64,000 nt of DNA from Zetaproteobacteria bacterium CG_4_9_14_3_um_filter_49_83. Lineage in GTDB: Bacteria > Pseudomonadota > Zetaproteobacteria > Mariprofundales > Mariprofundaceae. Within the stretch, counting starts at the first letter, position 1. Every line of letters starts with the position of its first letter. The notes beneath the pieces were generated by a model. That model was not told the DNA's origin, searched no databases, and saw only the letters and a list, made by a program, of their open reading frames with translations. The position numbers and the translations under genes were made by a program. Of the stretch, positions 1-64,000 are shown piece after piece. The DNA lies in NCBI GenBank assembly GCA_002791545.1, contig PFXG01000025.1, forward strand, positions 1-64,000, given 5' to 3'.

Positions 1-82
1 AGATGAGCTTACATTTTAGATGATTTGGCGAGAGGGAGGGTATTTGAGTGCGTGAATTCTTTTTCTCCGCGATAGCGGGTTC

Positions 83-152
83 GTCCAACCACTCGTTGCA
101 GGGGACGCTGCGCGATAAAGCCGCGCAGCGCCCCTGAACTCAAACGTTCGGC
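83..152 (+). repeat. integron attC recombination site
   Basis: This is an imperfect palindrome with the architecture of an attC (59-base element). The outer R'' box is GTCCAAC and the R' box is GTTCGGC, which pair except at one position. The inner arms AGGGGACGCTGCGCG and CGCGCAGCGCCCCT pair perfectly apart from one unpaired A, the kind of extrahelical base that sets strand choice by the integrase. It lies 18 bp before the next cassette gene. No integrase gene is visible. The R' box departs from the GTTRRRY consensus at one base. Confidence 0.75.
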
Positions 153-170
153 TTCAAAGAGAGGAAGAAA

Positions 171-1055
171 ATGAGAAAATTCAAATTGGTGCCTGCTATT
201 CTGTTGGGATTTTTAATATTTCAGGGCCAAGTTTATGCTAGAAGCATGATCGAATGTGGGTCATCGAATTCGAGAACAGGAAAAACATACAAGGTAGATG
301 GTTCGGACATTAACGTTCGCACTGGTCCCGGCACAAGTTACGACAAAATCATTAACCAAAAAGCTTCATCAATTTTAAAGAAAAATATTTACGTTACCAT
401 TGATAATACCGTTACCGTCTTGGAAGAATGTACACAGGGTGAATGGTCCAAAATCAGGGTAACTGATCCAGATTGGCTATCAAACTCCCATAGGGGGTGG
501 GTTCTCAGTAAGTTTTTGAGGAAAAAGCAAACTGACGCATCAGGTCAGGAAATATTCACTGAGAAAGATTTCATTTGGGATAAAAATACAAGTCCGTATA
601 AAGCGGTTATCGTGGCAGGTGTAAACAAGGTTTACCGCGAAAATGCACGCTGCAAAGACATTGATCCTTCATCGGCCTATATTTCCGGAAACAAAGGCAC
701 AAAAGACAATCCAGTATTTTTTGTCACCTGTGGCAAAGGAAGAAATACATTCAATGCGTTTTTCTCAAAAGCAGATGTCGAAAAGGACATTAGGCTGACA
801 GAAAAGAAACACATTGATAAATCCAAAGCGGTTGGTTTGTGTGAAGCATATGCAAAACAGAACGCGAACCACCCCATCACCGTCGATTTCTCTCGCATCA
901 TGGATCTTGCTGTAACTGAACATCCAAATGGACGCACAAGGGTTACTTCAACGTTCACAGCCAAAAATAGTTTTAACCTTGAGGTCAAATTCAATATCTC
1001 ATGTTTGCTTGATGCCAGCGGTCTAATTGAGGCAAATATTAATGAAGCAAAATAG
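171..1055 (+). CDS. secreted SH3b-domain protein, integron cassette gene
   Basis: The 294-residue protein starts with a signal peptide (hydrophobic stretch about residues 6-22, likely cleaved after VYA). A bacterial SH3 (SH3b) domain follows at about 45-118; its core INVRTGPGTSYDKI and the later RGWVLSKFL are typical. Such domains usually bind peptidoglycan. The C-terminal part, about 130-294, has no domain I recognise; it has several cysteines that could form disulfides in the periplasm. The start is supported by GAGAGGAAGAAA just upstream. The gene is clearly more AT-rich than its neighbours and is bracketed by attC sites (the stop codon overlaps the first base of the next attC), so it reads as a mobile gene cassette. 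The cellular role is unknown. Confidence 0.8.
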   Translation: MRKFKLVPAILLGFLIFQGQVYARSMIECGSSNSRTGKTYKVDGSDINVRTGPGTSYDKIINQKASSILKKNIYVTIDNTVTVLEECTQGEWSKIRVTDPDWLSNSHRGWVLSKFLRKKQTDASGQEIFTEKDFIWDKNTSPYKAVIVAGVNKVYRENARCKDIDPSSAYISGNKGTKDNPVFFVTCGKGRNTFNAFFSKADVEKDIRLTEKKHIDKSKAVGLCEAYAKQNANHPITVDFSRIMDLAVTEHPNGRTRVTSTFTAKNSFNLEVKFNISCLLDASGLIEANINEAK

Positions 1056-1146
1056 CCGAACCAGGCGGTTCACTTGACGCCGAGAACGTCCGCGGCGCTG
1101 ACGCGGTAAGGTTTGGGGGCGGCGCAAGTGACCTTGATCGTTAGGC
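1055..1146 (+). repeat. integron attC recombination site
   Basis: R'' GCCGAAC and R' GTTAGGC enclose a 92-bp hyphenated palindrome. R' matches the GTTRRRY consensus exactly and pairs with R'' at six of seven positions. Inner arms CACTTG/CAAGTG and CGCC/GGCG pair as well. It begins at the stop codon of the SH3b gene and ends five bases before the AGGAG of the next gene, which is the standard cassette layout. Confidence 0.85.
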
Positions 1147-1160
1147 GCACAGGAGAAATC

Positions 1161-1535
1161 GTGTCCGAACTCAAAGATCCACGTGTACTATTCGCAGCCG
1201 AGCGCACATTGCTTGCCTGGAATCGAACAAGTTTGTCTCTAATAGCTTTCGGCTTTATTGTTGAGCGTGCGGGGCTGCTTATTCATGCAATTGCTCCCAC
1301 AATGGTGCATTCAACACAAAGTGCATTGGCTTTTTGGGTTGGTCTAGCATTTATAGCCCTTGGCTCGTTCGCCTCAGCATACTCCGCGTGGCAATACTCA
1401 GTTGTCTTACGTACACTCAGTCCAGCTGAATATCCACCGGGCTATTCGGCAAAGTGGGGTTTGGTGGTCAATGGTGTCGTAGCCTTGCTTGGTGCATTGC
1501 TCATTTTTTCTTTGGTGGGCTGGCATGTATTTTAA
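1161..1535 (+). CDS. DUF202 (YidH-like) small membrane protein, cassette gene
   Basis: A GTG start at 1161, preceded by AGGAG at 1151-1155, gives 124 residues. The segment LFAAERTLLAWNRTSLSLIAF is the conserved N-terminal signature of the DUF202/YidH family. Three hydrophobic segments (about residues 25-45, 58-82 and 98-120) make it a small integral membrane protein, as usual for that family. Its function is not established. It sits directly behind an attC site and is followed by the left half of another, so it is the second gene of a cassette array. An upstream in-frame ATG at 1113 would place the start inside the attC and has no ribosome-binding site. Confidence 0.75.
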   Translation: MSELKDPRVLFAAERTLLAWNRTSLSLIAFGFIVERAGLLIHAIAPTMVHSTQSALAFWVGLAFIALGSFASAYSAWQYSVVLRTLSPAEYPPGYSAKWGLVVNGVVALLGALLIFSLVGWHVF

Positions 1536-1543
1536 ATATGCGC

Positions 1544-1570
1544 GCCTAACCAGTTGCCGCACGCCGCAGG
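1544..1570 (+). repeat. truncated attC site
   Basis: A perfect R'' box GCCTAAC lies eight bases after the DUF202 stop and is followed by CAGTTGCCGCACGCCGC, the kind of sequence seen in the left arm of an attC. No right arm or R' box follows; the sequence changes abruptly near 1571 to a different element. I read it as an attC broken by an insertion or deletion. Confidence 0.6.
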
Positions 1571-1585
1571 TAAAGGGGTCAGAGC

Positions 1586-2030
1586 GTGTGCCACGAAGTT
1601 TCATAAGAGATGAGAGTAGGTCTCTCGGAGTCTGCTTGCAGGAGCTGGCTTCAAACCGCCTTTGTGTTGCTGTGGTTAAGAGCCATGGTGATGAGCGACA
1701 AAGGAAAAGGGCAAGGTAAATTGCTCAGGAGTGATTCAGGGAGATGAACGCAAGTGAACCGTTCGATGAAGCGTCGAAACCCCTTAGACCCTGTCAAAAC
1801 CGAAGTTTGGTCTGTACGTCGGGATAAATTCGGAGGTAACCTGTTTACTGTCCGTTTGGCAGGCGGCGTTGAGGCGGCATGAACCTGAATCAGGCTCTTA
1901 TGGAGAACGTGGGAACCTGTCGTTCGGATGTTAAGGGAGAAAGTTGGAGCGGAAGCCCCGCGAGACTGAGCGTACCGATGCCGGACACAGGGGCGGAACA
2001 ACTCGCAGTAGTGTTGAAGCTTCCGCAGTC
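1586..2030 (+). mobile_element. group II intron 5' portion, no reverse transcriptase gene
   Basis: From the candidate 5' end GTGTG, about 440 bp carry blocks I recognise from the ribozyme part of bacterial group II introns: GTTCGATGAAGCGTCGAAAC, TTATGGAGAACGTGGGAACC, GGAGCGGAAGCCCCGCGAGA and ACAGGGGCGGAACAACTCGC. In intact elements the ribozyme domains I-III are followed by a long LtrA-type maturase/reverse transcriptase gene. Here the sequence diverges after about 2025 and no such ORF follows, so the element is a 5' remnant. Recognition is from memory of conserved blocks, not from a folded model, and the exact borders are uncertain. Confidence 0.6.
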
Positions 2031-2170
2031 CGGGTCAGCTTTGACATTTACACATTCTCTGTTTGATTTTGCCTGATGGCACGAGGTTTGGATCAGTGCT
2101 GACATTTGGGTGTTTAAGCAGAGCAATTCAGCCCAAACACTTTTTGATCAATACTGATTGGGATTCCACC

Positions 2171-2206
2171 GTCTCATTCCCATGCAGGGCGTGGAAGCGA
2201 GACGCT
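2171..2206. repeat. palindromic TTCCCA/GTGG intergenic repeat
   Basis: The segment TCTCATTCCCATGCAGGG followed by CGTGGAAGCGAGA forms a hairpin (TCTC/GAGA, TTCC/GGAA, CCA/TGG). It resembles the CTCGTTCCCACGC...GCGTGGGAA repeat found dispersed in many bacterial genomes. A clearer copy of the same type lies at 61600-61635. Confidence 0.5.
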
Positions 2207-2497
2207 CACTGACCTTTTTTGAAGTAACGAACGGAATCGATAGCGCTAAAATCGGCATCTTGCGTCCAAAGCTCAGCGTGGTGAATCAGGGGCTGTAGCG
2301 AGAATAAGACTGTCGGCCATTGCCAGTTTCTGTTCCATTCCAATTTTGACTGCATCGAGCGCGAAAATCAGTGATGTGCTCGATTTCGTGAATCTACTTA
2401 GTTCCCTGGTTCTTTGGGGTTTCATAGTCGGCCTCGGACGTTGGCGAGCAAAGCGTACTTGGAAAAACGCCGATAGGGACGGTAGAAAATGACACAT
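2206..2497 (-). pseudogene. degraded VapC-like PIN-domain toxin fragment
   Basis: The minus strand encodes ALDAVKIGMEQKLAMADSLI followed by LATA, then after a frameshift AELWTQDADFSAIDSVRYF and the C-terminal KKGQ. Together these look like the second half of a PIN-domain ribonuclease: the MADSLILATA and TQDADF motifs carry the acidic residues conserved at the active site. The frame changes near 2290-2300, and the N-terminal half with the first catalytic aspartate is not recognisable. No antitoxin gene is beside it. It is a dead toxin-antitoxin remnant in the accessory patch. Confidence 0.55.
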
Positions 2498-2621
2498 GCT
2501 AACCAGCGTACAACTTGACCCTAAAAGAAGAAGCGGTACCAGGCTTTCATAATTTGATTATGGTATAAATATCGTAGGGATTGATGGTGATATGGGGGGG
2601 GCGATGTTGTTTGATTCTTTT

Positions 2622-2691
2622 GGATATGCAAACTTGATAATCGGATAGAATTGGATAAAATCGGATAATTATGTTAATGATGGTTATCCAA
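2622..2691 (+). promoter_or_regulatory. helically phased GGATA repeats, likely operator of the Fic gene
   Basis: GGATA occurs at 2622, 2643, 2653 and 2663, spacings of 21, 10 and 10 bp, so all four copies face the same side of the helix. An inverted copy TTATCCAA at 2684-2691 matches TTGGATAA at 2651-2658. The array ends five bases before the Fic start codon. The Fic protein has a C-terminal winged-helix-like region, so autoregulation at this site is plausible but inferred. Confidence 0.5.
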
Positions 2692-2695
2692 TAAG

Positions 2696-3748
2696 ATGAA
2701 TTTAACAAGACTGGTTATCACGCCTGAACTACTTAGAATCATCTCAGAGATTGATGAATTTAATGGTGGTTGGAAAGTACAAAACAATCTCAACCCTGAA
2801 TATCTGAGCAAGCTTCGCCATGTGGCTACGATTGAGAGTATTGGCTCTTCGACTCGTATTGAAGGCTCAAAACTTTCTGATGATGACATTGAACTGTTAT
2901 TAGGGCAGGTCAGCGAACAAACCTTTAGCAATCGTGATGAACAAGAAGTAGTCGGTTATGCGGAAGTGATGGAAACGGTCTTTGACAATTTCGAACATAT
3001 CCCTGTGACGGAAAACTATATCAAGCAGTTGCACAGCAGTCTGCTCAGGCACTCGGATAAAGATGTGCGGCATCGCGGTGAATACAAAAAGCATTCCAAT
3101 AGCGTTGAGGCATTTGATGAATCCGGGAAAAGTTTAGGTGTGGTCTTTGAAACGACATCTGCCTTCGATACGCCTAAGCAGATGCAGGAGCTCATTTATT
3201 GGGTAAGAGAGTCTTTAGAGGATAAAAGTTATCACCCTTTAATTGTGATTGCGGTGTTTAACGTTGTTTTTTTAGCGATTCACCCATTTCAAGATGGGAA
3301 TGGCAGGCTTTCTCGGGTGTTGATTTCACTACTCATGCTTAAAGCTGGCTACGCTTATACACCTTACTCTTCGCTGGAAAGTATTATAGAAAAAAATAAA
3401 GATACTTATTATTTAGCCTTACAAAGAACACAGAAAACGCTCAAGGGAGATGCTGACTGGCTACCCTGGCTAAACTTTTTTTTGCGTTCATTGAAACGTC
3501 AAAAAGATCATTTGAAAGCAAAAACAACCACGTTGGTAACATACAGCCATCTTTCCCAGGAAAACGCTGTCATCATGCAATATCTTGATACACATGTCAG
3601 GATTACTATATCTGAGGCTTGTGGGCTAATTACGAATGTATCCAAGCCTACGGTGAAAAATAGAATGGCTGAACTTGTAACGCTTGGCTTGATTGAACGC
3701 CATGGTAAAGCAAGGGCTACCTGGTATAGTAAACCCGGTAAAATGTAG
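2696..3748 (+). CDS. Fic family AMP-transferase with C-terminal winged helix
   Basis: The 350-residue protein has the Fic catalytic motif HPFQDGNGRLSR at 196-207, complete with the His base and the Asn-Gly-Arg anion hole. An N-terminal STRIEG at 52-57 fits the (S/T)xxxE(G/N) inhibitory helix, making it a class II, self-inhibited Fic protein. The C-terminal 70 residues (ISEACGLITNVSKPTVKNRM) look like a winged helix-turn-helix. Members of this family transfer AMP from ATP to a hydroxyl group of target proteins; the target here is unknown. The start is the first ATG behind the repeat array; its ribosome-binding site (AATAAG) is weak. It borders the accessory patch and is AT-richer than the core genes, which suggests transfer. 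Confidence 0.85.
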   Translation: MNLTRLVITPELLRIISEIDEFNGGWKVQNNLNPEYLSKLRHVATIESIGSSTRIEGSKLSDDDIELLLGQVSEQTFSNRDEQEVVGYAEVMETVFDNFEHIPVTENYIKQLHSSLLRHSDKDVRHRGEYKKHSNSVEAFDESGKSLGVVFETTSAFDTPKQMQELIYWVRESLEDKSYHPLIVIAVFNVVFLAIHPFQDGNGRLSRVLISLLMLKAGYAYTPYSSLESIIEKNKDTYYLALQRTQKTLKGDADWLPWLNFFLRSLKRQKDHLKAKTTTLVTYSHLSQENAVIMQYLDTHVRITISEACGLITNVSKPTVKNRMAELVTLGLIERHGKARATWYSKPGKM

Positions 3749-3780
3749 GACGTTCTGCCATGAGTGAGACGATACGTATA

Positions 3781-3806
3781 GGTGCCAGGTCTTGTTTCGC
3801 TGATTA
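3781..3806. repeat. GGTGCC-GGTCTTGTTT dispersed repeat, copy 1
   Basis: GGTGCCAGGTCTTGTTTCGC followed by TGATTA matches 23 of 26 bases of a second copy at 61662-61687. It lies between the Fic gene and mtnC. Similar tags often accompany REP-like elements, but no transposase gene is near. Confidence 0.5.
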
Positions 3807-3894
3807 GCAGGTGTAGGGCGTAATCGTTACTGCGCCGAATGAGTAGGCCGTTCAACGCGCTTTGTTCATTGACTCCCTTCCCAAGCTTGAGAGG

Positions 3895-4569
3895 TTACAC
3901 CGTAACAGCATCGAAGTCTGAAACTTGCGGGTGATCCATTGCCGGTATTGCGCCGGTATCGCGCAGTAATTGGCAGGTAAGTAAACCGGCTGTGCGTGCG
4001 GCATCCAGCTCTTCGCCGATATCGGAGAGAAAGAGTACTTCTGAGCCGGGAAGTTCAATCGATTCGAGAATCGAACGGTAAGCAGCGGCTTCTCTTTTGT
4101 TGCCGATTCGGGTGTCAAAATAATCCCGGATGAATGGTCGCAGATCACCGGCGACAGAATGCCCAAAAATAAGTTGTTGTGCCTCCACCGAGCCGGATGA
4201 GTAGATATACAAGCGTTTACCCTGCTCAAACCAACGGCGGATATTTTGGATTGCGTCGGGGTAGAAATCTCCCTGCAACTGGCCTGATTCATAGCCCTGT
4301 CGCCAGATCATTCCCTGCAATGCTTTTAACGGCGTGATTTTCTGATCCTGATCCATCCAGTGGTGAAGTTGCGCCAGTGTTTGATCCGGTGTCAGCGGCA
4401 TACCTGTGATGTCGGCGATGTCCTGTAGAACAGGCGCTACATCAGGATCATCCGTATGGGCTTTGAGGAAGTCGCCCATCCTTTGTCGTGCAAAAGGGAA
4501 GAGTACATCATGAACAAAGCTGATAGGGGTGGTGGTTCCCTCAATATCGAGCAGAATAGCTTTGATCAT
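3895..4569 (-). CDS. mtnC: 2,3-diketo-5-methylthiopentyl-1-phosphate enolase-phosphatase
   Basis: This 224-residue HAD-superfamily enzyme converts 2,3-diketo-5-methylthiopentyl 1-phosphate to the acireductone in the methionine salvage pathway. The HAD nucleophile motif lies at the N terminus in a MtnC-typical form, AILLDIEGTTTPISFVHDVL. YSSGSVEAQQLIF carries motif II, and FLSDIGEELDAARTAG the C-terminal acidic motif. The length is normal for the family. The start at 4569 overlaps the mtnD stop codon (ATGA), so the two are translationally coupled; a longer in-frame reading would run into mtnD. It is the last gene of mtnB-mtnD-mtnC. Confidence 0.95.
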   Translation of the reverse strand: MIKAILLDIEGTTTPISFVHDVLFPFARQRMGDFLKAHTDDPDVAPVLQDIADITGMPLTPDQTLAQLHHWMDQDQKITPLKALQGMIWRQGYESGQLQGDFYPDAIQNIRRWFEQGKRLYIYSSGSVEAQQLIFGHSVAGDLRPFIRDYFDTRIGNKREAAAYRSILESIELPGSEVLFLSDIGEELDAARTAGLLTCQLLRDTGAIPAMDHPQVSDFDAVTV

Positions 4570-5117
4570 GCCGCTGTCTCGAAACGGGGGAAACGCTCGG
4601 CAATATCGCTGCCGGTCGGCAGGCCAACCCATCCTTCAGCGATGCGGAAAAATCGAATGGCTTTGAAGTCAGGTTTTGCACCCATGTCAAACCAGTGCGG
4701 CGTTAATGCCGGAAGGTTGACTAAATCTCCTTTGTCGCAGCGCAACATGAAGACGTGCCCCACAGCGTGGATATAAAACATGCCCGAGCCATCAACAAAA
4801 TAGCGTGCCTCAAAATCATCATGGGTGTGTTCGCAGAGAAATTTCTTTCGTAATTCCTCTGCTTGCGGATGATCTGGGTGAATGGCCGCTACATCCACGG
4901 TGTGAAAGCCATGTTGGCGCTTGAGATCGTTGATGCTGCTTTGGTAAGCTGCAATAACTTCAGATTCATCCGCCTCAGCGGAAAGTGGTGCATCGGTCTG
5001 CCATTGTTCAAAGCCGATCCCCAATGCTTTCAATCGTTGGGCTATGGTGTCCGTGTCATTAAGAACTTCGACAGCGGAAAGAGCATTGTCTTCAGTAAAG
5101 ATGGTTAATTTATCCAT
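4566..5117 (-). CDS. mtnD: acireductone dioxygenase
   Basis: The 183-residue cupin protein cleaves acireductone with O2 to give 2-keto-4-methylthiobutyrate and formate (Fe form), the direct methionine precursor. The metal-binding motif HTHDDFEARYFVDGSG shows the two His and one Glu ligands typical of ARD, and HAVGHVFMLRCDKGDLV leads to the last region with TPHWFDMG. GGAGAAAATA precedes the start at 5117. It overlaps mtnB by one base and mtnC by four. Whether it uses Fe or Ni cannot be read from the sequence. Confidence 0.95.
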   Translation of the reverse strand: MDKLTIFTEDNALSAVEVLNDTDTIAQRLKALGIGFEQWQTDAPLSAEADESEVIAAYQSSINDLKRQHGFHTVDVAAIHPDHPQAEELRKKFLCEHTHDDFEARYFVDGSGMFYIHAVGHVFMLRCDKGDLVNLPALTPHWFDMGAKPDFKAIRFFRIAEGWVGLPTGSDIAERFPRFETAA

Positions 5118-5728
5118 TATTTTCTCCTGTCCAGCAGTTCGCATTCGAGCATGAATTCTATGGCCTCAACGCGCCAGCGTGCTTCGGCAATAGTGCTTCC
5201 CCAGGCATAAAGGCCATGACCGGCGATCAGGTAAGCCGCCATATTCGGTGTCTGCTGCAATTGAAGCGCAACCTGAGTCGCCAGTCGCGGAACATCTTGA
5301 TCGTTGGTCAGTACAGGGATTTCGTAATGCGCATCATGACTGGAGATGCCCGGCAAGACCTTGAGAACTTCATAACCATGCAGGTGAATGGAATCATGAT
5401 GGCTCGACAATACGGTGTTCGTTGGCGAGTGTGTATGAAATACTGCACCAATCTGATCAGAAAAACGGTAGAGCTGGCAGTGAAGCGCAGTTTCGTAGGA
5501 AGCTTTACGGCTTGCATCGAACGGACGGCCATCGAGGTCGGCAAGCAGAAGATGCTCACGGTTCAGTTCACCCTTGTGACAGCCGGAGGCGGTGATCAGC
5601 ATAGTGTTGGCATCAATAAGTGCTGAAAAATTTCCAGCAGTCGCCGGAACCCACTGCCGTTGATGAAATAATCTTCCTGCTTCTATCAACTGTTCGGCGG
5701 CATGGTCGATTGCTTCCTGTTTACTCAT
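5117..5728 (-). CDS. mtnB: methylthioribulose-1-phosphate dehydratase
   Basis: This class II aldolase-fold enzyme of 203 residues dehydrates 5-methylthioribulose 1-phosphate in methionine salvage. The zinc-site motif VFHTHSPTNTVLSS and a later AGHGLYAWG (third His) are present, along with ATAGNFSA near the N terminus, which binds phosphate. The ATG at 5728 follows GGAGGGGTG; a GTG one codon earlier would overlap the ribosome-binding site. It is the first gene of the operon. mtnA and mtnK/mtnP are not in the window, so the upper part of the pathway must lie elsewhere. Confidence 0.93.
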   Translation of the reverse strand: MSKQEAIDHAAEQLIEAGRLFHQRQWVPATAGNFSALIDANTMLITASGCHKGELNREHLLLADLDGRPFDASRKASYETALHCQLYRFSDQIGAVFHTHSPTNTVLSSHHDSIHLHGYEVLKVLPGISSHDAHYEIPVLTNDQDVPRLATQVALQLQQTPNMAAYLIAGHGLYAWGSTIAEARWRVEAIEFMLECELLDRRK

Positions 5729-5993
5729 CACCCCTCCGTGTCGTTTGCTTTCCAGCTAACAATGGAGGCTTCGTTTGCAGTCGTCAATTGAATGCGTGAA
5801 TCGCGCAACATCTTAAGGGCAAGCAGGGACACCGCTTGCGCGTCATAGGCTTACCGAAGAATTGAAGATGTATTGGCAAACGAAAGTTAGACAATCTTGA
5901 TGTATTCGAATAGCAAACAAAGAGAAAGATATCTGATTCTTTAATGCGTTGATTCGTCTTGCACTTCTGTGTGGTGACGCTACTTTCGCTGAA

Positions 5994-7229
5994 ATGAACC
6001 CGCTCCAGCCCATCTCTTTCAGATTGCCCCTGATAACGCTCGCTGTTGGCTGGCTGGCAGGCTGGTTTTCATATGTATGGCTGGATGATGCCGTGCTGCT
6101 TGAGCAGCAGGTGGTTGTGCCAGAATCACCAGCCCGAGTCGAAACATCTTATAGTCACCCTCAGTCACAACTGACGACTGAGCTTGTTGCGCCTGTCCCG
6201 GTAGTTAAAACCAATGCGAAGCTTCCTCAGGTACAAGCCCCGGTAGAGCCGGACGCCATGCAGCTATTTAATGCTCAGTTGAACAATCACCGTTTTGCCA
6301 GTGCGATGCATGATTACTGGCCCGTAGAAGCTGAACAGAAAGCCCGTGAGCATGTGATGGATATGCTTGCGTCACTGGAGCGGCAGGACGCTACGGAGCC
6401 AGCCAGCAGGCTTATGCAGGCGTATCGCAGTCGCTTTCCGGATGATTTGGCGGCTGGTCTGGTACAGGCCCGATTGTGGCATAAGCTCGGGCAGCTTGCT
6501 CAGGAAGCACTTCTGTTAATGGAATTGCGCCGAATGAGCGTTGATGCAAGCTTGCAAATGCAGCTGGATGAGCAGGTGAATAACGTTGTGCAACAGTATA
6601 AAGAGCAGCTTAAGGAATCCGAGCAGTACAGCCGACTTCTGGATTTCGCGCGTAAATTGAGCAATATCGATGGGGCAAATCCGGAGTTTCAATGGTTACA
6701 GGCGATGACCCTGGTTGAGATGGGGCAGCTGGAGCAGGCCAGAACGTTATTGGAGCCGCTTGTTTATGATCCGTCTGTTAGCACAAAGGCTGAGCGCCTA
6801 TTGCACCGCATAGATCAGATTGTTGACGCTGAATATACCATGAGTGTGCCTTTACAGCGCAGCGGAGATCATTTTCTCGTGCCGATATCGGTTAATGGCA
6901 GTGCACCGGTGTTACTTCTGCTGGATACCGGCGCGTCGATCACCCTGCTGGAACAGAGTCAGCTGCTCAGTCCGGGCAATACAGCAAAAGGAAATATTGA
7001 GCTGCAAACAGCCAATGGCGTCATGCGTGCAGCACTGCTGCCTTCCAATCGGGTGCGCCTGGGATCATTTGAACTGGAGAATGTTGATATTGCCCTGATC
7101 CGGCAGCCTATGTTTCCTACAGCGAAAGGTCTGCTTGGCATGAATATTCTCAAGCATTTCGATTTCTTTATCGATCAGGAAATTCCAGCACTCAAGCTCT
7201 CTCTGCGGGCTACAGGCAGTAAGCAGTAA
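5994..7229 (+). CDS. membrane-anchored retropepsin-like aspartic protease
   Basis: The 411-residue protein has an N-terminal membrane anchor (LPLITLAVGWLAGWFSYVWL, about residues 10-30). A Pro/Val-rich linker follows, then a helical, TPR-like middle, about 90-270. The C-terminal retropepsin-like domain, about 285-411, contains the catalytic motif LLLLDTGASITLLEQS and the downstream flap/hydrophobic motif AKGLLGMNILKHFDF. Single-domain aspartic proteases of this type (clan AA, related to TIGR02281 proteins) must dimerise. The domain is predicted to face the periplasm; no substrate is known. An upstream TTG in the same frame would add 15 residues, but the ATG at 5994 fits the membrane-anchor start better. 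The ribosome-binding site is poor. Confidence 0.75.
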   Translation: MNPLQPISFRLPLITLAVGWLAGWFSYVWLDDAVLLEQQVVVPESPARVETSYSHPQSQLTTELVAPVPVVKTNAKLPQVQAPVEPDAMQLFNAQLNNHRFASAMHDYWPVEAEQKAREHVMDMLASLERQDATEPASRLMQAYRSRFPDDLAAGLVQARLWHKLGQLAQEALLLMELRRMSVDASLQMQLDEQVNNVVQQYKEQLKESEQYSRLLDFARKLSNIDGANPEFQWLQAMTLVEMGQLEQARTLLEPLVYDPSVSTKAERLLHRIDQIVDAEYTMSVPLQRSGDHFLVPISVNGSAPVLLLLDTGASITLLEQSQLLSPGNTAKGNIELQTANGVMRAALLPSNRVRLGSFELENVDIALIRQPMFPTAKGLLGMNILKHFDFFIDQEIPALKLSLRATGSKQ

Positions 7230-7332
7230 TGTATGGGGCGTTCAAAATCTGAGAGGATTTTAATACGGGTGGTCACAATAAATAATAAGGCTTAGTGTGG
7301 ATGGGTGCGGAAAAGTGCATGGGGGGCATTAT

Positions 7333-8445
7333 ATGGAATCATTTCATTGGGATAAAAGTTACGTTACCGGATTGCCAACAGTTGATGATCAGCATCACCG
7401 TTTGGTAGAGCTTATCAATCAATTTGGAGATTTACTGGCAGATAATGCCGTTGAGTTTGATGATGTTGAGGTGTTATTTGGCGAGTTGGCCAGTTATGCC
7501 ATTTACCACTTTCAGGCCGAAGAGACGATGATGGCCGATATGGGTATCGACCTGCGTCACCGCGATCATCATATCAGTGAACATCAGGCTTTCCTGCAGG
7601 AAGTGATGGCCATGCATGCAGGTATGGCACCAGAGACGCTCAATACGGCTAGGCATTTGTTGTCGTTTCTCATCCACTGGCTTGCCTATCATATCCTCGG
7701 TTCGGATCAGGATATGGCCAGGCAGGTCGAGGCTATCAAACAGGGTAGTCAAGCTGAGGCGGCGTTTGATAAAATGGAGCGTGGACGCGATAGCGCCACT
7801 GAACCATTACTTATTGCGCTTAATGGCTTGTTTCAACAGGTCTCAGCACGAAACAGGGAATTGCTGCAACTGAATCAGTCGCTCGAAGAAAAAGTTACCG
7901 AAAGAACGAGGGAGCTCTCTGATGCCAATGATCGATTGAAAACATTAGCAAATACGGACGCCTTGACCGGATTGCCGAATCGTCGGCATGTGATGCACCG
8001 GTTGGCTGAATTGTGGCAAGAATCGGTGGAGAATCAAAAACCGGTCTGCTGCATGATGATCGATGCGGATCACTTCAAGGAAATTAATGATGCCTATGGT
8101 CATGATGCAGGCGATGTTGTGCTGCGGGAATTAGCCAAAACCCTGCAGTATGCAGTGCGGACGGATGATGTGGTGAGTCGTCTGGGCGGGGATGAGTTTA
8201 TGGTAGTCTGTGCGAACACAGATAAGGCCGGAGGCATGCTGGTTGCAGAACAAATTCGCCAATCCGTGTCGGTACTGCGAGTGTCCACTGCCGATGGTGG
8301 ATGCTGGCAAGGTAGCGTCAGCGTCGGTCTGGCGAGCCGGGATGCAGAAATGCAGAGTTACGAGAGTCTGCTCAAGGCCGCAGATAATGGCGTGTATGAA
8401 GCCAAGCGCGCAGGGAAAAATTGTGTGCGGGAAGGGGTAGAATAA
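7333..8445 (+). CDS. bacteriohemerythrin-GGDEF diguanylate cyclase
   Basis: Residues 1-130 form a bacteriohemerythrin domain with the di-iron ligand set: DDQHHRLVELIN, YHFQAEETMM, HRDHHISEHQAF and HWLAYHILGSDQDM. A coiled coil at about 170-205 links it to a C-terminal GGDEF domain with an intact active site SRLGGDEFMVV. An RxxD product-inhibition site (RTDD) lies exactly five residues before GGDEF. The protein is therefore likely an O2- or redox-responsive c-di-GMP synthase in the cytoplasm. The ATG at 7333 starts directly at the hemerythrin domain; a GTG 36 bp upstream is possible but adds no conserved sequence. Confidence 0.9.
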   Translation: MESFHWDKSYVTGLPTVDDQHHRLVELINQFGDLLADNAVEFDDVEVLFGELASYAIYHFQAEETMMADMGIDLRHRDHHISEHQAFLQEVMAMHAGMAPETLNTARHLLSFLIHWLAYHILGSDQDMARQVEAIKQGSQAEAAFDKMERGRDSATEPLLIALNGLFQQVSARNRELLQLNQSLEEKVTERTRELSDANDRLKTLANTDALTGLPNRRHVMHRLAELWQESVENQKPVCCMMIDADHFKEINDAYGHDAGDVVLRELAKTLQYAVRTDDVVSRLGGDEFMVVCANTDKAGGMLVAEQIRQSVSVLRVSTADGGCWQGSVSVGLASRDAEMQSYESLLKAADNGVYEAKRAGKNCVREGVE

Positions 8446-8471
8446 ACAGCCCTGCGATAAACAGTCTTATG

Positions 8472-10466
8472 TCAGCTTGTGGGATTCAGGCCTGATATAA
8501 TCATTTTTTCGAACGCCTCGAAAATTTCCCCATCAAACCTGCCGTTGGCAACGTCAATATGCATTTCCTCCAGCGCGCTTTCCGGGTTCCAGCGATCTCG
8601 CCATGGCCTGTTTTCAGTCAGCGCCTCATAAACTTCAGCAATAGAAAGAATGCGGGCGATTTTTGAGATGGGTTTGTTTGATTTTCTTGATGGATAACCA
8701 TTGTTCGTTGGTGTTTGGTGGTGGTGGAGCACACACTCAAGGGTGGCTCTGTCATCGTAACCATGTCTGAGCATGATACGCACCGATTCTTCAGGGTGTC
8801 TTTGAATGGCAAGAATATCTTCACGTGTTAAAGCGGTGGCCTTGGTTAACACCGAATGCGAAACAATCTGATGACCGCAATTGTGTAAAAAGCCGGCGGT
8901 GACCAGTGCTTGCCGGTCGCTGGCACCGATATTCATTCTGTCAGCCAGCGCATAGGCCAGCAAGGTGGTTCTGGCGGCATGGCCTAACTGGCCGCTGATA
9001 ATTTCGGCTGGCCAGACCAGTTCAGACGGAATATTGCTTTGCTGAATAATGCGACCGAACTTATGTCGGATTTCTTCAGGGATGGCCGAAGATACTAGAA
9101 AATCACGCAGACCGATGACTTCGTACAGGATGAAGCCGCTGGTTCTTCCCTTAAGTTGAATCAGATCATTTTTTGTCTGCATTGAGGCTTCCGCAAAGCC
9201 GATTTTTGCTTCCTTGAGTTCGGGGTGAAGTCGCATGGCTTTAAGGAAGTAGGATTTGGCCTGATCAGAATCGCCATATTGCATCAGTTTATTGCCTAGC
9301 AGAACCAGTAGATCGATGTCCTCCGGCTTTCTGGTCGACTGCTGCATAAGCGAGTGGATGACGGACTCGATATCATTATCCCTGTCTTTTCGATTAACAT
9401 CATCGATGTGAAAGACCTTGGCTTCAATAAATGTGCTTGTCCGTTTGTAGGTCTCTTCATCGATCAGCAGGGAGCCCGGTGTGCATAGTGATTCAAGTCG
9501 TGAGGCAGTGTTGGCACAATTACCCATAACGGTATAGGTCTTTCTGCGTCCACCGATCATACCTACAACAGCATCGCCAGAAGTGATACCTAAGCGCATT
9601 TTCCATGGATAGGCAGAGCTGCGCATAAACTCCATCATGCGAATGCCACAAACTACGGCTTGCAGAGAATGATATTTGTAATCAATAGGCATGCCGAATT
9701 CCAGCATGTAGCCATCACCGGTGTATTTGTCGAGGTGAGCCGAATACGAGTCCATAAAGCCCGACATGTCTTTGAGGTACCGGTTGAGTTCCTGAATGAC
9801 AGATTCAGGCTGTTTGCCTTCCACATAAGGGGTGAAGTGATGCAGGTCTGAAACCAGCACTGCAATGTGCTTCTTTTCATTACGTAAGCGTTTCTCGATC
9901 AGCATTTGTGCCACAACAGGATCCATTGAGGTGTGCAGTACCTCTTCAACTCTGGCTTTGAGTTGCTCCACAATTTGTTTGCTTTCGGAGAGGTTGCGGG
10001 TTTTTTCCTCAACCATGGATTCAAGGTTTTCAGTATAATGTTTCAGTTCAGTGTTGGCTGTTTCAAGTTCAGTCTGTGACTGTTGGTATGCGAGGTTAAG
10101 GACTTCACTGGCTTTAATGCGTATGTCCAGATTCTCATACAATTTTCCAACCAGTGCGCCGGAAAGGATAAGAAAGCCGCCCCAAAGTGATAGTTGGAGG
10201 TAAATATGTTCTTTTTCAGGAACATACATGAAAGGCGTGGAGTCATATGCGGCATAGGCACAGACCATAACAATGCATAAAAACGCTCCGAGTACGGCAT
10301 AGCGAAGTCCGAGATAATAGCCAGCCATCAGAATGGGAATGAAAAAGAAATTAAGGAAAGCGAGCTTGAAAGGGGCTAAATAGTAAATGCCGACAACACT
10401 TAGTAAAACAAGCAAAACAAAGGCTTGCTCGAAATTCTTTAGTAGGTATTCCTTCATGGAGTTCAT
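8472..10466 (-). CDS. membrane class III nucleotide cyclase with degenerate HD-GYP domain
   Basis: The 664-residue protein has four or five N-terminal transmembrane segments (about residues 12-125) and a long coiled coil (about 130-190). A class III adenylate/guanylate cyclase domain spans about 210-370. Both metal aspartates are present (VSDLHHFT and KYTGDGYML), and GNCANTASRLE supplies the transition-state Asn and Arg. The position where adenylyl cyclases often carry Asp (GDxVN) is Asn here, so the nucleotide specificity is uncertain. A TPR-like helical stretch at about 395-450 is followed by an HD-GYP-like C terminus, 500-655. There the metal-binding HD is replaced (FLHNCGHQIVS) and the GYP loop is reduced to NNGYP, so phosphodiesterase activity is doubtful. 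GGGGAGAAA precedes the start. Confidence 0.85.
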   Translation of the reverse strand: MNSMKEYLLKNFEQAFVLLVLLSVVGIYYLAPFKLAFLNFFFIPILMAGYYLGLRYAVLGAFLCIVMVCAYAAYDSTPFMYVPEKEHIYLQLSLWGGFLILSGALVGKLYENLDIRIKASEVLNLAYQQSQTELETANTELKHYTENLESMVEEKTRNLSESKQIVEQLKARVEEVLHTSMDPVVAQMLIEKRLRNEKKHIAVLVSDLHHFTPYVEGKQPESVIQELNRYLKDMSGFMDSYSAHLDKYTGDGYMLEFGMPIDYKYHSLQAVVCGIRMMEFMRSSAYPWKMRLGITSGDAVVGMIGGRRKTYTVMGNCANTASRLESLCTPGSLLIDEETYKRTSTFIEAKVFHIDDVNRKDRDNDIESVIHSLMQQSTRKPEDIDLLVLLGNKLMQYGDSDQAKSYFLKAMRLHPELKEAKIGFAEASMQTKNDLIQLKGRTSGFILYEVIGLRDFLVSSAIPEEIRHKFGRIIQQSNIPSELVWPAEIISGQLGHAARTTLLAYALADRMNIGASDRQALVTAGFLHNCGHQIVSHSVLTKATALTREDILAIQRHPEESVRIMLRHGYDDRATLECVLHHHQTPTNNGYPSRKSNKPISKIARILSIAEVYEALTENRPWRDRWNPESALEEMHIDVANGRFDGEIFEAFEKMIISGLNPTS

Positions 10467-10602
10467 AAAATGCGCTTTCTCCCCTTGCCCTGAATTGGTT
10501 TTGCCAATCGTGACGCCGCTAACTGTAGCAATAATAAAGTGATTGTGAAATGTTCTTGCGTTTTGAGAATTGCTGACAATAATTCGCGGCTACATATTGG
10601 AT

Positions 10603-10728
10603 CCGAATTTATCCAGAGCGGTGGAGGGTTACAGGCCCTGAGAAACCGCGGCAACCGACTGATTATCAGTGACTGGTGCCAATGCCTGCCTCAACAGGGA
10701 AACCTTGCGAGGAGCGATGATGTTCGGG
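10603..10728 (+). promoter_or_regulatory. SAM-I (S-box) riboswitch
   Basis: The conserved S-box core is visible in order: TTATCCAGAGCGGTGGAGGG, then GGCCCTGAGAAACC, GCGGCAACC, a variable hairpin GACTGATTATCAGT, GGTGCCAATGCCTGCC, and a closing GGAGCGATGA. The P1 helix can form between CCGAA at 10603-10607 and TTCGG at 10723-10727. S-adenosylmethionine binding stabilises P1 and normally turns expression off. The element lies in the leader of thrC and the sulfur cluster, ahead of a terminator hairpin. A longer ATG-initiated reading of thrC from 10539 would translate through this element and is rejected. Confidence 0.93.
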
Positions 10729-10771
10729 TTGATCATTTAATACGTGCCATGCCGGCGCGTCTTTCAAGTTC

Positions 10772-10800
10772 AACCTTCGCCTTATCGCGGAGGTTTTTTT
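10772..10800 (+). terminator. riboswitch-controlled intrinsic terminator
   Basis: AACCTTCGC and GCGGAGGTT form a nine-pair stem (one T-G wobble) around CTTATC, followed by seven T residues. GGTTGA at 10726-10731, overlapping the 3' strand of riboswitch P1, is complementary to TCAACC at 10770-10775 in the 5' arm of this stem. This gives a plausible antiterminator that forms when SAM is low. Confidence 0.9.
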
Positions 10801-10838
10801 ATTTCCGGATTCAGAGAAAGTTACTGGAGTTGATGATA

Positions 10839-12095
10839 ATGAGCGAAAGCATTGTACGTGCGCTGAAATGTCGGGAATGTGGTCAGGAATACGCAATTGA
10901 ACCTACGCATGTTTGTGAGTTCTGCTTCGGTCCATTGGAAGTGGTTTATGATTATGACAAGTTGCAAGGTAAATTCACCCGTGAATTGATTGAGTCACGG
11001 CCGCAGACGATGTGGCGATATAAAGAGCTGTTGCCGATCGATGGCGAGCCGACCGTAGGCGTTCAGAACGGTTTTACGCCGCTGGTGAGAGCGAAGAATC
11101 TTGAGAAAGTGCTGGGTGTCAAAGAGCTGTATATCAAGAACGATTCTGTTTGTTATCCGACGTTGTCATTTAAAGATCGTGTCGTTTCTGTGGCGCTTTC
11201 CAAAGCCGTGGAGTTTGGCTTTAAAACCGTGGCATGTGCTTCAACCGGCAATCTGGCGGGCTCAGTGGCGGCCAATGCGGCAGCGGCCGGTTTGGAATCT
11301 TATGTGTTTATCCCGCACGATCTTGAGCAGGGCAAAGTGCTCGGCGCAGGTATTTTCGGCACTAAAATCATCGGTATCAAAGGTAAATATGACGATGTAA
11401 ACCGTTTATGCTCGGAAGTGGCTGGCAAATACGGCTGGGCTTTTGTGAATGTGAATGTTCGACCGTTTTACGCAGAAGGTTCCAAATCACTGGGTTATGA
11501 AATGATGGAACAACTGGGCTGGCGAGCGCCCAAGCATGTGGTTGTACCCATGGCTTCCGGTTCGTTGTGTACCAAAGTGGATAAATCGATCAAGGAATTT
11601 ATCAAGCTTGGCCTGATTGAGGATAACGGCACGGCAGTTTATGGTGCTCAGGCGACCGGTTGTTCGCCGATTTCAAAATCGGTTAAGGATGGTACGGATC
11701 TGATTCATCCGGTGCATGCCGACACTATCGCTAAATCACTGGCGATCGGAAATCCTGCGGACGGTTACTACGCCAATCGTGTCATTAAAGAATCCGGTGG
11801 CTGGGCCGAAGATGTGTCGGATCAGGAAGTGGTCGATGCCATGAAGCTGCTGGCCGAAACAGAGGGAATATTTGCTGAAACCGCTGGTGGTGTTACATTG
11901 GGCTGTGCCATGAAAATGATTGAAAGTGGCCGGCTGCCTCGCGATGAATCCATTGTGCTGTGCATTACAGGCAACGGGCTGAAAACGCAGGAGGCCATTA
12001 TTGATGCAATTGCCAAGCCACGTATCATTGATGCAAACCTGAAAGAATTTGATGCCCTGGCAGAAGCTGACGGTGTCGCAACAACTGATAAATAA
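10839..12095 (+). CDS. thrC: threonine synthase, PLP-dependent (possible homocysteine synthase role)
   Basis: The 418-residue fold-type II PLP enzyme carries an N-terminal zinc ribbon (CRECG and CEFCF, about residues 11-31), typical of one threonine synthase branch. The PLP lysine is in PTLSFKDRVV, and ACASTGNLAGSVAANAAAAG is the phosphate-binding loop region. The family converts O-phosphohomoserine to threonine. The start at 10839 has GGAG nine bases upstream. It is the first gene behind a SAM riboswitch and is followed by a sulfur carrier, a NIL domain and a cysteine synthase. That context would suit a gamma-replacement with sulfur to give homocysteine, but this is inference; the sequence itself looks like ordinary threonine synthase. 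Confidence 0.85.
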   Translation: MSESIVRALKCRECGQEYAIEPTHVCEFCFGPLEVVYDYDKLQGKFTRELIESRPQTMWRYKELLPIDGEPTVGVQNGFTPLVRAKNLEKVLGVKELYIKNDSVCYPTLSFKDRVVSVALSKAVEFGFKTVACASTGNLAGSVAANAAAAGLESYVFIPHDLEQGKVLGAGIFGTKIIGIKGKYDDVNRLCSEVAGKYGWAFVNVNVRPFYAEGSKSLGYEMMEQLGWRAPKHVVVPMASGSLCTKVDKSIKEFIKLGLIEDNGTAVYGAQATGCSPISKSVKDGTDLIHPVHADTIAKSLAIGNPADGYYANRVIKESGGWAEDVSDQEVVDAMKLLAETEGIFAETAGGVTLGCAMKMIESGRLPRDESIVLCITGNGLKTQEAIIDAIAKPRIIDANLKEFDALAEADGVATTDK

Positions 12096-12115
12096 AAGCT
12101 GAACAGGAGAAAAAA

Positions 12116-12394
12116 ATGAGTGTAAATGTTCGAATTCCTACCCCGCTGCGTAAACTTACCGGTGGCGCTGATGAAGTGGTTGTAGAGGCTGTTACAGTCA
12201 ATGAGATGATTGATAATCTGGAAGCTGCGCACCCTGGCCTGAAGGCACGCTTGTGTGATGATGCAGGTGAAATTCGCCGCTTTGTGAATGTTTATCTGAA
12301 TGATGAAGACGTTCGTTTTCTGAACGGTCGCAGCACCGTCCTGAAGGATGGGGATGAAGTGTCGATTGTTCCTGCTATTGCTGGCGGCTGCTGA
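12116..12394 (+). CDS. MoaD/CysO-like ubiquitin-fold sulfur carrier
   Basis: This 92-residue beta-grasp protein belongs to the MoaD/ThiS group. Members are adenylated at a C-terminal Gly-Gly by an E1-like enzyme and then thiocarboxylated to donate sulfur. The sequence shows the expected hydrophobic core (VNVYLNDEDVRFL, DGDEVSIVPAIAGG). The protein does not end at Gly-Gly: one Cys follows (AIAGGC). It would need trimming, as for Wolinella HcyS, or the Cys has its own role. No JAMM protease is present nearby. AGGAG precedes the start. A MoeB-type partner lies three genes downstream, and the cysteine synthase two genes downstream resembles the CysO-CysM pairing of mycobacteria. A molybdopterin role is less likely because no other moa gene is near. 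Confidence 0.8.
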   Translation: MSVNVRIPTPLRKLTGGADEVVVEAVTVNEMIDNLEAAHPGLKARLCDDAGEIRRFVNVYLNDEDVRFLNGRSTVLKDGDEVSIVPAIAGGC

Positions 12395-12457
12395 CCGTCA
12401 GTCAGGTCAGATATGCTGTGGAACTGCGCCATAACCACGTCTGTATAGGAGAAAGGT

Positions 12458-12697
12458 ATGAAATTAAGAGTTTATTTGACATTCGATGAGGCGACAGTGC
12501 GTGAGCCGATCATCTGGAAGTTAGCAAAAGAATTTGATGTCATTACCAATATCCGCACCGCTGAAGTGAAAAATAATATGGGGCTGGTTGGTCTTGAAAT
12601 TGAAGGGGCCGACGATGTGGTGGAGCAGGCGATAATCTGGCTGGGACAGCAGGGCGTGCACGTTGAGCCCATAGAACAAAATGTAATTGAAGGCTGA
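12458..12697 (+). CDS. stand-alone NIL domain protein
   Basis: The entire 79-residue protein is one NIL domain: MKLRVYLTF, then [17 protein letters not shown], and [16 protein letters not shown] domains are known as the methionine-binding regulatory tail of the MetN transporter ATPase, and as a partner of ferredoxin domains in a homocysteine-forming system with COG1900. A free-standing copy inside a SAM-riboswitch cluster suggests a methionine sensor or a sulfur-transfer scaffold. TAGGAG lies ahead of the start. No function has been shown for this form as far as I know. Confidence 0.8.
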
Positions 12698-12707
12698 GGA
12701 GTCGGAA

Positions 12708-13640
12708 ATGGCAATATTCAATAATGCAGCTGAGGCGATTGGTAACACCCCACTGGTGCGCCTGAATAAAGTAAGCGAAGGATTAAAAGCTGAAGTGGTT
12801 GCGAAGCTTGAGTTTTTTAATCCGCTGAATTCGGTGAAGGATCGAATCGGTAAAGCGATGATAGAAGCGGCAGAAGCGGATGGTCGTTTGCAGCCGGGTG
12901 GTGTGATTGTCGAGCCGACCTCGGGCAATACCGGTATCGCATTGGCCTTTGTGGCACGAGCCAAGGGTTACCGTTGTATTCTGACGATGCCTGAGTCAAT
13001 GAGTCTGGAACGTCGCAAGCTGTTGAAGCTGTTGGGTGCCGAGCTGGTGCTGACCCCGGCTGAGCTGGGCATGAAGGGGGCGATTCAAAAGGCCATCGAG
13101 ATTACAGCCAGCATGGATGGCGCTGTTATGCCGCAGCAATTCGAGAATCCGGCCAATCCGGAAATTCATCGCAAAACCACGGCTGAAGAAATATGGCGAG
13201 ATACCGATGGTCAGGTTGATGCAATTGTCGCTGGTGTTGGTACCGGTGGCACGATTAGCGGTGTCTCGGAAGTGCTGAAACAACGCAACCCATCATTTAA
13301 AGCTTTTGCGGTTGAGCCGGCAGATTCGCCGGTGATTTCAGGCGGCTCTCCCGGCCCGCATAAAATTCAGGGCATCGGTGCTGGTTTTATCCCGAAAAAC
13401 CTGAATGTTGATATTCTTGACGGCGTCGAAAAAGTCTCCAATGAAGATGCCATTGCCATGGCTCGCCGTTTGTCCTCCGAAGAAGGAATTCCCGGTGGTA
13501 TTTCATCAGGTGCTGCTGTTGTGGCAGCGCTGCGCGTGGCTGCACGGCCGGATATGGAAGGCAAGCGTATTGTCGTCATTCTTCCATCTATGGCTGAGCG
13601 CTATATGTCGACCGATCTGTTTAAAGGTATCGAAGTATAA
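12708..13640 (+). CDS. cysteine synthase (O-acetylserine or O-phosphoserine sulfhydrylase)
   Basis: The 310-residue fold-type II PLP enzyme has the signature [12 protein letters not shown] and the PLP lysine in [33 protein letters not shown] is the substrate loop, and [16 protein letters not shown] binds the PLP phosphate. It forms cysteine from an activated serine and sulfide, or from a protein thiocarboxylate in the CysM/CysO case. The active-site residues that separate CysK from CysM cannot be assigned by eye. GAGGAG precedes the ATG at 12708. It follows the NIL gene by 10 bp, within the same operon. Confidence 0.9.
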
Positions 13641-13644
13641 ATTC

Positions 13645-13730
13645 TTAACCACAACGTCACGAAGGCACAAATAGTTTATATCCGGGTAATGGGATTTTCT
13701 TTGTGTCTTAGTGGCTTCGTGGTGAAAAAA
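13645..13730. repeat. TTAACCAC/GTGGT palindromic intergenic element, copy 1
   Basis: TTAACCACAACGTCACGAAG followed by GCACAAA faces TTTGTGTCTTAGTGGCTTCG followed by TGGTG as an imperfect inverted repeat of about 86 bp. It fills nearly all the gap between the cysteine synthase gene and moeB. A related copy lies at 14573-14661. Elements of this AACCACAAAGGCAC type are scattered in many bacterial genomes and can fold into long hairpins in mRNA. Confidence 0.75.
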
Positions 13731-13746
13731 AGAGGCTTGGATTTTC

Positions 13747-14568
13747 ATGATTGATTTTACAGAAGAGCAAATTGAGCGCTACTCGCGCCATATCATTTTG
13801 CCGGAAGTTGGCGCCGAGGGACAAAGCAAGCTGCTTGAGTCCAAAGTGTTCATGATTGGTGCCGGTGGGTTAGGTTCACCCGTGGCCTATTATCTGGCTG
13901 CGGCCGGTGTAGGCACGATTGGTATTGCCGATGCAGATGTGGTGGATATGTCTAACCTGCAGCGTCAGATCATCCATAATCAGGACCGCATCGGTATGCC
14001 GAAGGTGGAGAGTGCACGTGAGACCATGCAGGCACTCAACCCTGATGTGAAGGTGAATACCTACAACTATTTTATTACCGAAGATAACGTGCGCGAGATT
14101 ATCCGTGACTACGATCTGATCATTGATGGCTGCGACAATTTCCCAACCCGATTCCTGGTTAATGATGCCTGTTATTTCGAGAAGAAGCCGTTGATTTCCG
14201 GTGCTATGTTCCGTTTTGAAGGGCAGGTCGCAACATTTAAACCGCATCAGCAAAAAGGAGCACCTTGCTACCGTTGTCTGTATCCGGAACCACCACCGGC
14301 AGGCCTGGTGCCGTCCTGTTCTGAAGCCGGTATTCTGGGCGCATTGGCTGGTGCTGTTGGCACCATCCAGGCAGTAGAGGCGGTGAAAGAGTTGCTGGGT
14401 ATCGGCGATTCATTGGCCGGTAAGTTGATGGTATTCGATGCTTTGCGCATGGAATGGAAGAAGCTGAAGTTGCATAAAGATCCTGCATGTCCGCTGTGCG
14501 GTGAGAATCCGACAATTACCGATCTGAGCACTTACGAGCAGGCCTGCGAACTGAAGTTCGGCGAATAA
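13747..14568 (+). CDS. moeB: MoeB/ThiF-family E1-like adenylyltransferase
   Basis: The 273-residue enzyme adenylates the C terminus of a MoaD/ThiS-type carrier. Visible are the N-terminal RYSRHIILPEVG, the ATP-binding GAGGLGSPVAYYLAAAGVG, and the catalytic-cysteine segment LVPSCSEAGILGA. Two CxxC zinc pairs are present (CYRC and CPLC). There is no C-terminal rhodanese domain, so sulfur must come from another donor, such as the TusA domain encoded next. It is flanked on both sides by copies of one palindromic repeat. The name moeB reflects family membership; here the natural partner is probably the carrier at 12116-12394. Confidence 0.88.
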   Translation: MIDFTEEQIERYSRHIILPEVGAEGQSKLLESKVFMIGAGGLGSPVAYYLAAAGVGTIGIADADVVDMSNLQRQIIHNQDRIGMPKVESARETMQALNPDVKVNTYNYFITEDNVREIIRDYDLIIDGCDNFPTRFLVNDACYFEKKPLISGAMFRFEGQVATFKPHQQKGAPCYRCLYPEPPPAGLVPSCSEAGILGALAGAVGTIQAVEAVKELLGIGDSLAGKLMVFDALRMEWKKLKLHKDPACPLCGENPTITDLSTYEQACELKFGE

Positions 14569-14572
14569 AGAT

Positions 14573-14661
14573 TTAACCACAAAGGCACCGGGGCACAAAG
14601 TAACGCTATCAGAATTTGCGTTTCTTTGAGTCTCTGTATCTTGGTGGTTGCCAGAGGTTAA
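14573..14661. repeat. TTAACCAC/GTGGTT palindromic intergenic element, copy 2
   Basis: TTAACCACAAAGGCACCGGG followed by GCACAAAG is related to the first part of the element at 13645-13730. The right end has TCTCTGTATCTTGGTGGTTG and AGAGGTTAA. It fills the gap between moeB and the sulfite reductase gene. Confidence 0.7.
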
Positions 14662-14663
14662 AT

Positions 14664-17006
14664 ATGACGGATTTTAATTTTACGCGTACATCTGATGTGG
14701 ATGAGTTTGATGCCGGGTTCAAGGCCTTCAGGGCAGGTACGATGTCTGAGGAACGGTTTACGCCATTTCGTTTGCAGATGGGCGTTTACGGTCAGAGGCA
14801 AGAGGGCGTGCAGATGGTGCGCGTCAAGTTGCCTGGCGGTAACCTGACACCGGAGCAGTTGGATGTGATTGGTGATTGCGTAGCTGATTATGCCGGACGT
14901 ATACCAACCGATGGCTCACTGACCGAGGCTCCGGAGAAATTTGCTCACGTGACGACGCGTCAGGATATTCAGACAAATTTTGTGAATCTGGATGATGTGC
15001 CGGCATTTTTGCGACGGCTCGATGCGGTTGGCCTGACAACGCGCGAAGCCTGCGGTAATACCATACGTAATGTGACGACATGTTTTCTGGCCGGCTCCTG
15101 CCCGGCTGAATATGCCGATGTGTCTGTGCACGCACGCCGCTTTGCCGAGTATTTTTTGCGCCACCCGCTGGCGCAGCAATTCCCGCGCAAGTTTAAAGTG
15201 AACTTTTCCGGCTGCGCGACGGATTGTGGTTTGGGCGGCATGCACGACATTGGTTTTATTGCCACCGAGCAGGACGGCGTCAAAGGTTTTAAAGTCTGGG
15301 CTGCCGGAGGTTTGTCTTCTCAACCGATGAGCGCTTTGCTGCTGGAAGAATTTATTGAAGAGTCGCAGATATTGCTGGTTGGCGAAGCATTGATGCGGAT
15401 GCATTTCAAATATTCTGATCGCAAGCGTCGTGCCCGTGCCCGTTTGAAATATGTGGCACAGAAACTGGGTGCGGAAGGTTTTATTGAGGAATATAAAAAG
15501 CAGCGCGCGGTGATTGAGAAACCCCATGCGCATGATGCCGGCTATCCGCAAGCTAACTGGCGCTCACCGACGGCGGCGATGCCACACGCCGATTCCGGTG
15601 TCGTGGATCAGCACAATGGCCAGAAAGCGATTATGCTGAATCTGTTCCGTGGTGATTTGACACCGGCGCAGTGCCATGCCGTGGCCGATGCGGCGCGCGC
15701 CGCAGGAACGCAAGCTTTGCGCGTGACGGCAGAGCAGGGCGTAATTATTGTTGATGTGGCTGGCGATAAGGTGGATGCAGCGCTGAAAGTGCTGAATGAA
15801 GCCGGACTATCGAGCGAATATGCACGTGGTATTGCTGATGTGGTGGCATGTCCGGGAACCGAAACATGCCGTCTGGGGATTACCTCCAGTCGCGGTCTGG
15901 CCGAAGCCCTGCAACCGCTGATGATCGATTTGAAAAAGGATGCCACGCTGGCCGGAATTACCGTCAAGGCTTCAGGTTGCCAGCACTCATGCGGCCGTCA
16001 CCATATTGCGGATCTCGGCTTCCATGGCATGGCCAAGAAAGTGGCAGGTCAGGCAGTGCCGCATTATCAGTTGCACATTGGTGGTTCTGGTGCGGGTGGT
16101 TCGCCGCTGGCCTTTGCATGCGATCCGGTACCGGCAAAATATGCGCCGCAGGCGGGAATTGCTGTGCTGGAGGCTTATAAGTCCGGCCGTAACGGGGCGG
16201 AGTCGGTACACGACTGGGCATCACGCATGGGGCAGGATGGCATTTCAACTATTCTGGCACCTTTTGCGGCGGATGCCGGTGAAGTGGAAGGTTTGATTTA
16301 CGACTGGAGTGAAAACGAGGCATTCAACACCAAAGGCAACAAGAAGGGCGAATGTGCGGGCGCAGTGCTGTCGATGTCTGATGCACTGATCTCCGAGGCT
16401 GAATACGAATTACTGCTGGCGCGTGCGCATACTGATGCGATGTTCTGGGCAGAGGCAGCCACAGCCTTGCGCCGCTCAGCTATTTCCACTGCCCGTGCTT
16501 TTCTGGTGGCCTATGGTGAAGCACCGGAAGACGATGTGCAGGTGTTTGGATCACTGGCCGTGAATGCTGCGACAGATCAGGACGTGATATCAGGCTTTCA
16601 GTCCGTGCAAACGGCGCTGATGAGTATCGATCTGGCCGATCCGGGTGCCGGCGTGACGAAGTTGAAAGAGTTGCAGGGTCAATGGCTGGCGCTGGCTGAA
16701 AAACGCTTTGCAGCGGTGCCAGCCCAAGCACCGCTTGCGAAACATGAAGAAGCTGCAAGTCCTGCAGCTTCAGATGTGGTGTTGCTGGATTTGTCCGGGG
16801 TGGCCTGTCCGATGAATTTCGTTAAAACGAAAATTAAACTGACTACGATGCCGGTCGGTGCTTTGCTGGACGTCATTCTTGATGACGGCGCACCGATTGA
16901 AAATGTACCACTGTCATTGGAAGAGCAAGGTCAGAAGGTGCACCTGAAGGAACGTATTTCTGATGCTCAGTGGAAGATAAGAGTCGAAAAAGTCGGAACG
17001 ATTTGA
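14664..17006 (+). CDS. siroheme sulfite (nitrite/sulfite) reductase fused to a TusA domain
   Basis: The 780-residue protein begins with two ferredoxin-half/siroheme modules. Each half shows the cysteine pattern for a siroheme-coupled [4Fe-4S] cluster: CFLAGSC with GCATDC in the first, CPGTETC with GCQHSC in the second. A helical region follows (about 570-690). The C-terminal 70 residues form a TusA/SirA domain (DLSGVACPMNFVKTKIKL) with the persulfide-carrying Cys of the CPxx motif. The reductase reduces sulfite to sulfide with six electrons, here presumably from ferredoxin since no CysJ flavoprotein gene is near. The fused TusA could accept the product as persulfide. The start at 14664 lies right behind the repeat element and has a weak ribosome-binding site (AGAGG). 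Confidence 0.88.
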   Translation: MTDFNFTRTSDVDEFDAGFKAFRAGTMSEERFTPFRLQMGVYGQRQEGVQMVRVKLPGGNLTPEQLDVIGDCVADYAGRIPTDGSLTEAPEKFAHVTTRQDIQTNFVNLDDVPAFLRRLDAVGLTTREACGNTIRNVTTCFLAGSCPAEYADVSVHARRFAEYFLRHPLAQQFPRKFKVNFSGCATDCGLGGMHDIGFIATEQDGVKGFKVWAAGGLSSQPMSALLLEEFIEESQILLVGEALMRMHFKYSDRKRRARARLKYVAQKLGAEGFIEEYKKQRAVIEKPHAHDAGYPQANWRSPTAAMPHADSGVVDQHNGQKAIMLNLFRGDLTPAQCHAVADAARAAGTQALRVTAEQGVIIVDVAGDKVDAALKVLNEAGLSSEYARGIADVVACPGTETCRLGITSSRGLAEALQPLMIDLKKDATLAGITVKASGCQHSCGRHHIADLGFHGMAKKVAGQAVPHYQLHIGGSGAGGSPLAFACDPVPAKYAPQAGIAVLEAYKSGRNGAESVHDWASRMGQDGISTILAPFAADAGEVEGLIYDWSENEAFNTKGNKKGECAGAVLSMSDALISEAEYELLLARAHTDAMFWAEAATALRRSAISTARAFLVAYGEAPEDDVQVFGSLAVNAATDQDVISGFQSVQTALMSIDLADPGAGVTKLKELQGQWLALAEKRFAAVPAQAPLAKHEEAASPAASDVVLLDLSGVACPMNFVKTKIKLTTMPVGALLDVILDDGAPIENVPLSLEEQGQKVHLKERISDAQWKIRVEKVGTI

Positions 17007-17023
17007 GCTCTCTGAGCAATTAA

Positions 17024-19663
17024 ATGATGACATCTGAATCAGCATTCTCCAATGCGGGTCGCACCAAGCTGGCTCTGGTCAGCCATGGTGTTTCGTTGCC
17101 TGAAGGGTTGCCTGAGTCATCACGCTGGCTTGCACAGGTCAATGGTGTTGAAACGGTCATCGATATGCGCTTGCCAACCGGTCAGTTTTGTACGGTTCCG
17201 GTGGGGCAGCCTTATACGGAAAAGAGTGTATATTCACTGCGCTTCAGTGACGGAAAGCCACAACTGTGTTGCGGGGATGAAGTTTCAGATGTCAGCCTGA
17301 TTGAAGTTCCCGCTTTTTACCGGAAAAAAACCCGCAATGGTTCGCGCATGGGCAGTTTTGCTTCCCTGCATGACCGTCTGCTGATTTTACAGCCCTGGCA
17401 GGGATGCGGTTTTTTTGCCGGCGAAGGTTTTGCCTGTCATTACTGTCAGTTTGACTCGATGGTCAACGATGACAGCCCGCCATTACGTGACCCGCTGGAG
17501 CTTGTCGAAGTTGTGCTGGAAGTGTTGAAAGAGCGCACGATTGATACCGTGTATCTGTATAACGGCCATTCGCCGGGCGATGATGTCGGTCTGAAACAGC
17601 TTGTGCCGGTAATTGCATTACTCAGGCGGCATTTGGGCACACGGCAAATTGCCCTGGAGACAATTGCTCCCGCCGATGTTGGTGTCATTGACTCACTGTA
17701 TGCCGCCGGACTGGATGTCTTTGTCTGTAACCTTGAGCTGGCGGATGAAGAGCGCTTTAGCACATTGTGTCCCGGCAAACATGCGCTGGGCGGACAACAG
17801 GCTGTCATTCGGGCTTTGCAACATGCGACGCAGGTGTTTCGTCGTGGAGCCGTGGTGAGTAATCTGATTGTTGGATTAGAGCCGATCGAGTCGAGCGTGC
17901 GGGGTATGAAATTGCTGGTTGATATGGGGGTGGTTCCGATGGTTTCCGGCTTCCGTCCTCTGCCGGATACACCGTTGAAGGATCATCCTCTGCCGAGTTT
18001 TGATGAGATTGAGCAGGTCTTGCTGGCGCAATATGAGTTGCTGGAAAGTACGCAAATCCCGACCCATCGCCTGCGTGGTATGGGGCGTGTGCTGACGCCG
18101 ATGGAGAGTCGGGTTCTCGATGGTTCTGAGACCGCTCTTGAACAACAGTGGAGTGAACATTCATGGGTGCAGCGTAGCCATGTGTGGCTGGATCATTTCC
18201 GCCGCGCCATACGCATGCGTAAATACGATGATGACGCACAGAATATCGACAGAAGGGCATTTTCAGTGGCGCTGGCAGATATGGCGCTGCCGTATGTTGC
18301 GATGTTGGTGCTGGCACTGGCTACGATAATCGCCTGTTCAATGGATGCACCGGCAGGACTCTCTGAGTCAGGCTGGCGGGCCATTATTGTGTTTGTGCTA
18401 TGTCTGGTGTTGTGGGTGACCCAGCTGTTGCCATTATCGATCACCTCGTTGCTGGGGATGGCATTGTTACCCATGCTGGGCGTACTTTCGGCGACACACG
18501 TATTTGCCTTATTCGGCAATCCGGCTGTGTTTTTTATTCTGGGTGCGTTCATGTTAACAGCGGGTGTGATGCGAAGCGGGCTATCGACGCAATTTGCTCT
18601 GGCCGTGATGGCAAGGACCTGTTCAAACTCCAGACATTTGTTGCTGGCCATGCTGGGCTTGCCCGCTTTGATGGCGTGTATGATGCCTGAACATGCTGTT
18701 TCAGCCTTGTTTCTGCCGCTGGCGATGGAGCTTGTTGCTGTGCTCGGCTTACGGCGACATCACCCCTACGCGCAGGCTATATTTTTTGCTCTGGCCTGGG
18801 GCGCCATTATTGGCGGTGTGATGACTTTGCTGGGGGGCGCGCGAGGGCCTCTTGCGTTGGCTTTGAGTAGCGAATTGACGGGCAAAACATTTTCATTTCT
18901 GCAATGGACGCTGGCGGCGTTCCCTGTGGTGATCGCTGAATTGCTGCTGGCTGCCTGGCTGTTGCTCAGGATGGTTGGGAAAGTCGAGCTGAATATGGAT
19001 AAGGTGAGCGCAAACATTCGTGAGAAGCAGTTGCAGACAGGCGCGATGGGCTTGCGTTCATGGGCCATGGCGGTGCTGGTTATAATCACTGTTATCAGCT
19101 GGATGGTGGCCGGGCACGCTTCGATGCTGGCCAGTATTGCGTTGGTGAGTGTTGTGGTGATGTTTGCCTTACGTTTGGTGGATTGGGCTGATATTGAAAG
19201 ACATGTTAACTGGGGTGTTATCCTGATGTATGGCGGGGCGATTGCGATTGGTAAGTCGCTCTCGGATACAGGGGCTGCGCTGTGGCTGGCGGAATCATTA
19301 ATTCCCGGTGATCTGCTTGGCCTGGGGCTTATTGCATTGCTAATTCTGGTAACACTGCTGTTTACCGAAGGTATGAGTAATGCCGCTGCGGTGGCCGTGG
19401 TTTTACCGATTGCGATTCCGATCGGCATACATGCCGGATTTAATCCGGTTCCGGTGGCTTTGCTGATTGGTATTATGGCGGGATTTGCCTTTATGTTACC
19501 GATGAGTACACCACCCAATGCGATGATATTCGGCAGTGGCTATGTTACTGCCGGGACCATGTTGCGCTATGGCATGGTGTTATCGATAAGCTCGTTTGTT
19601 TTAATGATGGCTGCGGTGAAATGGTGGTGGCCATTGATCGGTATGTCGATGGGGGTTGGCTGA
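17024..19663 (+). CDS. radical SAM domain fused to an SLC13/DASS anion transporter
   Basis: The 879-residue protein has two unlike parts. The N-terminal part, about 1-400, is a radical SAM enzyme. Its cluster motif has Cys128, Cys138 and Cys141, that is CX9CX2C instead of the usual CX3CX2C, followed by barrel strands such as TVYLYNGHSPGDD and VVSNLIVGLEPI. The C-terminal part, about 420-879, has around eleven membrane segments and matches SLC13 (DASS/NadC) carriers. The family signature region near MLPMSTPPNAMIFGSGYV is clear, and an earlier PEHAVSALFLPL corresponds to the first repeat. It likely imports sulfate or a related anion. The stop overlaps the cysH start by one base, tying it to sulfate assimilation. 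What the radical SAM domain modifies is unknown. Confidence 0.85.
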   Translation: MMTSESAFSNAGRTKLALVSHGVSLPEGLPESSRWLAQVNGVETVIDMRLPTGQFCTVPVGQPYTEKSVYSLRFSDGKPQLCCGDEVSDVSLIEVPAFYRKKTRNGSRMGSFASLHDRLLILQPWQGCGFFAGEGFACHYCQFDSMVNDDSPPLRDPLELVEVVLEVLKERTIDTVYLYNGHSPGDDVGLKQLVPVIALLRRHLGTRQIALETIAPADVGVIDSLYAAGLDVFVCNLELADEERFSTLCPGKHALGGQQAVIRALQHATQVFRRGAVVSNLIVGLEPIESSVRGMKLLVDMGVVPMVSGFRPLPDTPLKDHPLPSFDEIEQVLLAQYELLESTQIPTHRLRGMGRVLTPMESRVLDGSETALEQQWSEHSWVQRSHVWLDHFRRAIRMRKYDDDAQNIDRRAFSVALADMALPYVAMLVLALATIIACSMDAPAGLSESGWRAIIVFVLCLVLWVTQLLPLSITSLLGMALLPMLGVLSATHVFALFGNPAVFFILGAFMLTAGVMRSGLSTQFALAVMARTCSNSRHLLLAMLGLPALMACMMPEHAVSALFLPLAMELVAVLGLRRHHPYAQAIFFALAWGAIIGGVMTLLGGARGPLALALSSELTGKTFSFLQWTLAAFPVVIAELLLAAWLLLRMVGKVELNMDKVSANIREKQLQTGAMGLRSWAMAVLVIITVISWMVAGHASMLASIALVSVVVMFALRLVDWADIERHVNWGVILMYGGAIAIGKSLSDTGAALWLAESLIPGDLLGLGLIALLILVTLLFTEGMSNAAAVAVVLPIAIPIGIHAGFNPVPVALLIGIMAGFAFMLPMSTPPNAMIFGSGYVTAGTMLRYGMVLSISSFVLMMAAVKWWWPLIGMSMGVG

Positions 19664-20385
19664 TGAAGCCTTTGGTTGAGAGCGCGCTGGCTATGTTGCG
19701 ACAGGCTAAGCAGAAGCATGGCGATAAAATTGTCTATGCCTGCAGCATGGGGCTGCAGGGCATGGTTCTGATTGATCTGATCGCCAAGCATGAACTGGGC
19801 ATTCGGGTGGTTACCTTGGATACCGGCCGTTTGCCACAGCAAACATATGACCTCATTGACGTGATTCGTAAGCGTTATCATATCGAGCTTGATGTTCGCT
19901 TTCCTGATGCTGAGGAAGTACAGGATATGGTGCGTGAGCGGGGTGTTAATCTGTTTCTGGAAAGTGTTGAAAACAGGAAACTGTGCTGTGCGATTCGGAA
20001 AATTCATCCGCTCGACAAAGCACTTGATGGCATGGAAGCCTGGATAACCGGACGCCGCCGGGATGAGTCAGTCAACCGGGAAAGTATGCAGGCGATTGAA
20101 GTGGACCCGGTTTATGGGCGAATTAAATATAATCCGATGGCAAACTGGTCTGCCCACGATGTGTGGAAATACATTCGAGAGCATGATTTGCCATACAATA
20201 GTCTGTATAATGCGCACTACGCTTCGATTGGTTGTGCATGTTGTACGCGAGCGATCACCGTCGGGGAAGATCCCCGGGCAGGTCGTTGGTGGTGGGAAAA
20301 TGAAGAAACGCTGGCAGAGTGCGGGCTTCACGTTTCAAGTATCATCCGTTCGCAGGTAGAAGGCGAACTCGGAGAAGGAATTTAG
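19663..20385 (+). CDS. cysH: adenylylsulfate (APS) reductase, [4Fe-4S] type
   Basis: This 240-residue enzyme reduces APS to sulfite and AMP using thioredoxin or a similar thiol. The PP-loop is [15 protein letters not shown]. The iron-sulfur ligands typical of the APS-specific branch are present: a CC pair in [13 protein letters not shown] and a CxxC in [10 protein letters not shown] (here with an extra Cys at the third position). ECGLH near the C terminus carries the catalytic Cys. The PAPS-specific branch lacks the cluster. The absence of cysC in the cluster fits direct APS use. Translation is coupled to the upstream fusion gene (TGATG overlap). Confidence 0.92.
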
Positions 20386-20398
20386 GAGTAAAATAAAT

Positions 20399-21307
20399 AT
20401 GTCCAAGCATAAGTTAACACAATTGCAGGCATTGGAAGCCGAGTCTATCCACATCATTCGTGAAGTTGTGGCAGAATTTCGTAATCCGGTGATGCTGTAT
20501 TCAGTCGGTAAGGATTCCAGTGTGCTGGTTCATCTGGCACGTAAGGCGTTTTATCCGGCACCATTACCATTTCCACTGCTGCATGTGGATACCGGTTTCA
20601 AGTTCAAGGAAATGTATGAATTCCGCGACGCGTTCTGTGAAGAGATCGGTGCCAACCTGATTATTCGCAGAAATGAAGATGCCATTGCCAAGGGCATGAA
20701 TCCGAAAGAGTTCGGTGTGGCCCGCTGCTGTGGTGCGTTGAAAACGCAGGGTCTTTTAGATGCCTTGGAAGAGGGTGGTTACGATGCGGCATTTGGCGGC
20801 GCACGCCGTGATGAAGAGCGCAGCCGTGCCAAAGAGCGCGTGTTTTCGATGCGTGATGAGTTTGGCCAGTGGGATCCGAAAAATCAGCGTCCTGAATTAT
20901 GGGATATCTATAACGGCCGCATTCATGAAGGCGAATCGGTTCGCGTCTTCCCGATTTCCAACTGGACTGAAATGGATATCTGGGCCTATATCCGGGATGA
21001 AAATATTCCGATTGTGCCGTTGTATTTTGCCAAAGAGCGTCCCATGGTTGAGCGTGGTTCAATGTTGATTCCGTACTATGAAGAGAGTAAAGATCAATTG
21101 CTGGAAGGTGAAGAGCCGGTGATGGTGATGTCCCGATTCCGTACTCTGGGTTGCAGCCCGTGTACTGGCGCAGTTCGTTCAGATGCTACCAACATGGATG
21201 AAATTGTCATTGAAGCCGCAGCGGCCCGCCGTTCGGAACGTGAAACACGTATCATCGATCATGGTGCCAATTCGATGGAAGATAAGAAGAAGGAAGGTTA
21301 CTTCTAA
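20399..21307 (+). CDS. cysD: sulfate adenylyltransferase subunit 2
   Basis: The 302-residue PP-loop subunit forms APS from sulfate and ATP, in complex with the CysN GTPase. The N-terminal [19 protein letters not shown], the PP-loop [18 protein letters not shown], and the distal [16 protein letters not shown] with RERETRIID-like tail are all family hallmarks. Length is normal. GGAG stands before the ATG. The stop codon overlaps the cysN start. Confidence 0.97.
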
Positions 21308-22587
21308 TGAGCGAATTTAATTTTGAACTGACAAAAGAAATTGAACTGCTGCGTCTGGTTACCGTGGGCAGTGTGGATGATGGAAAATCGACGCTTATCG
21401 GTCGTCTGCTGGTCGATACCAAGGGCGCATTTGAGGATCAGCTGCTGGCGGTGCACAAGAAAAAAGGTGCGACGCATACTTCATCGGCGGCCGAAATTGA
21501 TTTGGCCATGCTGACAGATGGTTTGTCGGCAGAACGCGAGCAGGGCATCACCATTGATGTGGCTTACCGTTATTTTGCAACGCCGAAGCGTAAATTTATC
21601 ATGGCGGATTGCCCCGGTCATGAGCAGTACACCCGTAATATGGTGACCGGTGCATCAACGGCCAGTGCAGCAATTATTCTGATTGACGCCCGTAATGGTG
21701 TGATGCCGCAAACCAAACGCCACACACATATTCTCGGACTTTTGGGTATTCCGCATCTGATTGTTGCCATTAACAAGATGGATATGGTGAATTTCGATCA
21801 GGCGACATTCGAGAAAATCAAAGCTGACATGCAGGCATATTGTGCCAAGCAGGGTGTTAAAGACTTGATCTGCATTCCGATGTCAGCGCTGGAAGGCGAT
21901 ATGGTGGCCGTGCGCGGTGACAATATGAACTGGTATGAAGGCAAATCATTGCTTGATACGCTTGAATCATTGTCCGTGCTGGATGATATTGATGAGAAAC
22001 CATTCCGCATGCCGGTACAGTTGGTGAATCGTCCGCAAACGGCAGAGCTGCCTGATTATCGTGGTTTCATGGGTACGATCGCTTCCGGCACCGTGAAAGT
22101 GGGAGATGAGATTACCGTTCTGGCAAGTGGTAAAACGTCTAAAGTAGAATCGATTGTTGCATTCGATGGTAATCTGCAAGAAGCATTTTCACCACAGAGT
22201 GTGACGATTACACTGGCTGATGAGATTGATATATCCCGTGGGGACATGCTGGTGCATACCGGTTGTGGTTTAACGGCGCAAAAGGATATTACAGCTCGCA
22301 TTTGCTGGATTGGTGATGAGCCTTTGTCGGTGCGTAAGAAATATCTCATCAAACACACGACCAATACGCTGAAGGCCATGGTGGCTGAGATTGATTATCG
22401 CACCAATATTCATTCGCTGGAAAAAGAGTCTGCGGACGAGCTGGCTATGAATGATATCGGACAGGTACAGCTGAAGTTGATGAAACCGATGTATGCTGAT
22501 TCATACCTGAAAAACAGAGCAACAGGCAGTTTCATTGTTATTGATACCTTTACCAACAATACCGTTGGTGCAGGAATGATTGTTTAA
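21307..22587 (+). CDS. cysN: sulfate adenylyltransferase subunit 1 (GTPase)
   Basis: The 426-residue GTPase drives APS synthesis by CysD. The G motifs are clear: GSVDDGKSTLIGRLL (G1), ITIDVAYRYF (G2), DCPGHEQY (G3) and NKMD (G4). EF-Tu-like beta-barrel domains follow. The length shows that no CysC (APS kinase) domain is fused, unlike CysNC proteins. It is the last gene of the sulfur cluster. Its TAA stop overlaps the phoR stop on the other strand by four bases, so there is no room for a terminator between the two operons. Confidence 0.96.
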   Translation: MSEFNFELTKEIELLRLVTVGSVDDGKSTLIGRLLVDTKGAFEDQLLAVHKKKGATHTSSAAEIDLAMLTDGLSAEREQGITIDVAYRYFATPKRKFIMADCPGHEQYTRNMVTGASTASAAIILIDARNGVMPQTKRHTHILGLLGIPHLIVAINKMDMVNFDQATFEKIKADMQAYCAKQGVKDLICIPMSALEGDMVAVRGDNMNWYEGKSLLDTLESLSVLDDIDEKPFRMPVQLVNRPQTAELPDYRGFMGTIASGTVKVGDEITVLASGKTSKVESIVAFDGNLQEAFSPQSVTITLADEIDISRGDMLVHTGCGLTAQKDITARICWIGDEPLSVRKKYLIKHTTNTLKAMVAEIDYRTNIHSLEKESADELAMNDIGQVQLKLMKPMYADSYLKNRATGSFIVIDTFTNNTVGAGMIV

Positions 22588-23720
22588 GCGGTTTTTTTAT
22601 CGGATACAGGAAAGAGGACGGTCACTTTAAGGCCGCCCTCAATCCTGTTTCTCAGCTTCAACGATCCACCATCACGCTGCAACAATTCATGGGTAATCGC
22701 CAGGCCAAGCCCATGGCCACCGCGCTTGCGTGATTCATCAGCCCGGTAAAACCGTTCCGTCACACGCGACATATGTTTTTCCGCAATACCACTTCCCTGA
22801 TCCTGAATAATAAGTTTCGCACCTTGTAAGCTGCAACGGATTTTCGTATTTTTCGGACTGTAGTGGATAGCGTTTTCGGCAATATTTAAAATGACACGGT
22901 AGCAGTCGGAGCTGGCCATGTGGATGTCGCAGCCGTCATCCATGTCTAATTTAAGGCGCATCTCTTTTTCTTCCATCATCACCGTCAGTGATTTCCATAC
23001 ACGCTTGCAGATATCGCTGCTGTTGCAGTAATTATCGGTCGTATGCTGGTGCTCAATCTGTTCGATGGATAATAGCGCATCGAGTAATGTGTTCACATGC
23101 TTGGCTTCTTCGGCAATCACTTTGGCCGCTTCATTGCGGATTTCAGCATTATCGCCGAAGGCTTCAATACTGCGCGCATAGCCGAGTAATGAGGTCAGCG
23201 GCGTTTTCAGATCATGCATAAGATTGGTGATGAAATTTTCACGATGACGCTGTAGTTGATGCTGGCTGGTGATATCCATGCAGATCAGCACGGCCTGATG
23301 ATCGCCCAGCTTGACCAGCTTGGGAGAAAGTATCACCTGATCGATAGTCAGATTGGGCAATTGGCCGCTATCAGGCAGTTTTTGAATAGCACTGGCCAGT
23401 GCCTGATTCCATTCCGGGTCACGATAGAACATCACGAAAGGCTGTTGCAAGATAGTTTGCTGGGATTTTGGGAAAATTTTTAATGCCTGCCGGTTGGCAG
23501 CCAGAACACGGCCGGATAAATCCAGGCGAAAGACCACTTCCTGCATGCTTTCCAGCAGGTTGTCGAGCTGCTGTTTATCATTAAGATTATCCGACTCCAG
23601 TGAGCCGAATGTTTCTTTCATCTTTCTGAGTTGATTGCTTTGATTTGACAGTTGGCGTCTGAGTCGAAAGATAACAATCAGACAAGCAAAGCAGGCGCAG
23701 GCGAGGATGAACGACAGCAT
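22584..23720 (-). CDS. phoR: phosphate-regulon sensor histidine kinase PhoR
   Basis: The 378-residue kinase has one N-terminal membrane segment (LSFILACACFACLIVIF), a short coiled coil, and a PAS domain (about 55-155, FRLDLSGRVLAANRQALKIF). The HisKA dimerisation helix has the phospho-acceptor in NLMHDLKTPLTSLLGY, and a HATPase domain follows (N-box NIAENAIHYSP, G-boxes DQGSGIAEKH and GGHGLGLAI). It phosphorylates PhoB when phosphate is low. The start at 23720 overlaps the phoB stop (ATGA). Longer readings run into phoB. The single membrane anchor without periplasmic domain fits PhoR, which senses through PstB/PhoU encoded nearby. Confidence 0.92.
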   Translation of the reverse strand: MLSFILACACFACLIVIFRLRRQLSNQSNQLRKMKETFGSLESDNLNDKQQLDNLLESMQEVVFRLDLSGRVLAANRQALKIFPKSQQTILQQPFVMFYRDPEWNQALASAIQKLPDSGQLPNLTIDQVILSPKLVKLGDHQAVLICMDITSQHQLQRHRENFITNLMHDLKTPLTSLLGYARSIEAFGDNAEIRNEAAKVIAEEAKHVNTLLDALLSIEQIEHQHTTDNYCNSSDICKRVWKSLTVMMEEKEMRLKLDMDDGCDIHMASSDCYRVILNIAENAIHYSPKNTKIRCSLQGAKLIIQDQGSGIAEKHMSRVTERFYRADESRKRGGHGLGLAITHELLQRDGGSLKLRNRIEGGLKVTVLFPVSDKKTA

Positions 23721-24484
23721 CAGTGAAGCTGCTTCATGCTGTAGCGATAGCCTGCACCGCGAACCGTTTGAATACAGTCTCCCAGTTGCACGCCTTGCGG
23801 GCTGCACGTATCCAGCGACTTACGCAAACGTTTGATTGTTACATCAACAGTCCGTTCTTCGATATAGGTATTAACACCCCAGACATGGTCGAGTAAATAT
23901 TCCCTGCTTCTGACTTTTTCAGGTTTATTCATCAGAACCTGTAATAATTTAAACTCCAGCGGCCGCAGATCAAGATCGTGTCCGTTGGCAGTGACCCGCA
24001 TGGTTTCGGTGTCTAGCTGAATCAATTGCTCGGATGACAGTGCGCGCTGTTGTGTCGCAATAGCGCGCCGCAACAAAGCGCGAACACGGGCAATCAGTTC
24101 GTCGGGCTCGAAGGGCTTTGCCAGATAATCATCAGCACCTTCATCAAGTCCGCGAACTTTTTCCTCGTGCATGTCCAGAGCCGTAACCATAATGATCGGC
24201 AACGAAGTCAACCGATCGTGTTTGCGAATCCAGCGTGCCAGCTCCAGGCCGCGCATGCCGGGAATCATCCGATCCAGAATCAGCAGCTTAAAGGGTTGAT
24301 TTTTCAATATACCGGCGGCTTCACTGCCATTACCACAAATCAGTGTACTGTAACCGGCCTGTTGCAGATGAATCTGAATCAGTCGCGCGATATGCGCATC
24401 GTCTTCGATAATCAGAATATCAATATCTGATGCATGAAAGCTATTGGAGTCGTTAGATGAATGAAGAGTGCTGGTACCAGTCAT
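23720..24484 (-). CDS. phoB: phosphate response regulator PhoB (OmpR family)
   Basis: The 254-residue regulator has a receiver domain with the acidic pair in LIIEDDAHIARL, the phospho-acceptor Asp in KLLILDRMIPGMRGLEL and the switch Lys in DYLAKPFEPDEL. A C-terminal OmpR/PhoB winged helix follows (VRSREYLLDHVWG, ERTVDVTIKRLRKSLD, IQTVRGAGYRYS). It binds Pho boxes, two of which lie upstream of this operon and of the divergent porin gene. Compared with typical PhoB it has about 20 extra N-terminal residues rich in Ser and Asn. The start overlaps the stop of the upstream cNMP-binding gene by four bases. Confidence 0.93.
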   Translation of the reverse strand: MTGTSTLHSSNDSNSFHASDIDILIIEDDAHIARLIQIHLQQAGYSTLICGNGSEAAGILKNQPFKLLILDRMIPGMRGLELARWIRKHDRLTSLPIIMVTALDMHEEKVRGLDEGADDYLAKPFEPDELIARVRALLRRAIATQQRALSSEQLIQLDTETMRVTANGHDLDLRPLEFKLLQVLMNKPEKVRSREYLLDHVWGVNTYIEERTVDVTIKRLRKSLDTCSPQGVQLGDCIQTVRGAGYRYSMKQLH

Positions 24485-25020
24485 TTTCCCCTGCCGAGCG
24501 CGAAATGGTGCATGTTTGCATATTCTGTTTCAAGTTTCAGTGAGGTCATCGACAGTAACCGAAACATGAAAAACAGCAACTGGTTACCCATGGCAGGGTC
24601 TTCCAGAGTGATCACATCAAACAGGCAACGGTCAAGCATCAGCAGGGTGCCATCTGATGCGGCGCGTAAGGTTGCGGCATGCGGGCGTTGACCATCGAGA
24701 AATGAAAGTACACCAAAGACATCGCCGGTGCTTAGCTGGGTAAAGACTTCCTGAAACGGGTCAATGGCATTAACTTTTCCATCTAAAACAAGGTGAATGA
24801 CACGAGAACTGGTAGAGCCGCCGGTATAAAAAATGTCATCGTGAGTAAATTTTCTCTCTTCCATACAGTTGTATAAGTCCTGCATGGCCTGATCCGTTAG
24901 ATCGCTCAGTAATGGCAACTGGCGAAATAATTGGTAGGATTTGCTGGACTCAATCAGCGCGTTAAGGATAGCTGGCTCGTTATTGCGAGCATAAGATTTT
25001 CGTGTTGTTTCAATAACCAT
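24481..25020 (-). CDS. cNMP-binding (Crp-like effector) domain protein lacking HTH
   Basis: The 179-residue protein is a single cyclic-nucleotide-binding beta-barrel of the CRP/FNR type (about residues 35-140: LFRQLPLLSDLTDQAMQDL, then LVLDGKVNAID and STGDVFGVLSFL). It ends with a C helix and 20 further residues, with no DNA-binding domain. The typical phosphate-binding cassette of Crp (GELAL) is not conserved (FGVLSFLDGQRPHAATL, where Arg follows at a similar spot), so ligand binding is open. It is the first gene of the operon and is coupled to phoB by an ATGA overlap. A Pho box lies about 80-100 bp upstream. A link between PhoBR and a second signal is inferred. Confidence 0.8.
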   Translation of the reverse strand: MVIETTRKSYARNNEPAILNALIESSKSYQLFRQLPLLSDLTDQAMQDLYNCMEERKFTHDDIFYTGGSTSSRVIHLVLDGKVNAIDPFQEVFTQLSTGDVFGVLSFLDGQRPHAATLRAASDGTLLMLDRCLFDVITLEDPAMGNQLLFFMFRLLSMTSLKLETEYANMHHFALGRGK

Positions 25021-25098
25021 GGGTTACTCCTGTTTGTCGTCCGCGTATTCGGACGAGTTCTTGTCTCTTGTAATTGACTGGCGAATATGCGGTAGAGA

Positions 25099-25116
25099 TA
25101 TTACAGCCATGTGACA
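25099..25116 (-). promoter_or_regulatory. Pho box for the cNMP-phoB-phoR operon
   Basis: Read on the minus strand, TGTCACA TGGC TGTAATA has two seven-base half-sites eleven bases apart, close to the PhoB consensus. It faces the minus-strand operon and suggests autoregulation of phoBR. Confidence 0.7.
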
Positions 25117-25127
25117 AGGGGGAGAGA

Positions 25128-25145
25128 TGTCATAATCGTGTCATA
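25128..25145 (+). promoter_or_regulatory. Pho box for the porin/pst genes
   Basis: TGTCATA ATCG TGTCATA is a perfect direct repeat of seven bases at eleven-base spacing, the textbook PhoB site. It lies about 118 bp ahead of the porin start and faces that gene. Confidence 0.85.
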
Positions 25146-25262
25146 TTTCTGGGCTAAGGTCTGCCTCGTTCCAAAAATAAAAGCAGGAAATACAACTCGC
25201 GAACATAATTTTCTTTATAAAAGGGAAGGCGTTCGATGAGATTTAAACAGGAGAAAACAAGA

Positions 25263-26345
25263 GTGGAAATGAAACAAATCATTAAATCCGCAGCCGTGAT
25301 AGCTGCATGTGCATTTGCAACACCGGTATTTGCTGGCGGCGTGACAATTGCCAATGATGGTACAAGCAAGTTGAAGCTGGAAGGAACCGTCTATGTTGGA
25401 ACAACGGATTACCGTGTAGAAAAATCGGTTGCGCCAGCACCATTAACGCAGACAACACGTACACGCAGCACATCGCTGGATCGTGCATATCTGGGTGTTA
25501 AGTATTACTTTGATGACAACTGGATGATGCGTATTACGTCTGACGTTAACAATGAAAAAGGTCTGGGTAAATCTCAGCAGGTGTTTTTGAAGTATGCTTA
25601 TCTGGAAGGAAAATTGGCAGGTAAAGCAGCTGTTTTGCGTCTGGGTCAGTCACATACACCATGGATCGACTATGAGCAGGGTCTTTGGAAGCACCGTTAT
25701 GTATCCAAAGTGATGTCAGATCAGTTTGGCTATGATTCATCATCAGAATTGGGCATTGGCCTGAAGGGTGATATTGATATGTTCCATTACTGGGTTACGA
25801 TGACTGATGGTAACTCTTATAGTTCTGCCAAGACCTATAAAACAGCGGGTACTGGTGAAGACTTGAGTGTTCGTTTAGGTGTAACGCCGATTGAAGGTTT
25901 GACGATTGATTTGCAGTTGATCAACGGCTTCAATGGTACCAAGACCAGCACTACGGCTGGTACCAAGCAGGCATTCACTCAGTTCATGGTAACCTATGGT
26001 ATGGGTAACGATTTCCGCGTAGGTGCTAACTACATCGCTGACAAGAAGACAACTGACGCAACAGGTCTTCCCGTGAATAAGACTGACGCGGTTGCACTTT
26101 GGGGCTGGGCAAACTTCGCCGATAACATGGGTGCATTTGCTCGTCTTGAAACACAAAAAGACAAGCTGGCTGTGATTAATGGTCAGAAAACAAATCGTTA
26201 TGTATTAGGCTTGGAGTATAACCCGGCTAAGCATATCAACCTGTCTTTGGCATATGATGATGCGAAAGTTACTAACCTGGCTGGTGTAGCTAACGATACA
26301 CAGCGTACACGTCGCTACGGCTTGTTCTCGCAGTTCACCTTCTAA
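25263..26345 (+). CDS. outer-membrane porin, phosphate-starvation inducible
   Basis: A signal peptide (KSAAVIAACAFATPVFAGG) is followed by a 330-residue chain of alternating amphipathic strands ending in Phe (YGLFSQFTF), the hallmark of an outer-membrane beta barrel. Strand-turn patterns such as RAYLGVKYYFDDNWMMRI and LGLEYNPAKHINLSLAYD repeat along it. The Pho box upstream and pstS downstream suggest that it admits phosphate, though I cannot assign it to OprP or PhoE by sequence alone. The GTG at 25263 has AGGAG at nine bases; ATG 25269 and the farther ATG 25236 are alternatives that do not change the mature protein. Confidence 0.8.
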   Translation: MEMKQIIKSAAVIAACAFATPVFAGGVTIANDGTSKLKLEGTVYVGTTDYRVEKSVAPAPLTQTTRTRSTSLDRAYLGVKYYFDDNWMMRITSDVNNEKGLGKSQQVFLKYAYLEGKLAGKAAVLRLGQSHTPWIDYEQGLWKHRYVSKVMSDQFGYDSSSELGIGLKGDIDMFHYWVTMTDGNSYSSAKTYKTAGTGEDLSVRLGVTPIEGLTIDLQLINGFNGTKTSTTAGTKQAFTQFMVTYGMGNDFRVGANYIADKKTTDATGLPVNKTDAVALWGWANFADNMGAFARLETQKDKLAVINGQKTNRYVLGLEYNPAKHINLSLAYDDAKVTNLAGVANDTQRTRRYGLFSQFTF

Positions 26346-26371
26346 TAGCGCAAAAAAAAATATCTCGTAAT

Positions 26372-26406
26372 GCTGGTGTGGCGTGTGCTGCACCAGCCCC
26401 CCCCCC
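26372..26406 (+). terminator. hairpin followed by a C10 tract
   Basis: GCTGGTG and CACCAGC pair around a 12-base loop, followed by ten C residues rather than T residues. It lies between the porin and pstS genes. Without a U-tract it is unlikely to be a full terminator; it could stabilise the porin mRNA end or reduce read-through to pstS. Confidence 0.4.
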
Positions 26407-26451
26407 TTCCCCAAAGTAATATAAGATTATGACGATTAAGAGGATACGCAC

Positions 26452-27504
26452 ATGAAAAAGATCATGATTACAACTGCGTCCCTGCTGATGGCTGCTACGG
26501 CAGCACAGGCTGGCGAGCAGATTCAGATTGTAGGTTCATCAACAGTTTACCCATTCTCCAGCTATGTGGCTGAAGAACTCGGTGCAACCACTAAAATTAA
26601 GACTCCGGTCGTAGAATCCACAGGATCCGGTGGCGGCATGAAATTATTTTGTGCTGGTGCAGGTCTGGATACACCTGATTTCACCAACGCATCACGTCGA
26701 ATGAAAGACAATGAATTTAAGACGTGTCAGGAAAACGGAGTAAAAGAGATTACGGAAATCGTGGTCGGCTATGATGGTATCGCTATTGCCCAGAGCAAGG
26801 AAGCGGCACCGATGAACCTGACGCGCAAGGAAATCATGCTGGCTGTTGCGGCTGAAGTTCCGAACAAAGCTGGCGATGGTTTGATTGCAAACCCATATCA
26901 CTTCTGGAATGAAATCAATTCCGAGCTGCCACATCGTAAGATTACTTTGTATGGCCCACCAACCTCTTCCGGTACACGTGACGCTTTTGAAGATATGATT
27001 CTGAAAGGCATCACCAAGCATATGAGTGTGTACACCAACCTGTACAAAGCTGATGAAAAGAAGAACAAGAAGTATAAGAAGTTCCATGAAATTCGTCAGG
27101 ATGGTGTGTATGTGCCAAGTGGTGAGAACGACAATCTGATCGTTCAAAAGCTGGCTAAAGATGTCGATGCACTGGGCATCTTCGGTTACAGCTATCTGGA
27201 ACAAAATATAGACTCTATTGCTGCAGCGACAGTGGAAGGCGTCGCTCCGGCTCCTGAAACAGTACAGAATGGTAGCTATAAACTGTCACGTTCATTGTAT
27301 TTCTACATCAAGAAATCTCATATCGGTCAGGTTAGCGGCATGAAAGAATATGCTAAACTGTTCACGTCTGAGCAGATGATTGGAGATGAAGGTGCTTGTG
27401 CTGGAATCGGCTTGATTCCATTACCGAAAGAAATGCGTGATCACTATCGCAAGCAGTTGGCAGATATGACCAATTTGACAGCGGAAGATCTTACCAGGAA
27501 ATAA
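26452..27504 (+). CDS. pstS: phosphate ABC transporter substrate-binding protein
   Basis: The 350-residue protein has a signal peptide (MITTASLLMAATAAQA). The PstS fold shows phosphate-binding segments: VGSSTVYPFSSYVAEELG, then STGSGGGMKLFCAG and GPPTSSGTRDAFEDM. It captures phosphate in the periplasm for PstCAB. Length and motifs are normal for the eukaryote-like/alphaproteobacterial PstS type. A Pho box before the porin probably serves it too, and a strong terminator follows, which implies that pstS can be made in excess of the transporter. Confidence 0.95.
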   Translation: MKKIMITTASLLMAATAAQAGEQIQIVGSSTVYPFSSYVAEELGATTKIKTPVVESTGSGGGMKLFCAGAGLDTPDFTNASRRMKDNEFKTCQENGVKEITEIVVGYDGIAIAQSKEAAPMNLTRKEIMLAVAAEVPNKAGDGLIANPYHFWNEINSELPHRKITLYGPPTSSGTRDAFEDMILKGITKHMSVYTNLYKADEKKNKKYKKFHEIRQDGVYVPSGENDNLIVQKLAKDVDALGIFGYSYLEQNIDSIAAATVEGVAPAPETVQNGSYKLSRSLYFYIKKSHIGQVSGMKEYAKLFTSEQMIGDEGACAGIGLIPLPKEMRDHYRKQLADMTNLTAEDLTRK

Positions 27505-27537
27505 CCGCAAGTAAAATTGCAGTAAATTGTAGTGATA

Positions 27538-27566
27538 AGCCAGCCGGGTGAGTCCGGCTGGCTTTT
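27538..27566 (+). terminator. intrinsic terminator after pstS
   Basis: GCCAGCCGG and CCGGCTGGC form a perfect nine-pair stem with loop GTGAGT, followed by TTTT. It separates pstS from pstC, a common arrangement that lets the binding protein be expressed more strongly. Confidence 0.9.
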
Positions 27567-27640
27567 CTGCGTTTTGCACTTAAGGTACGCTGGGCTTGAT
27601 TGGTCAGTTCGATGACGACACACTGTGAAGGATTATTGAT

Positions 27641-27670
27641 ATGACAGCTCACGAATGGATGCAGGTATGA
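27641..27670 (+). CDS. nine-codon leader ORF coupled to pstC
   Basis: ATG at 27641 has AAGGA eight bases upstream and encodes MTAHEWMQV. Its TGA stop overlaps the pstC ATG at 27667 (ATGA). pstC itself has no good ribosome-binding site, so ribosomes may reach it by reinitiation. It may be only a coupling device; no attenuation structure is apparent. Confidence 0.4.
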   Translation: MTAHEWMQV

Positions 27671-28923
27671 CAATCTCGACAATATTTATGTTATTTTTTG
27701 GGGGCCTGATTCCTTTGATGCTCATGGCCTACTGGCTGGCGCGGGGTAAGGCGATCCGCCTGGCGGTGGAGGGTAAGGGCGCTGGAACGCGCTTGCATTC
27801 GCTGCCGAGTTTTCATGGGTGGTATGCGGCCATCTGGATTTCACTTCCTGCATTGGCCAGCGGTTTTCTATTCAGCGTACTGCATTTGTCAGGTTTACTG
27901 GAAGTGCCGGGGCCGATGTTGCTTGCATCGTCTTTTTTACTTGCCGCTTCCGGACTTTGGATGGGTATGCAACACATCACTCTGGATTTTCGTGCCCGGC
28001 AGGCTGTTGAAAAAGTCATGCGTGGTATGTTGTTTGCTGCCGCAACGATTTCTATTCTGACAACAATTGGCATTGTGTTATCGGTTGTTTTTGAATCGAT
28101 ACGATTCTTCAAAGTGATTTCATTCTGGGATTTTATTACAGGTACCAAATGGCAACCGGATACGGCCTTTTTGATCGGTGCGGGTCGTGATACCACGGGC
28201 GTAGCCCCTCCATTATTCGGCTCAGTTCCTGTTTTTGCCGGCACATTTATGATCACCGCGATTGCCATGCTGGTGGCTGTTCCCGTTGGTTTATTCTCAG
28301 CAATTTATATGTCTGAATATGCAAGTTTCAGAGTACGAGGTCGTTTAAAGCCCATGCTGGAAATTCTGGCTGGCATCCCGACTGTTGTGTATGGCTTTTT
28401 TGCTGCCATTACCATCAGTCCAATAGTGGTGAAAGTGGCTCACGCCTTTGGTCTGGAGGCTTCATATACCAATGCGCTGGCGCCGGGTTTGATTATGGGT
28501 GTGATGATTATTCCATTTGTCTCATCGTTATCGGACGATGTGATTCGTGCGGTCCCGCAGAGCTTGCGTGATGGCTCGCTGGCGCTGGGTATGACCAAGG
28601 CCGAAACAATTCGCCATATCGTGCTTCCGGCAGCCATGCCCGGCATTGTTTCCGCTTTTTTGCTGGCGATGTCACGGGCTATTGGTGAGACCATGATTGT
28701 GGTGATGGCCGCAGGTTTGAGGCCAAATCTAACGATGAATCCGCTGGAAGGCATGACCACGGTGACCGTGAAAATCGTTGAAGCGCTGACCGGCGATCAG
28801 GAATTTGACTCAGCCTTTACCCTGGCGGCATTTGCGCTGGGGTTGGTGCTGTTAATGGTGACACTGACGTTGAATATTGTGTCGACGATTGTCGTTCGAA
28901 AGTTCAAGCAGAGGTATGAATAA
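27667..28923 (+). CDS. pstC: phosphate ABC transporter permease PstC
   Basis: The 418-residue permease has an extended N-terminal membrane region (two to three segments in the first 110 residues), as in the longer PstC variants. The usual six-helix permease core follows. The ABC-permease EAA-type loop is SLRDGSLALGMTKAETIRHI with the downstream LPAAMPGIVSAFLLAMSRAIG. It forms the inner-membrane channel with PstA. The ATG at 27667 overlaps the stop of a short leader ORF; ATG 27655 in the same frame would add four residues. Confidence 0.93.
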   Translation: MTISTIFMLFFGGLIPLMLMAYWLARGKAIRLAVEGKGAGTRLHSLPSFHGWYAAIWISLPALASGFLFSVLHLSGLLEVPGPMLLASSFLLAASGLWMGMQHITLDFRARQAVEKVMRGMLFAAATISILTTIGIVLSVVFESIRFFKVISFWDFITGTKWQPDTAFLIGAGRDTTGVAPPLFGSVPVFAGTFMITAIAMLVAVPVGLFSAIYMSEYASFRVRGRLKPMLEILAGIPTVVYGFFAAITISPIVVKVAHAFGLEASYTNALAPGLIMGVMIIPFVSSLSDDVIRAVPQSLRDGSLALGMTKAETIRHIVLPAAMPGIVSAFLLAMSRAIGETMIVVMAAGLRPNLTMNPLEGMTTVTVKIVEALTGDQEFDSAFTLAAFALGLVLLMVTLTLNIVSTIVVRKFKQRYE

Positions 28924-30105
28924 GTGGCTGAGTTAATGCTTAAATCCGCGTTGCAAAGCGATGCACGCAAACGCCGTCGCAATCGGGCTGATCGGCGATT
29001 CAAATGGTATGGCTTTACCGCATTGGTATTAGCGATGGCTTTTCTGGTGTTCTTTTTTATCGACATCATCGGTAAAGGCCTGCCTGCATTTCAGCAGGCT
29101 GAAATGCTTGTGCAGGTCAGTTATTCAGAAGCGGTGAAAGACAATTACAATCTCGCCCTGGACAAAATTTCACGCAAGCTGGTGAGCCGCTCCTGGCTAC
29201 GTACTATTCCAATGATGCTGGAAGATCACCCCGAGTTGGTGGGTACGACAAGCGAAGAGTGGGTCGTAACCGATTATCATATTGATCAGTTTCTTAAAGG
29301 GCACGAAGGCCATGGTCTGATAGAAAAAGACCAGAAGCTGGTAGAAAAGCTGTGTGAAGAAGGGAAAATCAAGCTGGCATTTAACAGTGGTTTTTTCACG
29401 CACGGTGATTCAAAAATGCCGGAAAATGCAGGCATACTGGCATCGGCTATCGGCTCGGTGCTGGTGCTATTGCTGACCATGCTGGTGGCGGTACCGATTG
29501 GTGTGATGACAGCGATTTACCTGGAAGAGTTTGCACCTGACAATCGTTTTACCCAGCTGATAGAAGTGAATATCAACAATCTGGCGGCTATTCCTTCGAT
29601 CTTATACGGCCTGCTTGGATTGGCGATATTTATTAATTTTATGGGAGTGCCGCGTTCGTCGGCACTGGCAGGGGGCTTGACGCTGGCACTGATGACGTTG
29701 CCGATCATTATTATTGCGACGCGAGCAGCACTTAGAGCTGTGCCTGAAACCATCCGTGAAGCTGCGTATGGGCTGGGTGCGTCGAATTTGCAAACCGTGT
29801 GGGATCATGTGTTGCCATTGGCTAAGCCGGGTATTCTGACTGGGGCCATTATTGGTCTGGCGCAAGCTATGGGTGAAACTGCGCCGCTGCTGATTGTCGG
29901 TATGATGGCCTATATCCCTGAAGCGCCGCATTCGATTCTGGAAGCAACAACCGTGCTGCCAGCGCAGGTGTATACCTGGTCCGGTGAATCGATCCGTGCT
30001 TTTGAAGAGCGTACGGCGGCTGGAATTATGGTGTTGCTGGCTGTTTTATTATCGATGAATGCATTGGCGGTACGATTGCGTAACCGCTCTGAAACGAATT
30101 GGTGA
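28924..30105 (+). CDS. pstA: phosphate ABC transporter permease PstA
   Basis: The 393-residue permease has an N-terminal membrane segment, then a periplasmic insert of about 120 residues (about 55-170), then the permease core. The EAA loop is [20 protein letters not shown] with [21 protein letters not shown]. The start is a GTG directly after the pstC stop; an ATG four codons later is possible. The long insert between the first and second helices is a feature of this longer PstA type. Confidence 0.93.
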
Positions 30106-30112
30106 GGTTACA

Positions 30113-30880
30113 ATGAAGACAAAAAAGAACAAATTAACTGTTCGGAACCTGAAACTCTGGTATGGCGAGAGCGAGGCGCTGCATGGTATTGATCTGGATA
30201 TTGTCAGCGGTAAAGTGACTTCACTGATCGGACCTTCCGGCTGTGGTAAGTCGACATTTTTGCGTTGTTTTAATCGTATGAACGATCGTATCCCGAATTG
30301 CCGTGTGGAAGGCGAAGTGTTGCTGGAGGGTCACGATATTTATGCGCCGGATGTCGACGTGGTACAACTGCGCTCGCACGTTGGTATGGTGTTCCAGAAA
30401 CCGAATCCGTTTCCCAAGAGTATCTATGAAAACATCGCTTATGCCCCGCGTATTCACGGCATGGTAGACGATGGCGATGATATGGATGAGTTGGTCGAAA
30501 CAGCCCTTAAGCGCGCCAGTATCTGGGATGAGGTGAAGGATAAGCTGCAACAGCCCGGCACAGCACTTTCCGGTGGACAGCAGCAACGTTTGTGTATTGC
30601 CCGCACCATTGCCGTACAACCGGATGTGATTCTGATGGATGAACCGTGCTCGGCACTGGATCCGATTGCGACGGCTAAAATCGAAGAGTTGATGGATGAA
30701 CTCAAAGAAGATTACACCATCGTGATTGTGACACATAACATGCAACAGGCCGCACGCGCATCGGATTATACGGCTTATTTTTACCTGGGCGATTTGATTG
30801 AATATGGCGAAACACAGAAAGTGTTTACCACCCCCAGAGATCAGCGGACGGAAGATTACATTACCGGACGCTTCGGATAA
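30113..30880 (+). CDS. pstB: phosphate ABC transporter ATPase PstB
   Basis: The 255-residue ATPase has Walker [14 protein letters not shown], the Q-loop [20 protein letters not shown], the signature [10 protein letters not shown], Walker [13 protein letters not shown] and the switch IVTHNM. It powers phosphate import and relays transporter state to PhoR through PhoU. GAGG precedes the ATG at 30113, seven bases behind the pstA stop. Confidence 0.97.
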
Positions 30881-30895
30881 TTAAGGAGTACAGAT

Positions 30896-31603
30896 ATGAA
30901 TCAACATACCTTCAAACGATTTGAGGATGAACTGAACCTGCTCAAGTCAAAAACCGTTTCGATGGGGGGGCTGGTCGAGAAAGCCGTGCGCCGCTCGATG
31001 AAGGCACTGATGAATTATGATCAGAAACGGGCGACCAAGGTGATTGAACGTGACCGTGCGATCAATGCACTGGAAGTTGAAATCGATGAAATGACACGCT
31101 CACTGCTGGCATTGCGACAGCCGGCAGCCAGCGATCTGCGTCTGGTGATTGCAACGATTAAAATCGTGACCGACCTTGAGCGATGTGGTGATCTGGCGGA
31201 AGGCATTGCTGAGTATGCCTTGAAGGTTCATGAGCATCCGCATGCTCATATGGATAGTCTGGAAGTGTTGTCTGACCGTGTATTGCAACAGGTGAAAAGT
31301 GCACTGGATGCCTTTACTTATGACGATGTGAACGCTGCGCTACAAACCATTGAAAATGACAAACGTATCAATAAGCAATACAAAGCCATTGAGCGCGAAA
31401 ACCTGACCTATATGCTGGAAGATCCACGTTATATCAGTTCGGGCATGATGGTGGCGGCGATCAGTAAAAATCTCGAACGTATCGGTGATCATGCGGTCAA
31501 TATCTCTGAAATGGTGATTTATAAGGTGAAAGGCCACGATGTCCGTCACGTGGATCATGCTACCGCAGAGAGGCTGGTCAGCGGAGAGCTGGACGCGGAA
31601 TAA
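30896..31603 (+). CDS. phoU: phosphate signalling protein PhoU
   Basis: The 235-residue helical protein is made of two PhoU repeats. Each carries the metal-binding ExxxD-type motif: VTDLERCGDLAEGIAEYAL and SKNLERIGDHAVNISEMVI. PhoU damps PhoR signalling when phosphate is ample and restrains PstSCAB flux. AAGGAG precedes the start; it follows pstB by 15 bp. Confidence 0.96.
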   Translation: MNQHTFKRFEDELNLLKSKTVSMGGLVEKAVRRSMKALMNYDQKRATKVIERDRAINALEVEIDEMTRSLLALRQPAASDLRLVIATIKIVTDLERCGDLAEGIAEYALKVHEHPHAHMDSLEVLSDRVLQQVKSALDAFTYDDVNAALQTIENDKRINKQYKAIERENLTYMLEDPRYISSGMMVAAISKNLERIGDHAVNISEMVIYKVKGHDVRHVDHATAERLVSGELDAE

Positions 31604-31685
31604 CAAAATCTTCCTGAGATGGATTTCAGAGTGACCAGCTGACAAATATTCACTATAATTTTCTGCCGTCCGGGGGAGGAAAGTT

Positions 31686-32366
31686 ATGGTCAGAAGAAGT
31701 TCTATTACCAGCATGTTTGTCGGCTCGCCGATCAAACCCCTGCAACTACATATGGAAAAGGTGTGTGAATGTGCCGATCATCTGCCCCTTTTCTTCAAAG
31801 CATCTGCCGCCAAAGACAGCGCGGAATGTAAGCGTGTCCATAAGGCGATTGCCAAACTGGAAGGAGCGGCCGATGCCATCAAAATTGATCTGCGCAGCCA
31901 TCTGCCTAACAGTCTGTTTATGCCGATGCCGCGCGAGCAGATTCTCGATATTGTTCGCCTGCAAGATAAAATAGCCAATATATCGCAAGACATTTCCGGC
32001 ATTATGACCGGCAGAAAAACCGAGATTCCCGAACCGGTTATCGATTTGTTTATTGTTTTTGTGCAGCGCTCTGTCGATGCGGCACATCAGGCGAAACATG
32101 CTATCAATGAACTGGATGAGTTGGTCGAAACAGGCTTTCGGGGCCGACAGCTTGAGGTTGTTGAGAATATGATTGTGACGCTGGAAGTTATCGAAAAAGA
32201 AACCGATAAGCTGGAGCGGAAACTGCGCCACGCAATGTTTAAAATAGAAAAACAATATCCGCCACTGGATATGATGTTTCTCTATCGCATGATTGGCTGG
32301 ATCGGCAAACTGGCTGATGTCTCACACCAGGTCGGTGGCCGTATCCAATTGCTGATGGCTCGTTAA
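31686..32366 (+). CDS. DUF47 (PhoU-like, Pit accessory) protein
   Basis: The 226-residue, all-helical protein matches the DUF47 family (TIGR00153), distant relatives of PhoU. MFVGSPIKPLQLHMEKVCEC and RLQDKIANISQDISGIM are typical. Such genes are usually beside a low-affinity phosphate transporter and are thought to regulate it. Here the pit gene begins nine bases after the stop, which supports that role. GGGGGAGGAAAGTT is the ribosome-binding region. Confidence 0.9.
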   Translation: MVRRSSITSMFVGSPIKPLQLHMEKVCECADHLPLFFKASAAKDSAECKRVHKAIAKLEGAADAIKIDLRSHLPNSLFMPMPREQILDIVRLQDKIANISQDISGIMTGRKTEIPEPVIDLFIVFVQRSVDAAHQAKHAINELDELVETGFRGRQLEVVENMIVTLEVIEKETDKLERKLRHAMFKIEKQYPPLDMMFLYRMIGWIGKLADVSHQVGGRIQLLMAR

Positions 32367-32375
32367 GGGGAAGAC

Positions 32376-33644
32376 ATGGAATCCGTTCTCGTTTCACACG
32401 CAGCTATTTATATCGGCTTGGCGGTTGTTTTTGGCCTGTTCATGGCCTGGGGTATCGGGGCGAATGATGTGGCCAATGCGATGGGTACTTCCGTCGGTTC
32501 CAAGTCCCTGACATTTAAACAGGCTGTGATGATTGCCGCTGTTTTTGAGCTGGCAGGGGCAGTGCTCGCCGGTGGCGAAGTTACTGCAACCATCCGTAAG
32601 GGCATTATCGATGTCTCCTCGTTGGGGAGTACGCCTGAATTGCTGGTGTACGGCATGCTGGCCTCGTTACTGGCTGCCGGTATCTGGTTACTGGTGGCTT
32701 CACGACAGGGTTGGCCGGTTTCGACGACGCATTCGATTGTGGGGGCTATCGTCGGATTCGGAGCCGTCGGCATCGGCATGGATGCCGTGCATTGGGATAA
32801 GGTCGGGACGATTGTCGGTAGCTGGGTGAGCTCACCCTTGCTGGCCGGAACGATATCTTTCCTGCTGTTTCGCAGTATTCAAAAGCTGGTGATTGATACC
32901 GACAATCCGGTGGCTATGGCCAAGCGTTATGTGCCGATTTACATCTTTATCGTTGGTTTTGTGATTGCCATGGTGACCATGGTGAAAGGTTTGAAACACG
33001 TCGGCATCTCAATGGATATGAATCAGAATATACTGGTTGCCGCAGCGGTCGGTGTTGCCATTATGCTGATTGGCTCCGCCATGATTCGACGCATCAACAT
33101 CGATCCGGATGCTGATCGTGATTTTCATTTCACCAATATGGAGAAAATTTTCGGCGTTCTGATGATTTTCACCGCCATGGCCATTGCCTTTGCGCATGGC
33201 TCCAATGATGTCGCCAATGCCATCGGGCCCGTCTCGGCGGTGGTTGCTATCGTGCAAAGTGCGGGTGAAATTGCCTCGAAGTCGGCAACGCCAGCCTGGA
33301 TTTTATGGCTTGGCGGTGGCGGTATTGTTCTCGGTCTTGCCACTTACGGTCACAAGGTGATTGCGACTGTCGGTTCCGGTATTACGGAATTAACGCCGAG
33401 TCGCGGTTTTGCGGCGACCCTTGGTGCAGCGGTGACTATCGTGCTTGCATCCGCCATCGGTCTGCCCATTTCAACCACGCATACGCTGGTCGGTGGTGTG
33501 CTCGGTGTGGGGCTGGCCCGTGGTATCGGCGCACTTAACGGTGATGTAATCAAAACCATTTTCATGTCCTGGATCGTGACCCTGCCAGCCGGTGCCGGTC
33601 TGGCGATTTGCTTCTTCTTTATCTTCAAAGGGATATTCACCTGA
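32376..33644 (+). CDS. pit: low-affinity inorganic phosphate transporter (Pit/PiT family)
   Basis: The 422-residue membrane protein has about ten membrane segments and the two inverted PiT signatures: GIGANDVANAMGTSVGSKSL near the N terminus and FAHGSNDVANAIGPVSAVV in the second half. Each is followed by a STTH motif (PVSTTHSIVGAIVG, PISTTHTLVGGVLG). It co-transports phosphate, usually as a metal-phosphate complex, with protons or sodium. It closes the pst-phoU-DUF47-pit block; an intrinsic terminator follows. Confidence 0.96.
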   Translation: MESVLVSHAAIYIGLAVVFGLFMAWGIGANDVANAMGTSVGSKSLTFKQAVMIAAVFELAGAVLAGGEVTATIRKGIIDVSSLGSTPELLVYGMLASLLAAGIWLLVASRQGWPVSTTHSIVGAIVGFGAVGIGMDAVHWDKVGTIVGSWVSSPLLAGTISFLLFRSIQKLVIDTDNPVAMAKRYVPIYIFIVGFVIAMVTMVKGLKHVGISMDMNQNILVAAAVGVAIMLIGSAMIRRINIDPDADRDFHFTNMEKIFGVLMIFTAMAIAFAHGSNDVANAIGPVSAVVAIVQSAGEIASKSATPAWILWLGGGGIVLGLATYGHKVIATVGSGITELTPSRGFAATLGAAVTIVLASAIGLPISTTHTLVGGVLGVGLARGIGALNGDVIKTIFMSWIVTLPAGAGLAICFFFIFKGIFT

Positions 33645-33711
33645 TCAGATTGGCAAGAAATTATACAATACTGCTGGGTTGACTCAGCTCTGCTCGACGT
33701 GCAATGAAGAG

Positions 33712-33737
33712 GGCCGATATTTGTCGGCCTTTTTTTT
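33712..33737 (+). terminator. intrinsic terminator after pit
   Basis: GGCCGA and TCGGCC pair around TATTTG, followed by eight T residues. It ends the phosphate transport operon. Confidence 0.92.
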
Positions 33738-33771
33738 AAAATGAATTATCCGTTGCGCTGAGGTCCGGAAA

Positions 33772-34677
33772 TCAATCTGCCGGCTCAACTTTTTTTCTTT
33801 TCTTTTTACGCAGCTTTTCCATGCCCATCAGTTCGAGTTCTCGAGCGCCTGAAACAACGACATTATCATCCGGTACGAAATCAAGCTCCAGATCACCGAC
33901 TTCATAATCGACGGCGTTAAGGATGACTTTGATGGCATTGAGGCGAGCCTGATGTTTGTCGGTGGAGCGAATGACCGTCCACGGGGCCGCCGCCGTATGT
34001 GTGTTTCGCAGCATTTCGTACTTCACCTTATCGAAATCGTCCCAGCGTTCCTGTGCCTGCACATCAACCTCGGACAGTTTCCACTGACGTAACGGGTCAT
34101 GTGTGCGCCGGTCAAAACGTTTCTTCTGCACCTCTTTGGTGACACTGAAATAGAGCTTTACCAGTATGGTTCCCTGACGCACCAGATCTTTTTCAAAGCC
34201 AACCACGCCTTTCATGAAGTTCCTGTATTCATCGTCAGTACAGAAGCCGAACACCGGCTCGACCATGGCACGATTGTACCAACTGCGATCAAATATTGCG
34301 ATTTCACCACCGCAAGGAAATTGCGAAATATATTTCTGAAAAAACCATTGGCTACGTTGTTCCTCGGTAGGTTTGCCCATGGCAATCACCCGGTAGTGTT
34401 TTTCATTCATGTAGCGGGTGACACTGCGGATGGTGCCGCCTTTACCCGCCGCATCACGCCCTTCAAACAGAATAATCATCCGCTTACCGGAATCTTCGAG
34501 GTAGCGCTGTAACTGGATCAACTCTGCCTGAAACGGTTTGAGTTCCTGTTCCTGTAAATACTTGCTTATTACCGATTTGATCTTGTTATCGTCAAGGCCA
34601 TGTTGCTGCGCCAAAGAATCAAAACATCGCTCAGTCACTACGGCTGGTTGGATTCCTGTTTCGCTATCGGTTGTCAT
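33772..34677 (-). CDS. ppk2: polyphosphate kinase 2
   Basis: The 301-residue PPK2-family kinase transfers phosphate between polyphosphate and nucleotides. It has Walker A FEGRDAAGKGGTIR, the lid segment, and Walker B IAIFDRSWYNRAMVEPV. One PPK2 domain is present, so class I or III, which mainly phosphorylates ADP/GDP or AMP; the class cannot be fixed by eye. The start at 34677 has AGAGGGA at eight bases; a longer reading adds 28 residues of no conserved sequence. It is divergent from ppx. Confidence 0.92.
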   Translation of the reverse strand: MTTDSETGIQPAVVTERCFDSLAQQHGLDDNKIKSVISKYLQEQELKPFQAELIQLQRYLEDSGKRMIILFEGRDAAGKGGTIRSVTRYMNEKHYRVIAMGKPTEEQRSQWFFQKYISQFPCGGEIAIFDRSWYNRAMVEPVFGFCTDDEYRNFMKGVVGFEKDLVRQGTILVKLYFSVTKEVQKKRFDRRTHDPLRQWKLSEVDVQAQERWDDFDKVKYEMLRNTHTAAAPWTVIRSTDKHQARLNAIKVILNAVDYEVGDLELDFVPDDNVVVSGARELELMGMEKLRKKKRKKVEPAD

Positions 34678-34856
34678 GGGTTGTCCCTCTCTTTGCAAGT
34701 GCTGATGTTTAAGCTGTTGATGCATCATAAACAAAAACGCCAAGCCTGAAAAGCTAAACACTCTCCGTTTATATCTTTGCAGCCGTTTTTCTTGCGGCAG
34801 CTTTGATACAGGGCATGATATGCTTATTTGTATGTTTACAGAGGGCAGGTCGTATC

Positions 34857-36401
34857 ATGGAAAATAATACTGAGACAGACACTGAACTAACACCCGGTGC
34901 TTATATTGCGGCCATCGACGTGGGCTCCAATGCGATGCGCCTTGGTATTGCCTTGCGGGATAATAAAGGATTGCCGAGTATGATTTTGCGGCATCGGGAA
35001 CCGGTTCGCCTTGGCCATGATGCATTCACCACCGGCACTTTGTCTGAACTCTCACAGGATGAAGCCGTTGCCGCTTTTCAGCAATTTCGCCGTATTCTTG
35101 ATCGGCATCATGTGGGCACGTTGCGCGGCACAGCGACCAGCGCCATGCGTGACTCCACCAATGGTCGGCAGCTTGTACGGCGGATTCATGATGAAACCGG
35201 CATTATGCTCGATATCATCAGCGGCGAAGAAGAAGCGCGCCTGGTGCATTTTTCGATCAGTAATCGCGTTGATCTGAGGCATCATTTTGCCCTGCTAATT
35301 GATATTGGCGGTGGCAGTGTGGAAGTTACCTTATGTGACGATGGTGAGGTGATGGCATCGCAAAGTTTCAAAATCGGAACGGTACGTTTACTTGAAATGC
35401 TGGGTTCGACCAAAGACTTCAATCTGTTACTGCGTGAATATCTCGATGGTGCACGACGCAAATTACGGGCCCAGATCGGCAAACGAAAGGTCGACTTATG
35501 CGTTGGAACCGGTGGCAACTGTCTGGCTATTGGCGAGCTTGCCTTGCAACTGGGGTTCAGCGAAAGTCAGAATCTGATCACACGCAGAAAGCTTGCCATG
35601 CTCATCGACCGTCTGAGCAAGTTGTCGGTTGAAGAGCGGATCCGCGATTTGGGGCTGCGTCCGGATCGGGCCGATGTGATTCTGCCAGCGGCGATGGTAC
35701 TGCACGAAATCATGGAGCTGGCGGGGGCAAAATCTTTACAAACGCCCGATGCGAGTCTGCTTGATGGTATTTTGCTGGATATGGTGGCACCGGAATTGAA
35801 CCAGATGCATTCACGGCGCGGCAATCTGCTGGGCTGGGCCAGAAGTCTGAAAAAGAAATATCAGGTGGATCAGCATCACGCGATGGCAGTCACCCGGCTG
35901 GCGCTGGATTTATTCGACCAGACCAAACATATGCATCAACTGAATAATTTCGAACGCTTGCTGTTGGAGATTGCTGCCCGGGTGCATGAAATCGGCATGT
36001 ATGTGCGAGTCGGTGGCCATCACCGGCATGCTGCCTACCTGATTATGGCAGCACCGCTACTGGGTCTTGGTGAAGAGGAAAAAGCTCTGCTGGCGCAAAC
36101 GGTTCGATATCAGCGTAAGGCTTATCCAAGTGATACCCATGAGGGCTTTGCCGCGCTGGATGAAAAGGCGCGTGATAAACTCTGGAAAATGAGTGCATTG
36201 CTACGTCTGGCGATTGCCTTGAATAAAGACCGGCGAGACCGTGTCAACAGTGTTGAGGTGGAATGCGACAACGGCACACTTATTCTGCATCTCGAAGGTC
36301 AGGGCGATCTGCTGCTGGAGCGCTGGGCGGCGCTGAAAGAGTCATCGTATGTTAAGCAGGCTTACGGTAAAGATTTGCATCTTGACCTGCATATATCCTG
36401 A
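34857..36401 (+). CDS. ppx: exopolyphosphatase / guanosine pentaphosphate phosphohydrolase
   Basis: The 514-residue enzyme of the Ppx/GppA family removes terminal phosphates from polyphosphate or pppGpp. The N-terminal actin-like ATPase fold shows IAAIDVGSNAMRLGIA and LLIDIGGGSVEVTLC, with SGEEEARLVHFSIS between. The C-terminal 200 residues form the HD-like helical domain (ILLEIAARVHEIGMYV) of the long Ppx form. ATG 34857 begins just before the domain. Ppx versus GppA cannot be separated by sequence alone; ppk1 and ppk2 on either side favour polyphosphate. Confidence 0.9.
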   Translation: MENNTETDTELTPGAYIAAIDVGSNAMRLGIALRDNKGLPSMILRHREPVRLGHDAFTTGTLSELSQDEAVAAFQQFRRILDRHHVGTLRGTATSAMRDSTNGRQLVRRIHDETGIMLDIISGEEEARLVHFSISNRVDLRHHFALLIDIGGGSVEVTLCDDGEVMASQSFKIGTVRLLEMLGSTKDFNLLLREYLDGARRKLRAQIGKRKVDLCVGTGGNCLAIGELALQLGFSESQNLITRRKLAMLIDRLSKLSVEERIRDLGLRPDRADVILPAAMVLHEIMELAGAKSLQTPDASLLDGILLDMVAPELNQMHSRRGNLLGWARSLKKKYQVDQHHAMAVTRLALDLFDQTKHMHQLNNFERLLLEIAARVHEIGMYVRVGGHHRHAAYLIMAAPLLGLGEEEKALLAQTVRYQRKAYPSDTHEGFAALDEKARDKLWKMSALLRLAIALNKDRRDRVNSVEVECDNGTLILHLEGQGDLLLERWAALKESSYVKQAYGKDLHLDLHIS

Positions 36402-36426
36402 GCCATTCCGTTAAAGCGAAAGCGTC

Positions 36427-38511
36427 CTAATTTCCGCCGAGTAATTCAATAAGCTCGGACTGGGCCGAACGAGGCTTGGCATTGGATTTCGGGCGAACAT
36501 AATGGCCATCAGCGCGCAGATTCCACACGCCAGTATTGTCTGCCAGATACAGGCGCAGTCCTTCTTTGAGAACTCTGGCTTTGAGTTTTGCATCAAGCAC
36601 CGGGAAACATGTTTCGACCCGGCGTAGCAAATTTCGATTCATCCAGTCGGCGCTGGCGCAGTACAAGGTGTCATTGCCACCGTTCTGGAAATAATAGATG
36701 CGATGATGTTCAAGAAAGCGGCCCAGCACAGAACGAACGCGGATATTCTCCGAAACACCTTTGATGCCCGGTTTCAGGCAGCAAATACCACGCACCAGCA
36801 GATCAATTTTCACACCGGCTTGTGAAGCCCGGTATAAAGCCTGAATGATTTCCGTTTCTTCAAGGCCGTTCATTTTGGCAATAATGCGTCCTTGCTGGCC
36901 ATTGCGAGCCAGTTCCGCTTCTCTGTCAATCAGCTCAATCATGCCCTTATGCAGGGTAAATGGTGCTTGCAGCATGGTCTTCATGCGCGGTGCCCGGCCC
37001 ATGCCGGTAAGTTGCTGGAATACATTATGCACATCTTCACCAATGTCGGGATTGCAGGTCAGCATACCGAAATCGGTGTAATAACGGGTCGTGATACTAT
37101 GATAATTCCCCGTACCCAGATGTACATAACGATTCATACGGCGACCTTCCCGGCGTACGATCAGCATCATCTTGCCATGTGTCTTGTAACCCACGACACC
37201 GTAAACCACCTGTACGCCCGCAGCATGTAACCGGTCGGCCAGACCGATGTTTTCTTCTTCGTTAAAGCGGGCTCGGAGTTCGATGACGGCAACCACTTCC
37301 TTGCCATTGCGAGCTGCACGAACCAATGCATCAACAATCGGTGAGTCCGGCACAACGCGGTACAGGGTTTGTTTGATGGCCAGTACATTGGCATCCGTTG
37401 CCGCCTGATGCAGTAAATCCATGACCGGTGCAAAGCTCTGGTACGGATGGTGCAGCAGAATATCACTCTTCTGAATGATGTCGAACAGGGAGCCGGGTTC
37501 TTCTTCAGCTTCCATACGTAAGCCTTCAGGTAAGCCCGGCACAAAGGGTTTGAATTTAAGATCCTGTCGGTCCACCGCATCGGAAATGGACGCCAGCCGA
37601 TACAAATTAACCAGTCCGTTGACGCGGAAAAGATCAGACTCACGCAGGTTGAACTGGTGCAGCAGAAAATCTGAAAGGTGACGCGGGCATTTGACTGAAA
37701 CTTCCAGGCGAACCGCCTCCCCGTAACGACGCTCCAGTAACTCGCCGGCAACGGCCTTTTTCAGATCTTCGGTTTCTTCTTCGTGCAAATACAGCTCACT
37801 GTTGCGGGTGACGCGGAATTGATGGCAGGCATTCAATTGCATGCCGGGAAACAGCTCGCCTACAAAAGCGTGGATAATCGAGGAGAGCAGCACAAAGCCA
37901 TGTGGGCATCCGGCAATTTCTTCAGGCATCGGAATGATACGTGGCAGGGAGCGGGGGGCTTGTACAATCGCATGTTGCATTTCACGGCCAAAGGCATCCT
38001 TGCCTTCGAGGCTGACAATGAAATTCAGGATCTTGTTGACCAGACGTGGGAAAGGGTGTGCCGGATCCAGTGCAATCGGAGTGAGTACAGGCAACAGGTT
38101 TGAACGAAAGAAACGTCGAACCCACTGACTCTGCTGCTCAGTCCATTCACCACGGCGTAAAATAAAAATGCCTTCTTTGTGTAAGCTGGGCAACAAGTCC
38201 TGTTCGAGAAGTGCATATTGGTCGAGCACCAGCTTATCGACTGCTTCACGGATTCGCACCAGCGTTTCAGATGTGGTGCTGCCGTCGCTGCCAATGCTGT
38301 TTACGCCCATATTATGCCGGTGTTTATTCATGGCGACGCGAACTTCAAAGAACTCATCCAGATTCGAGCTGCTGATACATAAAAAGCGCAAGCGCTCCAG
38401 CAAGGGTATGGAGGGGTCAGCAGCCATTTCAAATACACGGCGGTTAAAACTGAGCATGCTCAGTTCACGATTCAGGAATAAATCCGGTTGGGTGAGGTCG
38501 ATCGAAGACAC
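36427..38511 (-). CDS. ppk1: polyphosphate kinase 1
   Basis: The 694-residue enzyme makes polyphosphate from ATP. The N-terminal domain begins FLNRELSMLSFNRRVFEMA. The phospholipase-D-like catalytic domains contain the autophosphorylated His in KTHGKMMLIVRREGRRMNRY, followed by HLGTGNYHSITTRYYTDFG. The second His region is in CCLKPGIKGVSENIRVRS. A GTG start at 38511 has AAGGAG eight bases upstream. It is convergent with ppx, only 25 bp apart, so synthesis and breakdown genes face each other. Confidence 0.97.
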   Translation of the reverse strand: MSSIDLTQPDLFLNRELSMLSFNRRVFEMAADPSIPLLERLRFLCISSSNLDEFFEVRVAMNKHRHNMGVNSIGSDGSTTSETLVRIREAVDKLVLDQYALLEQDLLPSLHKEGIFILRRGEWTEQQSQWVRRFFRSNLLPVLTPIALDPAHPFPRLVNKILNFIVSLEGKDAFGREMQHAIVQAPRSLPRIIPMPEEIAGCPHGFVLLSSIIHAFVGELFPGMQLNACHQFRVTRNSELYLHEEETEDLKKAVAGELLERRYGEAVRLEVSVKCPRHLSDFLLHQFNLRESDLFRVNGLVNLYRLASISDAVDRQDLKFKPFVPGLPEGLRMEAEEEPGSLFDIIQKSDILLHHPYQSFAPVMDLLHQAATDANVLAIKQTLYRVVPDSPIVDALVRAARNGKEVVAVIELRARFNEEENIGLADRLHAAGVQVVYGVVGYKTHGKMMLIVRREGRRMNRYVHLGTGNYHSITTRYYTDFGMLTCNPDIGEDVHNVFQQLTGMGRAPRMKTMLQAPFTLHKGMIELIDREAELARNGQQGRIIAKMNGLEETEIIQALYRASQAGVKIDLLVRGICCLKPGIKGVSENIRVRSVLGRFLEHHRIYYFQNGGNDTLYCASADWMNRNLLRRVETCFPVLDAKLKARVLKEGLRLYLADNTGVWNLRADGHYVRPKSNAKPRSAQSELIELLGGN

Positions 38512-38618
38512 GGCTTGCTCTCCTTATGGTCAGCATCAAGACAAGCTGCCGAATACTAGCGGAGCGTGCGACAATTCTCCACGGTTGACGCTGTACCCGG
38601 CTCAGTCAGGATTGGCCA

Positions 38619-40163
38619 ATGGATGAAACACCGATTTCAGTCACCGAGCTGACGGCTCAAATTAAAACATTGCTGGAACAAGGCTTTAGCCGGGTCAGGG
38701 TATGCGGAGAGGTTTCCCGGGTGACCAAACCTGCTTCTGGGCACATGTATTTTACGATCAAGGATCAGCATGCTGCGATTGCAGCCGTGATTTGGCGCTC
38801 GACACTGGTCAGAATGAGTGAACCTTTGAGTGAAGGGCGAGAGTTTGTGTTTACAGGCCATTTAAGCTTATACGAGCCGCGTGGCAGCTACCAAATGGTC
38901 GTGACGCGGGTTGAATTGGCCGGTGCCGGTCAGTTGGCCGCAGAGTATGAACGGCGCAAAGCACTGTTTGCATCCCTCGGCTGGTTTGATAGCGATGCGA
39001 AAAAAACAATACCGGCATTGCCAAAGCATATCGGTATCGTGACATCGGCTTCGACGGCGGCCTTTGAAGATGTCAGAAAAGTTCTGGCGACGCGTCCGGC
39101 ATGGCTGCGCTTAACCTTGTCACCGGCCGTGGTGCAGGGTGATCAGGCGGCAGCATCGGTCAGTGCGGCAATCGCGGCATTGAACAGCATGGCGGATGCA
39201 CCGGATGTAATTCTTCTCGTGCGTGGCGGTGGCAGTGTCGAGGATTTGTGGTGCTTTAACGATGAAAAGCTTGTGCGGGCGATTGTTGATAGTGCTATTC
39301 CGGTGATTACCGGTGTGGGCCATGAGATTGATGTGACGCTGGCTGATTTTGCAGCCGATATGCGCGCCGCCACACCTTCCAATGCGGCTGAAGTTTGTTG
39401 CCCTACACGCCAGGCATTGCGGCAGAAATTGCCCGCCATTGCATCGCTGCAACATGGCTTGCGACAGCGGCTGGCACATCATCGTATGCAGCAACAGCGC
39501 ATGCGTGAGGGGCTGAATTTTCATCTGCATAAAAAAATGGATGCAGGTCATTATAAGACGATGCAGTCGGAGCATCAGTTGCTCAAGGGTGCGCAGCGGC
39601 AACTGGATGCGCAGAAAAAGAGCCTGCGACTGCTTGGCTTGAAACTGGCACAGCATGAGCCGGGTCTCCGGCTTCGCCAGCAGCGCAAACAAGCGCACCT
39701 GCTTTCCCGGCAATTACAGGCTCTGGGCATGCAGAAGCATCAGAATATTCGTCATCTGGGCCAGAACGCTTATGCCCGGTTACAGCGGCAATCATTCGGC
39801 CATGTCATGCAAAGCAAACAGGCGAGTGCGATGCTCGGGCAACGTCTGCTGGCAAGCGGCCCCGATTTGCTGGAGCACAAGCAGCAGCAAAGTGAGCGCC
39901 AAAGCAGCAGCCTGAATGCAGCAGGCAGGCAGACGTTACACAAGCTGCGCTATCAATGGCAATTGGCAGAGCAGAAATTACAGACGCTGAGTCCGCAACA
40001 GGTGCTTGGTCGGGGCTATTCGCTGGCCTTTGATCAGCATGGGCGACTGGTTACAGGTGTGCAGGGTTTGCATGTGGGTGAAGCATTCTCTGTTCAGTTT
40101 CATGACGGCCGAGTCAGCGCTCGGGTGCAGTCAAGTGAGTCAGCCGGGGAGAGTTCACAATGA
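38619..40163 (+). CDS. xseA: exodeoxyribonuclease VII large subunit
   Basis: The 514-residue subunit degrades single-stranded DNA with XseB. An N-terminal OB fold (about 5-105, ISVTELTAQIKTLLEQGF) is followed by the catalytic domain with GIVTSASTAAFEDV, LLVRGGGSVEDLWCFN and ITGVGHEIDVTLADFAADMRA. The C-terminal half is a long Gln/Arg-rich helical region, somewhat longer than in E. coli. It starts behind AGGA and overlaps the next gene by four bases. No xseB lies next to it. Confidence 0.96.
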   Translation: MDETPISVTELTAQIKTLLEQGFSRVRVCGEVSRVTKPASGHMYFTIKDQHAAIAAVIWRSTLVRMSEPLSEGREFVFTGHLSLYEPRGSYQMVVTRVELAGAGQLAAEYERRKALFASLGWFDSDAKKTIPALPKHIGIVTSASTAAFEDVRKVLATRPAWLRLTLSPAVVQGDQAAASVSAAIAALNSMADAPDVILLVRGGGSVEDLWCFNDEKLVRAIVDSAIPVITGVGHEIDVTLADFAADMRAATPSNAAEVCCPTRQALRQKLPAIASLQHGLRQRLAHHRMQQQRMREGLNFHLHKKMDAGHYKTMQSEHQLLKGAQRQLDAQKKSLRLLGLKLAQHEPGLRLRQQRKQAHLLSRQLQALGMQKHQNIRHLGQNAYARLQRQSFGHVMQSKQASAMLGQRLLASGPDLLEHKQQQSERQSSSLNAAGRQTLHKLRYQWQLAEQKLQTLSPQQVLGRGYSLAFDQHGRLVTGVQGLHVGEAFSVQFHDGRVSARVQSSESAGESSQ

Positions 40164-40999
40164 TTGTTTGTCGCTACGTCATGTCGGTATTTACGGCTGT
40201 TTTTTTATTATGTACCGGAACAGCTCAGGCGTTTGAACCTTTGCCTGAGAAATCCGCCTATCATGTGACACAGGGCGGCATTCTTTCGCTGACACTGGGC
40301 AAGCAAGCATCAGGACAGAGTCAAATCAAAGCTTTTGATATCGACTGGCCATGCAGGCAAAAAGATGATGGTGTTCGTTGCTGGATAGGTGTGGATTTGG
40401 CGACCGAACCGGGCCTTTACACGGCAAGCTGGCAAGCGGGCTCCGCGACGAAGAAGCTTCAGTTTAATGTGGAAAAGGGTGACTTTCGTATTTCACGTAT
40501 TACCGTTGAAAAAAACATGGCTACGTTTGATGAAGCATCACTGAAACGTTTGCGGGCCGATCAGCAAGCATTGAAACAGTCGTATGTCCGGCAGGTTGAC
40601 GGGCAGCCCGACCTGGATCTTCTGCTCAAGCCGGCTGAAGGTGTCACATCGACGCCCTTTGGTGCCCAGCGTTATGTCAATGGAGAGGCGCGCTCGCCAC
40701 ATTCGGGTGTGGATATTGCGGCAGCGGAAGGTACAGCGGTGATTGCACCCCTGGCCGGAGAGGTGATACTGGCAGCGTCCATGTTCCTCAACGGCAATAC
40801 GCTGGTCATCGGGCATGGCAATGGTCTGGTGTCGGTGTTTTCTCATCTGAAGCAAATGGATGTGAAATTGGGCGATTACGTACGGCAAGGGCAGGTGATT
40901 GCACAGATTGGCCAGACAGGCAGGGCTACAGGTCCGCATCTGCACTGGGGACTGCGTTTTCGGCAGGCACGCGTTGACCCCTATGCGTTGACGCACTAG
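40160..40999 (+). CDS. secreted M23 (LytM) peptidase
   Basis: The 279-residue protein has a signal peptide (VMSVFTAVFLLCTGTAQA), an N-terminal beta-rich segment and a C-terminal M23 domain. The zinc ligands are visible in HSGVDIAAAEGTAVIAPLAG and GPHLHWGLRF. Enzymes of this family cut peptide cross-links of peptidoglycan or activate amidases. The start overlaps the xseA stop (ATGA). All catalytic His residues are present, so it should be active rather than a LytM activator. Confidence 0.92.
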   Translation: MIVCRYVMSVFTAVFLLCTGTAQAFEPLPEKSAYHVTQGGILSLTLGKQASGQSQIKAFDIDWPCRQKDDGVRCWIGVDLATEPGLYTASWQAGSATKKLQFNVEKGDFRISRITVEKNMATFDEASLKRLRADQQALKQSYVRQVDGQPDLDLLLKPAEGVTSTPFGAQRYVNGEARSPHSGVDIAAAEGTAVIAPLAGEVILAASMFLNGNTLVIGHGNGLVSVFSHLKQMDVKLGDYVRQGQVIAQIGQTGRATGPHLHWGLRFRQARVDPYALTH

Positions 41000-41087
41000 C
41001 AATCAAATATATAGTTTCTGTTTTGTTGGAATCAAGGCAAGATCGTTTGCCGGATATGATGTAAAATGAGTAGGTACTGGAGTTCAC

Positions 41088-41483
41088 ATGGCGGCTAAGG
41101 AATATAAAATTTTCAGTCTGGAGGATGACGTTACGATTCAGGGAATCCTTAAAGGTTTTCTGACGCGTTATATGAAAGATAACCAGTGCGTCTTCAAGCT
41201 CAGTATGTTTTCCGATCCGGTGCAGGGCTTATTCGAGCTGACGTCGAATGGCAACCAGTACAAGGTGATTTTTATGGATGTGCATATGCCTATGCTGACG
41301 GGCGATGAAATCTACGAAAGTTTGAGACATGTTAATCCGGATTTGTTGGGACGCATTCTGTTTGTTACCGGATTTGCCGACGATGTTGCTTCCAGATTTC
41401 CTAATATTGAATTGAACGTATTGCACAAGCCATTTAAGTATGATGATTTTACCACGAAGCTGAATTTTCTCCTGCGCGACTAA
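41088..41483 (+). CDS. single-domain response regulator (CheY-like)
   Basis: The 131-residue protein is a bare receiver domain. It has the acidic residues in IFSLEDDVTIQGIL, the phospho-acceptor Asp in VIFMDVHMPMLTGDEIY, the switch Thr in LFVTGFADDV and the Lys in NVLHKPFKYDDF. There is no output domain. Its kinase is unknown; the genes around it are not signalling genes. Confidence 0.9.
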   Translation: MAAKEYKIFSLEDDVTIQGILKGFLTRYMKDNQCVFKLSMFSDPVQGLFELTSNGNQYKVIFMDVHMPMLTGDEIYESLRHVNPDLLGRILFVTGFADDVASRFPNIELNVLHKPFKYDDFTTKLNFLLRD

Positions 41484-41504
41484 CGTCAATTCTGAGAATT
41501 TGAC

Positions 41505-42098
41505 ATGACATCGGACTGGTGGGCAGGCAATAAGGAGAAACGCTGGGCGCTGATTGTCGCCTTTGTGTGTGTGCTGTTGATTGTGGTTGCAGTTTTGTGG
41601 CCTGCCCAGCCGGAGCATGGAGCGGTAAACGATACTGAACTCTCTGAAGGCCAGGAACAGTCCGAACCCCAGACAGAACGATTGTTACAGCCGAGGAAAA
41701 TTGTTTCCATCACATCACCTGAAACAGCTGCACCTATCAACAATGGCGAAGCAGAGATAGGCGTAACAAAAGCGGATAAATCTACGATTGAACCCTCCAT
41801 AAAAAAAACACCGACTGTTCAGGTCGCACCTACCGGCCCGAGCGTAAAGACGCCGGTTGCAACGGCCAAGGTCAATCAAAGTGGCAGCTATATCCAGGTT
41901 GGCTCTTTCAAACATGCCGGGGGTGCGGCCAAAGTGGCCGATACACTCAAGGCACATGGCTGGCCGGTGATCATCGCCAGTCGAAGCGCCATGCATGCTG
42001 TACAGGTGGGGCCATACAGCGATAAGAAGTCGCTGGAGTCAGCCCGCCAGCAATTAAAGATCAAAGAAAAACTCGACGGATTTGTTGTCCGGCATTAA
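41505..42098 (+). CDS. membrane-anchored SPOR domain protein
   Basis: The 197-residue protein has a membrane segment at about 13-33 (WALIVAFVCVLLIVVAVLW), a low-complexity Pro/Thr/Lys linker, and a C-terminal SPOR domain (SYIQVGSFKHAGGAAKVADT, AVQVGPYSDKKSLESARQQL). SPOR domains bind peptidoglycan stripped of stem peptides at the division septum. It follows the CheY-like gene by 21 bp and an M23 peptidase lies two genes upstream, so a cell-envelope role is likely. Confidence 0.9.
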   Translation: MTSDWWAGNKEKRWALIVAFVCVLLIVVAVLWPAQPEHGAVNDTELSEGQEQSEPQTERLLQPRKIVSITSPETAAPINNGEAEIGVTKADKSTIEPSIKKTPTVQVAPTGPSVKTPVATAKVNQSGSYIQVGSFKHAGGAAKVADTLKAHGWPVIIASRSAMHAVQVGPYSDKKSLESARQQLKIKEKLDGFVVRH

Positions 42099-42102
42099 GC
42101 AC

Positions 42103-42600
42103 ATGCATGTTGCATGGCTGGCGCTGGGAGGAAACCTTGGCCCGGTCCGAGCATCGATGGATGCTGCCGTTCACGCCTTAAGCCAGCGCAAGGATTGCCG
42201 CGTTATGGCGCGATCAATGCTGTATCAGACCCCGCCAATGGGGCCTGCCGGACAGCCGGATTACCTTAATGCTGTGATTCAACTGACAACATCACTTTCG
42301 CCGCTTGCCCTGCTGGATGTGCTTCAGGCTATTGAACTGGCACAGGGTCGGGAACGCAACGAGCACTGGGGGGCACGTACACTGGACCTGGATATTCTGG
42401 CGGTGGATGATCTGGTGATGCATAGCGAGCGGCTGATTCTGCCACATCCCTACATGGCCGATCGCATGTTTGTGCTGCAACCATTATGCGATCTGGATGC
42501 AAGCTGGTGCCATCCGATCTTGAATAAGTCAGCACGTGAGCTGCGTGCACTTTTACGACAGAACGGGGTGGCAACGCTGCCTGAGGGCATACAATGGTGA
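42103..42600 (+). CDS. folK: 2-amino-4-hydroxy-6-hydroxymethyldihydropteridine pyrophosphokinase
   Basis: The 165-residue enzyme transfers pyrophosphate from ATP to hydroxymethyl-dihydropterin in folate synthesis. Motifs: LALGGNLGPVRASMDAAVHA, YQTPPMGPAGQPDYLNAVIQ and HWGARTLDLDILAVDD with the metal-binding Asp pair, then LPHPYMADRMFVLQPL. The start at 42103 is four bases after the SPOR gene stop. The deoxynucleoside kinase gene follows, a pairing seen in many proteobacteria. Confidence 0.95.
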   Translation: MHVAWLALGGNLGPVRASMDAAVHALSQRKDCRVMARSMLYQTPPMGPAGQPDYLNAVIQLTTSLSPLALLDVLQAIELAQGRERNEHWGARTLDLDILAVDDLVMHSERLILPHPYMADRMFVLQPLCDLDASWCHPILNKSARELRALLRQNGVATLPEGIQW

Positions 42601-42607
42601 GGTCATG

Positions 42608-43255
42608 ATGAAAAAGTTATCACTGGAATCGAGTCACATTGCCATTGAAGGGGCGATTGGAGTAGGTAAAACGACGCTGGTGCAAAAGTTGGCGCATCGT
42701 CTGAATGGCAACGTATTACTTGAGGGTGTGGAGGATAATCCGTTCATCGAACTGTTTTATCAGGATCCGTCACGACATGCTTTGAGCGTGCAGCTTTCGT
42801 TTCTGTTTTCACGCGTTAAACAATGGCAGCAAATCAGTCAGCTGAATTTATTCAAACGCGCCCTGGTCAGCGATTATGTCTTTGCCAAGGATCGTTTGTT
42901 CGCCAGGCTGAATCTGTCCGACGAAGAGTTTCAGTTGTATGAGCAGGTTTCTAAACTGGTGGCAACGGATATTGCCCAGCCTGATCTGGTGATTTATCTG
43001 CAATCGCGGCCTGAAGTGATTATGCAGCGGGTACGCCAGCGCAGTCGCCCGATTGAAAAGGGATTGTCGCTGGATTACCTCAGGCAGGTGATGGCGGCAT
43101 ATGACGAATATTTTTTCCATTATTATGAAACGCCGTTGTTGATTGTGCAGACGGACAAACTGAACTTTGCCGAAGATGATGCATCTGTTGATGCCTTGCT
43201 GGAGCGGGTATCACAAATGCGTTCACCACGTGAATTCTGGGCCGAGTTTGTCTGA
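42608..43255 (+). CDS. deoxynucleoside (deoxyadenosine/deoxyguanosine) kinase
   Basis: The 215-residue kinase has the P-loop IAIEGAIGVGKTTLVQKLA and a DRY-like segment SDYVFAKDRLFARLNL. The lid appears in VIYLQSRPEVIMQRVRQRSR. It phosphorylates deoxynucleosides for salvage. The GAGG that overlaps the folK stop is five bases from ATG 42608 and only two from ATG 42605, so I take the second Met. The substrate choice is not readable by eye. Confidence 0.88.
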   Translation: MKKLSLESSHIAIEGAIGVGKTTLVQKLAHRLNGNVLLEGVEDNPFIELFYQDPSRHALSVQLSFLFSRVKQWQQISQLNLFKRALVSDYVFAKDRLFARLNLSDEEFQLYEQVSKLVATDIAQPDLVIYLQSRPEVIMQRVRQRSRPIEKGLSLDYLRQVMAAYDEYFFHYYETPLLIVQTDKLNFAEDDASVDALLERVSQMRSPREFWAEFV

Positions 43256-43576
43256 ATGGGTGATGCTCCGAATCATCAGGGTGATAGGTGTTGCCGTTGG
43301 GATGGCGATACGCTGGTGCTGAATATTCTGGGAACGCCATCGGCGAAGCGGGATGCGATAGGTAAACCCAAAGGTAATCAGCTGAAAATCAGTGTGACTA
43401 AAAGCCCTGAAAATGGTCAGGCGACCGATTATATGGTGAAATTTCTGGCTAAACAGTTCGGTGTCAAAGCCAGCGATATCGACGTGGTGTTCGGCCAAAC
43501 CAGCATCAATAAACAATTAAGAGTCCACAAGCCGCAAAAACTTCCGACAGTTATTCGCCAAATGCTGGATGAATGA
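43256..43576 (+). CDS. DUF167 (YggU) family protein
   Basis: The 106-residue protein matches the YggU/DUF167 fold: LNILGTPSAKRDAIGKPKGN, then QLKISVTKSPENGQATDYMV and VVFGQTSINKQLRV. Its function is not established. The start ATG touches the stop codon of the kinase gene, so the two are coupled. The first 15 residues are longer than in E. coli YggU and include two adjacent Cys. Confidence 0.85.
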   Translation: MGDAPNHQGDRCCRWDGDTLVLNILGTPSAKRDAIGKPKGNQLKISVTKSPENGQATDYMVKFLAKQFGVKASDIDVVFGQTSINKQLRVHKPQKLPTVIRQMLDE

Positions 43577-43713
43577 ATTGTTTCAAAGGTAGATGTCTCT
43601 TTTTTTGATTTGGGAACAAGCGAAAACACAGCGTCATCTCTGCGCCGAATTTCAACCTGTTCAATATTGAGCTGCGTTTAATAATTCGGAATAGATCAAG
43701 TTTTGCCCTCAGA

Positions 43714-45483
43714 TCATAGATCCCAGCCGAGCAACAACAGGGTGAGGGTGATGGCACCGATAAAGATGTTCATGGGCAAGCCGACACGCAGGAAGTCGGT
43801 AAAGCGATAACCACCGGGACCGTAAACCATCAGGTTGGTTTGATATCCCAACGGCGTGGCGAAACTGGCTGATGCGGCCATCATGATGGCAAAAACGAAG
43901 GGCTCGTTATCCAGTGAAAGTTTTTGGGTGATCTCCAGCACGATGGGCAACATCAGAATGGCGGCGGCGTTGTTGGTGATTGTTTCGGTTAATAACGACA
44001 CCGTGATGTAGGTGAGGATCAGCAGCAACCACGGCGTACCATTGCTTAAGTCGATGATGTTGGCTGCCAAAAAGGCGGCAACCCCCGTCTTCTCCAGTGC
44101 TGCGCCCAGAGCAAAGGAGGCGGCAATGGTGACGACCACCGTCAGATCAAGGCTCTTTTCCGCCTGCCCCACCGAGCAGCAGCCAGTGATAATCATCAAC
44201 CCGGCACCAATCAGTGCTGCATTGAGCATGCTCATCAGACCAAAGGCCGCAGCGAGTACGAGTGAGATCAGAATCACCCAGCTCAGTTTGGCCTTTTCAT
44301 GGCGCGGCTTTTCCGCATCGAGATCGTTGATCAGCAGAAAATCACGGTTGAAACGCTGCCGGGTCACAAAGGATGGTCGTGCTTCCAGCAGCAATGTGTC
44401 TCCCGCTTCCAGCCGTATGGAGCCGAGATTGCCCCGGATACGCTGCCCATGCCGCGCCACCGCCAGCACTGCTGCGCCGTAACGATCACGAAAGCGCGAA
44501 TCCCGAATGGCACGGCCAATGGCATCACAGTGCGGCGAAACCACCGCCTCCACCAGTCGCCGTCCAGATCGTTGCGCATCAAGTGATGGCGCATATCCAT
44601 CATCGGAGGAGGCAACCACGCCGTGAATGCGCAGCAGATCAGAGATGGCATCGGTATCTCCGGCGAACACCAGCCTGTCACCGCCTTTGAGAATCTCCTC
44701 CGAGGAGACAGCTGAGATAATCGCCCCATCACGCTCAATCTCCACCAGATAGACGCGCCGCAGATGACGCAGCCCCGCCTCCTCCACCGTTTTCCCAACC
44801 AGTGGGCCATCCGGGGCCACCGCCACCTCCAGCGTAAACTCACGCAGATTGGCAAAAGCGTTGCTGTCACTGCGATCCGGTAGCCATTTGGGGAAAAAGA
44901 GCCAGATAAAGAGGATGCCAGCCAGGGCCACCGGCAGGCCAATAGCGGTGATGGAAAAGAGAGAAAATCCCGCTTCGCCAGTGAGCGCCTGATACTGGCC
45001 GTTCACCACCAGATTGGTGCTGGTACCGATCATCGTCAGCGTGCCGCCAAGGATGGCGCTGTAACTCAATGGAATCATCAGCTTGGAGGGCGGAATATCA
45101 ATTTTTCGCGCCCAGCTATGGATGGCGGGGATCATGGTGGCCACCACAGGGGTGTTGTTCAGGAAGCCACTGAGCAGTACGACAGGCGTAAAAATCCGGC
45201 TTATCGCCGAACGAACGCCGGTGGGATGGCCCAACACATGGGTGACCAGCAGATCAATGCCGCCAGAGGCATGAATGCCTGCCGCAACAATGAACATCGC
45301 CGCCACCGTGATCAATCCGGAGTTGCTGAATCCAGCCAACGCCTCTCCGGCAGTGAGTACGCCGCAGATACTCAGGATGGTTAATACGGCCATCATCACC
45401 AGATGGGGGCCGATGCGTGTGGTAATCAGCACCGTCAGTGCTGCAAAGGTAAGCGTAAGTGACAACCAGCCTTGCCATTCCAT
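43714..45483 (-). CDS. SLC13-type anion carrier with central TrkA-C domains
   Basis: The 589-residue carrier has about eleven membrane segments, split by two cytosolic TrkA-C (RCK-C) domains at about 205-375 (VAVAPDGPLVGKTVEEAGL and IRLEAGDTLLLEARPSF). SLC13-like signatures occur in both membrane halves (FLNNTPVVATMIPAI; TETITNNAAAILMLPIVL). Such proteins transport sulfate, other oxyanions or dicarboxylates. GAGGAG is seven bases before ATG 45483. It is not fused to a radical SAM domain, unlike the carrier at 17024-19663, and stands alone. Confidence 0.9.
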   Translation of the reverse strand: MEWQGWLSLTLTFAALTVLITTRIGPHLVMMAVLTILSICGVLTAGEALAGFSNSGLITVAAMFIVAAGIHASGGIDLLVTHVLGHPTGVRSAISRIFTPVVLLSGFLNNTPVVATMIPAIHSWARKIDIPPSKLMIPLSYSAILGGTLTMIGTSTNLVVNGQYQALTGEAGFSLFSITAIGLPVALAGILFIWLFFPKWLPDRSDSNAFANLREFTLEVAVAPDGPLVGKTVEEAGLRHLRRVYLVEIERDGAIISAVSSEEILKGGDRLVFAGDTDAISDLLRIHGVVASSDDGYAPSLDAQRSGRRLVEAVVSPHCDAIGRAIRDSRFRDRYGAAVLAVARHGQRIRGNLGSIRLEAGDTLLLEARPSFVTRQRFNRDFLLINDLDAEKPRHEKAKLSWVILISLVLAAAFGLMSMLNAALIGAGLMIITGCCSVGQAEKSLDLTVVVTIAASFALGAALEKTGVAAFLAANIIDLSNGTPWLLLILTYITVSLLTETITNNAAAILMLPIVLEITQKLSLDNEPFVFAIMMAASASFATPLGYQTNLMVYGPGGYRFTDFLRVGLPMNIFIGAITLTLLLLGWDL

Positions 45484-45752
45484 TGTATGACTCCTCACAG
45501 GAGCTGCCCGTCAGCAATGAACGGGTAGCTGTTTTCGCGTTTGATCACGTAGCTGCAATAAGCTCACCAATTCGCAAGAGTCAGGGAAAACAGTAAAAAA
45601 ACAGGCGCAAGGCCGTCTGGTTTTAAACCTGTTTAGCTCTTTCTTTTACGTGGCGGCAAGCTGGTGCAAATGACCACGGCGGCGAACGGTAGAGGGAGAT
45701 TCATGGCTGTCAAGAATTTCGCATGCCAGAAGCATGGACCGGTTCTCGATAT

Positions 45753-46202
45753 TCAGAGCTTTCTGCGTAGTACCTTCATGTGGGAAAGTTCAAAGCCCAG
45801 CGTGCGATAAAAGGCCAGCGCCGGATGGTTGTCGCGGTCGGCCAGCAGCGTCACGCGGCTCATGCCCTGCTCGCCTGCCCAGTGCAACACGTGCTCGATC
45901 AGCTGGCGACCACGACCACCGCCGCGATGCGTCTGGCTGACGATGACATCTTCCAACAACAACACCTTGCCGCCTTCTGCCGTGCTGATGGTGATCAGCG
46001 CGTTCACCATGCCCGCCACTTGCCCGTCGACGCGCAGCACGAACAGTTTACCAAGTTGTGGTTCATTGAGGATGAGACGCAGGCCGCGTAACTGTTTGTC
46101 GCGTTCGGGTGTGAAATCGCATTCGAGTGAAAACAGTTCAGTGAGCAGATCCGCCAGTTGCGGCAGGTCATGTTCGGTGGCGAAATCTATCTTGATACTC
46201 AT
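45753..46202 (-). CDS. GNAT family N-acetyltransferase
   Basis: The 149-residue protein has the GNAT fold with the acetyl-CoA loop THRGGGRGRQLIEHVLHWA (Q/RxxGxG/A type) and the C-terminal NHPALAFYRTLGFELSHMKV. The substrate is unknown. GGAGAAAG precedes the start. The 270 bp between this gene and the SLC13 carrier hold no feature I can support. Confidence 0.9.
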   Translation of the reverse strand: MSIKIDFATEHDLPQLADLLTELFSLECDFTPERDKQLRGLRLILNEPQLGKLFVLRVDGQVAGMVNALITISTAEGGKVLLLEDVIVSQTHRGGGRGRQLIEHVLHWAGEQGMSRVTLLADRDNHPALAFYRTLGFELSHMKVLRRKL

Positions 46203-46677
46203 GCTTCTTTCTCCATGTTTATGACATCAACGGGTTTAAGGGTTTAATAACGGGTAAGTTGTCATTGTGAACGTCTGTGAAGTAATCCTGTGTGAGCGCT
46301 ATGAGGTTATCGGCTCATAAAGCTTCGCAAGCAAAGACATTGAACGCTTCCAATCTATAAAAAGGAAATCGTAATTTCCCTATAAAGACAAAGCTTCTTT
46401 CATAATACTGAAGTTGGAATGTTCTCAGTAGTTTTATTGTATGTCTAATGTTGAACCAATGAAATCGACTTGCCTGTCTTGAAAGCGCGCCGCGAGCTTG
46501 AGACGCTCCGGGAACAGTATGTTTAATTGAAATTTTCTCCGTTTATCACCCTCTATTGTTCTTGGCTGATTGAGTTCTCTTGAGTAAACCCAGGCCTCCC
46601 ACTAGGGTTTGCCAATCCTGAAAGACGGTACCCCAGCTGTTGCAAGACAGACGGACTGAAGCGGCAAGGAAGAAACG
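46203..46677. other. 475-bp intergenic leader before panB
   Basis: No credible ORF is present. AT-rich sequence (46330-46560) could hold promoters for panB. The last 100 bp include AAACCC at 46591 that can pair with GGGTTT at about 46609-46614, and then GGTACCCCAGCTGTTGCAAG. This looks structured, but I cannot match it to a known riboswitch class. Confidence 0.4.
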
Positions 46678-47457
46678 ATGAAACGAACTACTGCGGCCAC
46701 GCTGGCAAAGGCGAAGGCTAACCATGAAAAAACTGTCTGGCTGACTGCCTGCGATACCACATCGGCACAATTGGCCGAAGCTGCCGGTGTTGATGTGCTG
46801 CTGGTTGGCGACTCTCTGGGTATGGTGGCACTGGGCTTTGATTCCACTATTCCCGTTACCCTTGAACACATGATTCATCATACGGCTGCCGTTGTGCGCG
46901 GTCACTCTAAAGCGTGGGTGGTTTGTGACCTGCCCTTTGGCAGTTATCAGCAATCACCGGAACAGGCGTTTGCATCGTCAGTGGCTGTGTTGCAGCAAAG
47001 CGGTTGCGATGCGGTGAAGCTGGAAGGCGGTGTGCCAATGGCTGAAACGATCCGCTTCCTCTCTGAGCGAGGCATTGCTGTGGTCGCCCATATCGGCCTG
47101 ACGCCACAATCGGTGAAGAAGTTCGGCAGTTATCGGGCGCGGGGTACCAATCCCGCTGAATACGATGCCATCCTGGCCGACGCTCAAGCGGTGACTGAGG
47201 CCGGTGCTGTGGCATTGGTGCTGGAGTGTATTCCGGCTGGGCTGGCGCAGACGATTACCAACAGCGTGGCGATTCCGACGGTTGGCATCGGGGCTGGTGG
47301 TGGCTGTGATTCGCAGGTGCTGGTCTGGCATGATGTGCTGGGGCTTTCGCTGAAAAATCCATCTTTTGCTCCGGCCTATTGCAACCTGCGTGAGCAGATC
47401 ACCACGGCTATCGAAGCATGGTCAGCCGATGTGCGAAGCGGAGCATTTCCGAAATGA
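46678..47457 (+). CDS. panB: 3-methyl-2-oxobutanoate hydroxymethyltransferase
   Basis: The 259-residue TIM-barrel enzyme makes ketopantoate from ketoisovalerate and methylene-tetrahydrofolate, the first committed step to pantothenate. Motifs: WLTACDTTSAQLAEAAGVD, LLVGDSLGMVALGFDST, and the C-terminal VGIGAGGGCDSQVLVWHDVL. GGAAG precedes the ATG. panB, panC and panD overlap and form one operon. Confidence 0.97.
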   Translation: MKRTTAATLAKAKANHEKTVWLTACDTTSAQLAEAAGVDVLLVGDSLGMVALGFDSTIPVTLEHMIHHTAAVVRGHSKAWVVCDLPFGSYQQSPEQAFASSVAVLQQSGCDAVKLEGGVPMAETIRFLSERGIAVVAHIGLTPQSVKKFGSYRARGTNPAEYDAILADAQAVTEAGAVALVLECIPAGLAQTITNSVAIPTVGIGAGGGCDSQVLVWHDVLGLSLKNPSFAPAYCNLREQITTAIEAWSADVRSGAFPK

Positions 47458-48314
47458 ATGTCATTGAAACCACAGCAGAATTGCGGCGTATCCTGGCGCC
47501 AGTGCGAAGCCAGCAGCATATTGCTTTCGTGCCGACGATGGGCTGTTTGCATGAAGGGCACCTGAGCCTGATGCGCAAGGCCCGGCGGCTGGCCGATATC
47601 GTCATCGTCAGTATTTATGTGAATCCCATGCAGTTCGGGCCGAATGAGGATTTCGATGCTTACCCGCGCACCTTCGAGGCTGATGCGGCGCTGTGCGAAA
47701 AAGAGGGCGTGGACATCATTTTTCACCCGCACAACCTTTACCCTGCCGATGGCCTCAGGATTTCATTGAAAGTCGACGAGCTGGACAACTGCCTGTGCGG
47801 TGCAGCGCGCCCCGGCCATTTTGATGGTGTGGTGACCGTGGTTAATATGTTGTTCAATATCGTGCAACCTGATATTGCCATCTTCGGCGAGAAAGACTGG
47901 CAACAGCTGAGCATTATCCGCTGTATGGGTGATGATTTGCAGATGAATATCGAAATCATCGGTGAACCGACCTATCGTGAAGCGGACGGGCTGGCGATGA
48001 GCAGTCGCAATCGTTATCTCAGTCCGGATGAGCGTAATCTTGCACCGCGCCTGCACGAGGTGCTGCAATACATGCGTGATGCATTTGAACAGGGCGAGAG
48101 CAGTGCCGCAGCCTTGATAAGGCAGGGCAGGGCGAAGCTGGCTGATGCCGCTATCGAGCCGGAGTATCTGGAGATTCGTGATGCCAATAGCCTGCAATCT
48201 GTGACCACCATTGAAACACCCTGCCGTATTTTAATTGCGGCAAAAATCGGCTCTGCCCGATTGATCGATAATATTCCTCTGGATCTTCCAGAACATGCGA
48301 TGGAGACCGTGTGA
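47454..48314 (+). CDS. panC: pantothenate synthetase
   Basis: The 286-residue ligase joins pantoate and beta-alanine using ATP. It has the nucleotidyl-transferase motif [19 protein letters not shown], then [33 protein letters not shown] and the [12 protein letters not shown] loop. The start at 47454 overlaps the panB stop (ATGA); an upstream ATG at 47418 lies inside panB and is not needed. Confidence 0.97.
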
Positions 48315-48691
48315 TGAAACTGACTATGCTGAAATCGAAAGTACACCGCGTTTCGGTGACTCATGCCGAACTGGATTATGAAGGTTCATGCGCCATCGAC
48401 CAGAATCTGCTGGATGCGGCGAATATTTTGCCGTTCGAGCAATTGCATATTTATAACGTCAACAATGGCGAGCGCTTTACCACCTATGCCATCACCGCCC
48501 CAAGAGGCTCCGGCACCATTGGCGTCAACGGTGCGGCGGCACACAAGGCCAGTCCGGGTGATCTGCTGATTATCTGCACTTATGCTGAATTCAAGGCCAA
48601 AGCGGCTGAACATTTCAGCCCCATGTTGGTGTACGTCGATGCTGATAACGCCATCACGCATACCAGTCACGGACATCTGGCGGCAGTCTGA
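48314..48691 (+). CDS. panD: aspartate 1-decarboxylase precursor
   Basis: The 125-residue proenzyme makes beta-alanine. It self-cleaves between Gly and Ser in DYEGSCAID to form the pyruvoyl group. [15 protein letters not shown] and [20 protein letters not shown] are typical. TGATG overlap with panC. With panB and panC it completes the pathway-specific steps apart from ketopantoate reduction. Confidence 0.97.
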
Positions 48692-48705
48692 CGCGGGCTG
48701 ACTCG

Positions 48706-50307
48706 GTGCTTTATTCGTTCGCCAATGTTCAGGTTGCTCTGGATGAGGATGAACACGGCATAGCTTCGCGTCTGGCGCGTCTGCTTGGCATAGATGCCGG
48801 GCAAGTAGTTTGCTGCACCTGCGTGCGGCGTGCGCTGGATGCGCGTAAGAAATCGAATATTCATTTTGTCTGTACCTATGAAATTGAAGTGGAACAACCG
48901 ATTGCCAACCCGCCAGCTGCGGCCCGGCTGATTGAGCGCTCGGCACTTTCACCGGTTTGTCCGGATATTTTCACTCAAACAAACACGTCGCAGACTCATG
49001 CCGTGATTATCGGCGCAGGCCCTGCCGGATTGTTTGCGGCGCTGGCACTGGCCGAGGCAGGCATGCGGGTGACGCTGCTGGAGCGCGGCAAGCCGGTGGA
49101 AACACGCATGCGCGATATCGGACGTTTGCGCTCGCGTGGTGAACTCGACCCCGAATCAAATATCTGCTTTGGTGAGGGCGGTGCGGGCACGTATACCGAT
49201 GGCAAACTGTATACCCGCATCAAGCATCCGTTTTTGCGCTGGGTGCTGGCTGAATTTGTTCGTTTCGGGGCGCGGCCGGATATTCTTGTCGATGCGCATC
49301 CGCATCTGGGCACCGATAAACTGGTGCGCATTGTGCGCAATATGCGTGAGCATTTGCTGGCGCTGGGTGTCGATTACCGCTTTGAAGCACGCGTCGATGA
49401 TCTGCTTATCCGGCAGGGGACGGTACACGGTGTACGGCTGGCCGATGGCAGCGAAATTGGGGCCGGGCATGTGGTGCTGGCCACCGGTCATTCGGCGCGT
49501 GATACCTTCGAGCGTTTACAGTTGCTGGGTGTCAAAATGGAAGCCAAGGCCTTTGCCGTCGGCGTGCGCGCCGAGCATCCGCAAGCGCTGATCGACGGCA
49601 TCCAGTTTGGCAAACAGACAGGACTCTCTGCCGCCGAATATTCTTTAACGCATCAGGTGGCCGATAAGATGCTCGGTCAGCGCGGTGTGTATTCTTTCTG
49701 CATGTGTCCGGGTGGTCTGATTGTGCCATCACCGACCGAGGTTGGGGGCATGGCGGTCAACGGCATGAGTAATGCCAAGCGCGGCGGGCAATGGGCCAAT
49801 TCCGGTGTGGTGGTGCAGGTGACACCTGAGGATATTGCTCGCCACGGCATTCGGCCGGATGCCCTGATGGGTATTGCCTTCCAGCGCGAACTTGAAGTGG
49901 CAACGTTCAAGGCGGCGGGGAACCAGTATGCCGCGCCGGCGATGCGACTGACCGATTTTATCGACAGAAAAGCGACGGGCACGCTGGCTGCCACACGTTT
50001 CAAGCCCTTGGCTGTGGCGACGGATTTATGGCAGCTGCTACCGGCATGGGTCAGCCATCCTTTATCGGATGGCTTGCAGGGCTTCGGGCGTCGGATGCAC
50101 GGTTATGTCAGTCAGGAGGCTAATCTGCTGGCCAGTGAAACGCGCACCAGTTCACCGGTTCGCATTGAGCGCGATGCATCGATGCAGTCGGTCAGCGTGC
50201 GGGGACTTTATCCGGTCGGTGAAGGGGCCGGTTATGCCGGTGGCATTGTATCGGCAGCGGTGGATGGTCTGAAAGCGGCGGCGGCAATTCTTGAATCAAC
50301 ACGCTGA
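48706..50307 (+). CDS. FAD-dependent dehydrogenase, COG2509 family
   Basis: The 533-residue flavoprotein has an N-terminal 85-residue region (VQVALDEDEHGIASRLARLL) common in the COG2509 family, then the FAD-binding VIIGAGPAGLFAALALAEAG. Further motifs are SRGELDPESNICFGEGGAGT, a C-rich VYSFCMCPGG and the C-terminal YPVGEGAGYAGGIVSAAVDG. Length and order fit the uncharacterised YpeA/COG2509 dehydrogenases; no substrate is known. The start is a GTG at 48706, 14 bp behind panD, with no strong ribosome-binding site, so it may be read through from the pan operon. Confidence 0.88.
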   Translation: MLYSFANVQVALDEDEHGIASRLARLLGIDAGQVVCCTCVRRALDARKKSNIHFVCTYEIEVEQPIANPPAAARLIERSALSPVCPDIFTQTNTSQTHAVIIGAGPAGLFAALALAEAGMRVTLLERGKPVETRMRDIGRLRSRGELDPESNICFGEGGAGTYTDGKLYTRIKHPFLRWVLAEFVRFGARPDILVDAHPHLGTDKLVRIVRNMREHLLALGVDYRFEARVDDLLIRQGTVHGVRLADGSEIGAGHVVLATGHSARDTFERLQLLGVKMEAKAFAVGVRAEHPQALIDGIQFGKQTGLSAAEYSLTHQVADKMLGQRGVYSFCMCPGGLIVPSPTEVGGMAVNGMSNAKRGGQWANSGVVVQVTPEDIARHGIRPDALMGIAFQRELEVATFKAAGNQYAAPAMRLTDFIDRKATGTLAATRFKPLAVATDLWQLLPAWVSHPLSDGLQGFGRRMHGYVSQEANLLASETRTSSPVRIERDASMQSVSVRGLYPVGEGAGYAGGIVSAAVDGLKAAAAILESTR

Positions 50308-50332
50308 TCCTTCCAGGAGGTTGTCCGAAAAG

Positions 50333-52021
50333 ATGCCGGATTTTCACGATACAGAACAACGATTACAGGCTATTGAGCAACGACTTGAACGTTTGGAGCA
50401 GGCCATGCTTGCTCGGCCGGCTCCAGTTTGGGCGGAGCCGGACGATATTTTCGACATTGATGAAGTTGGAGCTGAAATGGTCACGGCAGAGCCGAGTCTT
50501 AGCCATGCACCCCGGACGCAATCGGATACACATAGTCGTACCCTGGCTATCGGCTCTCTGCTCGGCTGGAGTGGTGCCACGGCATTGGTTGTCGCCATGG
50601 CTTACCTGATTCGGCTGGCTATTGATGAAGGCTGGCTGACTCCGGCTCGGCAGATTGCTATTGCTGTGGCCTTTGGCGTAGTGCTGATTGCCTGCGGCCT
50701 GTTGCTGCGTAATCGTGACCGGGTTTATGCCGGTTATTTGCCGGCTGGCGGTATCATCGTTCTGTTCCTCTCCGTCTACGGTGCGCATCTGTTTTATCCG
50801 CTGATTCCTGCCAGTTTCGCCATGTTTCTGGTGATGGGTATCAGTATCATCTCGTTATGGTTGTGCAAGGTGTTTGACAGCGACATCTATGCTTTTTTCG
50901 CGGTTGTCGGCTCCTACACGGTGCCGTTTCTGTTTCCCCAGTTGCGTGGTGCGCCGATTGATCTGGTGATTTACTTTTCTGTCTGGAGCGTTTTGTTCAG
51001 CACCTTTTCGGTGATCATCGGACGGCGGGCCGTGCTGCTGCTATCGCTGTATCTGGCGCTGATATTTTTCGATCTGATCTGGCGCACCAATGCAGTATCC
51101 GAGCCGTGGCTGTATGCGCTGATGTTTCAATGTGTGCAGTTGCTGACTTTTGCCGTTGCAACGCTCGCCTTTGCCGTGGTTCGGCATGACCCGATGCGCA
51201 TCGATACCGCCTACCTGTACCTGCCGGCATTATTGATTTTCTATGCCCTGCAATATGCGTTGTTGCAAGCGCATCTGCCTGATTATGCCCCGTGGATTGC
51301 CAGCGGCTCGGCGCTGCTGTTGCTGGCAGTCTATGTAATCGCCAGGTTGCTGTTGAAAAGGGAGGTGCCCGGTGGCCAGTTTCTGGTCGGAGCCTATCTT
51401 GCGCTGGTGCTGTTTCACGCTGGTTATCTCGAATCGCTGCCCGAGCAATGGCAATCGTGGGCAGGGCTCGTTGCGGCTCCGCTGGCGATGCTGTTCCTTA
51501 AATTGACGCAAGGGCCGATGCAATCCAGATGGCCGGTACCGCTGGCCTTCGCGGTGATTTTTCTGATCAGTTTCGTGCAGGTAATCTCCAACATTGAACA
51601 TCCCGTGACATTTACCAATACCGCCTTGTATGTGCTTTATCCGCTGGAATTGTATGCGGCATACTTTTTTTCGCGGCGCTTTGCGGCACTGGGTGTTTTT
51701 TGCATGCCGTTGCTGTACGCCGGTCATGTCTCGACGCTTTGCGCTGTTGCATATCTGATTGATACGCGACTGGCGGTCTCGATGTTATGGGGTATGGTCG
51801 CGCTGACGACTCTGGTGCTGGCGCTGGAATTCAGAGATCGTGCTCTGGGTCAGTCATCACTTTTTATCTTTGCGATAGCCGGTGCCAAAGTGCTGTTTTA
51901 TGATCTTGCAGATGCCACACCGCTGATTCGTATTGCCTGCCTGATAGCGCTGGGTCTGAGTTTTTATGCCGGTGGCTGGATGTACAGGAAACTGGATTTT
52001 CAGCCGGAACCGGCAAAATAA
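50333..52021 (+). CDS. DUF2339 polytopic membrane protein
   Basis: The 562-residue protein begins with a short coiled coil (QRLQAIEQRLERLEQAML), then a linker, then about sixteen membrane segments from residue 75 on. GSLLGWSGATALVVAMAYLI and AYLPAGGIIVLFLSVYGAHL resemble the DUF2339 family. The function is unknown. AGGAGG lies 11 bases before ATG 50333. Confidence 0.82.
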   Translation: MPDFHDTEQRLQAIEQRLERLEQAMLARPAPVWAEPDDIFDIDEVGAEMVTAEPSLSHAPRTQSDTHSRTLAIGSLLGWSGATALVVAMAYLIRLAIDEGWLTPARQIAIAVAFGVVLIACGLLLRNRDRVYAGYLPAGGIIVLFLSVYGAHLFYPLIPASFAMFLVMGISIISLWLCKVFDSDIYAFFAVVGSYTVPFLFPQLRGAPIDLVIYFSVWSVLFSTFSVIIGRRAVLLLSLYLALIFFDLIWRTNAVSEPWLYALMFQCVQLLTFAVATLAFAVVRHDPMRIDTAYLYLPALLIFYALQYALLQAHLPDYAPWIASGSALLLLAVYVIARLLLKREVPGGQFLVGAYLALVLFHAGYLESLPEQWQSWAGLVAAPLAMLFLKLTQGPMQSRWPVPLAFAVIFLISFVQVISNIEHPVTFTNTALYVLYPLELYAAYFFSRRFAALGVFCMPLLYAGHVSTLCAVAYLIDTRLAVSMLWGMVALTTLVLALEFRDRALGQSSLFIFAIAGAKVLFYDLADATPLIRIACLIALGLSFYAGGWMYRKLDFQPEPAK

Positions 52022-52036
52022 ACACATTCGCATGAC

Positions 52037-52558
52037 ATGCTGATGCACACTACCGGCTTTGCCTGTTCGGCTGATGCTGATGCGCGCTTACTGATTCTGG
52101 GTTCGATGCCGGGCCGGAAATCGCTGATGGAAGCGCAATATTATGCGCATCCGGGCAATACATTCTGGCCCATTATGGGCGAATTGTTCGACTTTGATGC
52201 GGCGCTGGATTATCAGCAGCGACTGGCATGTTTGCGCCAGGCCGGTGTGGCGCTATGGGATGTGGCTTACAGTTGTCAGCGCCCCGGCAGCCTTGATGCC
52301 AGCATCAATATGCAAACGGTAATAGCCAATGATTTCACGGGATTCTTTCAGGCGCAGCCGCAGATTCAGGCGGTGTTTTTTAATGGTCGCAAAGCGGCGG
52401 AATTGTATTGCAGGCTTGTTGTGCCCGCATTGCCTGAGCCGTGGAAATCACTTGCCTGCATGACGCTTCCTTCCACCAGTCCGGCGCATGCATCGCTACG
52501 CATGGCGGATAAATTAAAGCAGTGGATGCAGATTCGCAGCGCTATGCATGCTCGCTGA
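52037..52558 (+). CDS. DNA-deoxyinosine glycosylase, UDG superfamily
   Basis: The 173-residue protein fits family 6 of the uracil-DNA-glycosylase fold. Motif A is LLILGSMPGRKSLMEAQYYA, followed by HPGNTFWPIMGELF; the C-terminal motif is LPSTSPAHASLRMADKLKQW. It removes hypoxanthine from deaminated DNA. The start is an ATG 15 bp after the DUF2339 stop. Its 3' end overlaps the convergent flavoprotein gene by 17 bp. Confidence 0.88.
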   Translation: MLMHTTGFACSADADARLLILGSMPGRKSLMEAQYYAHPGNTFWPIMGELFDFDAALDYQQRLACLRQAGVALWDVAYSCQRPGSLDASINMQTVIANDFTGFFQAQPQIQAVFFNGRKAAELYCRLVVPALPEPWKSLACMTLPSTSPAHASLRMADKLKQWMQIRSAMHAR

Positions 52559-53705
52559 GTATCATATTTCGGGTGCTGCCTTTATGCGGTGGTGGCATGA
52601 AGCTCTTTAGCAGTTGTACGGCTTTCTCTGATTCACTGCGATAGGTAGTCAGTTTTCCGCCATAAACGGCGAGATAGGGCGCTTGCCCGAATGGATTGCA
52701 GAGCATGATGGTTTCGCGGCTGGCCCCGAAGGCTGAGCCATGCGTTTGCGGCAGTACGCGCATACCACAGAAGCTGCGCACAATATCATGCGCATCACAT
52801 GCGGTGCTTGGAAAGTAGTGGTTATAGGTGGTCAGTATGTCGCAGATTTCACTTGCGGTGGGGTTGATGTTCAGTGGTGGGTCTTGCAGCGGCGTTTCGG
52901 TTGTTCCGGCCAGTGTTTGTCCCTTCCACGGGCGGAAGAACATCACCCGCCCATCCAGTGATTCCGTATATACATAGCCGGGGCAAGGCCGGTTCAGTAG
53001 CAGATGACTTCCCTGCACAAGCTGAATGTCGATACAGGCGGGAGACGGTGTGATGCACTGATGCACCGTGTTGACCCACGGCCCTGCGGCATTGACCAGT
53101 ATTTTTGCGCTGAGGGAATCGCCTGTGCTCAGCCGGACATTCCACTGATTTTTGTCATATTCGGCGTGTTCGAGCGCACAGTTTTCCCGGATATTGCAGC
53201 CCAGTGAGCGGGCCGAAGCAGCTACGGCGCGGGTTAACGCTGCATCATCGGTGGCTGCGTCTTCATAGGCGAGGATGGCGCGCAGATGTGAGGTATTCAG
53301 CGCTGGCAGCGTGTTTTCCCACTGACTTCTGGGCAGCCATTTAAAGCGGGAGCGGCCACCGGAAAGAATGAAATACAGCAGCAGGCCGCAGGCGACCATC
53401 CATGGCGGGCGTTTGTTTCCCTGATATATCGGGATATAAAACCACTGGCGGCTGACCAGCTCAGGTGCCAGTTGCAGCAGGCGCTCGCGTTCGCTGAGGG
53501 CTTCATACACCAGCTTCAGGTTGAATTGTTCAAGATAACGCAGGCCACCATGAATAAGTTTGGTGGATTGGCTGCTGGTGCCGGATGCCAGGGTGTTTTG
53601 TTCAATGAGCAAGCAGCGGTAACCGCAGGCGCTGGCCGCTTGCGCGATACCGCAGCCATAAATGCCGCCACCGACGATGAGGATATCATAATCAGTCGTT
53701 GCCAT
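52542..53705 (-). CDS. short FAD-dependent glycerol-3-phosphate dehydrogenase-like protein
   Basis: The 387-residue flavoprotein resembles GlpD/GlpA: YDILIVGGGIYGCGIAQAAS, SSQSTKLIHGGLRYLEQFN, YEDAATDDAALTRAVAASA and FRPWKGQTLAGTTETPL. It oxidises glycerol 3-phosphate to dihydroxyacetone phosphate at the membrane if functional. Typical GlpD has about 500 residues; the C-terminal helical domain is absent here, and the protein ends soon after GGKLTTYRSESEKA. This may be a natural short form. ATG 53705 begins at the FAD motif and overlaps the upstream phosphodiesterase gene by 14 bp. Confidence 0.83.
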   Translation of the reverse strand: MATTDYDILIVGGGIYGCGIAQAASACGYRCLLIEQNTLASGTSSQSTKLIHGGLRYLEQFNLKLVYEALSERERLLQLAPELVSRQWFYIPIYQGNKRPPWMVACGLLLYFILSGGRSRFKWLPRSQWENTLPALNTSHLRAILAYEDAATDDAALTRAVAASARSLGCNIRENCALEHAEYDKNQWNVRLSTGDSLSAKILVNAAGPWVNTVHQCITPSPACIDIQLVQGSHLLLNRPCPGYVYTESLDGRVMFFRPWKGQTLAGTTETPLQDPPLNINPTASEICDILTTYNHYFPSTACDAHDIVRSFCGMRVLPQTHGSAFGASRETIMLCNPFGQAPYLAVYGGKLTTYRSESEKAVQLLKSFMPPPHKGSTRNMILSEHA

Positions 53706-54390
53706 ACCTTTGTTCCAGTTCTGTGAGCATGCGGCTGAAGTGATCGGTCTCAATCAGCTCGGCTCCCTGTTGTATCAATTGCCGGGCAAGCGCTGCATCG
53801 TTGACCGTGTACAGGCCGACTTTCACACCCTGTTGTTGCCATACTTCAAGGCTGTGAGCCTCAGAGTAAGGCATGAATATATAATCAAAGCGGCATGCGG
53901 GTCGCTGGTCTTCTTCCATAACCCAGCCGATGGCGCAGGCAAGCCGCTCATGACAGGCGTCAAGGATGTCGCCGGATTGACTGATCAGCACAATACGCGA
54001 AACAAGCGCGGCGGGAATCTGCTGCGCAAGGCGACTTGCAATGTCGTTGCTCGAAAGTCGCTGGCGGATATCCGGCTTGATTTCGATAAAGCAGGTTAAT
54101 GCCGGTGTTTCTTCCAGCCATGTGAGCAGCTCACTGAGCAGCGGCAGCTCGCAGCGCGTTTGCAGCTCTAACCAGTCCAGTTGCGAGAGGTGAAGCGGCA
54201 CATTGAACAAGCGCCTGAGATCATCGTCGTGAACCACAACGGCAACAAAATCACGCGTAAATTGAATGTCGCATTCGGCAAACAATGCGCCCGCTGCCGC
54301 CGCATGCCTGAACGCGGCCATCGAGTTTTCGCGGAAGTTTTCGTGGTCGCCCCGGTGCGCGACAATCTTTTTCGTGTACGTGTATTTCAT
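53692..54390 (-). CDS. glycerophosphodiester phosphodiesterase
   Basis: The 232-residue TIM-barrel enzyme hydrolyses glycerophosphodiesters to glycerol 3-phosphate and an alcohol. The N-terminal VAHRGDHENFRENSMAAF carries the catalytic His and Arg. Acidic metal ligands occur in AECDIQFTRDFVAVVVHDDD, and FIEIKP supplies another. No signal peptide is present, so it resembles cytoplasmic UgpQ. The following gene encodes a glycerol-3-phosphate dehydrogenase, so the two act in sequence. Confidence 0.92.
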   Translation of the reverse strand: MKYTYTKKIVAHRGDHENFRENSMAAFRHAAAAGALFAECDIQFTRDFVAVVVHDDDLRRLFNVPLHLSQLDWLELQTRCELPLLSELLTWLEETPALTCFIEIKPDIRQRLSSNDIASRLAQQIPAALVSRIVLISQSGDILDACHERLACAIGWVMEEDQRPACRFDYIFMPYSEAHSLEVWQQQGVKVGLYTVNDAALARQLIQQGAELIETDHFSRMLTELEQRYGND

Positions 54391-54525
54391 GATCTGGTGA
54401 TTTTCATGGCATAACCATCCTCAAACAGCGCAAATAGAGTATGGCTTGAATCGCTACGAGTCGCAACACAAGCTGTAACACACAAGCCGACCTACGATAT
54501 GATGGGGTTGGTGCACAAAGCGCTA

Positions 54526-55164
54526 TCAGTCGACCCGAATCAACTGATGCAGCACCGCCAGACGCGTCAGCTGCACGCGGTTATCAATGCCCAGTTTGCT
54601 TTTGATGTGGGAGTAATGGTTGGCAATCGTTTTTTTGCTGACATTCAATACCGTGGCACAACTATCATTGCTATGGCCATTGAGGATTAACATCAGCACC
54701 ACTTTTTCACGTTTTGACAGCTTATCAAAAGGATTGTTGTTGTTCTGGAACGACATTTCCGTCAACGCCTGTGCCAGTTCCGGTTCCATAAAGGTCTCAC
54801 CCGAGGCAACCTTTTTGACCGCAACTGTTAATACTGTGGGATCAGCATTGAGTGATACTACGGCACGCGCGCCATAGTCGAAAATATCAGGGATCAGCGG
54901 AATACTTTCCCTGTTGATTAGGGCGATAATTCTGGTTTCCGGATATCTGACGGTAAGCTGGCGAATACAATCAATATTTCCGGTTTTGCCTTTGCTGACA
55001 TCGATGATCAGCACATTGGCGCGGGGATTGAAACAACGTTTAGCACAGTGTTGGATGCATGCGACCGATTCAACCGACTTGATTTCAGGATGTTTCTCCA
55101 GATAACTGTGCACGCCCTGACGCAATAAACTGGTTTCACTTGCAATGCGGACAATGATTCCCAT
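54526..55164 (-). CDS. LuxR-type regulator with cysteine-bearing pseudo-receiver (paralog 1)
   Basis: The 212-residue protein has an N-terminal receiver-like domain and a C-terminal LuxR/NarL helix-turn-helix (FDKLSKREKVVLMLILNGHS, VSKKTIANHYSHIKSKL). The receiver lacks the acidic pair at the first strand (VRIASETSLLRQG), though an Asp remains at the phosphorylation position (VLIIDVSKGKTG). A C-x3-C-x3-C motif (CIQHCAKRC) and a later Cys (NIDCIRQL) are shared with the divergent paralog at 55426. ATG 55164 matches the paralog start; a GTG four codons upstream is possible. Its signal may be redox or a metal rather than phosphorylation. Confidence 0.85.
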   Translation of the reverse strand: MGIIVRIASETSLLRQGVHSYLEKHPEIKSVESVACIQHCAKRCFNPRANVLIIDVSKGKTGNIDCIRQLTVRYPETRIIALINRESIPLIPDIFDYGARAVVSLNADPTVLTVAVKKVASGETFMEPELAQALTEMSFQNNNNPFDKLSKREKVVLMLILNGHSNDSCATVLNVSKKTIANHYSHIKSKLGIDNRVQLTRLAVLHQLIRVD

Positions 55165-55425
55165 GAGTTTGTTCACCTTCCTTTTTCCGAAGGACTTATC
55201 CTCCCTGATTGATCATGAAAGCTCGATAGAAATAAGTCCCGCTAAAATATAGGAAAAAATCACATTAAACTATTTTTGGTGATTGGAGTCACTTGTATCT
55301 TGTTAAAATAGTGGAAATTTTAAGCTGCGGAATGTTTGTATCATCCATGTGAATGATGCGCGATAGATTGTTCAGATAGTAATATCGCTGAAAATTCACA
55401 CAGTGATTGGCGAGGGATATTGATT

Positions 55426-56055
55426 ATGCATGTGCGATTGGCGAGCGAAGCAAGTCTGCTTTGCAAAGGGTTACACGATTTGCTTGAAAGCCATCCGGAA
55501 ATTATGTTGGTTGAATCGGTCGTTTGTAAGCAGTGTTGCGATCAATATTGTTGCGATTCTCACGATGTGGTGATTATAGATATTAGTAATGGTCGAATTG
55601 GCAGTCTGGACTGTATTCGCAAAATGCTTGCCAGATTTCCGCATTCGAAGGTTTTAGCCTTGATCAATATCGAGCATGTTTCACTGCTTGGCGATATCTT
55701 TGATCGTGGCGCTCTGGGGGTTGTTTCGCTGGATGCTGATGCAAGCGTGTTGGTAGAAGCCGTGAAGCGCATTGCCAGTGGCGGGGTATATGTAGAAGCT
55801 GCCTTGGCGCAAGCGCTGACTGAAATTCCCTATAAAAAGAGCAGTAAGATTTTTGATTGTCTGACCAAATGCGAAACATCGGTGTTGCTGTCTATTCTCA
55901 ACGGCCAAAGTCATGATCGCTGCGCCAGTTCTCTGAATATCAGCAAAAAAACCGTGGCGAATCACTATTCGCGCATCAAAAGTAAATTGAAAATTGATAA
56001 CAGCGTACAGCTCACGCGTTTGGCAATGCTGCATAAAATCATTGAAACCACCTGA
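55426..56055 (+). CDS. LuxR-type regulator with cysteine-bearing pseudo-receiver (paralog 2)
   Basis: This 209-residue paralog of the divergent gene at 54526-55164 is identical at roughly half of aligned positions by eye. The receiver-like domain has VRLASEASLLCKG in place of the acidic pair, and an Asp in VVIIDISNGRIG. It has the same Cys spacing with further Cys (CKQCCDQYCC) and DCIR. The HTH is FDCLTKCETSVLLSILNGQS followed by ISKKTVANHYSRIKSKL. GAGG is ten bases before the ATG at 55426. The shared 260-bp gap is AT-rich and may hold binding sites for both. Confidence 0.85.
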   Translation: MHVRLASEASLLCKGLHDLLESHPEIMLVESVVCKQCCDQYCCDSHDVVIIDISNGRIGSLDCIRKMLARFPHSKVLALINIEHVSLLGDIFDRGALGVVSLDADASVLVEAVKRIASGGVYVEAALAQALTEIPYKKSSKIFDCLTKCETSVLLSILNGQSHDRCASSLNISKKTVANHYSRIKSKLKIDNSVQLTRLAMLHKIIETT

Positions 56056-56314
56056 TATTCCGTTACTCCTTGTGTGTCCTTAACATGCTGTTGTGAATGG
56101 CCCGGATAGCCTTCCGGAAAAAAAATATTTGGGTATTCATCCACATTGATGATGACGCGGCGGGACAAAGTCGCCAGATTGTCCACAGGGAAGGAAATCA
56201 AAAATAAAAAAAACAATTAATTTAATCCTGTTGATGCAGGAAATATAAGCGTTGGCACGCTGACCTGGATCGGCGTCGCCCTCTATTTGTGGCGCGTCGG
56301 GAGGAAAACAGACC

Positions 56315-57832
56315 ATGCAGCCGGATAAACTTCTGCTGGCACTACGTCCACGCAGCCACTGGGAGGCACTGGATCAGGGCATGGTGATCGGACGACACTG
56401 GTTCTGGCCGTTGCTTGCTTACTGGTTGCTCACTACCTTGCCCGCTCTGCTGCTGTTGGCGCTACTGCTGCGTGATCCATTCTGGGTGACGCTGATTTTC
56501 TGGTGGATGCTGCCCCTGTGGGAGAGGCCGCTGCTGTTTGTACTTAGTCGACGGGTGTTTGATGAACAATGCACGATTGCCGGGGTATGGCGGGCGATGC
56601 GCGGCATGCAGTGGCGTGAGATGTTTTATGCACTCACCATCCGTCGTTTCAATCCCGCCCGTAGCATGGATGCCCCCGTCGCCCTGCTTGAGCGGCCTGA
56701 CCGGGTGGCCCGACGCCAGCGAGAATACCATCTGCATGACGATGACGCCGGAAGTGCTGCATTTTGGCTGACCTTGGTTGGGGCGCATGTGGTTGGCTTT
56801 CTCTCCTATCTGTTGTTGCTATTACCGTTGCTGCTTAACCCGGCGGTAAGTGATATGGATTGGCTACAGCTGATGCGCCAGCTGGCCCGACCGGATGGGG
56901 TGTGGCAACAGATCTGGCCCGGACTCTGCTACTATCTGGCGATGGGGATGGTTGCCCCATTCTATGTAGCCAGCGGCTTTTCACTCTACCTGAACCGGCG
57001 TATGGCGCTGGAAGGGTGGGATATTGAGATTGCTTTCCGTCGCTTGCGCAGCAGCTGGCGGTTGCCGCCGCAATTGCTGCTGACGCTGCTGTTGCCCATG
57101 TTGCTAGCACCCATGTTGATGTGGTCAGCCTTTGATGCAACAGCAGCTAATGCTGCGACGAACCTGCCTGCGAATCTGCCGATGGATCGTTATACAGTGG
57201 CGCAGGAGATTGAACAGATCAACCGTCAGGTGCCGGTGCGGCAGTTTGTCAGTTTCAGTTATCCCATAGTGCTCAAAGCTTGGTTTGAAGAAGATGATGA
57301 TGAGCCTGATGGGGACAAAAGCTGGTTTTTCTGGTTGAGCGAGGTGCTGCTGCCGATGGGCCGCTGGTTGCTGCTTGGCGTGTTTCTCAGTCTGCTTGCC
57401 GTTCTGCTCTGGCGCTATCGGCAGCGAATCGGCAATCAGGTGCGTAACGTGCTTACCCCCCTCGCCCCTGCCATCAACGATGAACAAGCTGCGCGGCAGC
57501 GGGCGAGTGCCGTCGCCCGGGCATGGGTCGACAGCGGCGAACAGGCGCTGCAACTGCTGCAACAGGGTGAGCAGCGGGCGGCACTGGCGCTGCTCTATCG
57601 CGGCGCGCTGGCGCTGATTCACGTCCATCTCGCTGCCCCCTTACCGCCGGGATGCAGTGAGGGGGAATGTCTGTTGCTGGTCGATCATCGTCTGCCTGTA
57701 GCCCAGCGTGACTACCTGCATCAGCTGGTGCAAAGCTGGCTGGCAGTGGCCTACGGTGGAGCTGAAATCGACAGTCAGGCAATCACCACGCTGTGTCTTG
57801 CATGGCGAGCGCAGATCGCGGCGCTGGAATAG
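56315..57832 (+). CDS. membrane protein with C-terminal DUF4129 domain
   Basis: The 505-residue protein has about six membrane segments: pairs in the first 75 residues, at about 150-180, 205-225 and 250-275, and one near 350. The C-terminal cytosolic part (about 390-505: ARAWVDSGEQALQLLQQGEQ, ALALLYRGALALIHVHL) is a DUF4129 domain. Genes of this type stand first in operons with DUF4350, MoxR and DUF58 genes, exactly as here. The complex is not biochemically defined; MoxR operons are often tied to envelope stress. The ATG at 56315 has GGGAGGAAAACAGACC upstream. Confidence 0.78.
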   Translation: MQPDKLLLALRPRSHWEALDQGMVIGRHWFWPLLAYWLLTTLPALLLLALLLRDPFWVTLIFWWMLPLWERPLLFVLSRRVFDEQCTIAGVWRAMRGMQWREMFYALTIRRFNPARSMDAPVALLERPDRVARRQREYHLHDDDAGSAAFWLTLVGAHVVGFLSYLLLLLPLLLNPAVSDMDWLQLMRQLARPDGVWQQIWPGLCYYLAMGMVAPFYVASGFSLYLNRRMALEGWDIEIAFRRLRSSWRLPPQLLLTLLLPMLLAPMLMWSAFDATAANAATNLPANLPMDRYTVAQEIEQINRQVPVRQFVSFSYPIVLKAWFEEDDDEPDGDKSWFFWLSEVLLPMGRWLLLGVFLSLLAVLLWRYRQRIGNQVRNVLTPLAPAINDEQAARQRASAVARAWVDSGEQALQLLQQGEQRAALALLYRGALALIHVHLAAPLPPGCSEGECLLLVDHRLPVAQRDYLHQLVQSWLAVAYGGAEIDSQAITTLCLAWRAQIAALE

Positions 57833-57839
57833 ACCGATC

Positions 57840-59120
57840 ATGCATCGCTATTTGCAACTCGCCATTGGATTGATATTACTGTTCGGACTCGGCAGCAGCG
57901 CAGCCATCTATTTGCTCGAGTGGGAGCACGTGCACAAGGATGTCGGCTATAGCGCCGAGGCCAGACAGGATCCGTTTTTGACGGCTCGCAGTTGGTTGAA
58001 GCGCCACGATATCGAGATGGTTGATGGTCATGAACCGCAACTGCTGCATAAACTACCACCGGCCGCCGGAATGCTGCTGCTTGATGCTAACCAGCAACTG
58101 TTGCACAGCGACGATGTGGATCGTCTGCTGGCCTGGGTCGAGAGCGGTGGTCACCTCATGATCAGTCTGAGCAACCGATGGGGCGTCGCTTATCCCACCG
58201 GACCGCTACTGCAACGGCTGGGGGTCGCCATCGTTGAACCCGTTAATGCCAGCGCTTCGGGCTCCTGTTCGCCGAGAACTTCCCGCGAAATTTATCGAAC
58301 GGACAAAAGTGATGAGCCAGAACAAAGCAGCGAGCCAATGCCCTTTGCTGTCCAGCCGCTGATGTCAAAGCCGGAAGAGGTGAAAAAACCGGAGGAGCCG
58401 GAAGAGCCTGATTTGATGCTCAGCTACCCGCTGGTCGACGGCAGTGTTGCACGCGTCGAGATGGATGATGACTACTTTCTGCGCATTGAGGGTGGCGAGT
58501 GGCCGATGCAGTTGCGCAACGACGGTGGCCTGCAATGGGTCGGCCGGACGCAGGGGAAGGGGCGCATTGAGGTGGTGACGCAGCTCTACTTTTGGCACAA
58601 CTGGAACATCACCGATCATGATCATGGCTGGTTGCTGGCCCGGTTGGCCGGGGCGGGGCCGGTGTGGTATTTACAGCTGGAGGAGTATCCATCGCTGCTC
58701 ACGCTATTGTGGCAACGTATGCCCGAACTGTTGCTGGCTATGTTGCTCTGGTTGCTGCTGTGGGGCTGGTACAGTAGCAGACGATTTGGTCCGCTGCTGC
58801 CGCCACCGGACAGTGAGCGTCGTGAATGGCTGGAGCATATCGAGGCCTGCGCCCGCCAGCTATGGCGGCGCGGTTATGGTGTCACGCTGCTGCGGCGTAT
58901 GACGGCTGATGATGATACGGCGCTGCAAAAGCAATTACATCGCATCGCCGGTGATGACGCTGCTGCGGCGCGCATGCTGGCAACAGCGCTGAAAAATGAG
59001 CAGGCATTTGTTCGTCTCGCTGCCGCCCTCAGCCATGGTCAACGCAGCGATGCGGCAGCAGGCGGATCGGACACGGCGAAAGCCACAGTTGCCGCCGAAG
59101 CAATAGTTTTAACAAGATAA
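57840..59120 (+). CDS. DUF4350 domain protein
   Basis: The 426-residue protein has an N-terminal membrane anchor ([22 protein letters not shown]) and a periplasmic or extracytoplasmic DUF4350 domain (about 40-155, [37 protein letters not shown]). A Glu/Pro-rich insert follows at about 155-200, and a second membrane segment near 305-320 ([20 protein letters not shown]). The tail is cytosolic. It follows the DUF4129 gene by seven bases. Its role within MoxR complexes is unknown. Confidence 0.8.
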
Positions 59121-59149
59121 AAGAAAAATCAGAGAAGGGGGAGACAACA

Positions 59150-60125
59150 ATGGCGGAAGTGATAAACGACGATCAGGTACAACAGGCGGCAAAGGTGCTG
59201 GAGACGATCCGTCAGGAGGTGGCGAAGGTGATTGTGGGTCAGCAGCAGGCGGTGGAGCTGGTGCTCTGCGCTCTGGTGGCCGGTGGTCATGTGCTGATCG
59301 AGGGTGTGCCGGGTCTGGGCAAAACAATGCTGGCGCGGGCGCTGGCGCAATGCTTCGGTGGCAATTTCGGCCGCGTACAGTTCACCCCCGATCTGATGCC
59401 ATCGGATATCACCGGCCATGCCCTGTTTGATATGCAGCAGCAGTGTTTTGTCGTGCGTAAGGGGCCGGTGTTTACTCATCTGTTTCTGGCCGATGAAATC
59501 AACCGTGCACCGGCCAAAACGCAGGCCGCCCTGCTGGAGGTGATGCAGGAGCAGCAGGTAACCATCGATGGCCATACACACCATCTGCCGCAACCTTTTC
59601 TGGTGCTGGCAACGCAGAATCCCATTGAGCATGAGGGCACGTATCCCCTGCCGGAAGCGGAGCTGGATCGTTTTCTGGTTAAAATCAGCATGGACTATCC
59701 TGATGAAATGGAGGAGCAGCAGATCGCGCTGTTCGCCGCCGCCGGGGGGGGGCACGTTGCAACTGGATGAGGTGCGCCAGGTGGCCGAGGTGGAGGTGAT
59801 TATTAAATTACAAAAGCTGGCGATGCGGGTGCATGTCGATACGGTGGTCAGCGATTATGCCGTACGCATCAACCGCGCCACTCGCAATTTCCCCGGTATT
59901 GAACGCGGTGCCGGACCACGTGGCGGCATCGCTATACTTACCCTGGCCAAGGCGCGGGCGATGATGCATGGGCGCAGTTTTGTTACCCCCGACGATGTCA
60001 AGGCGGTGGCCTCAGTGGCCCTGGTACACCGCATTGAACCCGCCGCCGAATCGCGCATTGACGGCATCGATGCCAGCATGTTACTGACCACCTTGCTGCA
60101 ACAGGTGGAGGCACCGCGTCAGTGA
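59150..60125 (+). CDS. MoxR-family AAA+ ATPase, frameshifted at a G9 tract
   Basis: The first frame (59150-59770) encodes the AAA+ core: Walker A GVPGLGKT at 52-59, Walker [21 protein letters not shown], sensor [20 protein letters not shown]. The second frame carries the lid from [15 protein letters not shown] through [20 protein letters not shown] to EAPRQ at 60125. They would join at GCCGCC plus G8; the sequence has nine G at 59744-59752. The gap may be a base-calling error, a real mutation or slippage/phase variation. An unbroken protein would have about 324 residues, normal for MoxR. AAGGGGGAG precedes the ATG. MoxR ATPases act as chaperones for partner proteins, here probably those with DUF58. 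Confidence 0.85.
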
Positions 60126-60153
60126 ACGACGCCATCTCCGGCATGGTGAAGGC

Positions 60154-61485
60154 ATGAGTCAGGCACCTTCCGTCCGTCTCATTTCACGAACGCCCTCACG
60201 CCAGTTGCTGCGCTGGGTAGCAGTGCTAGTGCCGCTTGCCCTGTTGCCGCTGCTGCTTGATGGCGTGTGGCACGACAGAGCGGCGTGGCTATGGCTGTTG
60301 TTGGCGCTGCTATTGATAGTGGCGGCCGTGCTTGATCGACTGCTTGCCGCTGCATTGCCTGAGATTGCCTTACAACGCCAGTTACCGGAGCGGCTGTCGC
60401 AGAACCAGTGGACCACCATTGTCTTGCAGCTCAAGGGCAATGCGCGCGGCACACTATTTGATCTCTATCCGTCAACAGCCGTGGAGATAGAGGGGCTGCC
60501 GTTGCTTTTTGACGGCGATGGCGACTACCACTATCGACTGCGCGCCCTCAGACGTGGCGGGTTGGATTTTGAGGGCGTGCAACTGCAAATTGATTCGCCA
60601 TGGGGCTTGTGGAGCCGCATCGTGCAGATCGATCTTATCTCATCCTGTAGCGTCTATCCCGATTTCGCCTCGCTGCTGCACGCACTGGCAATTAATCCTG
60701 ACCAGCGTCAACTGCTGCCCGGCGTACACATTCAGCCTCGACGCGGCGAGGGCACAGAGTTTCTGCAACTGCGAGATTTCCGCATCGGCGACAGCCTGCG
60801 CAGCATCGACTGGAAGGCCACTTCACGCTACCGCCGCCCCATCACCAAGGAGTTTCACGAGGAGAGCAATCAACACGTGGTGATTTTGCTTGATGCCGGT
60901 CGCGGCATGCGTGCCATCGACAATGGCGTCAGCCATTTTGACCACGCGCTTAATGCCGCACTGCTGCTGGCCTGGGTGGCGCTGCATCAGGGTGATCGTG
61001 TCGGCCTGCTCAGCTTCGCTGCCGAGAGTCGCTGGATTCCACCGCGTCAGGGCAGGCAGGAGTGGAATGCACTGCTGCATGCCGTGCACGATCTGCCGTG
61101 CAGCAGCGACGCGCCCGACTACACCGCCGCCGCACGCGAACTATTGCAACGGCAAACGCGCCGTTCACTGGTGGTGCTGATCACCAACACCCGCGACGAC
61201 ATGCCCGACGAACTCGCCCGTGCAGCACAAATGCTGCAATCGCGTCATCTGGTGATGATCGCCGATTTACATGAGGTCGCACTCGATCAGGCGATTGCGC
61301 AACCGATCACCGACATGGCCAGCGCCCTGCGCCACAGCGGTTCACTGGCCTTCCTGCGTCAACGCCGCCGCCAGATCGAAAAGATGAATCACATGCGACT
61401 GATCAGCATGGATTGCACACCGCAGCAGCTACCCACCCACCTGCTGCAAAACTACTGGCGCATCAAACGGGCGGGGATGTTATGA
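60154..61485 (+). CDS. DUF58 domain protein
   Basis: The 443-residue protein has two N-terminal membrane segments (about 15-60). A beta-rich region and the DUF58 motif follow (EFLQLRDFRIGDSLRSIDWK, then ATSRYRRPITKEF). A von Willebrand A-like fold follows (VVILLDAGRGMRAID, NTRDDMPDELARAAQM). MIDAS residues look partial (DAGRG in place of DxSxS). It is the partner gene most often found directly behind moxR. It starts 28 bp after the moxR stop. Its stop overlaps the ATG of a short remnant ORF. Confidence 0.85.
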   Translation: MSQAPSVRLISRTPSRQLLRWVAVLVPLALLPLLLDGVWHDRAAWLWLLLALLLIVAAVLDRLLAAALPEIALQRQLPERLSQNQWTTIVLQLKGNARGTLFDLYPSTAVEIEGLPLLFDGDGDYHYRLRALRRGGLDFEGVQLQIDSPWGLWSRIVQIDLISSCSVYPDFASLLHALAINPDQRQLLPGVHIQPRRGEGTEFLQLRDFRIGDSLRSIDWKATSRYRRPITKEFHEESNQHVVILLDAGRGMRAIDNGVSHFDHALNAALLLAWVALHQGDRVGLLSFAAESRWIPPRQGRQEWNALLHAVHDLPCSSDAPDYTAAARELLQRQTRRSLVVLITNTRDDMPDELARAAQMLQSRHLVMIADLHEVALDQAIAQPITDMASALRHSGSLAFLRQRRRQIEKMNHMRLISMDCTPQQLPTHLLQNYWRIKRAGML

Positions 61486-61538
61486 AGCCGTTAAATCATT
61501 TGCTGGTGCGGCGGGTCGCTGGTGAGTTGCACATATGA
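61482..61538 (+). pseudogene. truncated ORF at the end of the MoxR operon
   Basis: An ATG overlapping the DUF58 stop (ATGA) opens an 18-codon reading frame, MKPLNHLLVRRVAGELHI. The perfect coupling suggests the true start of a further operon gene whose body has been lost. The sequence that follows is non-coding and holds dispersed repeats. Confidence 0.4.
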
Positions 61539-61599
61539 GAACTGTGTAGAGTCCAAAGAATTGGCCGAGAAGCTCGCATCTGATACATCACCTTCGATT

Positions 61600-61635
61600 T
61601 CTCGTTCCCACCGCTCCTGCGTGGGAATGCGTACC
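61600..61635. repeat. CTCGTTCCCA/GTGGGAATGC palindromic repeat
   Basis: TTCCCA and TGGGAA enclose CCGCTCCTGCG. This is the widespread CGTTCCCACGC...GTGGGAATGC element; a divergent copy is at 2171-2206. It lies in the 330-bp gap behind the truncated MoxR operon. Confidence 0.65.
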
Positions 61636-61661
61636 AGCCTTTGGGTTTACCACAATGTGCC

Positions 61662-61687
61662 GGTGCCTGGTCTTGTTTGGCGGATTA
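61662..61687. repeat. GGTGCC-GGTCTTGTTT dispersed repeat, copy 2
   Basis: GGTGCCTGGTCTTGTTTGGC followed by GGATTA matches 23 of 26 bases at 3781-3806. It lies 27 bp behind a TTCCCA-type palindrome, so the gap 61539-61816 appears to be a landing zone for repeats. Confidence 0.5.
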
Positions 61688-61816
61688 AATGAGGCTTGTT
61701 TTCTATTCTCTTGCGTAGGGATCGGGAAATTTTTCTCTTTTAATCCCAACTATCATACGGGTGTCACATTTGATCACTACGTTGCGGCGAAACAATCTAC
61801 TCGACAGGAGTTACTC

Positions 61817-62230
61817 ATGAAATTCGGCAAATTTATTATTGCAATCGTTTCCTTCATTTTCGTAAACAGCAGCCAGATCATTGCGCATGCAGAAGAACAA
61901 AGCAGGCTTAGCTCACCGCTATTGGCGAAGAAACTGGAACAGACACAGCGGCATATTCAGGAACTTGAGGCTCTTAAAGTGAATGGACATTCGGACGATT
62001 CGGTCAGGCACATGAAGCATCTGATGTTGCACAAAATTGAATTTACACGCAGCGGTAAGGTTTCCGATTCATTCCAGTTGGTGGCAAGAAAAGTGGCTGA
62101 AAATTCTGATGATCTGAATCGTCTCCAGGCAGCTGAAGGCTTGCCACAAGAGATGGTCAGCCGCATCCGTAATATTGTTCTGCATAAACTTGAACAAATG
62201 AAGGATGTTACTTACTTTTCGGCACTTTGA
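61817..62230 (+). CDS. small secreted helical protein, unknown function
   Basis: I do not recognise this 137-residue protein. It has a clear signal peptide (KFIIAIVSFIFVNSSQIIAHA) and a mature part of about 110 residues predicted mostly helical. LVARKVAENSDDLNRLQAAE and two similar segments, HLMLHKIEFTRSG and NIVLHKLEQMKDV, suggest an internal repeat. AGGAG precedes ATG 61817. It is followed within 20 bp by another secreted protein gene, so the two probably form an operon. Confidence 0.65.
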   Translation: MKFGKFIIAIVSFIFVNSSQIIAHAEEQSRLSSPLLAKKLEQTQRHIQELEALKVNGHSDDSVRHMKHLMLHKIEFTRSGKVSDSFQLVARKVAENSDDLNRLQAAEGLPQEMVSRIRNIVLHKLEQMKDVTYFSAL

Positions 62231-62250
62231 TTAGACACAAGGATCAACCC

Positions 62251-62757
62251 ATGAAATTCAAATCAGCACTTTCAGTTTTATTGTTTGTTTTTGCGATCAC
62301 GTCTTCGGCCACGGCATCGGAATCAGGCAGTCATGTGCACATTGCTGCCGTCTTCAAATTGCCGGGTCAGGAAACTTTCCAATGGCCGGAGGATATCGAT
62401 GGTGAAGATATTATGGGTGCATTGAAGGGTAAGGCGGATTTTTTGATGCTGACTCAAACAGTCGGTATTCATAATGGCGATGTGCTCAATGTGCAGAATG
62501 ATGTGCTGCGTTCCGGTAGCGGTGATGCCCTGGAAGATATGGGTATTGATTGTCAGCTCAGTGTTAACACCTCTGGAAAAGCCTGGAAAGTAGGTGGCAA
62601 GTGCACCGTTAACCTGCAAAATCTGAAAGATAACAAAGTGACCGGTTTGATTTTGCCGCATGAAATTGAAACCGAGAAGGTGTGGCATCATGTGTGGGAT
62701 GACCCCGCGACAGGTGTGGCAGTTTACTTCTTCAAGGAGACCGGCGCAGTTTTATAG
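62251..62757 (+). CDS. small secreted beta-rich protein, unknown function
   Basis: No family is recognised. The 168-residue protein has a signal peptide (SALSVLLFVFAITSSATA). The mature part is predicted beta-rich: VHIAAVFKLPGQETFQWP, then CQLSVNTSGKAWKVGGKC and HHVWDDPATGVAVYFF. Two Cys flank the middle strands and could form a disulfide. AAGGATCAACCC precedes ATG 62251. It shares the MKF start and gene order with the upstream secreted protein but not its fold. Confidence 0.65.
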   Translation: MKFKSALSVLLFVFAITSSATASESGSHVHIAAVFKLPGQETFQWPEDIDGEDIMGALKGKADFLMLTQTVGIHNGDVLNVQNDVLRSGSGDALEDMGIDCQLSVNTSGKAWKVGGKCTVNLQNLKDNKVTGLILPHEIETEKVWHHVWDDPATGVAVYFFKETGAVL

Positions 62758-62774
62758 CACGTAAGCCGAATACA

Positions 62775-62804
62775 TAGGGTGGAAGAGCGGAGCGCCATCC
62801 GGCA
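62775..62804. repeat. TAGGGTGGAAG-GCGCCATCC intergenic repeat
   Basis: GGGTGGAAGAGCGG and AGCGCCATCC form a short imperfect palindrome (GGTGG/CCATCC, GCG/CGC). The pattern resembles a small repeat scattered through many bacterial genomes. It fills the gap ahead of hrpA. Confidence 0.45.
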
Positions 62805-62913
62805 AACAGGCCGCAATATCTTTGAAAAGTGGCTTACGCTTATCAGCCCTCGATCATGATCATCATAAGCACAAGGTGCGCTCAATATTCAATTGGCTAG
62901 ACTGCCCGCTTCT

Positions 62914-64000
62914 ATGGCTAGTGACTCTCAAACCATCAACGATCTGTTTGCCAAACTCGATGCCTGCATGCTTGCGGATCGGCGCGGCTTTTCTAAACGG
63001 CTGCATGGACTGTGGCAGCGTTTAAAGCAGGGGCAAGCGATTGATCGTTCGCTGACCGGGCTGACTCAGGATATTGGGGCATCGGTGGGGCGTGGTTTGC
63101 GGCGCAGGGAGAATCTGCCTGCCATCACATATCCGGAAGAACTGCCGGTATCGGAAAAACGTACAACGATTGCCGAGGCCATTGGTGCGCATCAGGTGGT
63201 GATAATTGCCGGAGAAACAGGCTCGGGCAAAACCACGCAGATTCCGAAAATTTGTCTGGAGCTGGGTCGCGGTATTGTGGGGCAGATCGGCCATACGCAG
63301 CCGCGCCGGATTGCTGCACGTTCAGTGGCCGGGCGTATTGCGCAGGAACTGGGCAGCCGGGTGGGCGAACATGTCGGCTACAAGGTGCGCTTCTCCGATC
63401 AGACGAAGAAGGACGGCTACATCAAGCTGATGACCGACGGCATTTTGCTGGCGGAGATTCAGAGTGATCCGCTGCTGCTGGCTTATGACACGATTATTAT
63501 CGATGAGGCACACGAGCGCAGTCTGAATATCGATTTTCTGCTTGGCTTTTTGAAACAATTGTTGCCTAAACGCGCTGATTTGAAGCTGATTATCACTTCG
63601 GCGACAATTAATACGGAGCGCTTTTCAGAGTTTTATGACAAGGCGCCGGTCATCGAAGTGTCCGGGCGCAGTTATCCGGTAGATATTCTTTATCGCCCCA
63701 TGCAGGGCGACGAAGATGATCAGGATCGTGATCTGCCGCAGGCGATTGTTGATGCTGTGGATGAGGCGGCCAGGCTCGATTCGTTCGGCGATATTCTGGT
63801 GTTTTTGCCGGGTGAGCGTGAGATACGCGATGTCACTGAAGCACTGCACCAGCATGCGATGAACAACACCGAGGTGGTGCCGCTGCTGTCGCGGCTGTCA
63901 CCTGCCGAGCAGGACAAGGTGTTTCAGTCGCATACCGGACGGCGCATTGTGCTGGCGACGAATGTGGCGGAAACCTCGCTGACGGTGCCGGGCATTCGCT
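62914..64000 (+). CDS. hrpA: ATP-dependent RNA helicase HrpA, 5' part
   Basis: The gene runs off the right edge after 362 codons. The DEAH-box helicase motifs are in order: I GETGSGKTTQIPK, Ia TQPRRIAARSVAGRIA, II DTIIIDEAHERSLNIDFLL, III TSATINTERFSEFY, and further on VFLPGEREIRDV and LATNVAETSLTVPGI. The N-terminal 60 residues form the HrpA-specific helical region. E. coli HrpA has about 1300 residues, so about a quarter is seen here. The start at 62914 is the first ATG in frame with no strong ribosome-binding site. Confidence 0.93.
   Translation, partial: MASDSQTINDLFAKLDACMLADRRGFSKRLHGLWQRLKQGQAIDRSLTGLTQDIGASVGRGLRRRENLPAITYPEELPVSEKRTTIAEAIGAHQVVIIAGETGSGKTTQIPKICLELGRGIVGQIGHTQPRRIAARSVAGRIAQELGSRVGEHVGYKVRFSDQTKKDGYIKLMTDGILLAEIQSDPLLLAYDTIIIDEAHERSLNIDFLLGFLKQLLPKRADLKLIITSATINTERFSEFYDKAPVIEVSGRSYPVDILYRPMQGDEDDQDRDLPQAIVDAVDEAARLDSFGDILVFLPGEREIRDVTEALHQHAMNNTEVVPLLSRLSPAEQDKVFQSHTGRRIVLATNVAETSLTVPGIR

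Follow-up and report, generated by a model that had tools for sequence, protein, structure and literature searches.

A radical SAM domain fused to a DASS-type anion carrier in the sulfate assimilation operon of Mariprofundales

The 64,000-nucleotide stretch of DNA analyzed here, the window, includes an ORF at 17024–19663 on the plus strand that encodes 879 residues and has no internal stop in translation. Residues ~1–366 comprise a radical SAM domain, and residues ~413–875 a complete DASS/SLC13 carrier. The ORF is a genuine two-domain fusion that is conserved in the order Mariprofundales of the Zetaproteobacteria, which are marine iron oxidizers. It is apparently an undescribed domain architecture made from two known families, as the literature searched yielded no account of a secondary anion carrier with a radical SAM enzyme attached. 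The fusion is the normal state across the whole order and sits in a core metabolic operon; hence, it is not the product of an odd genome. The explanation we favor, with a little better than even confidence, is that an active radical SAM enzyme serving sulfur assimilation is tethered to an importer of an anion, probably sulfate.

The first-pass annotation of this DNA proposed that a single ORF joins a radical SAM domain to a full SLC13/DASS carrier, and profiles and predicted folds agree on this point. The radical SAM half (17024–18232, plus strand; residues 1–403, i.e., the core and then a linker helix) is assigned by the NF045502 "variant_rSAM" model, an AlphaFold2 model and Foldseek. The NF045502 match at residues 60–340 is well above the cut-off (164.1 versus 125 bits), and Radical_SAM PF04055 at residues 136–285 is just above its own (33.7 versus 29.5 bits). 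The carrier half (18233–19663, plus strand), whose first transmembrane helix starts at residue ~413, is assigned by TIGR00785, by VcINDY and by Foldseek. Its DASS TIGR00785 match spans residues 442–869 (257.2 bits, cut-off 198.6), and Na_sulph_symp gives 188.6 bits.

The first-pass claim that the ORF is unbroken between its parts stands, and most genomes of the order carry the fusion too. Among 41 Mariprofundales genomes, 29 have the fusion over near-full length, six (G001, G002, G005, G010, G012 and G029) have adjacent radical SAM and DASS ORFs, five have the locus cut at contig ends, and the remaining genome, 57% complete, has no match. The 64 loci of a named scan are titled almost entirely as Zetaproteobacteria (Mariprofundus, Ghiorsea and Mariprofundaceae), two being titled only as proteobacteria. 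Near-full-length fused ORFs are found at 47 of these loci, split genes at seven, and a frameshift in the carrier at one more. Strong radical SAM matches among 399 Pseudomonadota genomes are confined to Mariprofundales (74 genomes), where, contig-end cases aside, they co-occur with strong carrier matches. This contig survey was one scan with close-relative patterns, and variant_rSAM proteins of other phyla are outside its scope. The 29 fused genomes and 47 fused named loci, together with the dN/dS values given below, rule out a chance, frameshifted or assembly-artefact ORF. A phage origin was rejected, there being no relative among viral contigs, as was a plasmid origin: among the matches listed, plasmids give only remote MSMEG_0568-type proteins of <30% identity.

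The split genes keep the order of the fusion. Stop and start codons overlap as TGATG in L084 and L107 and as ATGA in L109, and most of the others lie bases apart. The overlapping cases look like true gene boundaries rather than sequencing errors. A tree that included both fused and split forms had too distant an outgroup to decide which state is ancestral.

The radical SAM half was modeled with AlphaFold2 from a 48-row alignment (pLDDT 85.4, pTM 0.86). The model has six strand–helix units, with strands at residues 119–122, 175–179, 208–213, 232–235, 277–283 and 304–309. That is, it is a partial TIM barrel of the radical SAM type, with Cys128, Cys138 and Cys141 located directly after the first strand, as the first-pass annotation had anticipated. 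Foldseek searches against the PDB place HydE, human lipoyl synthase, PylB and biotin synthase (BioB) at the top and also give ThiH, and all 50 matches listed are radical SAM enzymes or radical SAM-type proteins. HydE, lipoyl synthase, PylB and BioB share the predicted fold at 14–19% identity, and a PDB sequence search with the radical SAM profile gave chance matches only. For the full fusion, a model from a 43-row alignment of fusions has a mean pLDDT of 83; its pTM of 0.58 is too low for reading how the halves are placed relative to each other.

The [4Fe-4S] cluster motif, Cys128-X9-Cys138-X2-Cys141, is encoded at 17405–17446 (plus strand). None of its three cysteines varies in any relative whose sequence covers the region, in line with the conservation expected by the first-pass annotation. 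Other invariant residues are C235, N236, E238, C249, G251, K252, G256, G257, R351, G354 and R355. Near-identical pairs give a dN/dS of 0.04–0.18 for the radical SAM half, similar to the carrier half; these are simple Nei-Gojobori estimates, with silent sites close to saturation in several pairs. The radical SAM half is under strong purifying selection and has a radical SAM fold with an invariant cluster triad. A decayed domain is ruled out by the triad and the dN/dS range.

The CX9CX2C spacing had been flagged as unlike the usual CX3CX2C, which is found in LipS1, LipS2 and most radical SAM enzymes (PMC9585515). The spacing is indeed present in the fusion, but it is not peculiar to it. The MSMEG_0568-type homologues examined, standalone proteins of the Nit1C nitrilase cluster, read C-IRYESRRKA-C-KF-C and similar, so that the spacing is a subfamily trait and no novelty. 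The search for homologues with and without the transporter part, proposed with the first-pass annotation, found fused relatives in Mariprofundales and standalone remote homologues elsewhere. Remote radical SAM matches were found in 16 genomes outside Mariprofundales; 11 of them were examined, and all 11 are standalone proteins, 360–436 residues long.

Besides the spacing, the MSMEG_0568 proteins examined have an xPGK segment in common with the fusion and can be aligned to it over an N-terminal region. Three homologues of this type were scanned, and all are above the TIGR04043 and NF045502 cut-offs; in contrast, the fusion passes NF045502, a COG2516-like model, but falls below TIGR04043 (96 versus 303.7 bits). 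The MSMEG_0568 proteins also have a C-terminal CGxCGAC that the fusion lacks, whereas the fusion has the invariant C235 and C249 and a carrier half. Nit1C genes adjoin the remote homologue in L147; at the fusion, the Nit1C context (nitrilase, GNAT, MSMEG_0572) is absent and the neighbors are cys genes. The positions of C235 and C249 change together, being Met-Met in MSMEG_0568-type homologues and Ile-Ile in homologue L153, which has CX3CX2C. The L153 protein (6542–7621, minus strand) lies beside three proteins with no NCBIfam match at E ≤ 1e-10. A 2005 study related the Nit1C radical SAM genes to COG2516 "biotin synthase-related" enzymes; it had no experimental evidence for a role of the cluster and assigned no reaction to it (PMC1199592). 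The fusion locus provides a defined neighborhood for finding the reaction of a member of this poorly understood variant_rSAM family, and the architecture is of interest because that reaction awaits assignment and is testable.

With lipoyl synthase and biotin synthase among the nearest folds, the radical SAM half might make or repair a sulfur-containing cofactor through biotin- or lipoyl-like C–S bond formation, the fusion to DASS serving only for co-expression. In keeping with this, the operon supplies sulfide and a TusA domain, and MSMEG_0568-type homologues match the LipS2 lipoyl synthase model at 42–50 bits, though below its cut-off of 270. At E ≤ 0.01, however, the window protein does not match LipS2. 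Apart from C235 and C249, the fusion also has no invariant cysteine set of the kind an auxiliary cluster needs, nor does it have the C-terminal CGxCGAC, and the genome has a separate bioB. We consider a cofactor role quite improbable. In the narrower matter of BioB, the BioB model TIGR00433 gives no match to the window protein at E ≤ 0.01, the cluster spacing is CX9CX2C instead of the CX3CX2C of BioB, and a true bioB is present elsewhere in this genome (G000:C77; 412.8 bits, cut-off 225). A separate bioB in this and nearly all relative genomes rules out the fusion as a BioB replacement.

The carrier half matches VcINDY at E=3e-40, and Foldseek against the PDB gives NaDC3, NaCT, VcINDY and NaS1, with a TM-score by target of up to 0.86. 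It has the DASS fold and is above the family cut-off, but it is a variant of that fold. Na+-coupled DASS symporters have two SNT motifs, which make up the Na+ and substrate sites. In the alignment to VcINDY, the first is replaced by E556-H557-A558 (18689–18697, plus strand) and the second by S785-N786-A787 (19376–19384, plus strand). E556 and H557 are invariant in relatives, and the Glu-His-Ala motif may reflect a different substrate or coupling ion. VcINDY, NaCT, NaDC3 and NaS1 also differ from the fusion in having no N-terminal radical SAM domain.

The fusion draws attention to this Glu-His variant of the DASS site. EHT/EHA-type carriers of other Pseudomonadota (L187–L195) and of L051 have the Glu-His motif and a GGAR segment in common with the fusion, but their ORFs lack a radical SAM domain. 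None of the cys genes searched for lies beside the examined carriers of this type, except at L051. In L187 and L192, translations read by eye show a Glu-His-Thr DASS gene, then a universal-stress-protein-like ORF and, further on, a SulP-like ORF. The L051 locus has thrC, cysK, moeB, cysH, a sir-like gene and a sat-type sulfate adenylyltransferase together with an EHA-type DASS that is 36% identical to the window carrier in one comparison and 40% in another. A radical SAM search of the L051 genome gave no match. This suggests either that the carrier was in a sulfur operon before the radical SAM part joined it, or that the radical SAM part was lost in the L051 lineage. Directly behind the L051 carrier is a lipoate-protein-ligase-like gene (8669–9718).

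The window operon has the order thrC-cysK-moeB-sir/TusA-rSAM~DASS-cysH-cysD-cysN, on the plus strand, under a SAM riboswitch. The riboswitch (RF00162, 10606–10723) scores 69.6 bits in cmscan, with a gathering score of 44.4. The first gene is the threonine-synthase-like thrC (10839–12095; TIGR00260, 261 bits); its start codon was inferred, since the riboswitch falls inside the ORF as listed (10539). Next are cysK, cysteine synthase A (12687–13640; TIGR01139, 457.7 bits, cut-off 351), a moeB/thiF-type E1-like adenylyltransferase gene (13747–14568; PF00899, NF004281) and sir, of the sulfite/nitrite reductase type (14616–17006; PF01077 twice, PF03460 twice and PF01206). The duplicated NIR_SIR halves and the C-terminal TusA sulfurtransferase domain of sir are kept in the operons of relatives. 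Downstream of the fusion are cysH, APS/PAPS reductase (19663–20385; NF002537, 261.9 bits), and the sulfate adenylyltransferase subunit genes cysD (20399–21307; TIGR02039, 449 bits) and cysN (21307–22587; TIGR02034, 549.7 bits).

The description of this region as a SAM-regulated sulfate cluster is supported by the riboswitch, which is found upstream of thrC in all eight relatives scanned as well as in the window. The proposed coupling to cysH stands for the window, where the fusion's TGA stop (19661–19663) overlaps the cysH ATG (19663–19665) as TGATG, but it is not general. Among the 54 named loci whose sequence extends far enough downstream, cysH directly follows DASS in 39 and does not in 15; among the exceptions opened, L067 runs straight into cysD-cysN, and L106 is an operon end. 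On the upstream side, sir directly precedes the fusion or the radical SAM gene in 54 of 55 named loci. At L099, a 379-residue ORF (4848–5987) with no NCBIfam match at E ≤ 1e-20 lies between sir and the fusion.

The sir–fusion gene order is also what would be expected if the carrier imported an organic sulfur anion, e.g., a sulfonate, and the radical SAM half cleaved or rearranged it to give sulfite for sir. Organic anions are often moved by DASS carriers, as seen in the PDB relatives, and the departure from the SNT motif is consistent with such a substrate. Nevertheless, the window operon is already a complete sulfate-to-cysteine route, and seawater is rich in sulfate. The L051 EHA-type carrier, found with sat, cysH and sir but no radical SAM gene, fits sulfate too. 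This reading is unlikely.

In the reading we favor, that of an enzyme tethered to a probable sulfate importer, the cargo of the carrier would be sulfate, or an oxyanion close to it, to feed cysDN-cysH-sir, as the gene neighbors suggest. The cytoplasmic radical SAM half, judging from its conservation and fold, would be an active enzyme. It is predicted to bind a [4Fe-4S] cluster and SAM and to make a 5′-deoxyadenosyl radical, and its target would be a small molecule or a partner within this sulfur pathway. Whether as one polypeptide or as neighboring genes with coupled translation, the arrangement would yield enzyme and carrier in equal amounts and side by side. The radical SAM half is probably an accessory enzyme that was added on, rather than a component on which transport depends, since a related carrier sits in the similar L051 operon without a radical SAM gene; the standalone state of the remote homologues also favors an accessory nature.

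The riboswitch at the operon head raises a further possibility. The radical SAM half might be a cytoplasmic sensor in which binding of SAM, the end product, and the state of the Fe-S cluster or of C235/C249 control the uptake of the anion, alongside the riboswitch acting on the mRNA. In the model, the N-terminal domain and its short linker helix to the carrier would offer a plausible regulatory site, and the pair C235 and C249 is invariant in the fusion but changes jointly elsewhere. If true, such protein-level feedback on sulfate uptake beside an mRNA riboswitch would amount to a novel mode of transporter control. We nonetheless regard a sensor as rather unlikely: seven named loci encode the halves as separate proteins, invariance extends to many residues that SAM binding would not be expected to require, the known relatives are standalone, and no precedent was found in the literature searched. 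The first-pass annotation had proposed such SAM or redox gating, or else modification of the transported anion or of a partner protein; these are options among several, so far without direct support, and the split genes and the L051 carrier weigh against a strictly required gate.

Other candidates for sulfate uptake were sought in Mariprofundales genomes. SulP-family genes are found in 16 of 16 genomes tested, and an SLT-type permease in one of the 16, this genome. A search for CysT gave none above the cut-off. The SLT-type permease (43714–45498, minus strand), a CitMHS protein with two TrkA_C domains, lies behind a SAM-alpha riboswitch (45612–45687, minus strand) and is a second SAM-controlled candidate sulfate permease. 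With SulP in every genome tested and the SLT-type permease in this one, the bulk of sulfate import need not fall to the fused DASS, and the SulP genes leave the proposal that it is the sole importer unsupported. Elsewhere in the window, a group II intron D1–D4 match was found at 1612–1730 (plus strand), near a gene for a Fic-domain protein at 2696–3748 (plus strand).
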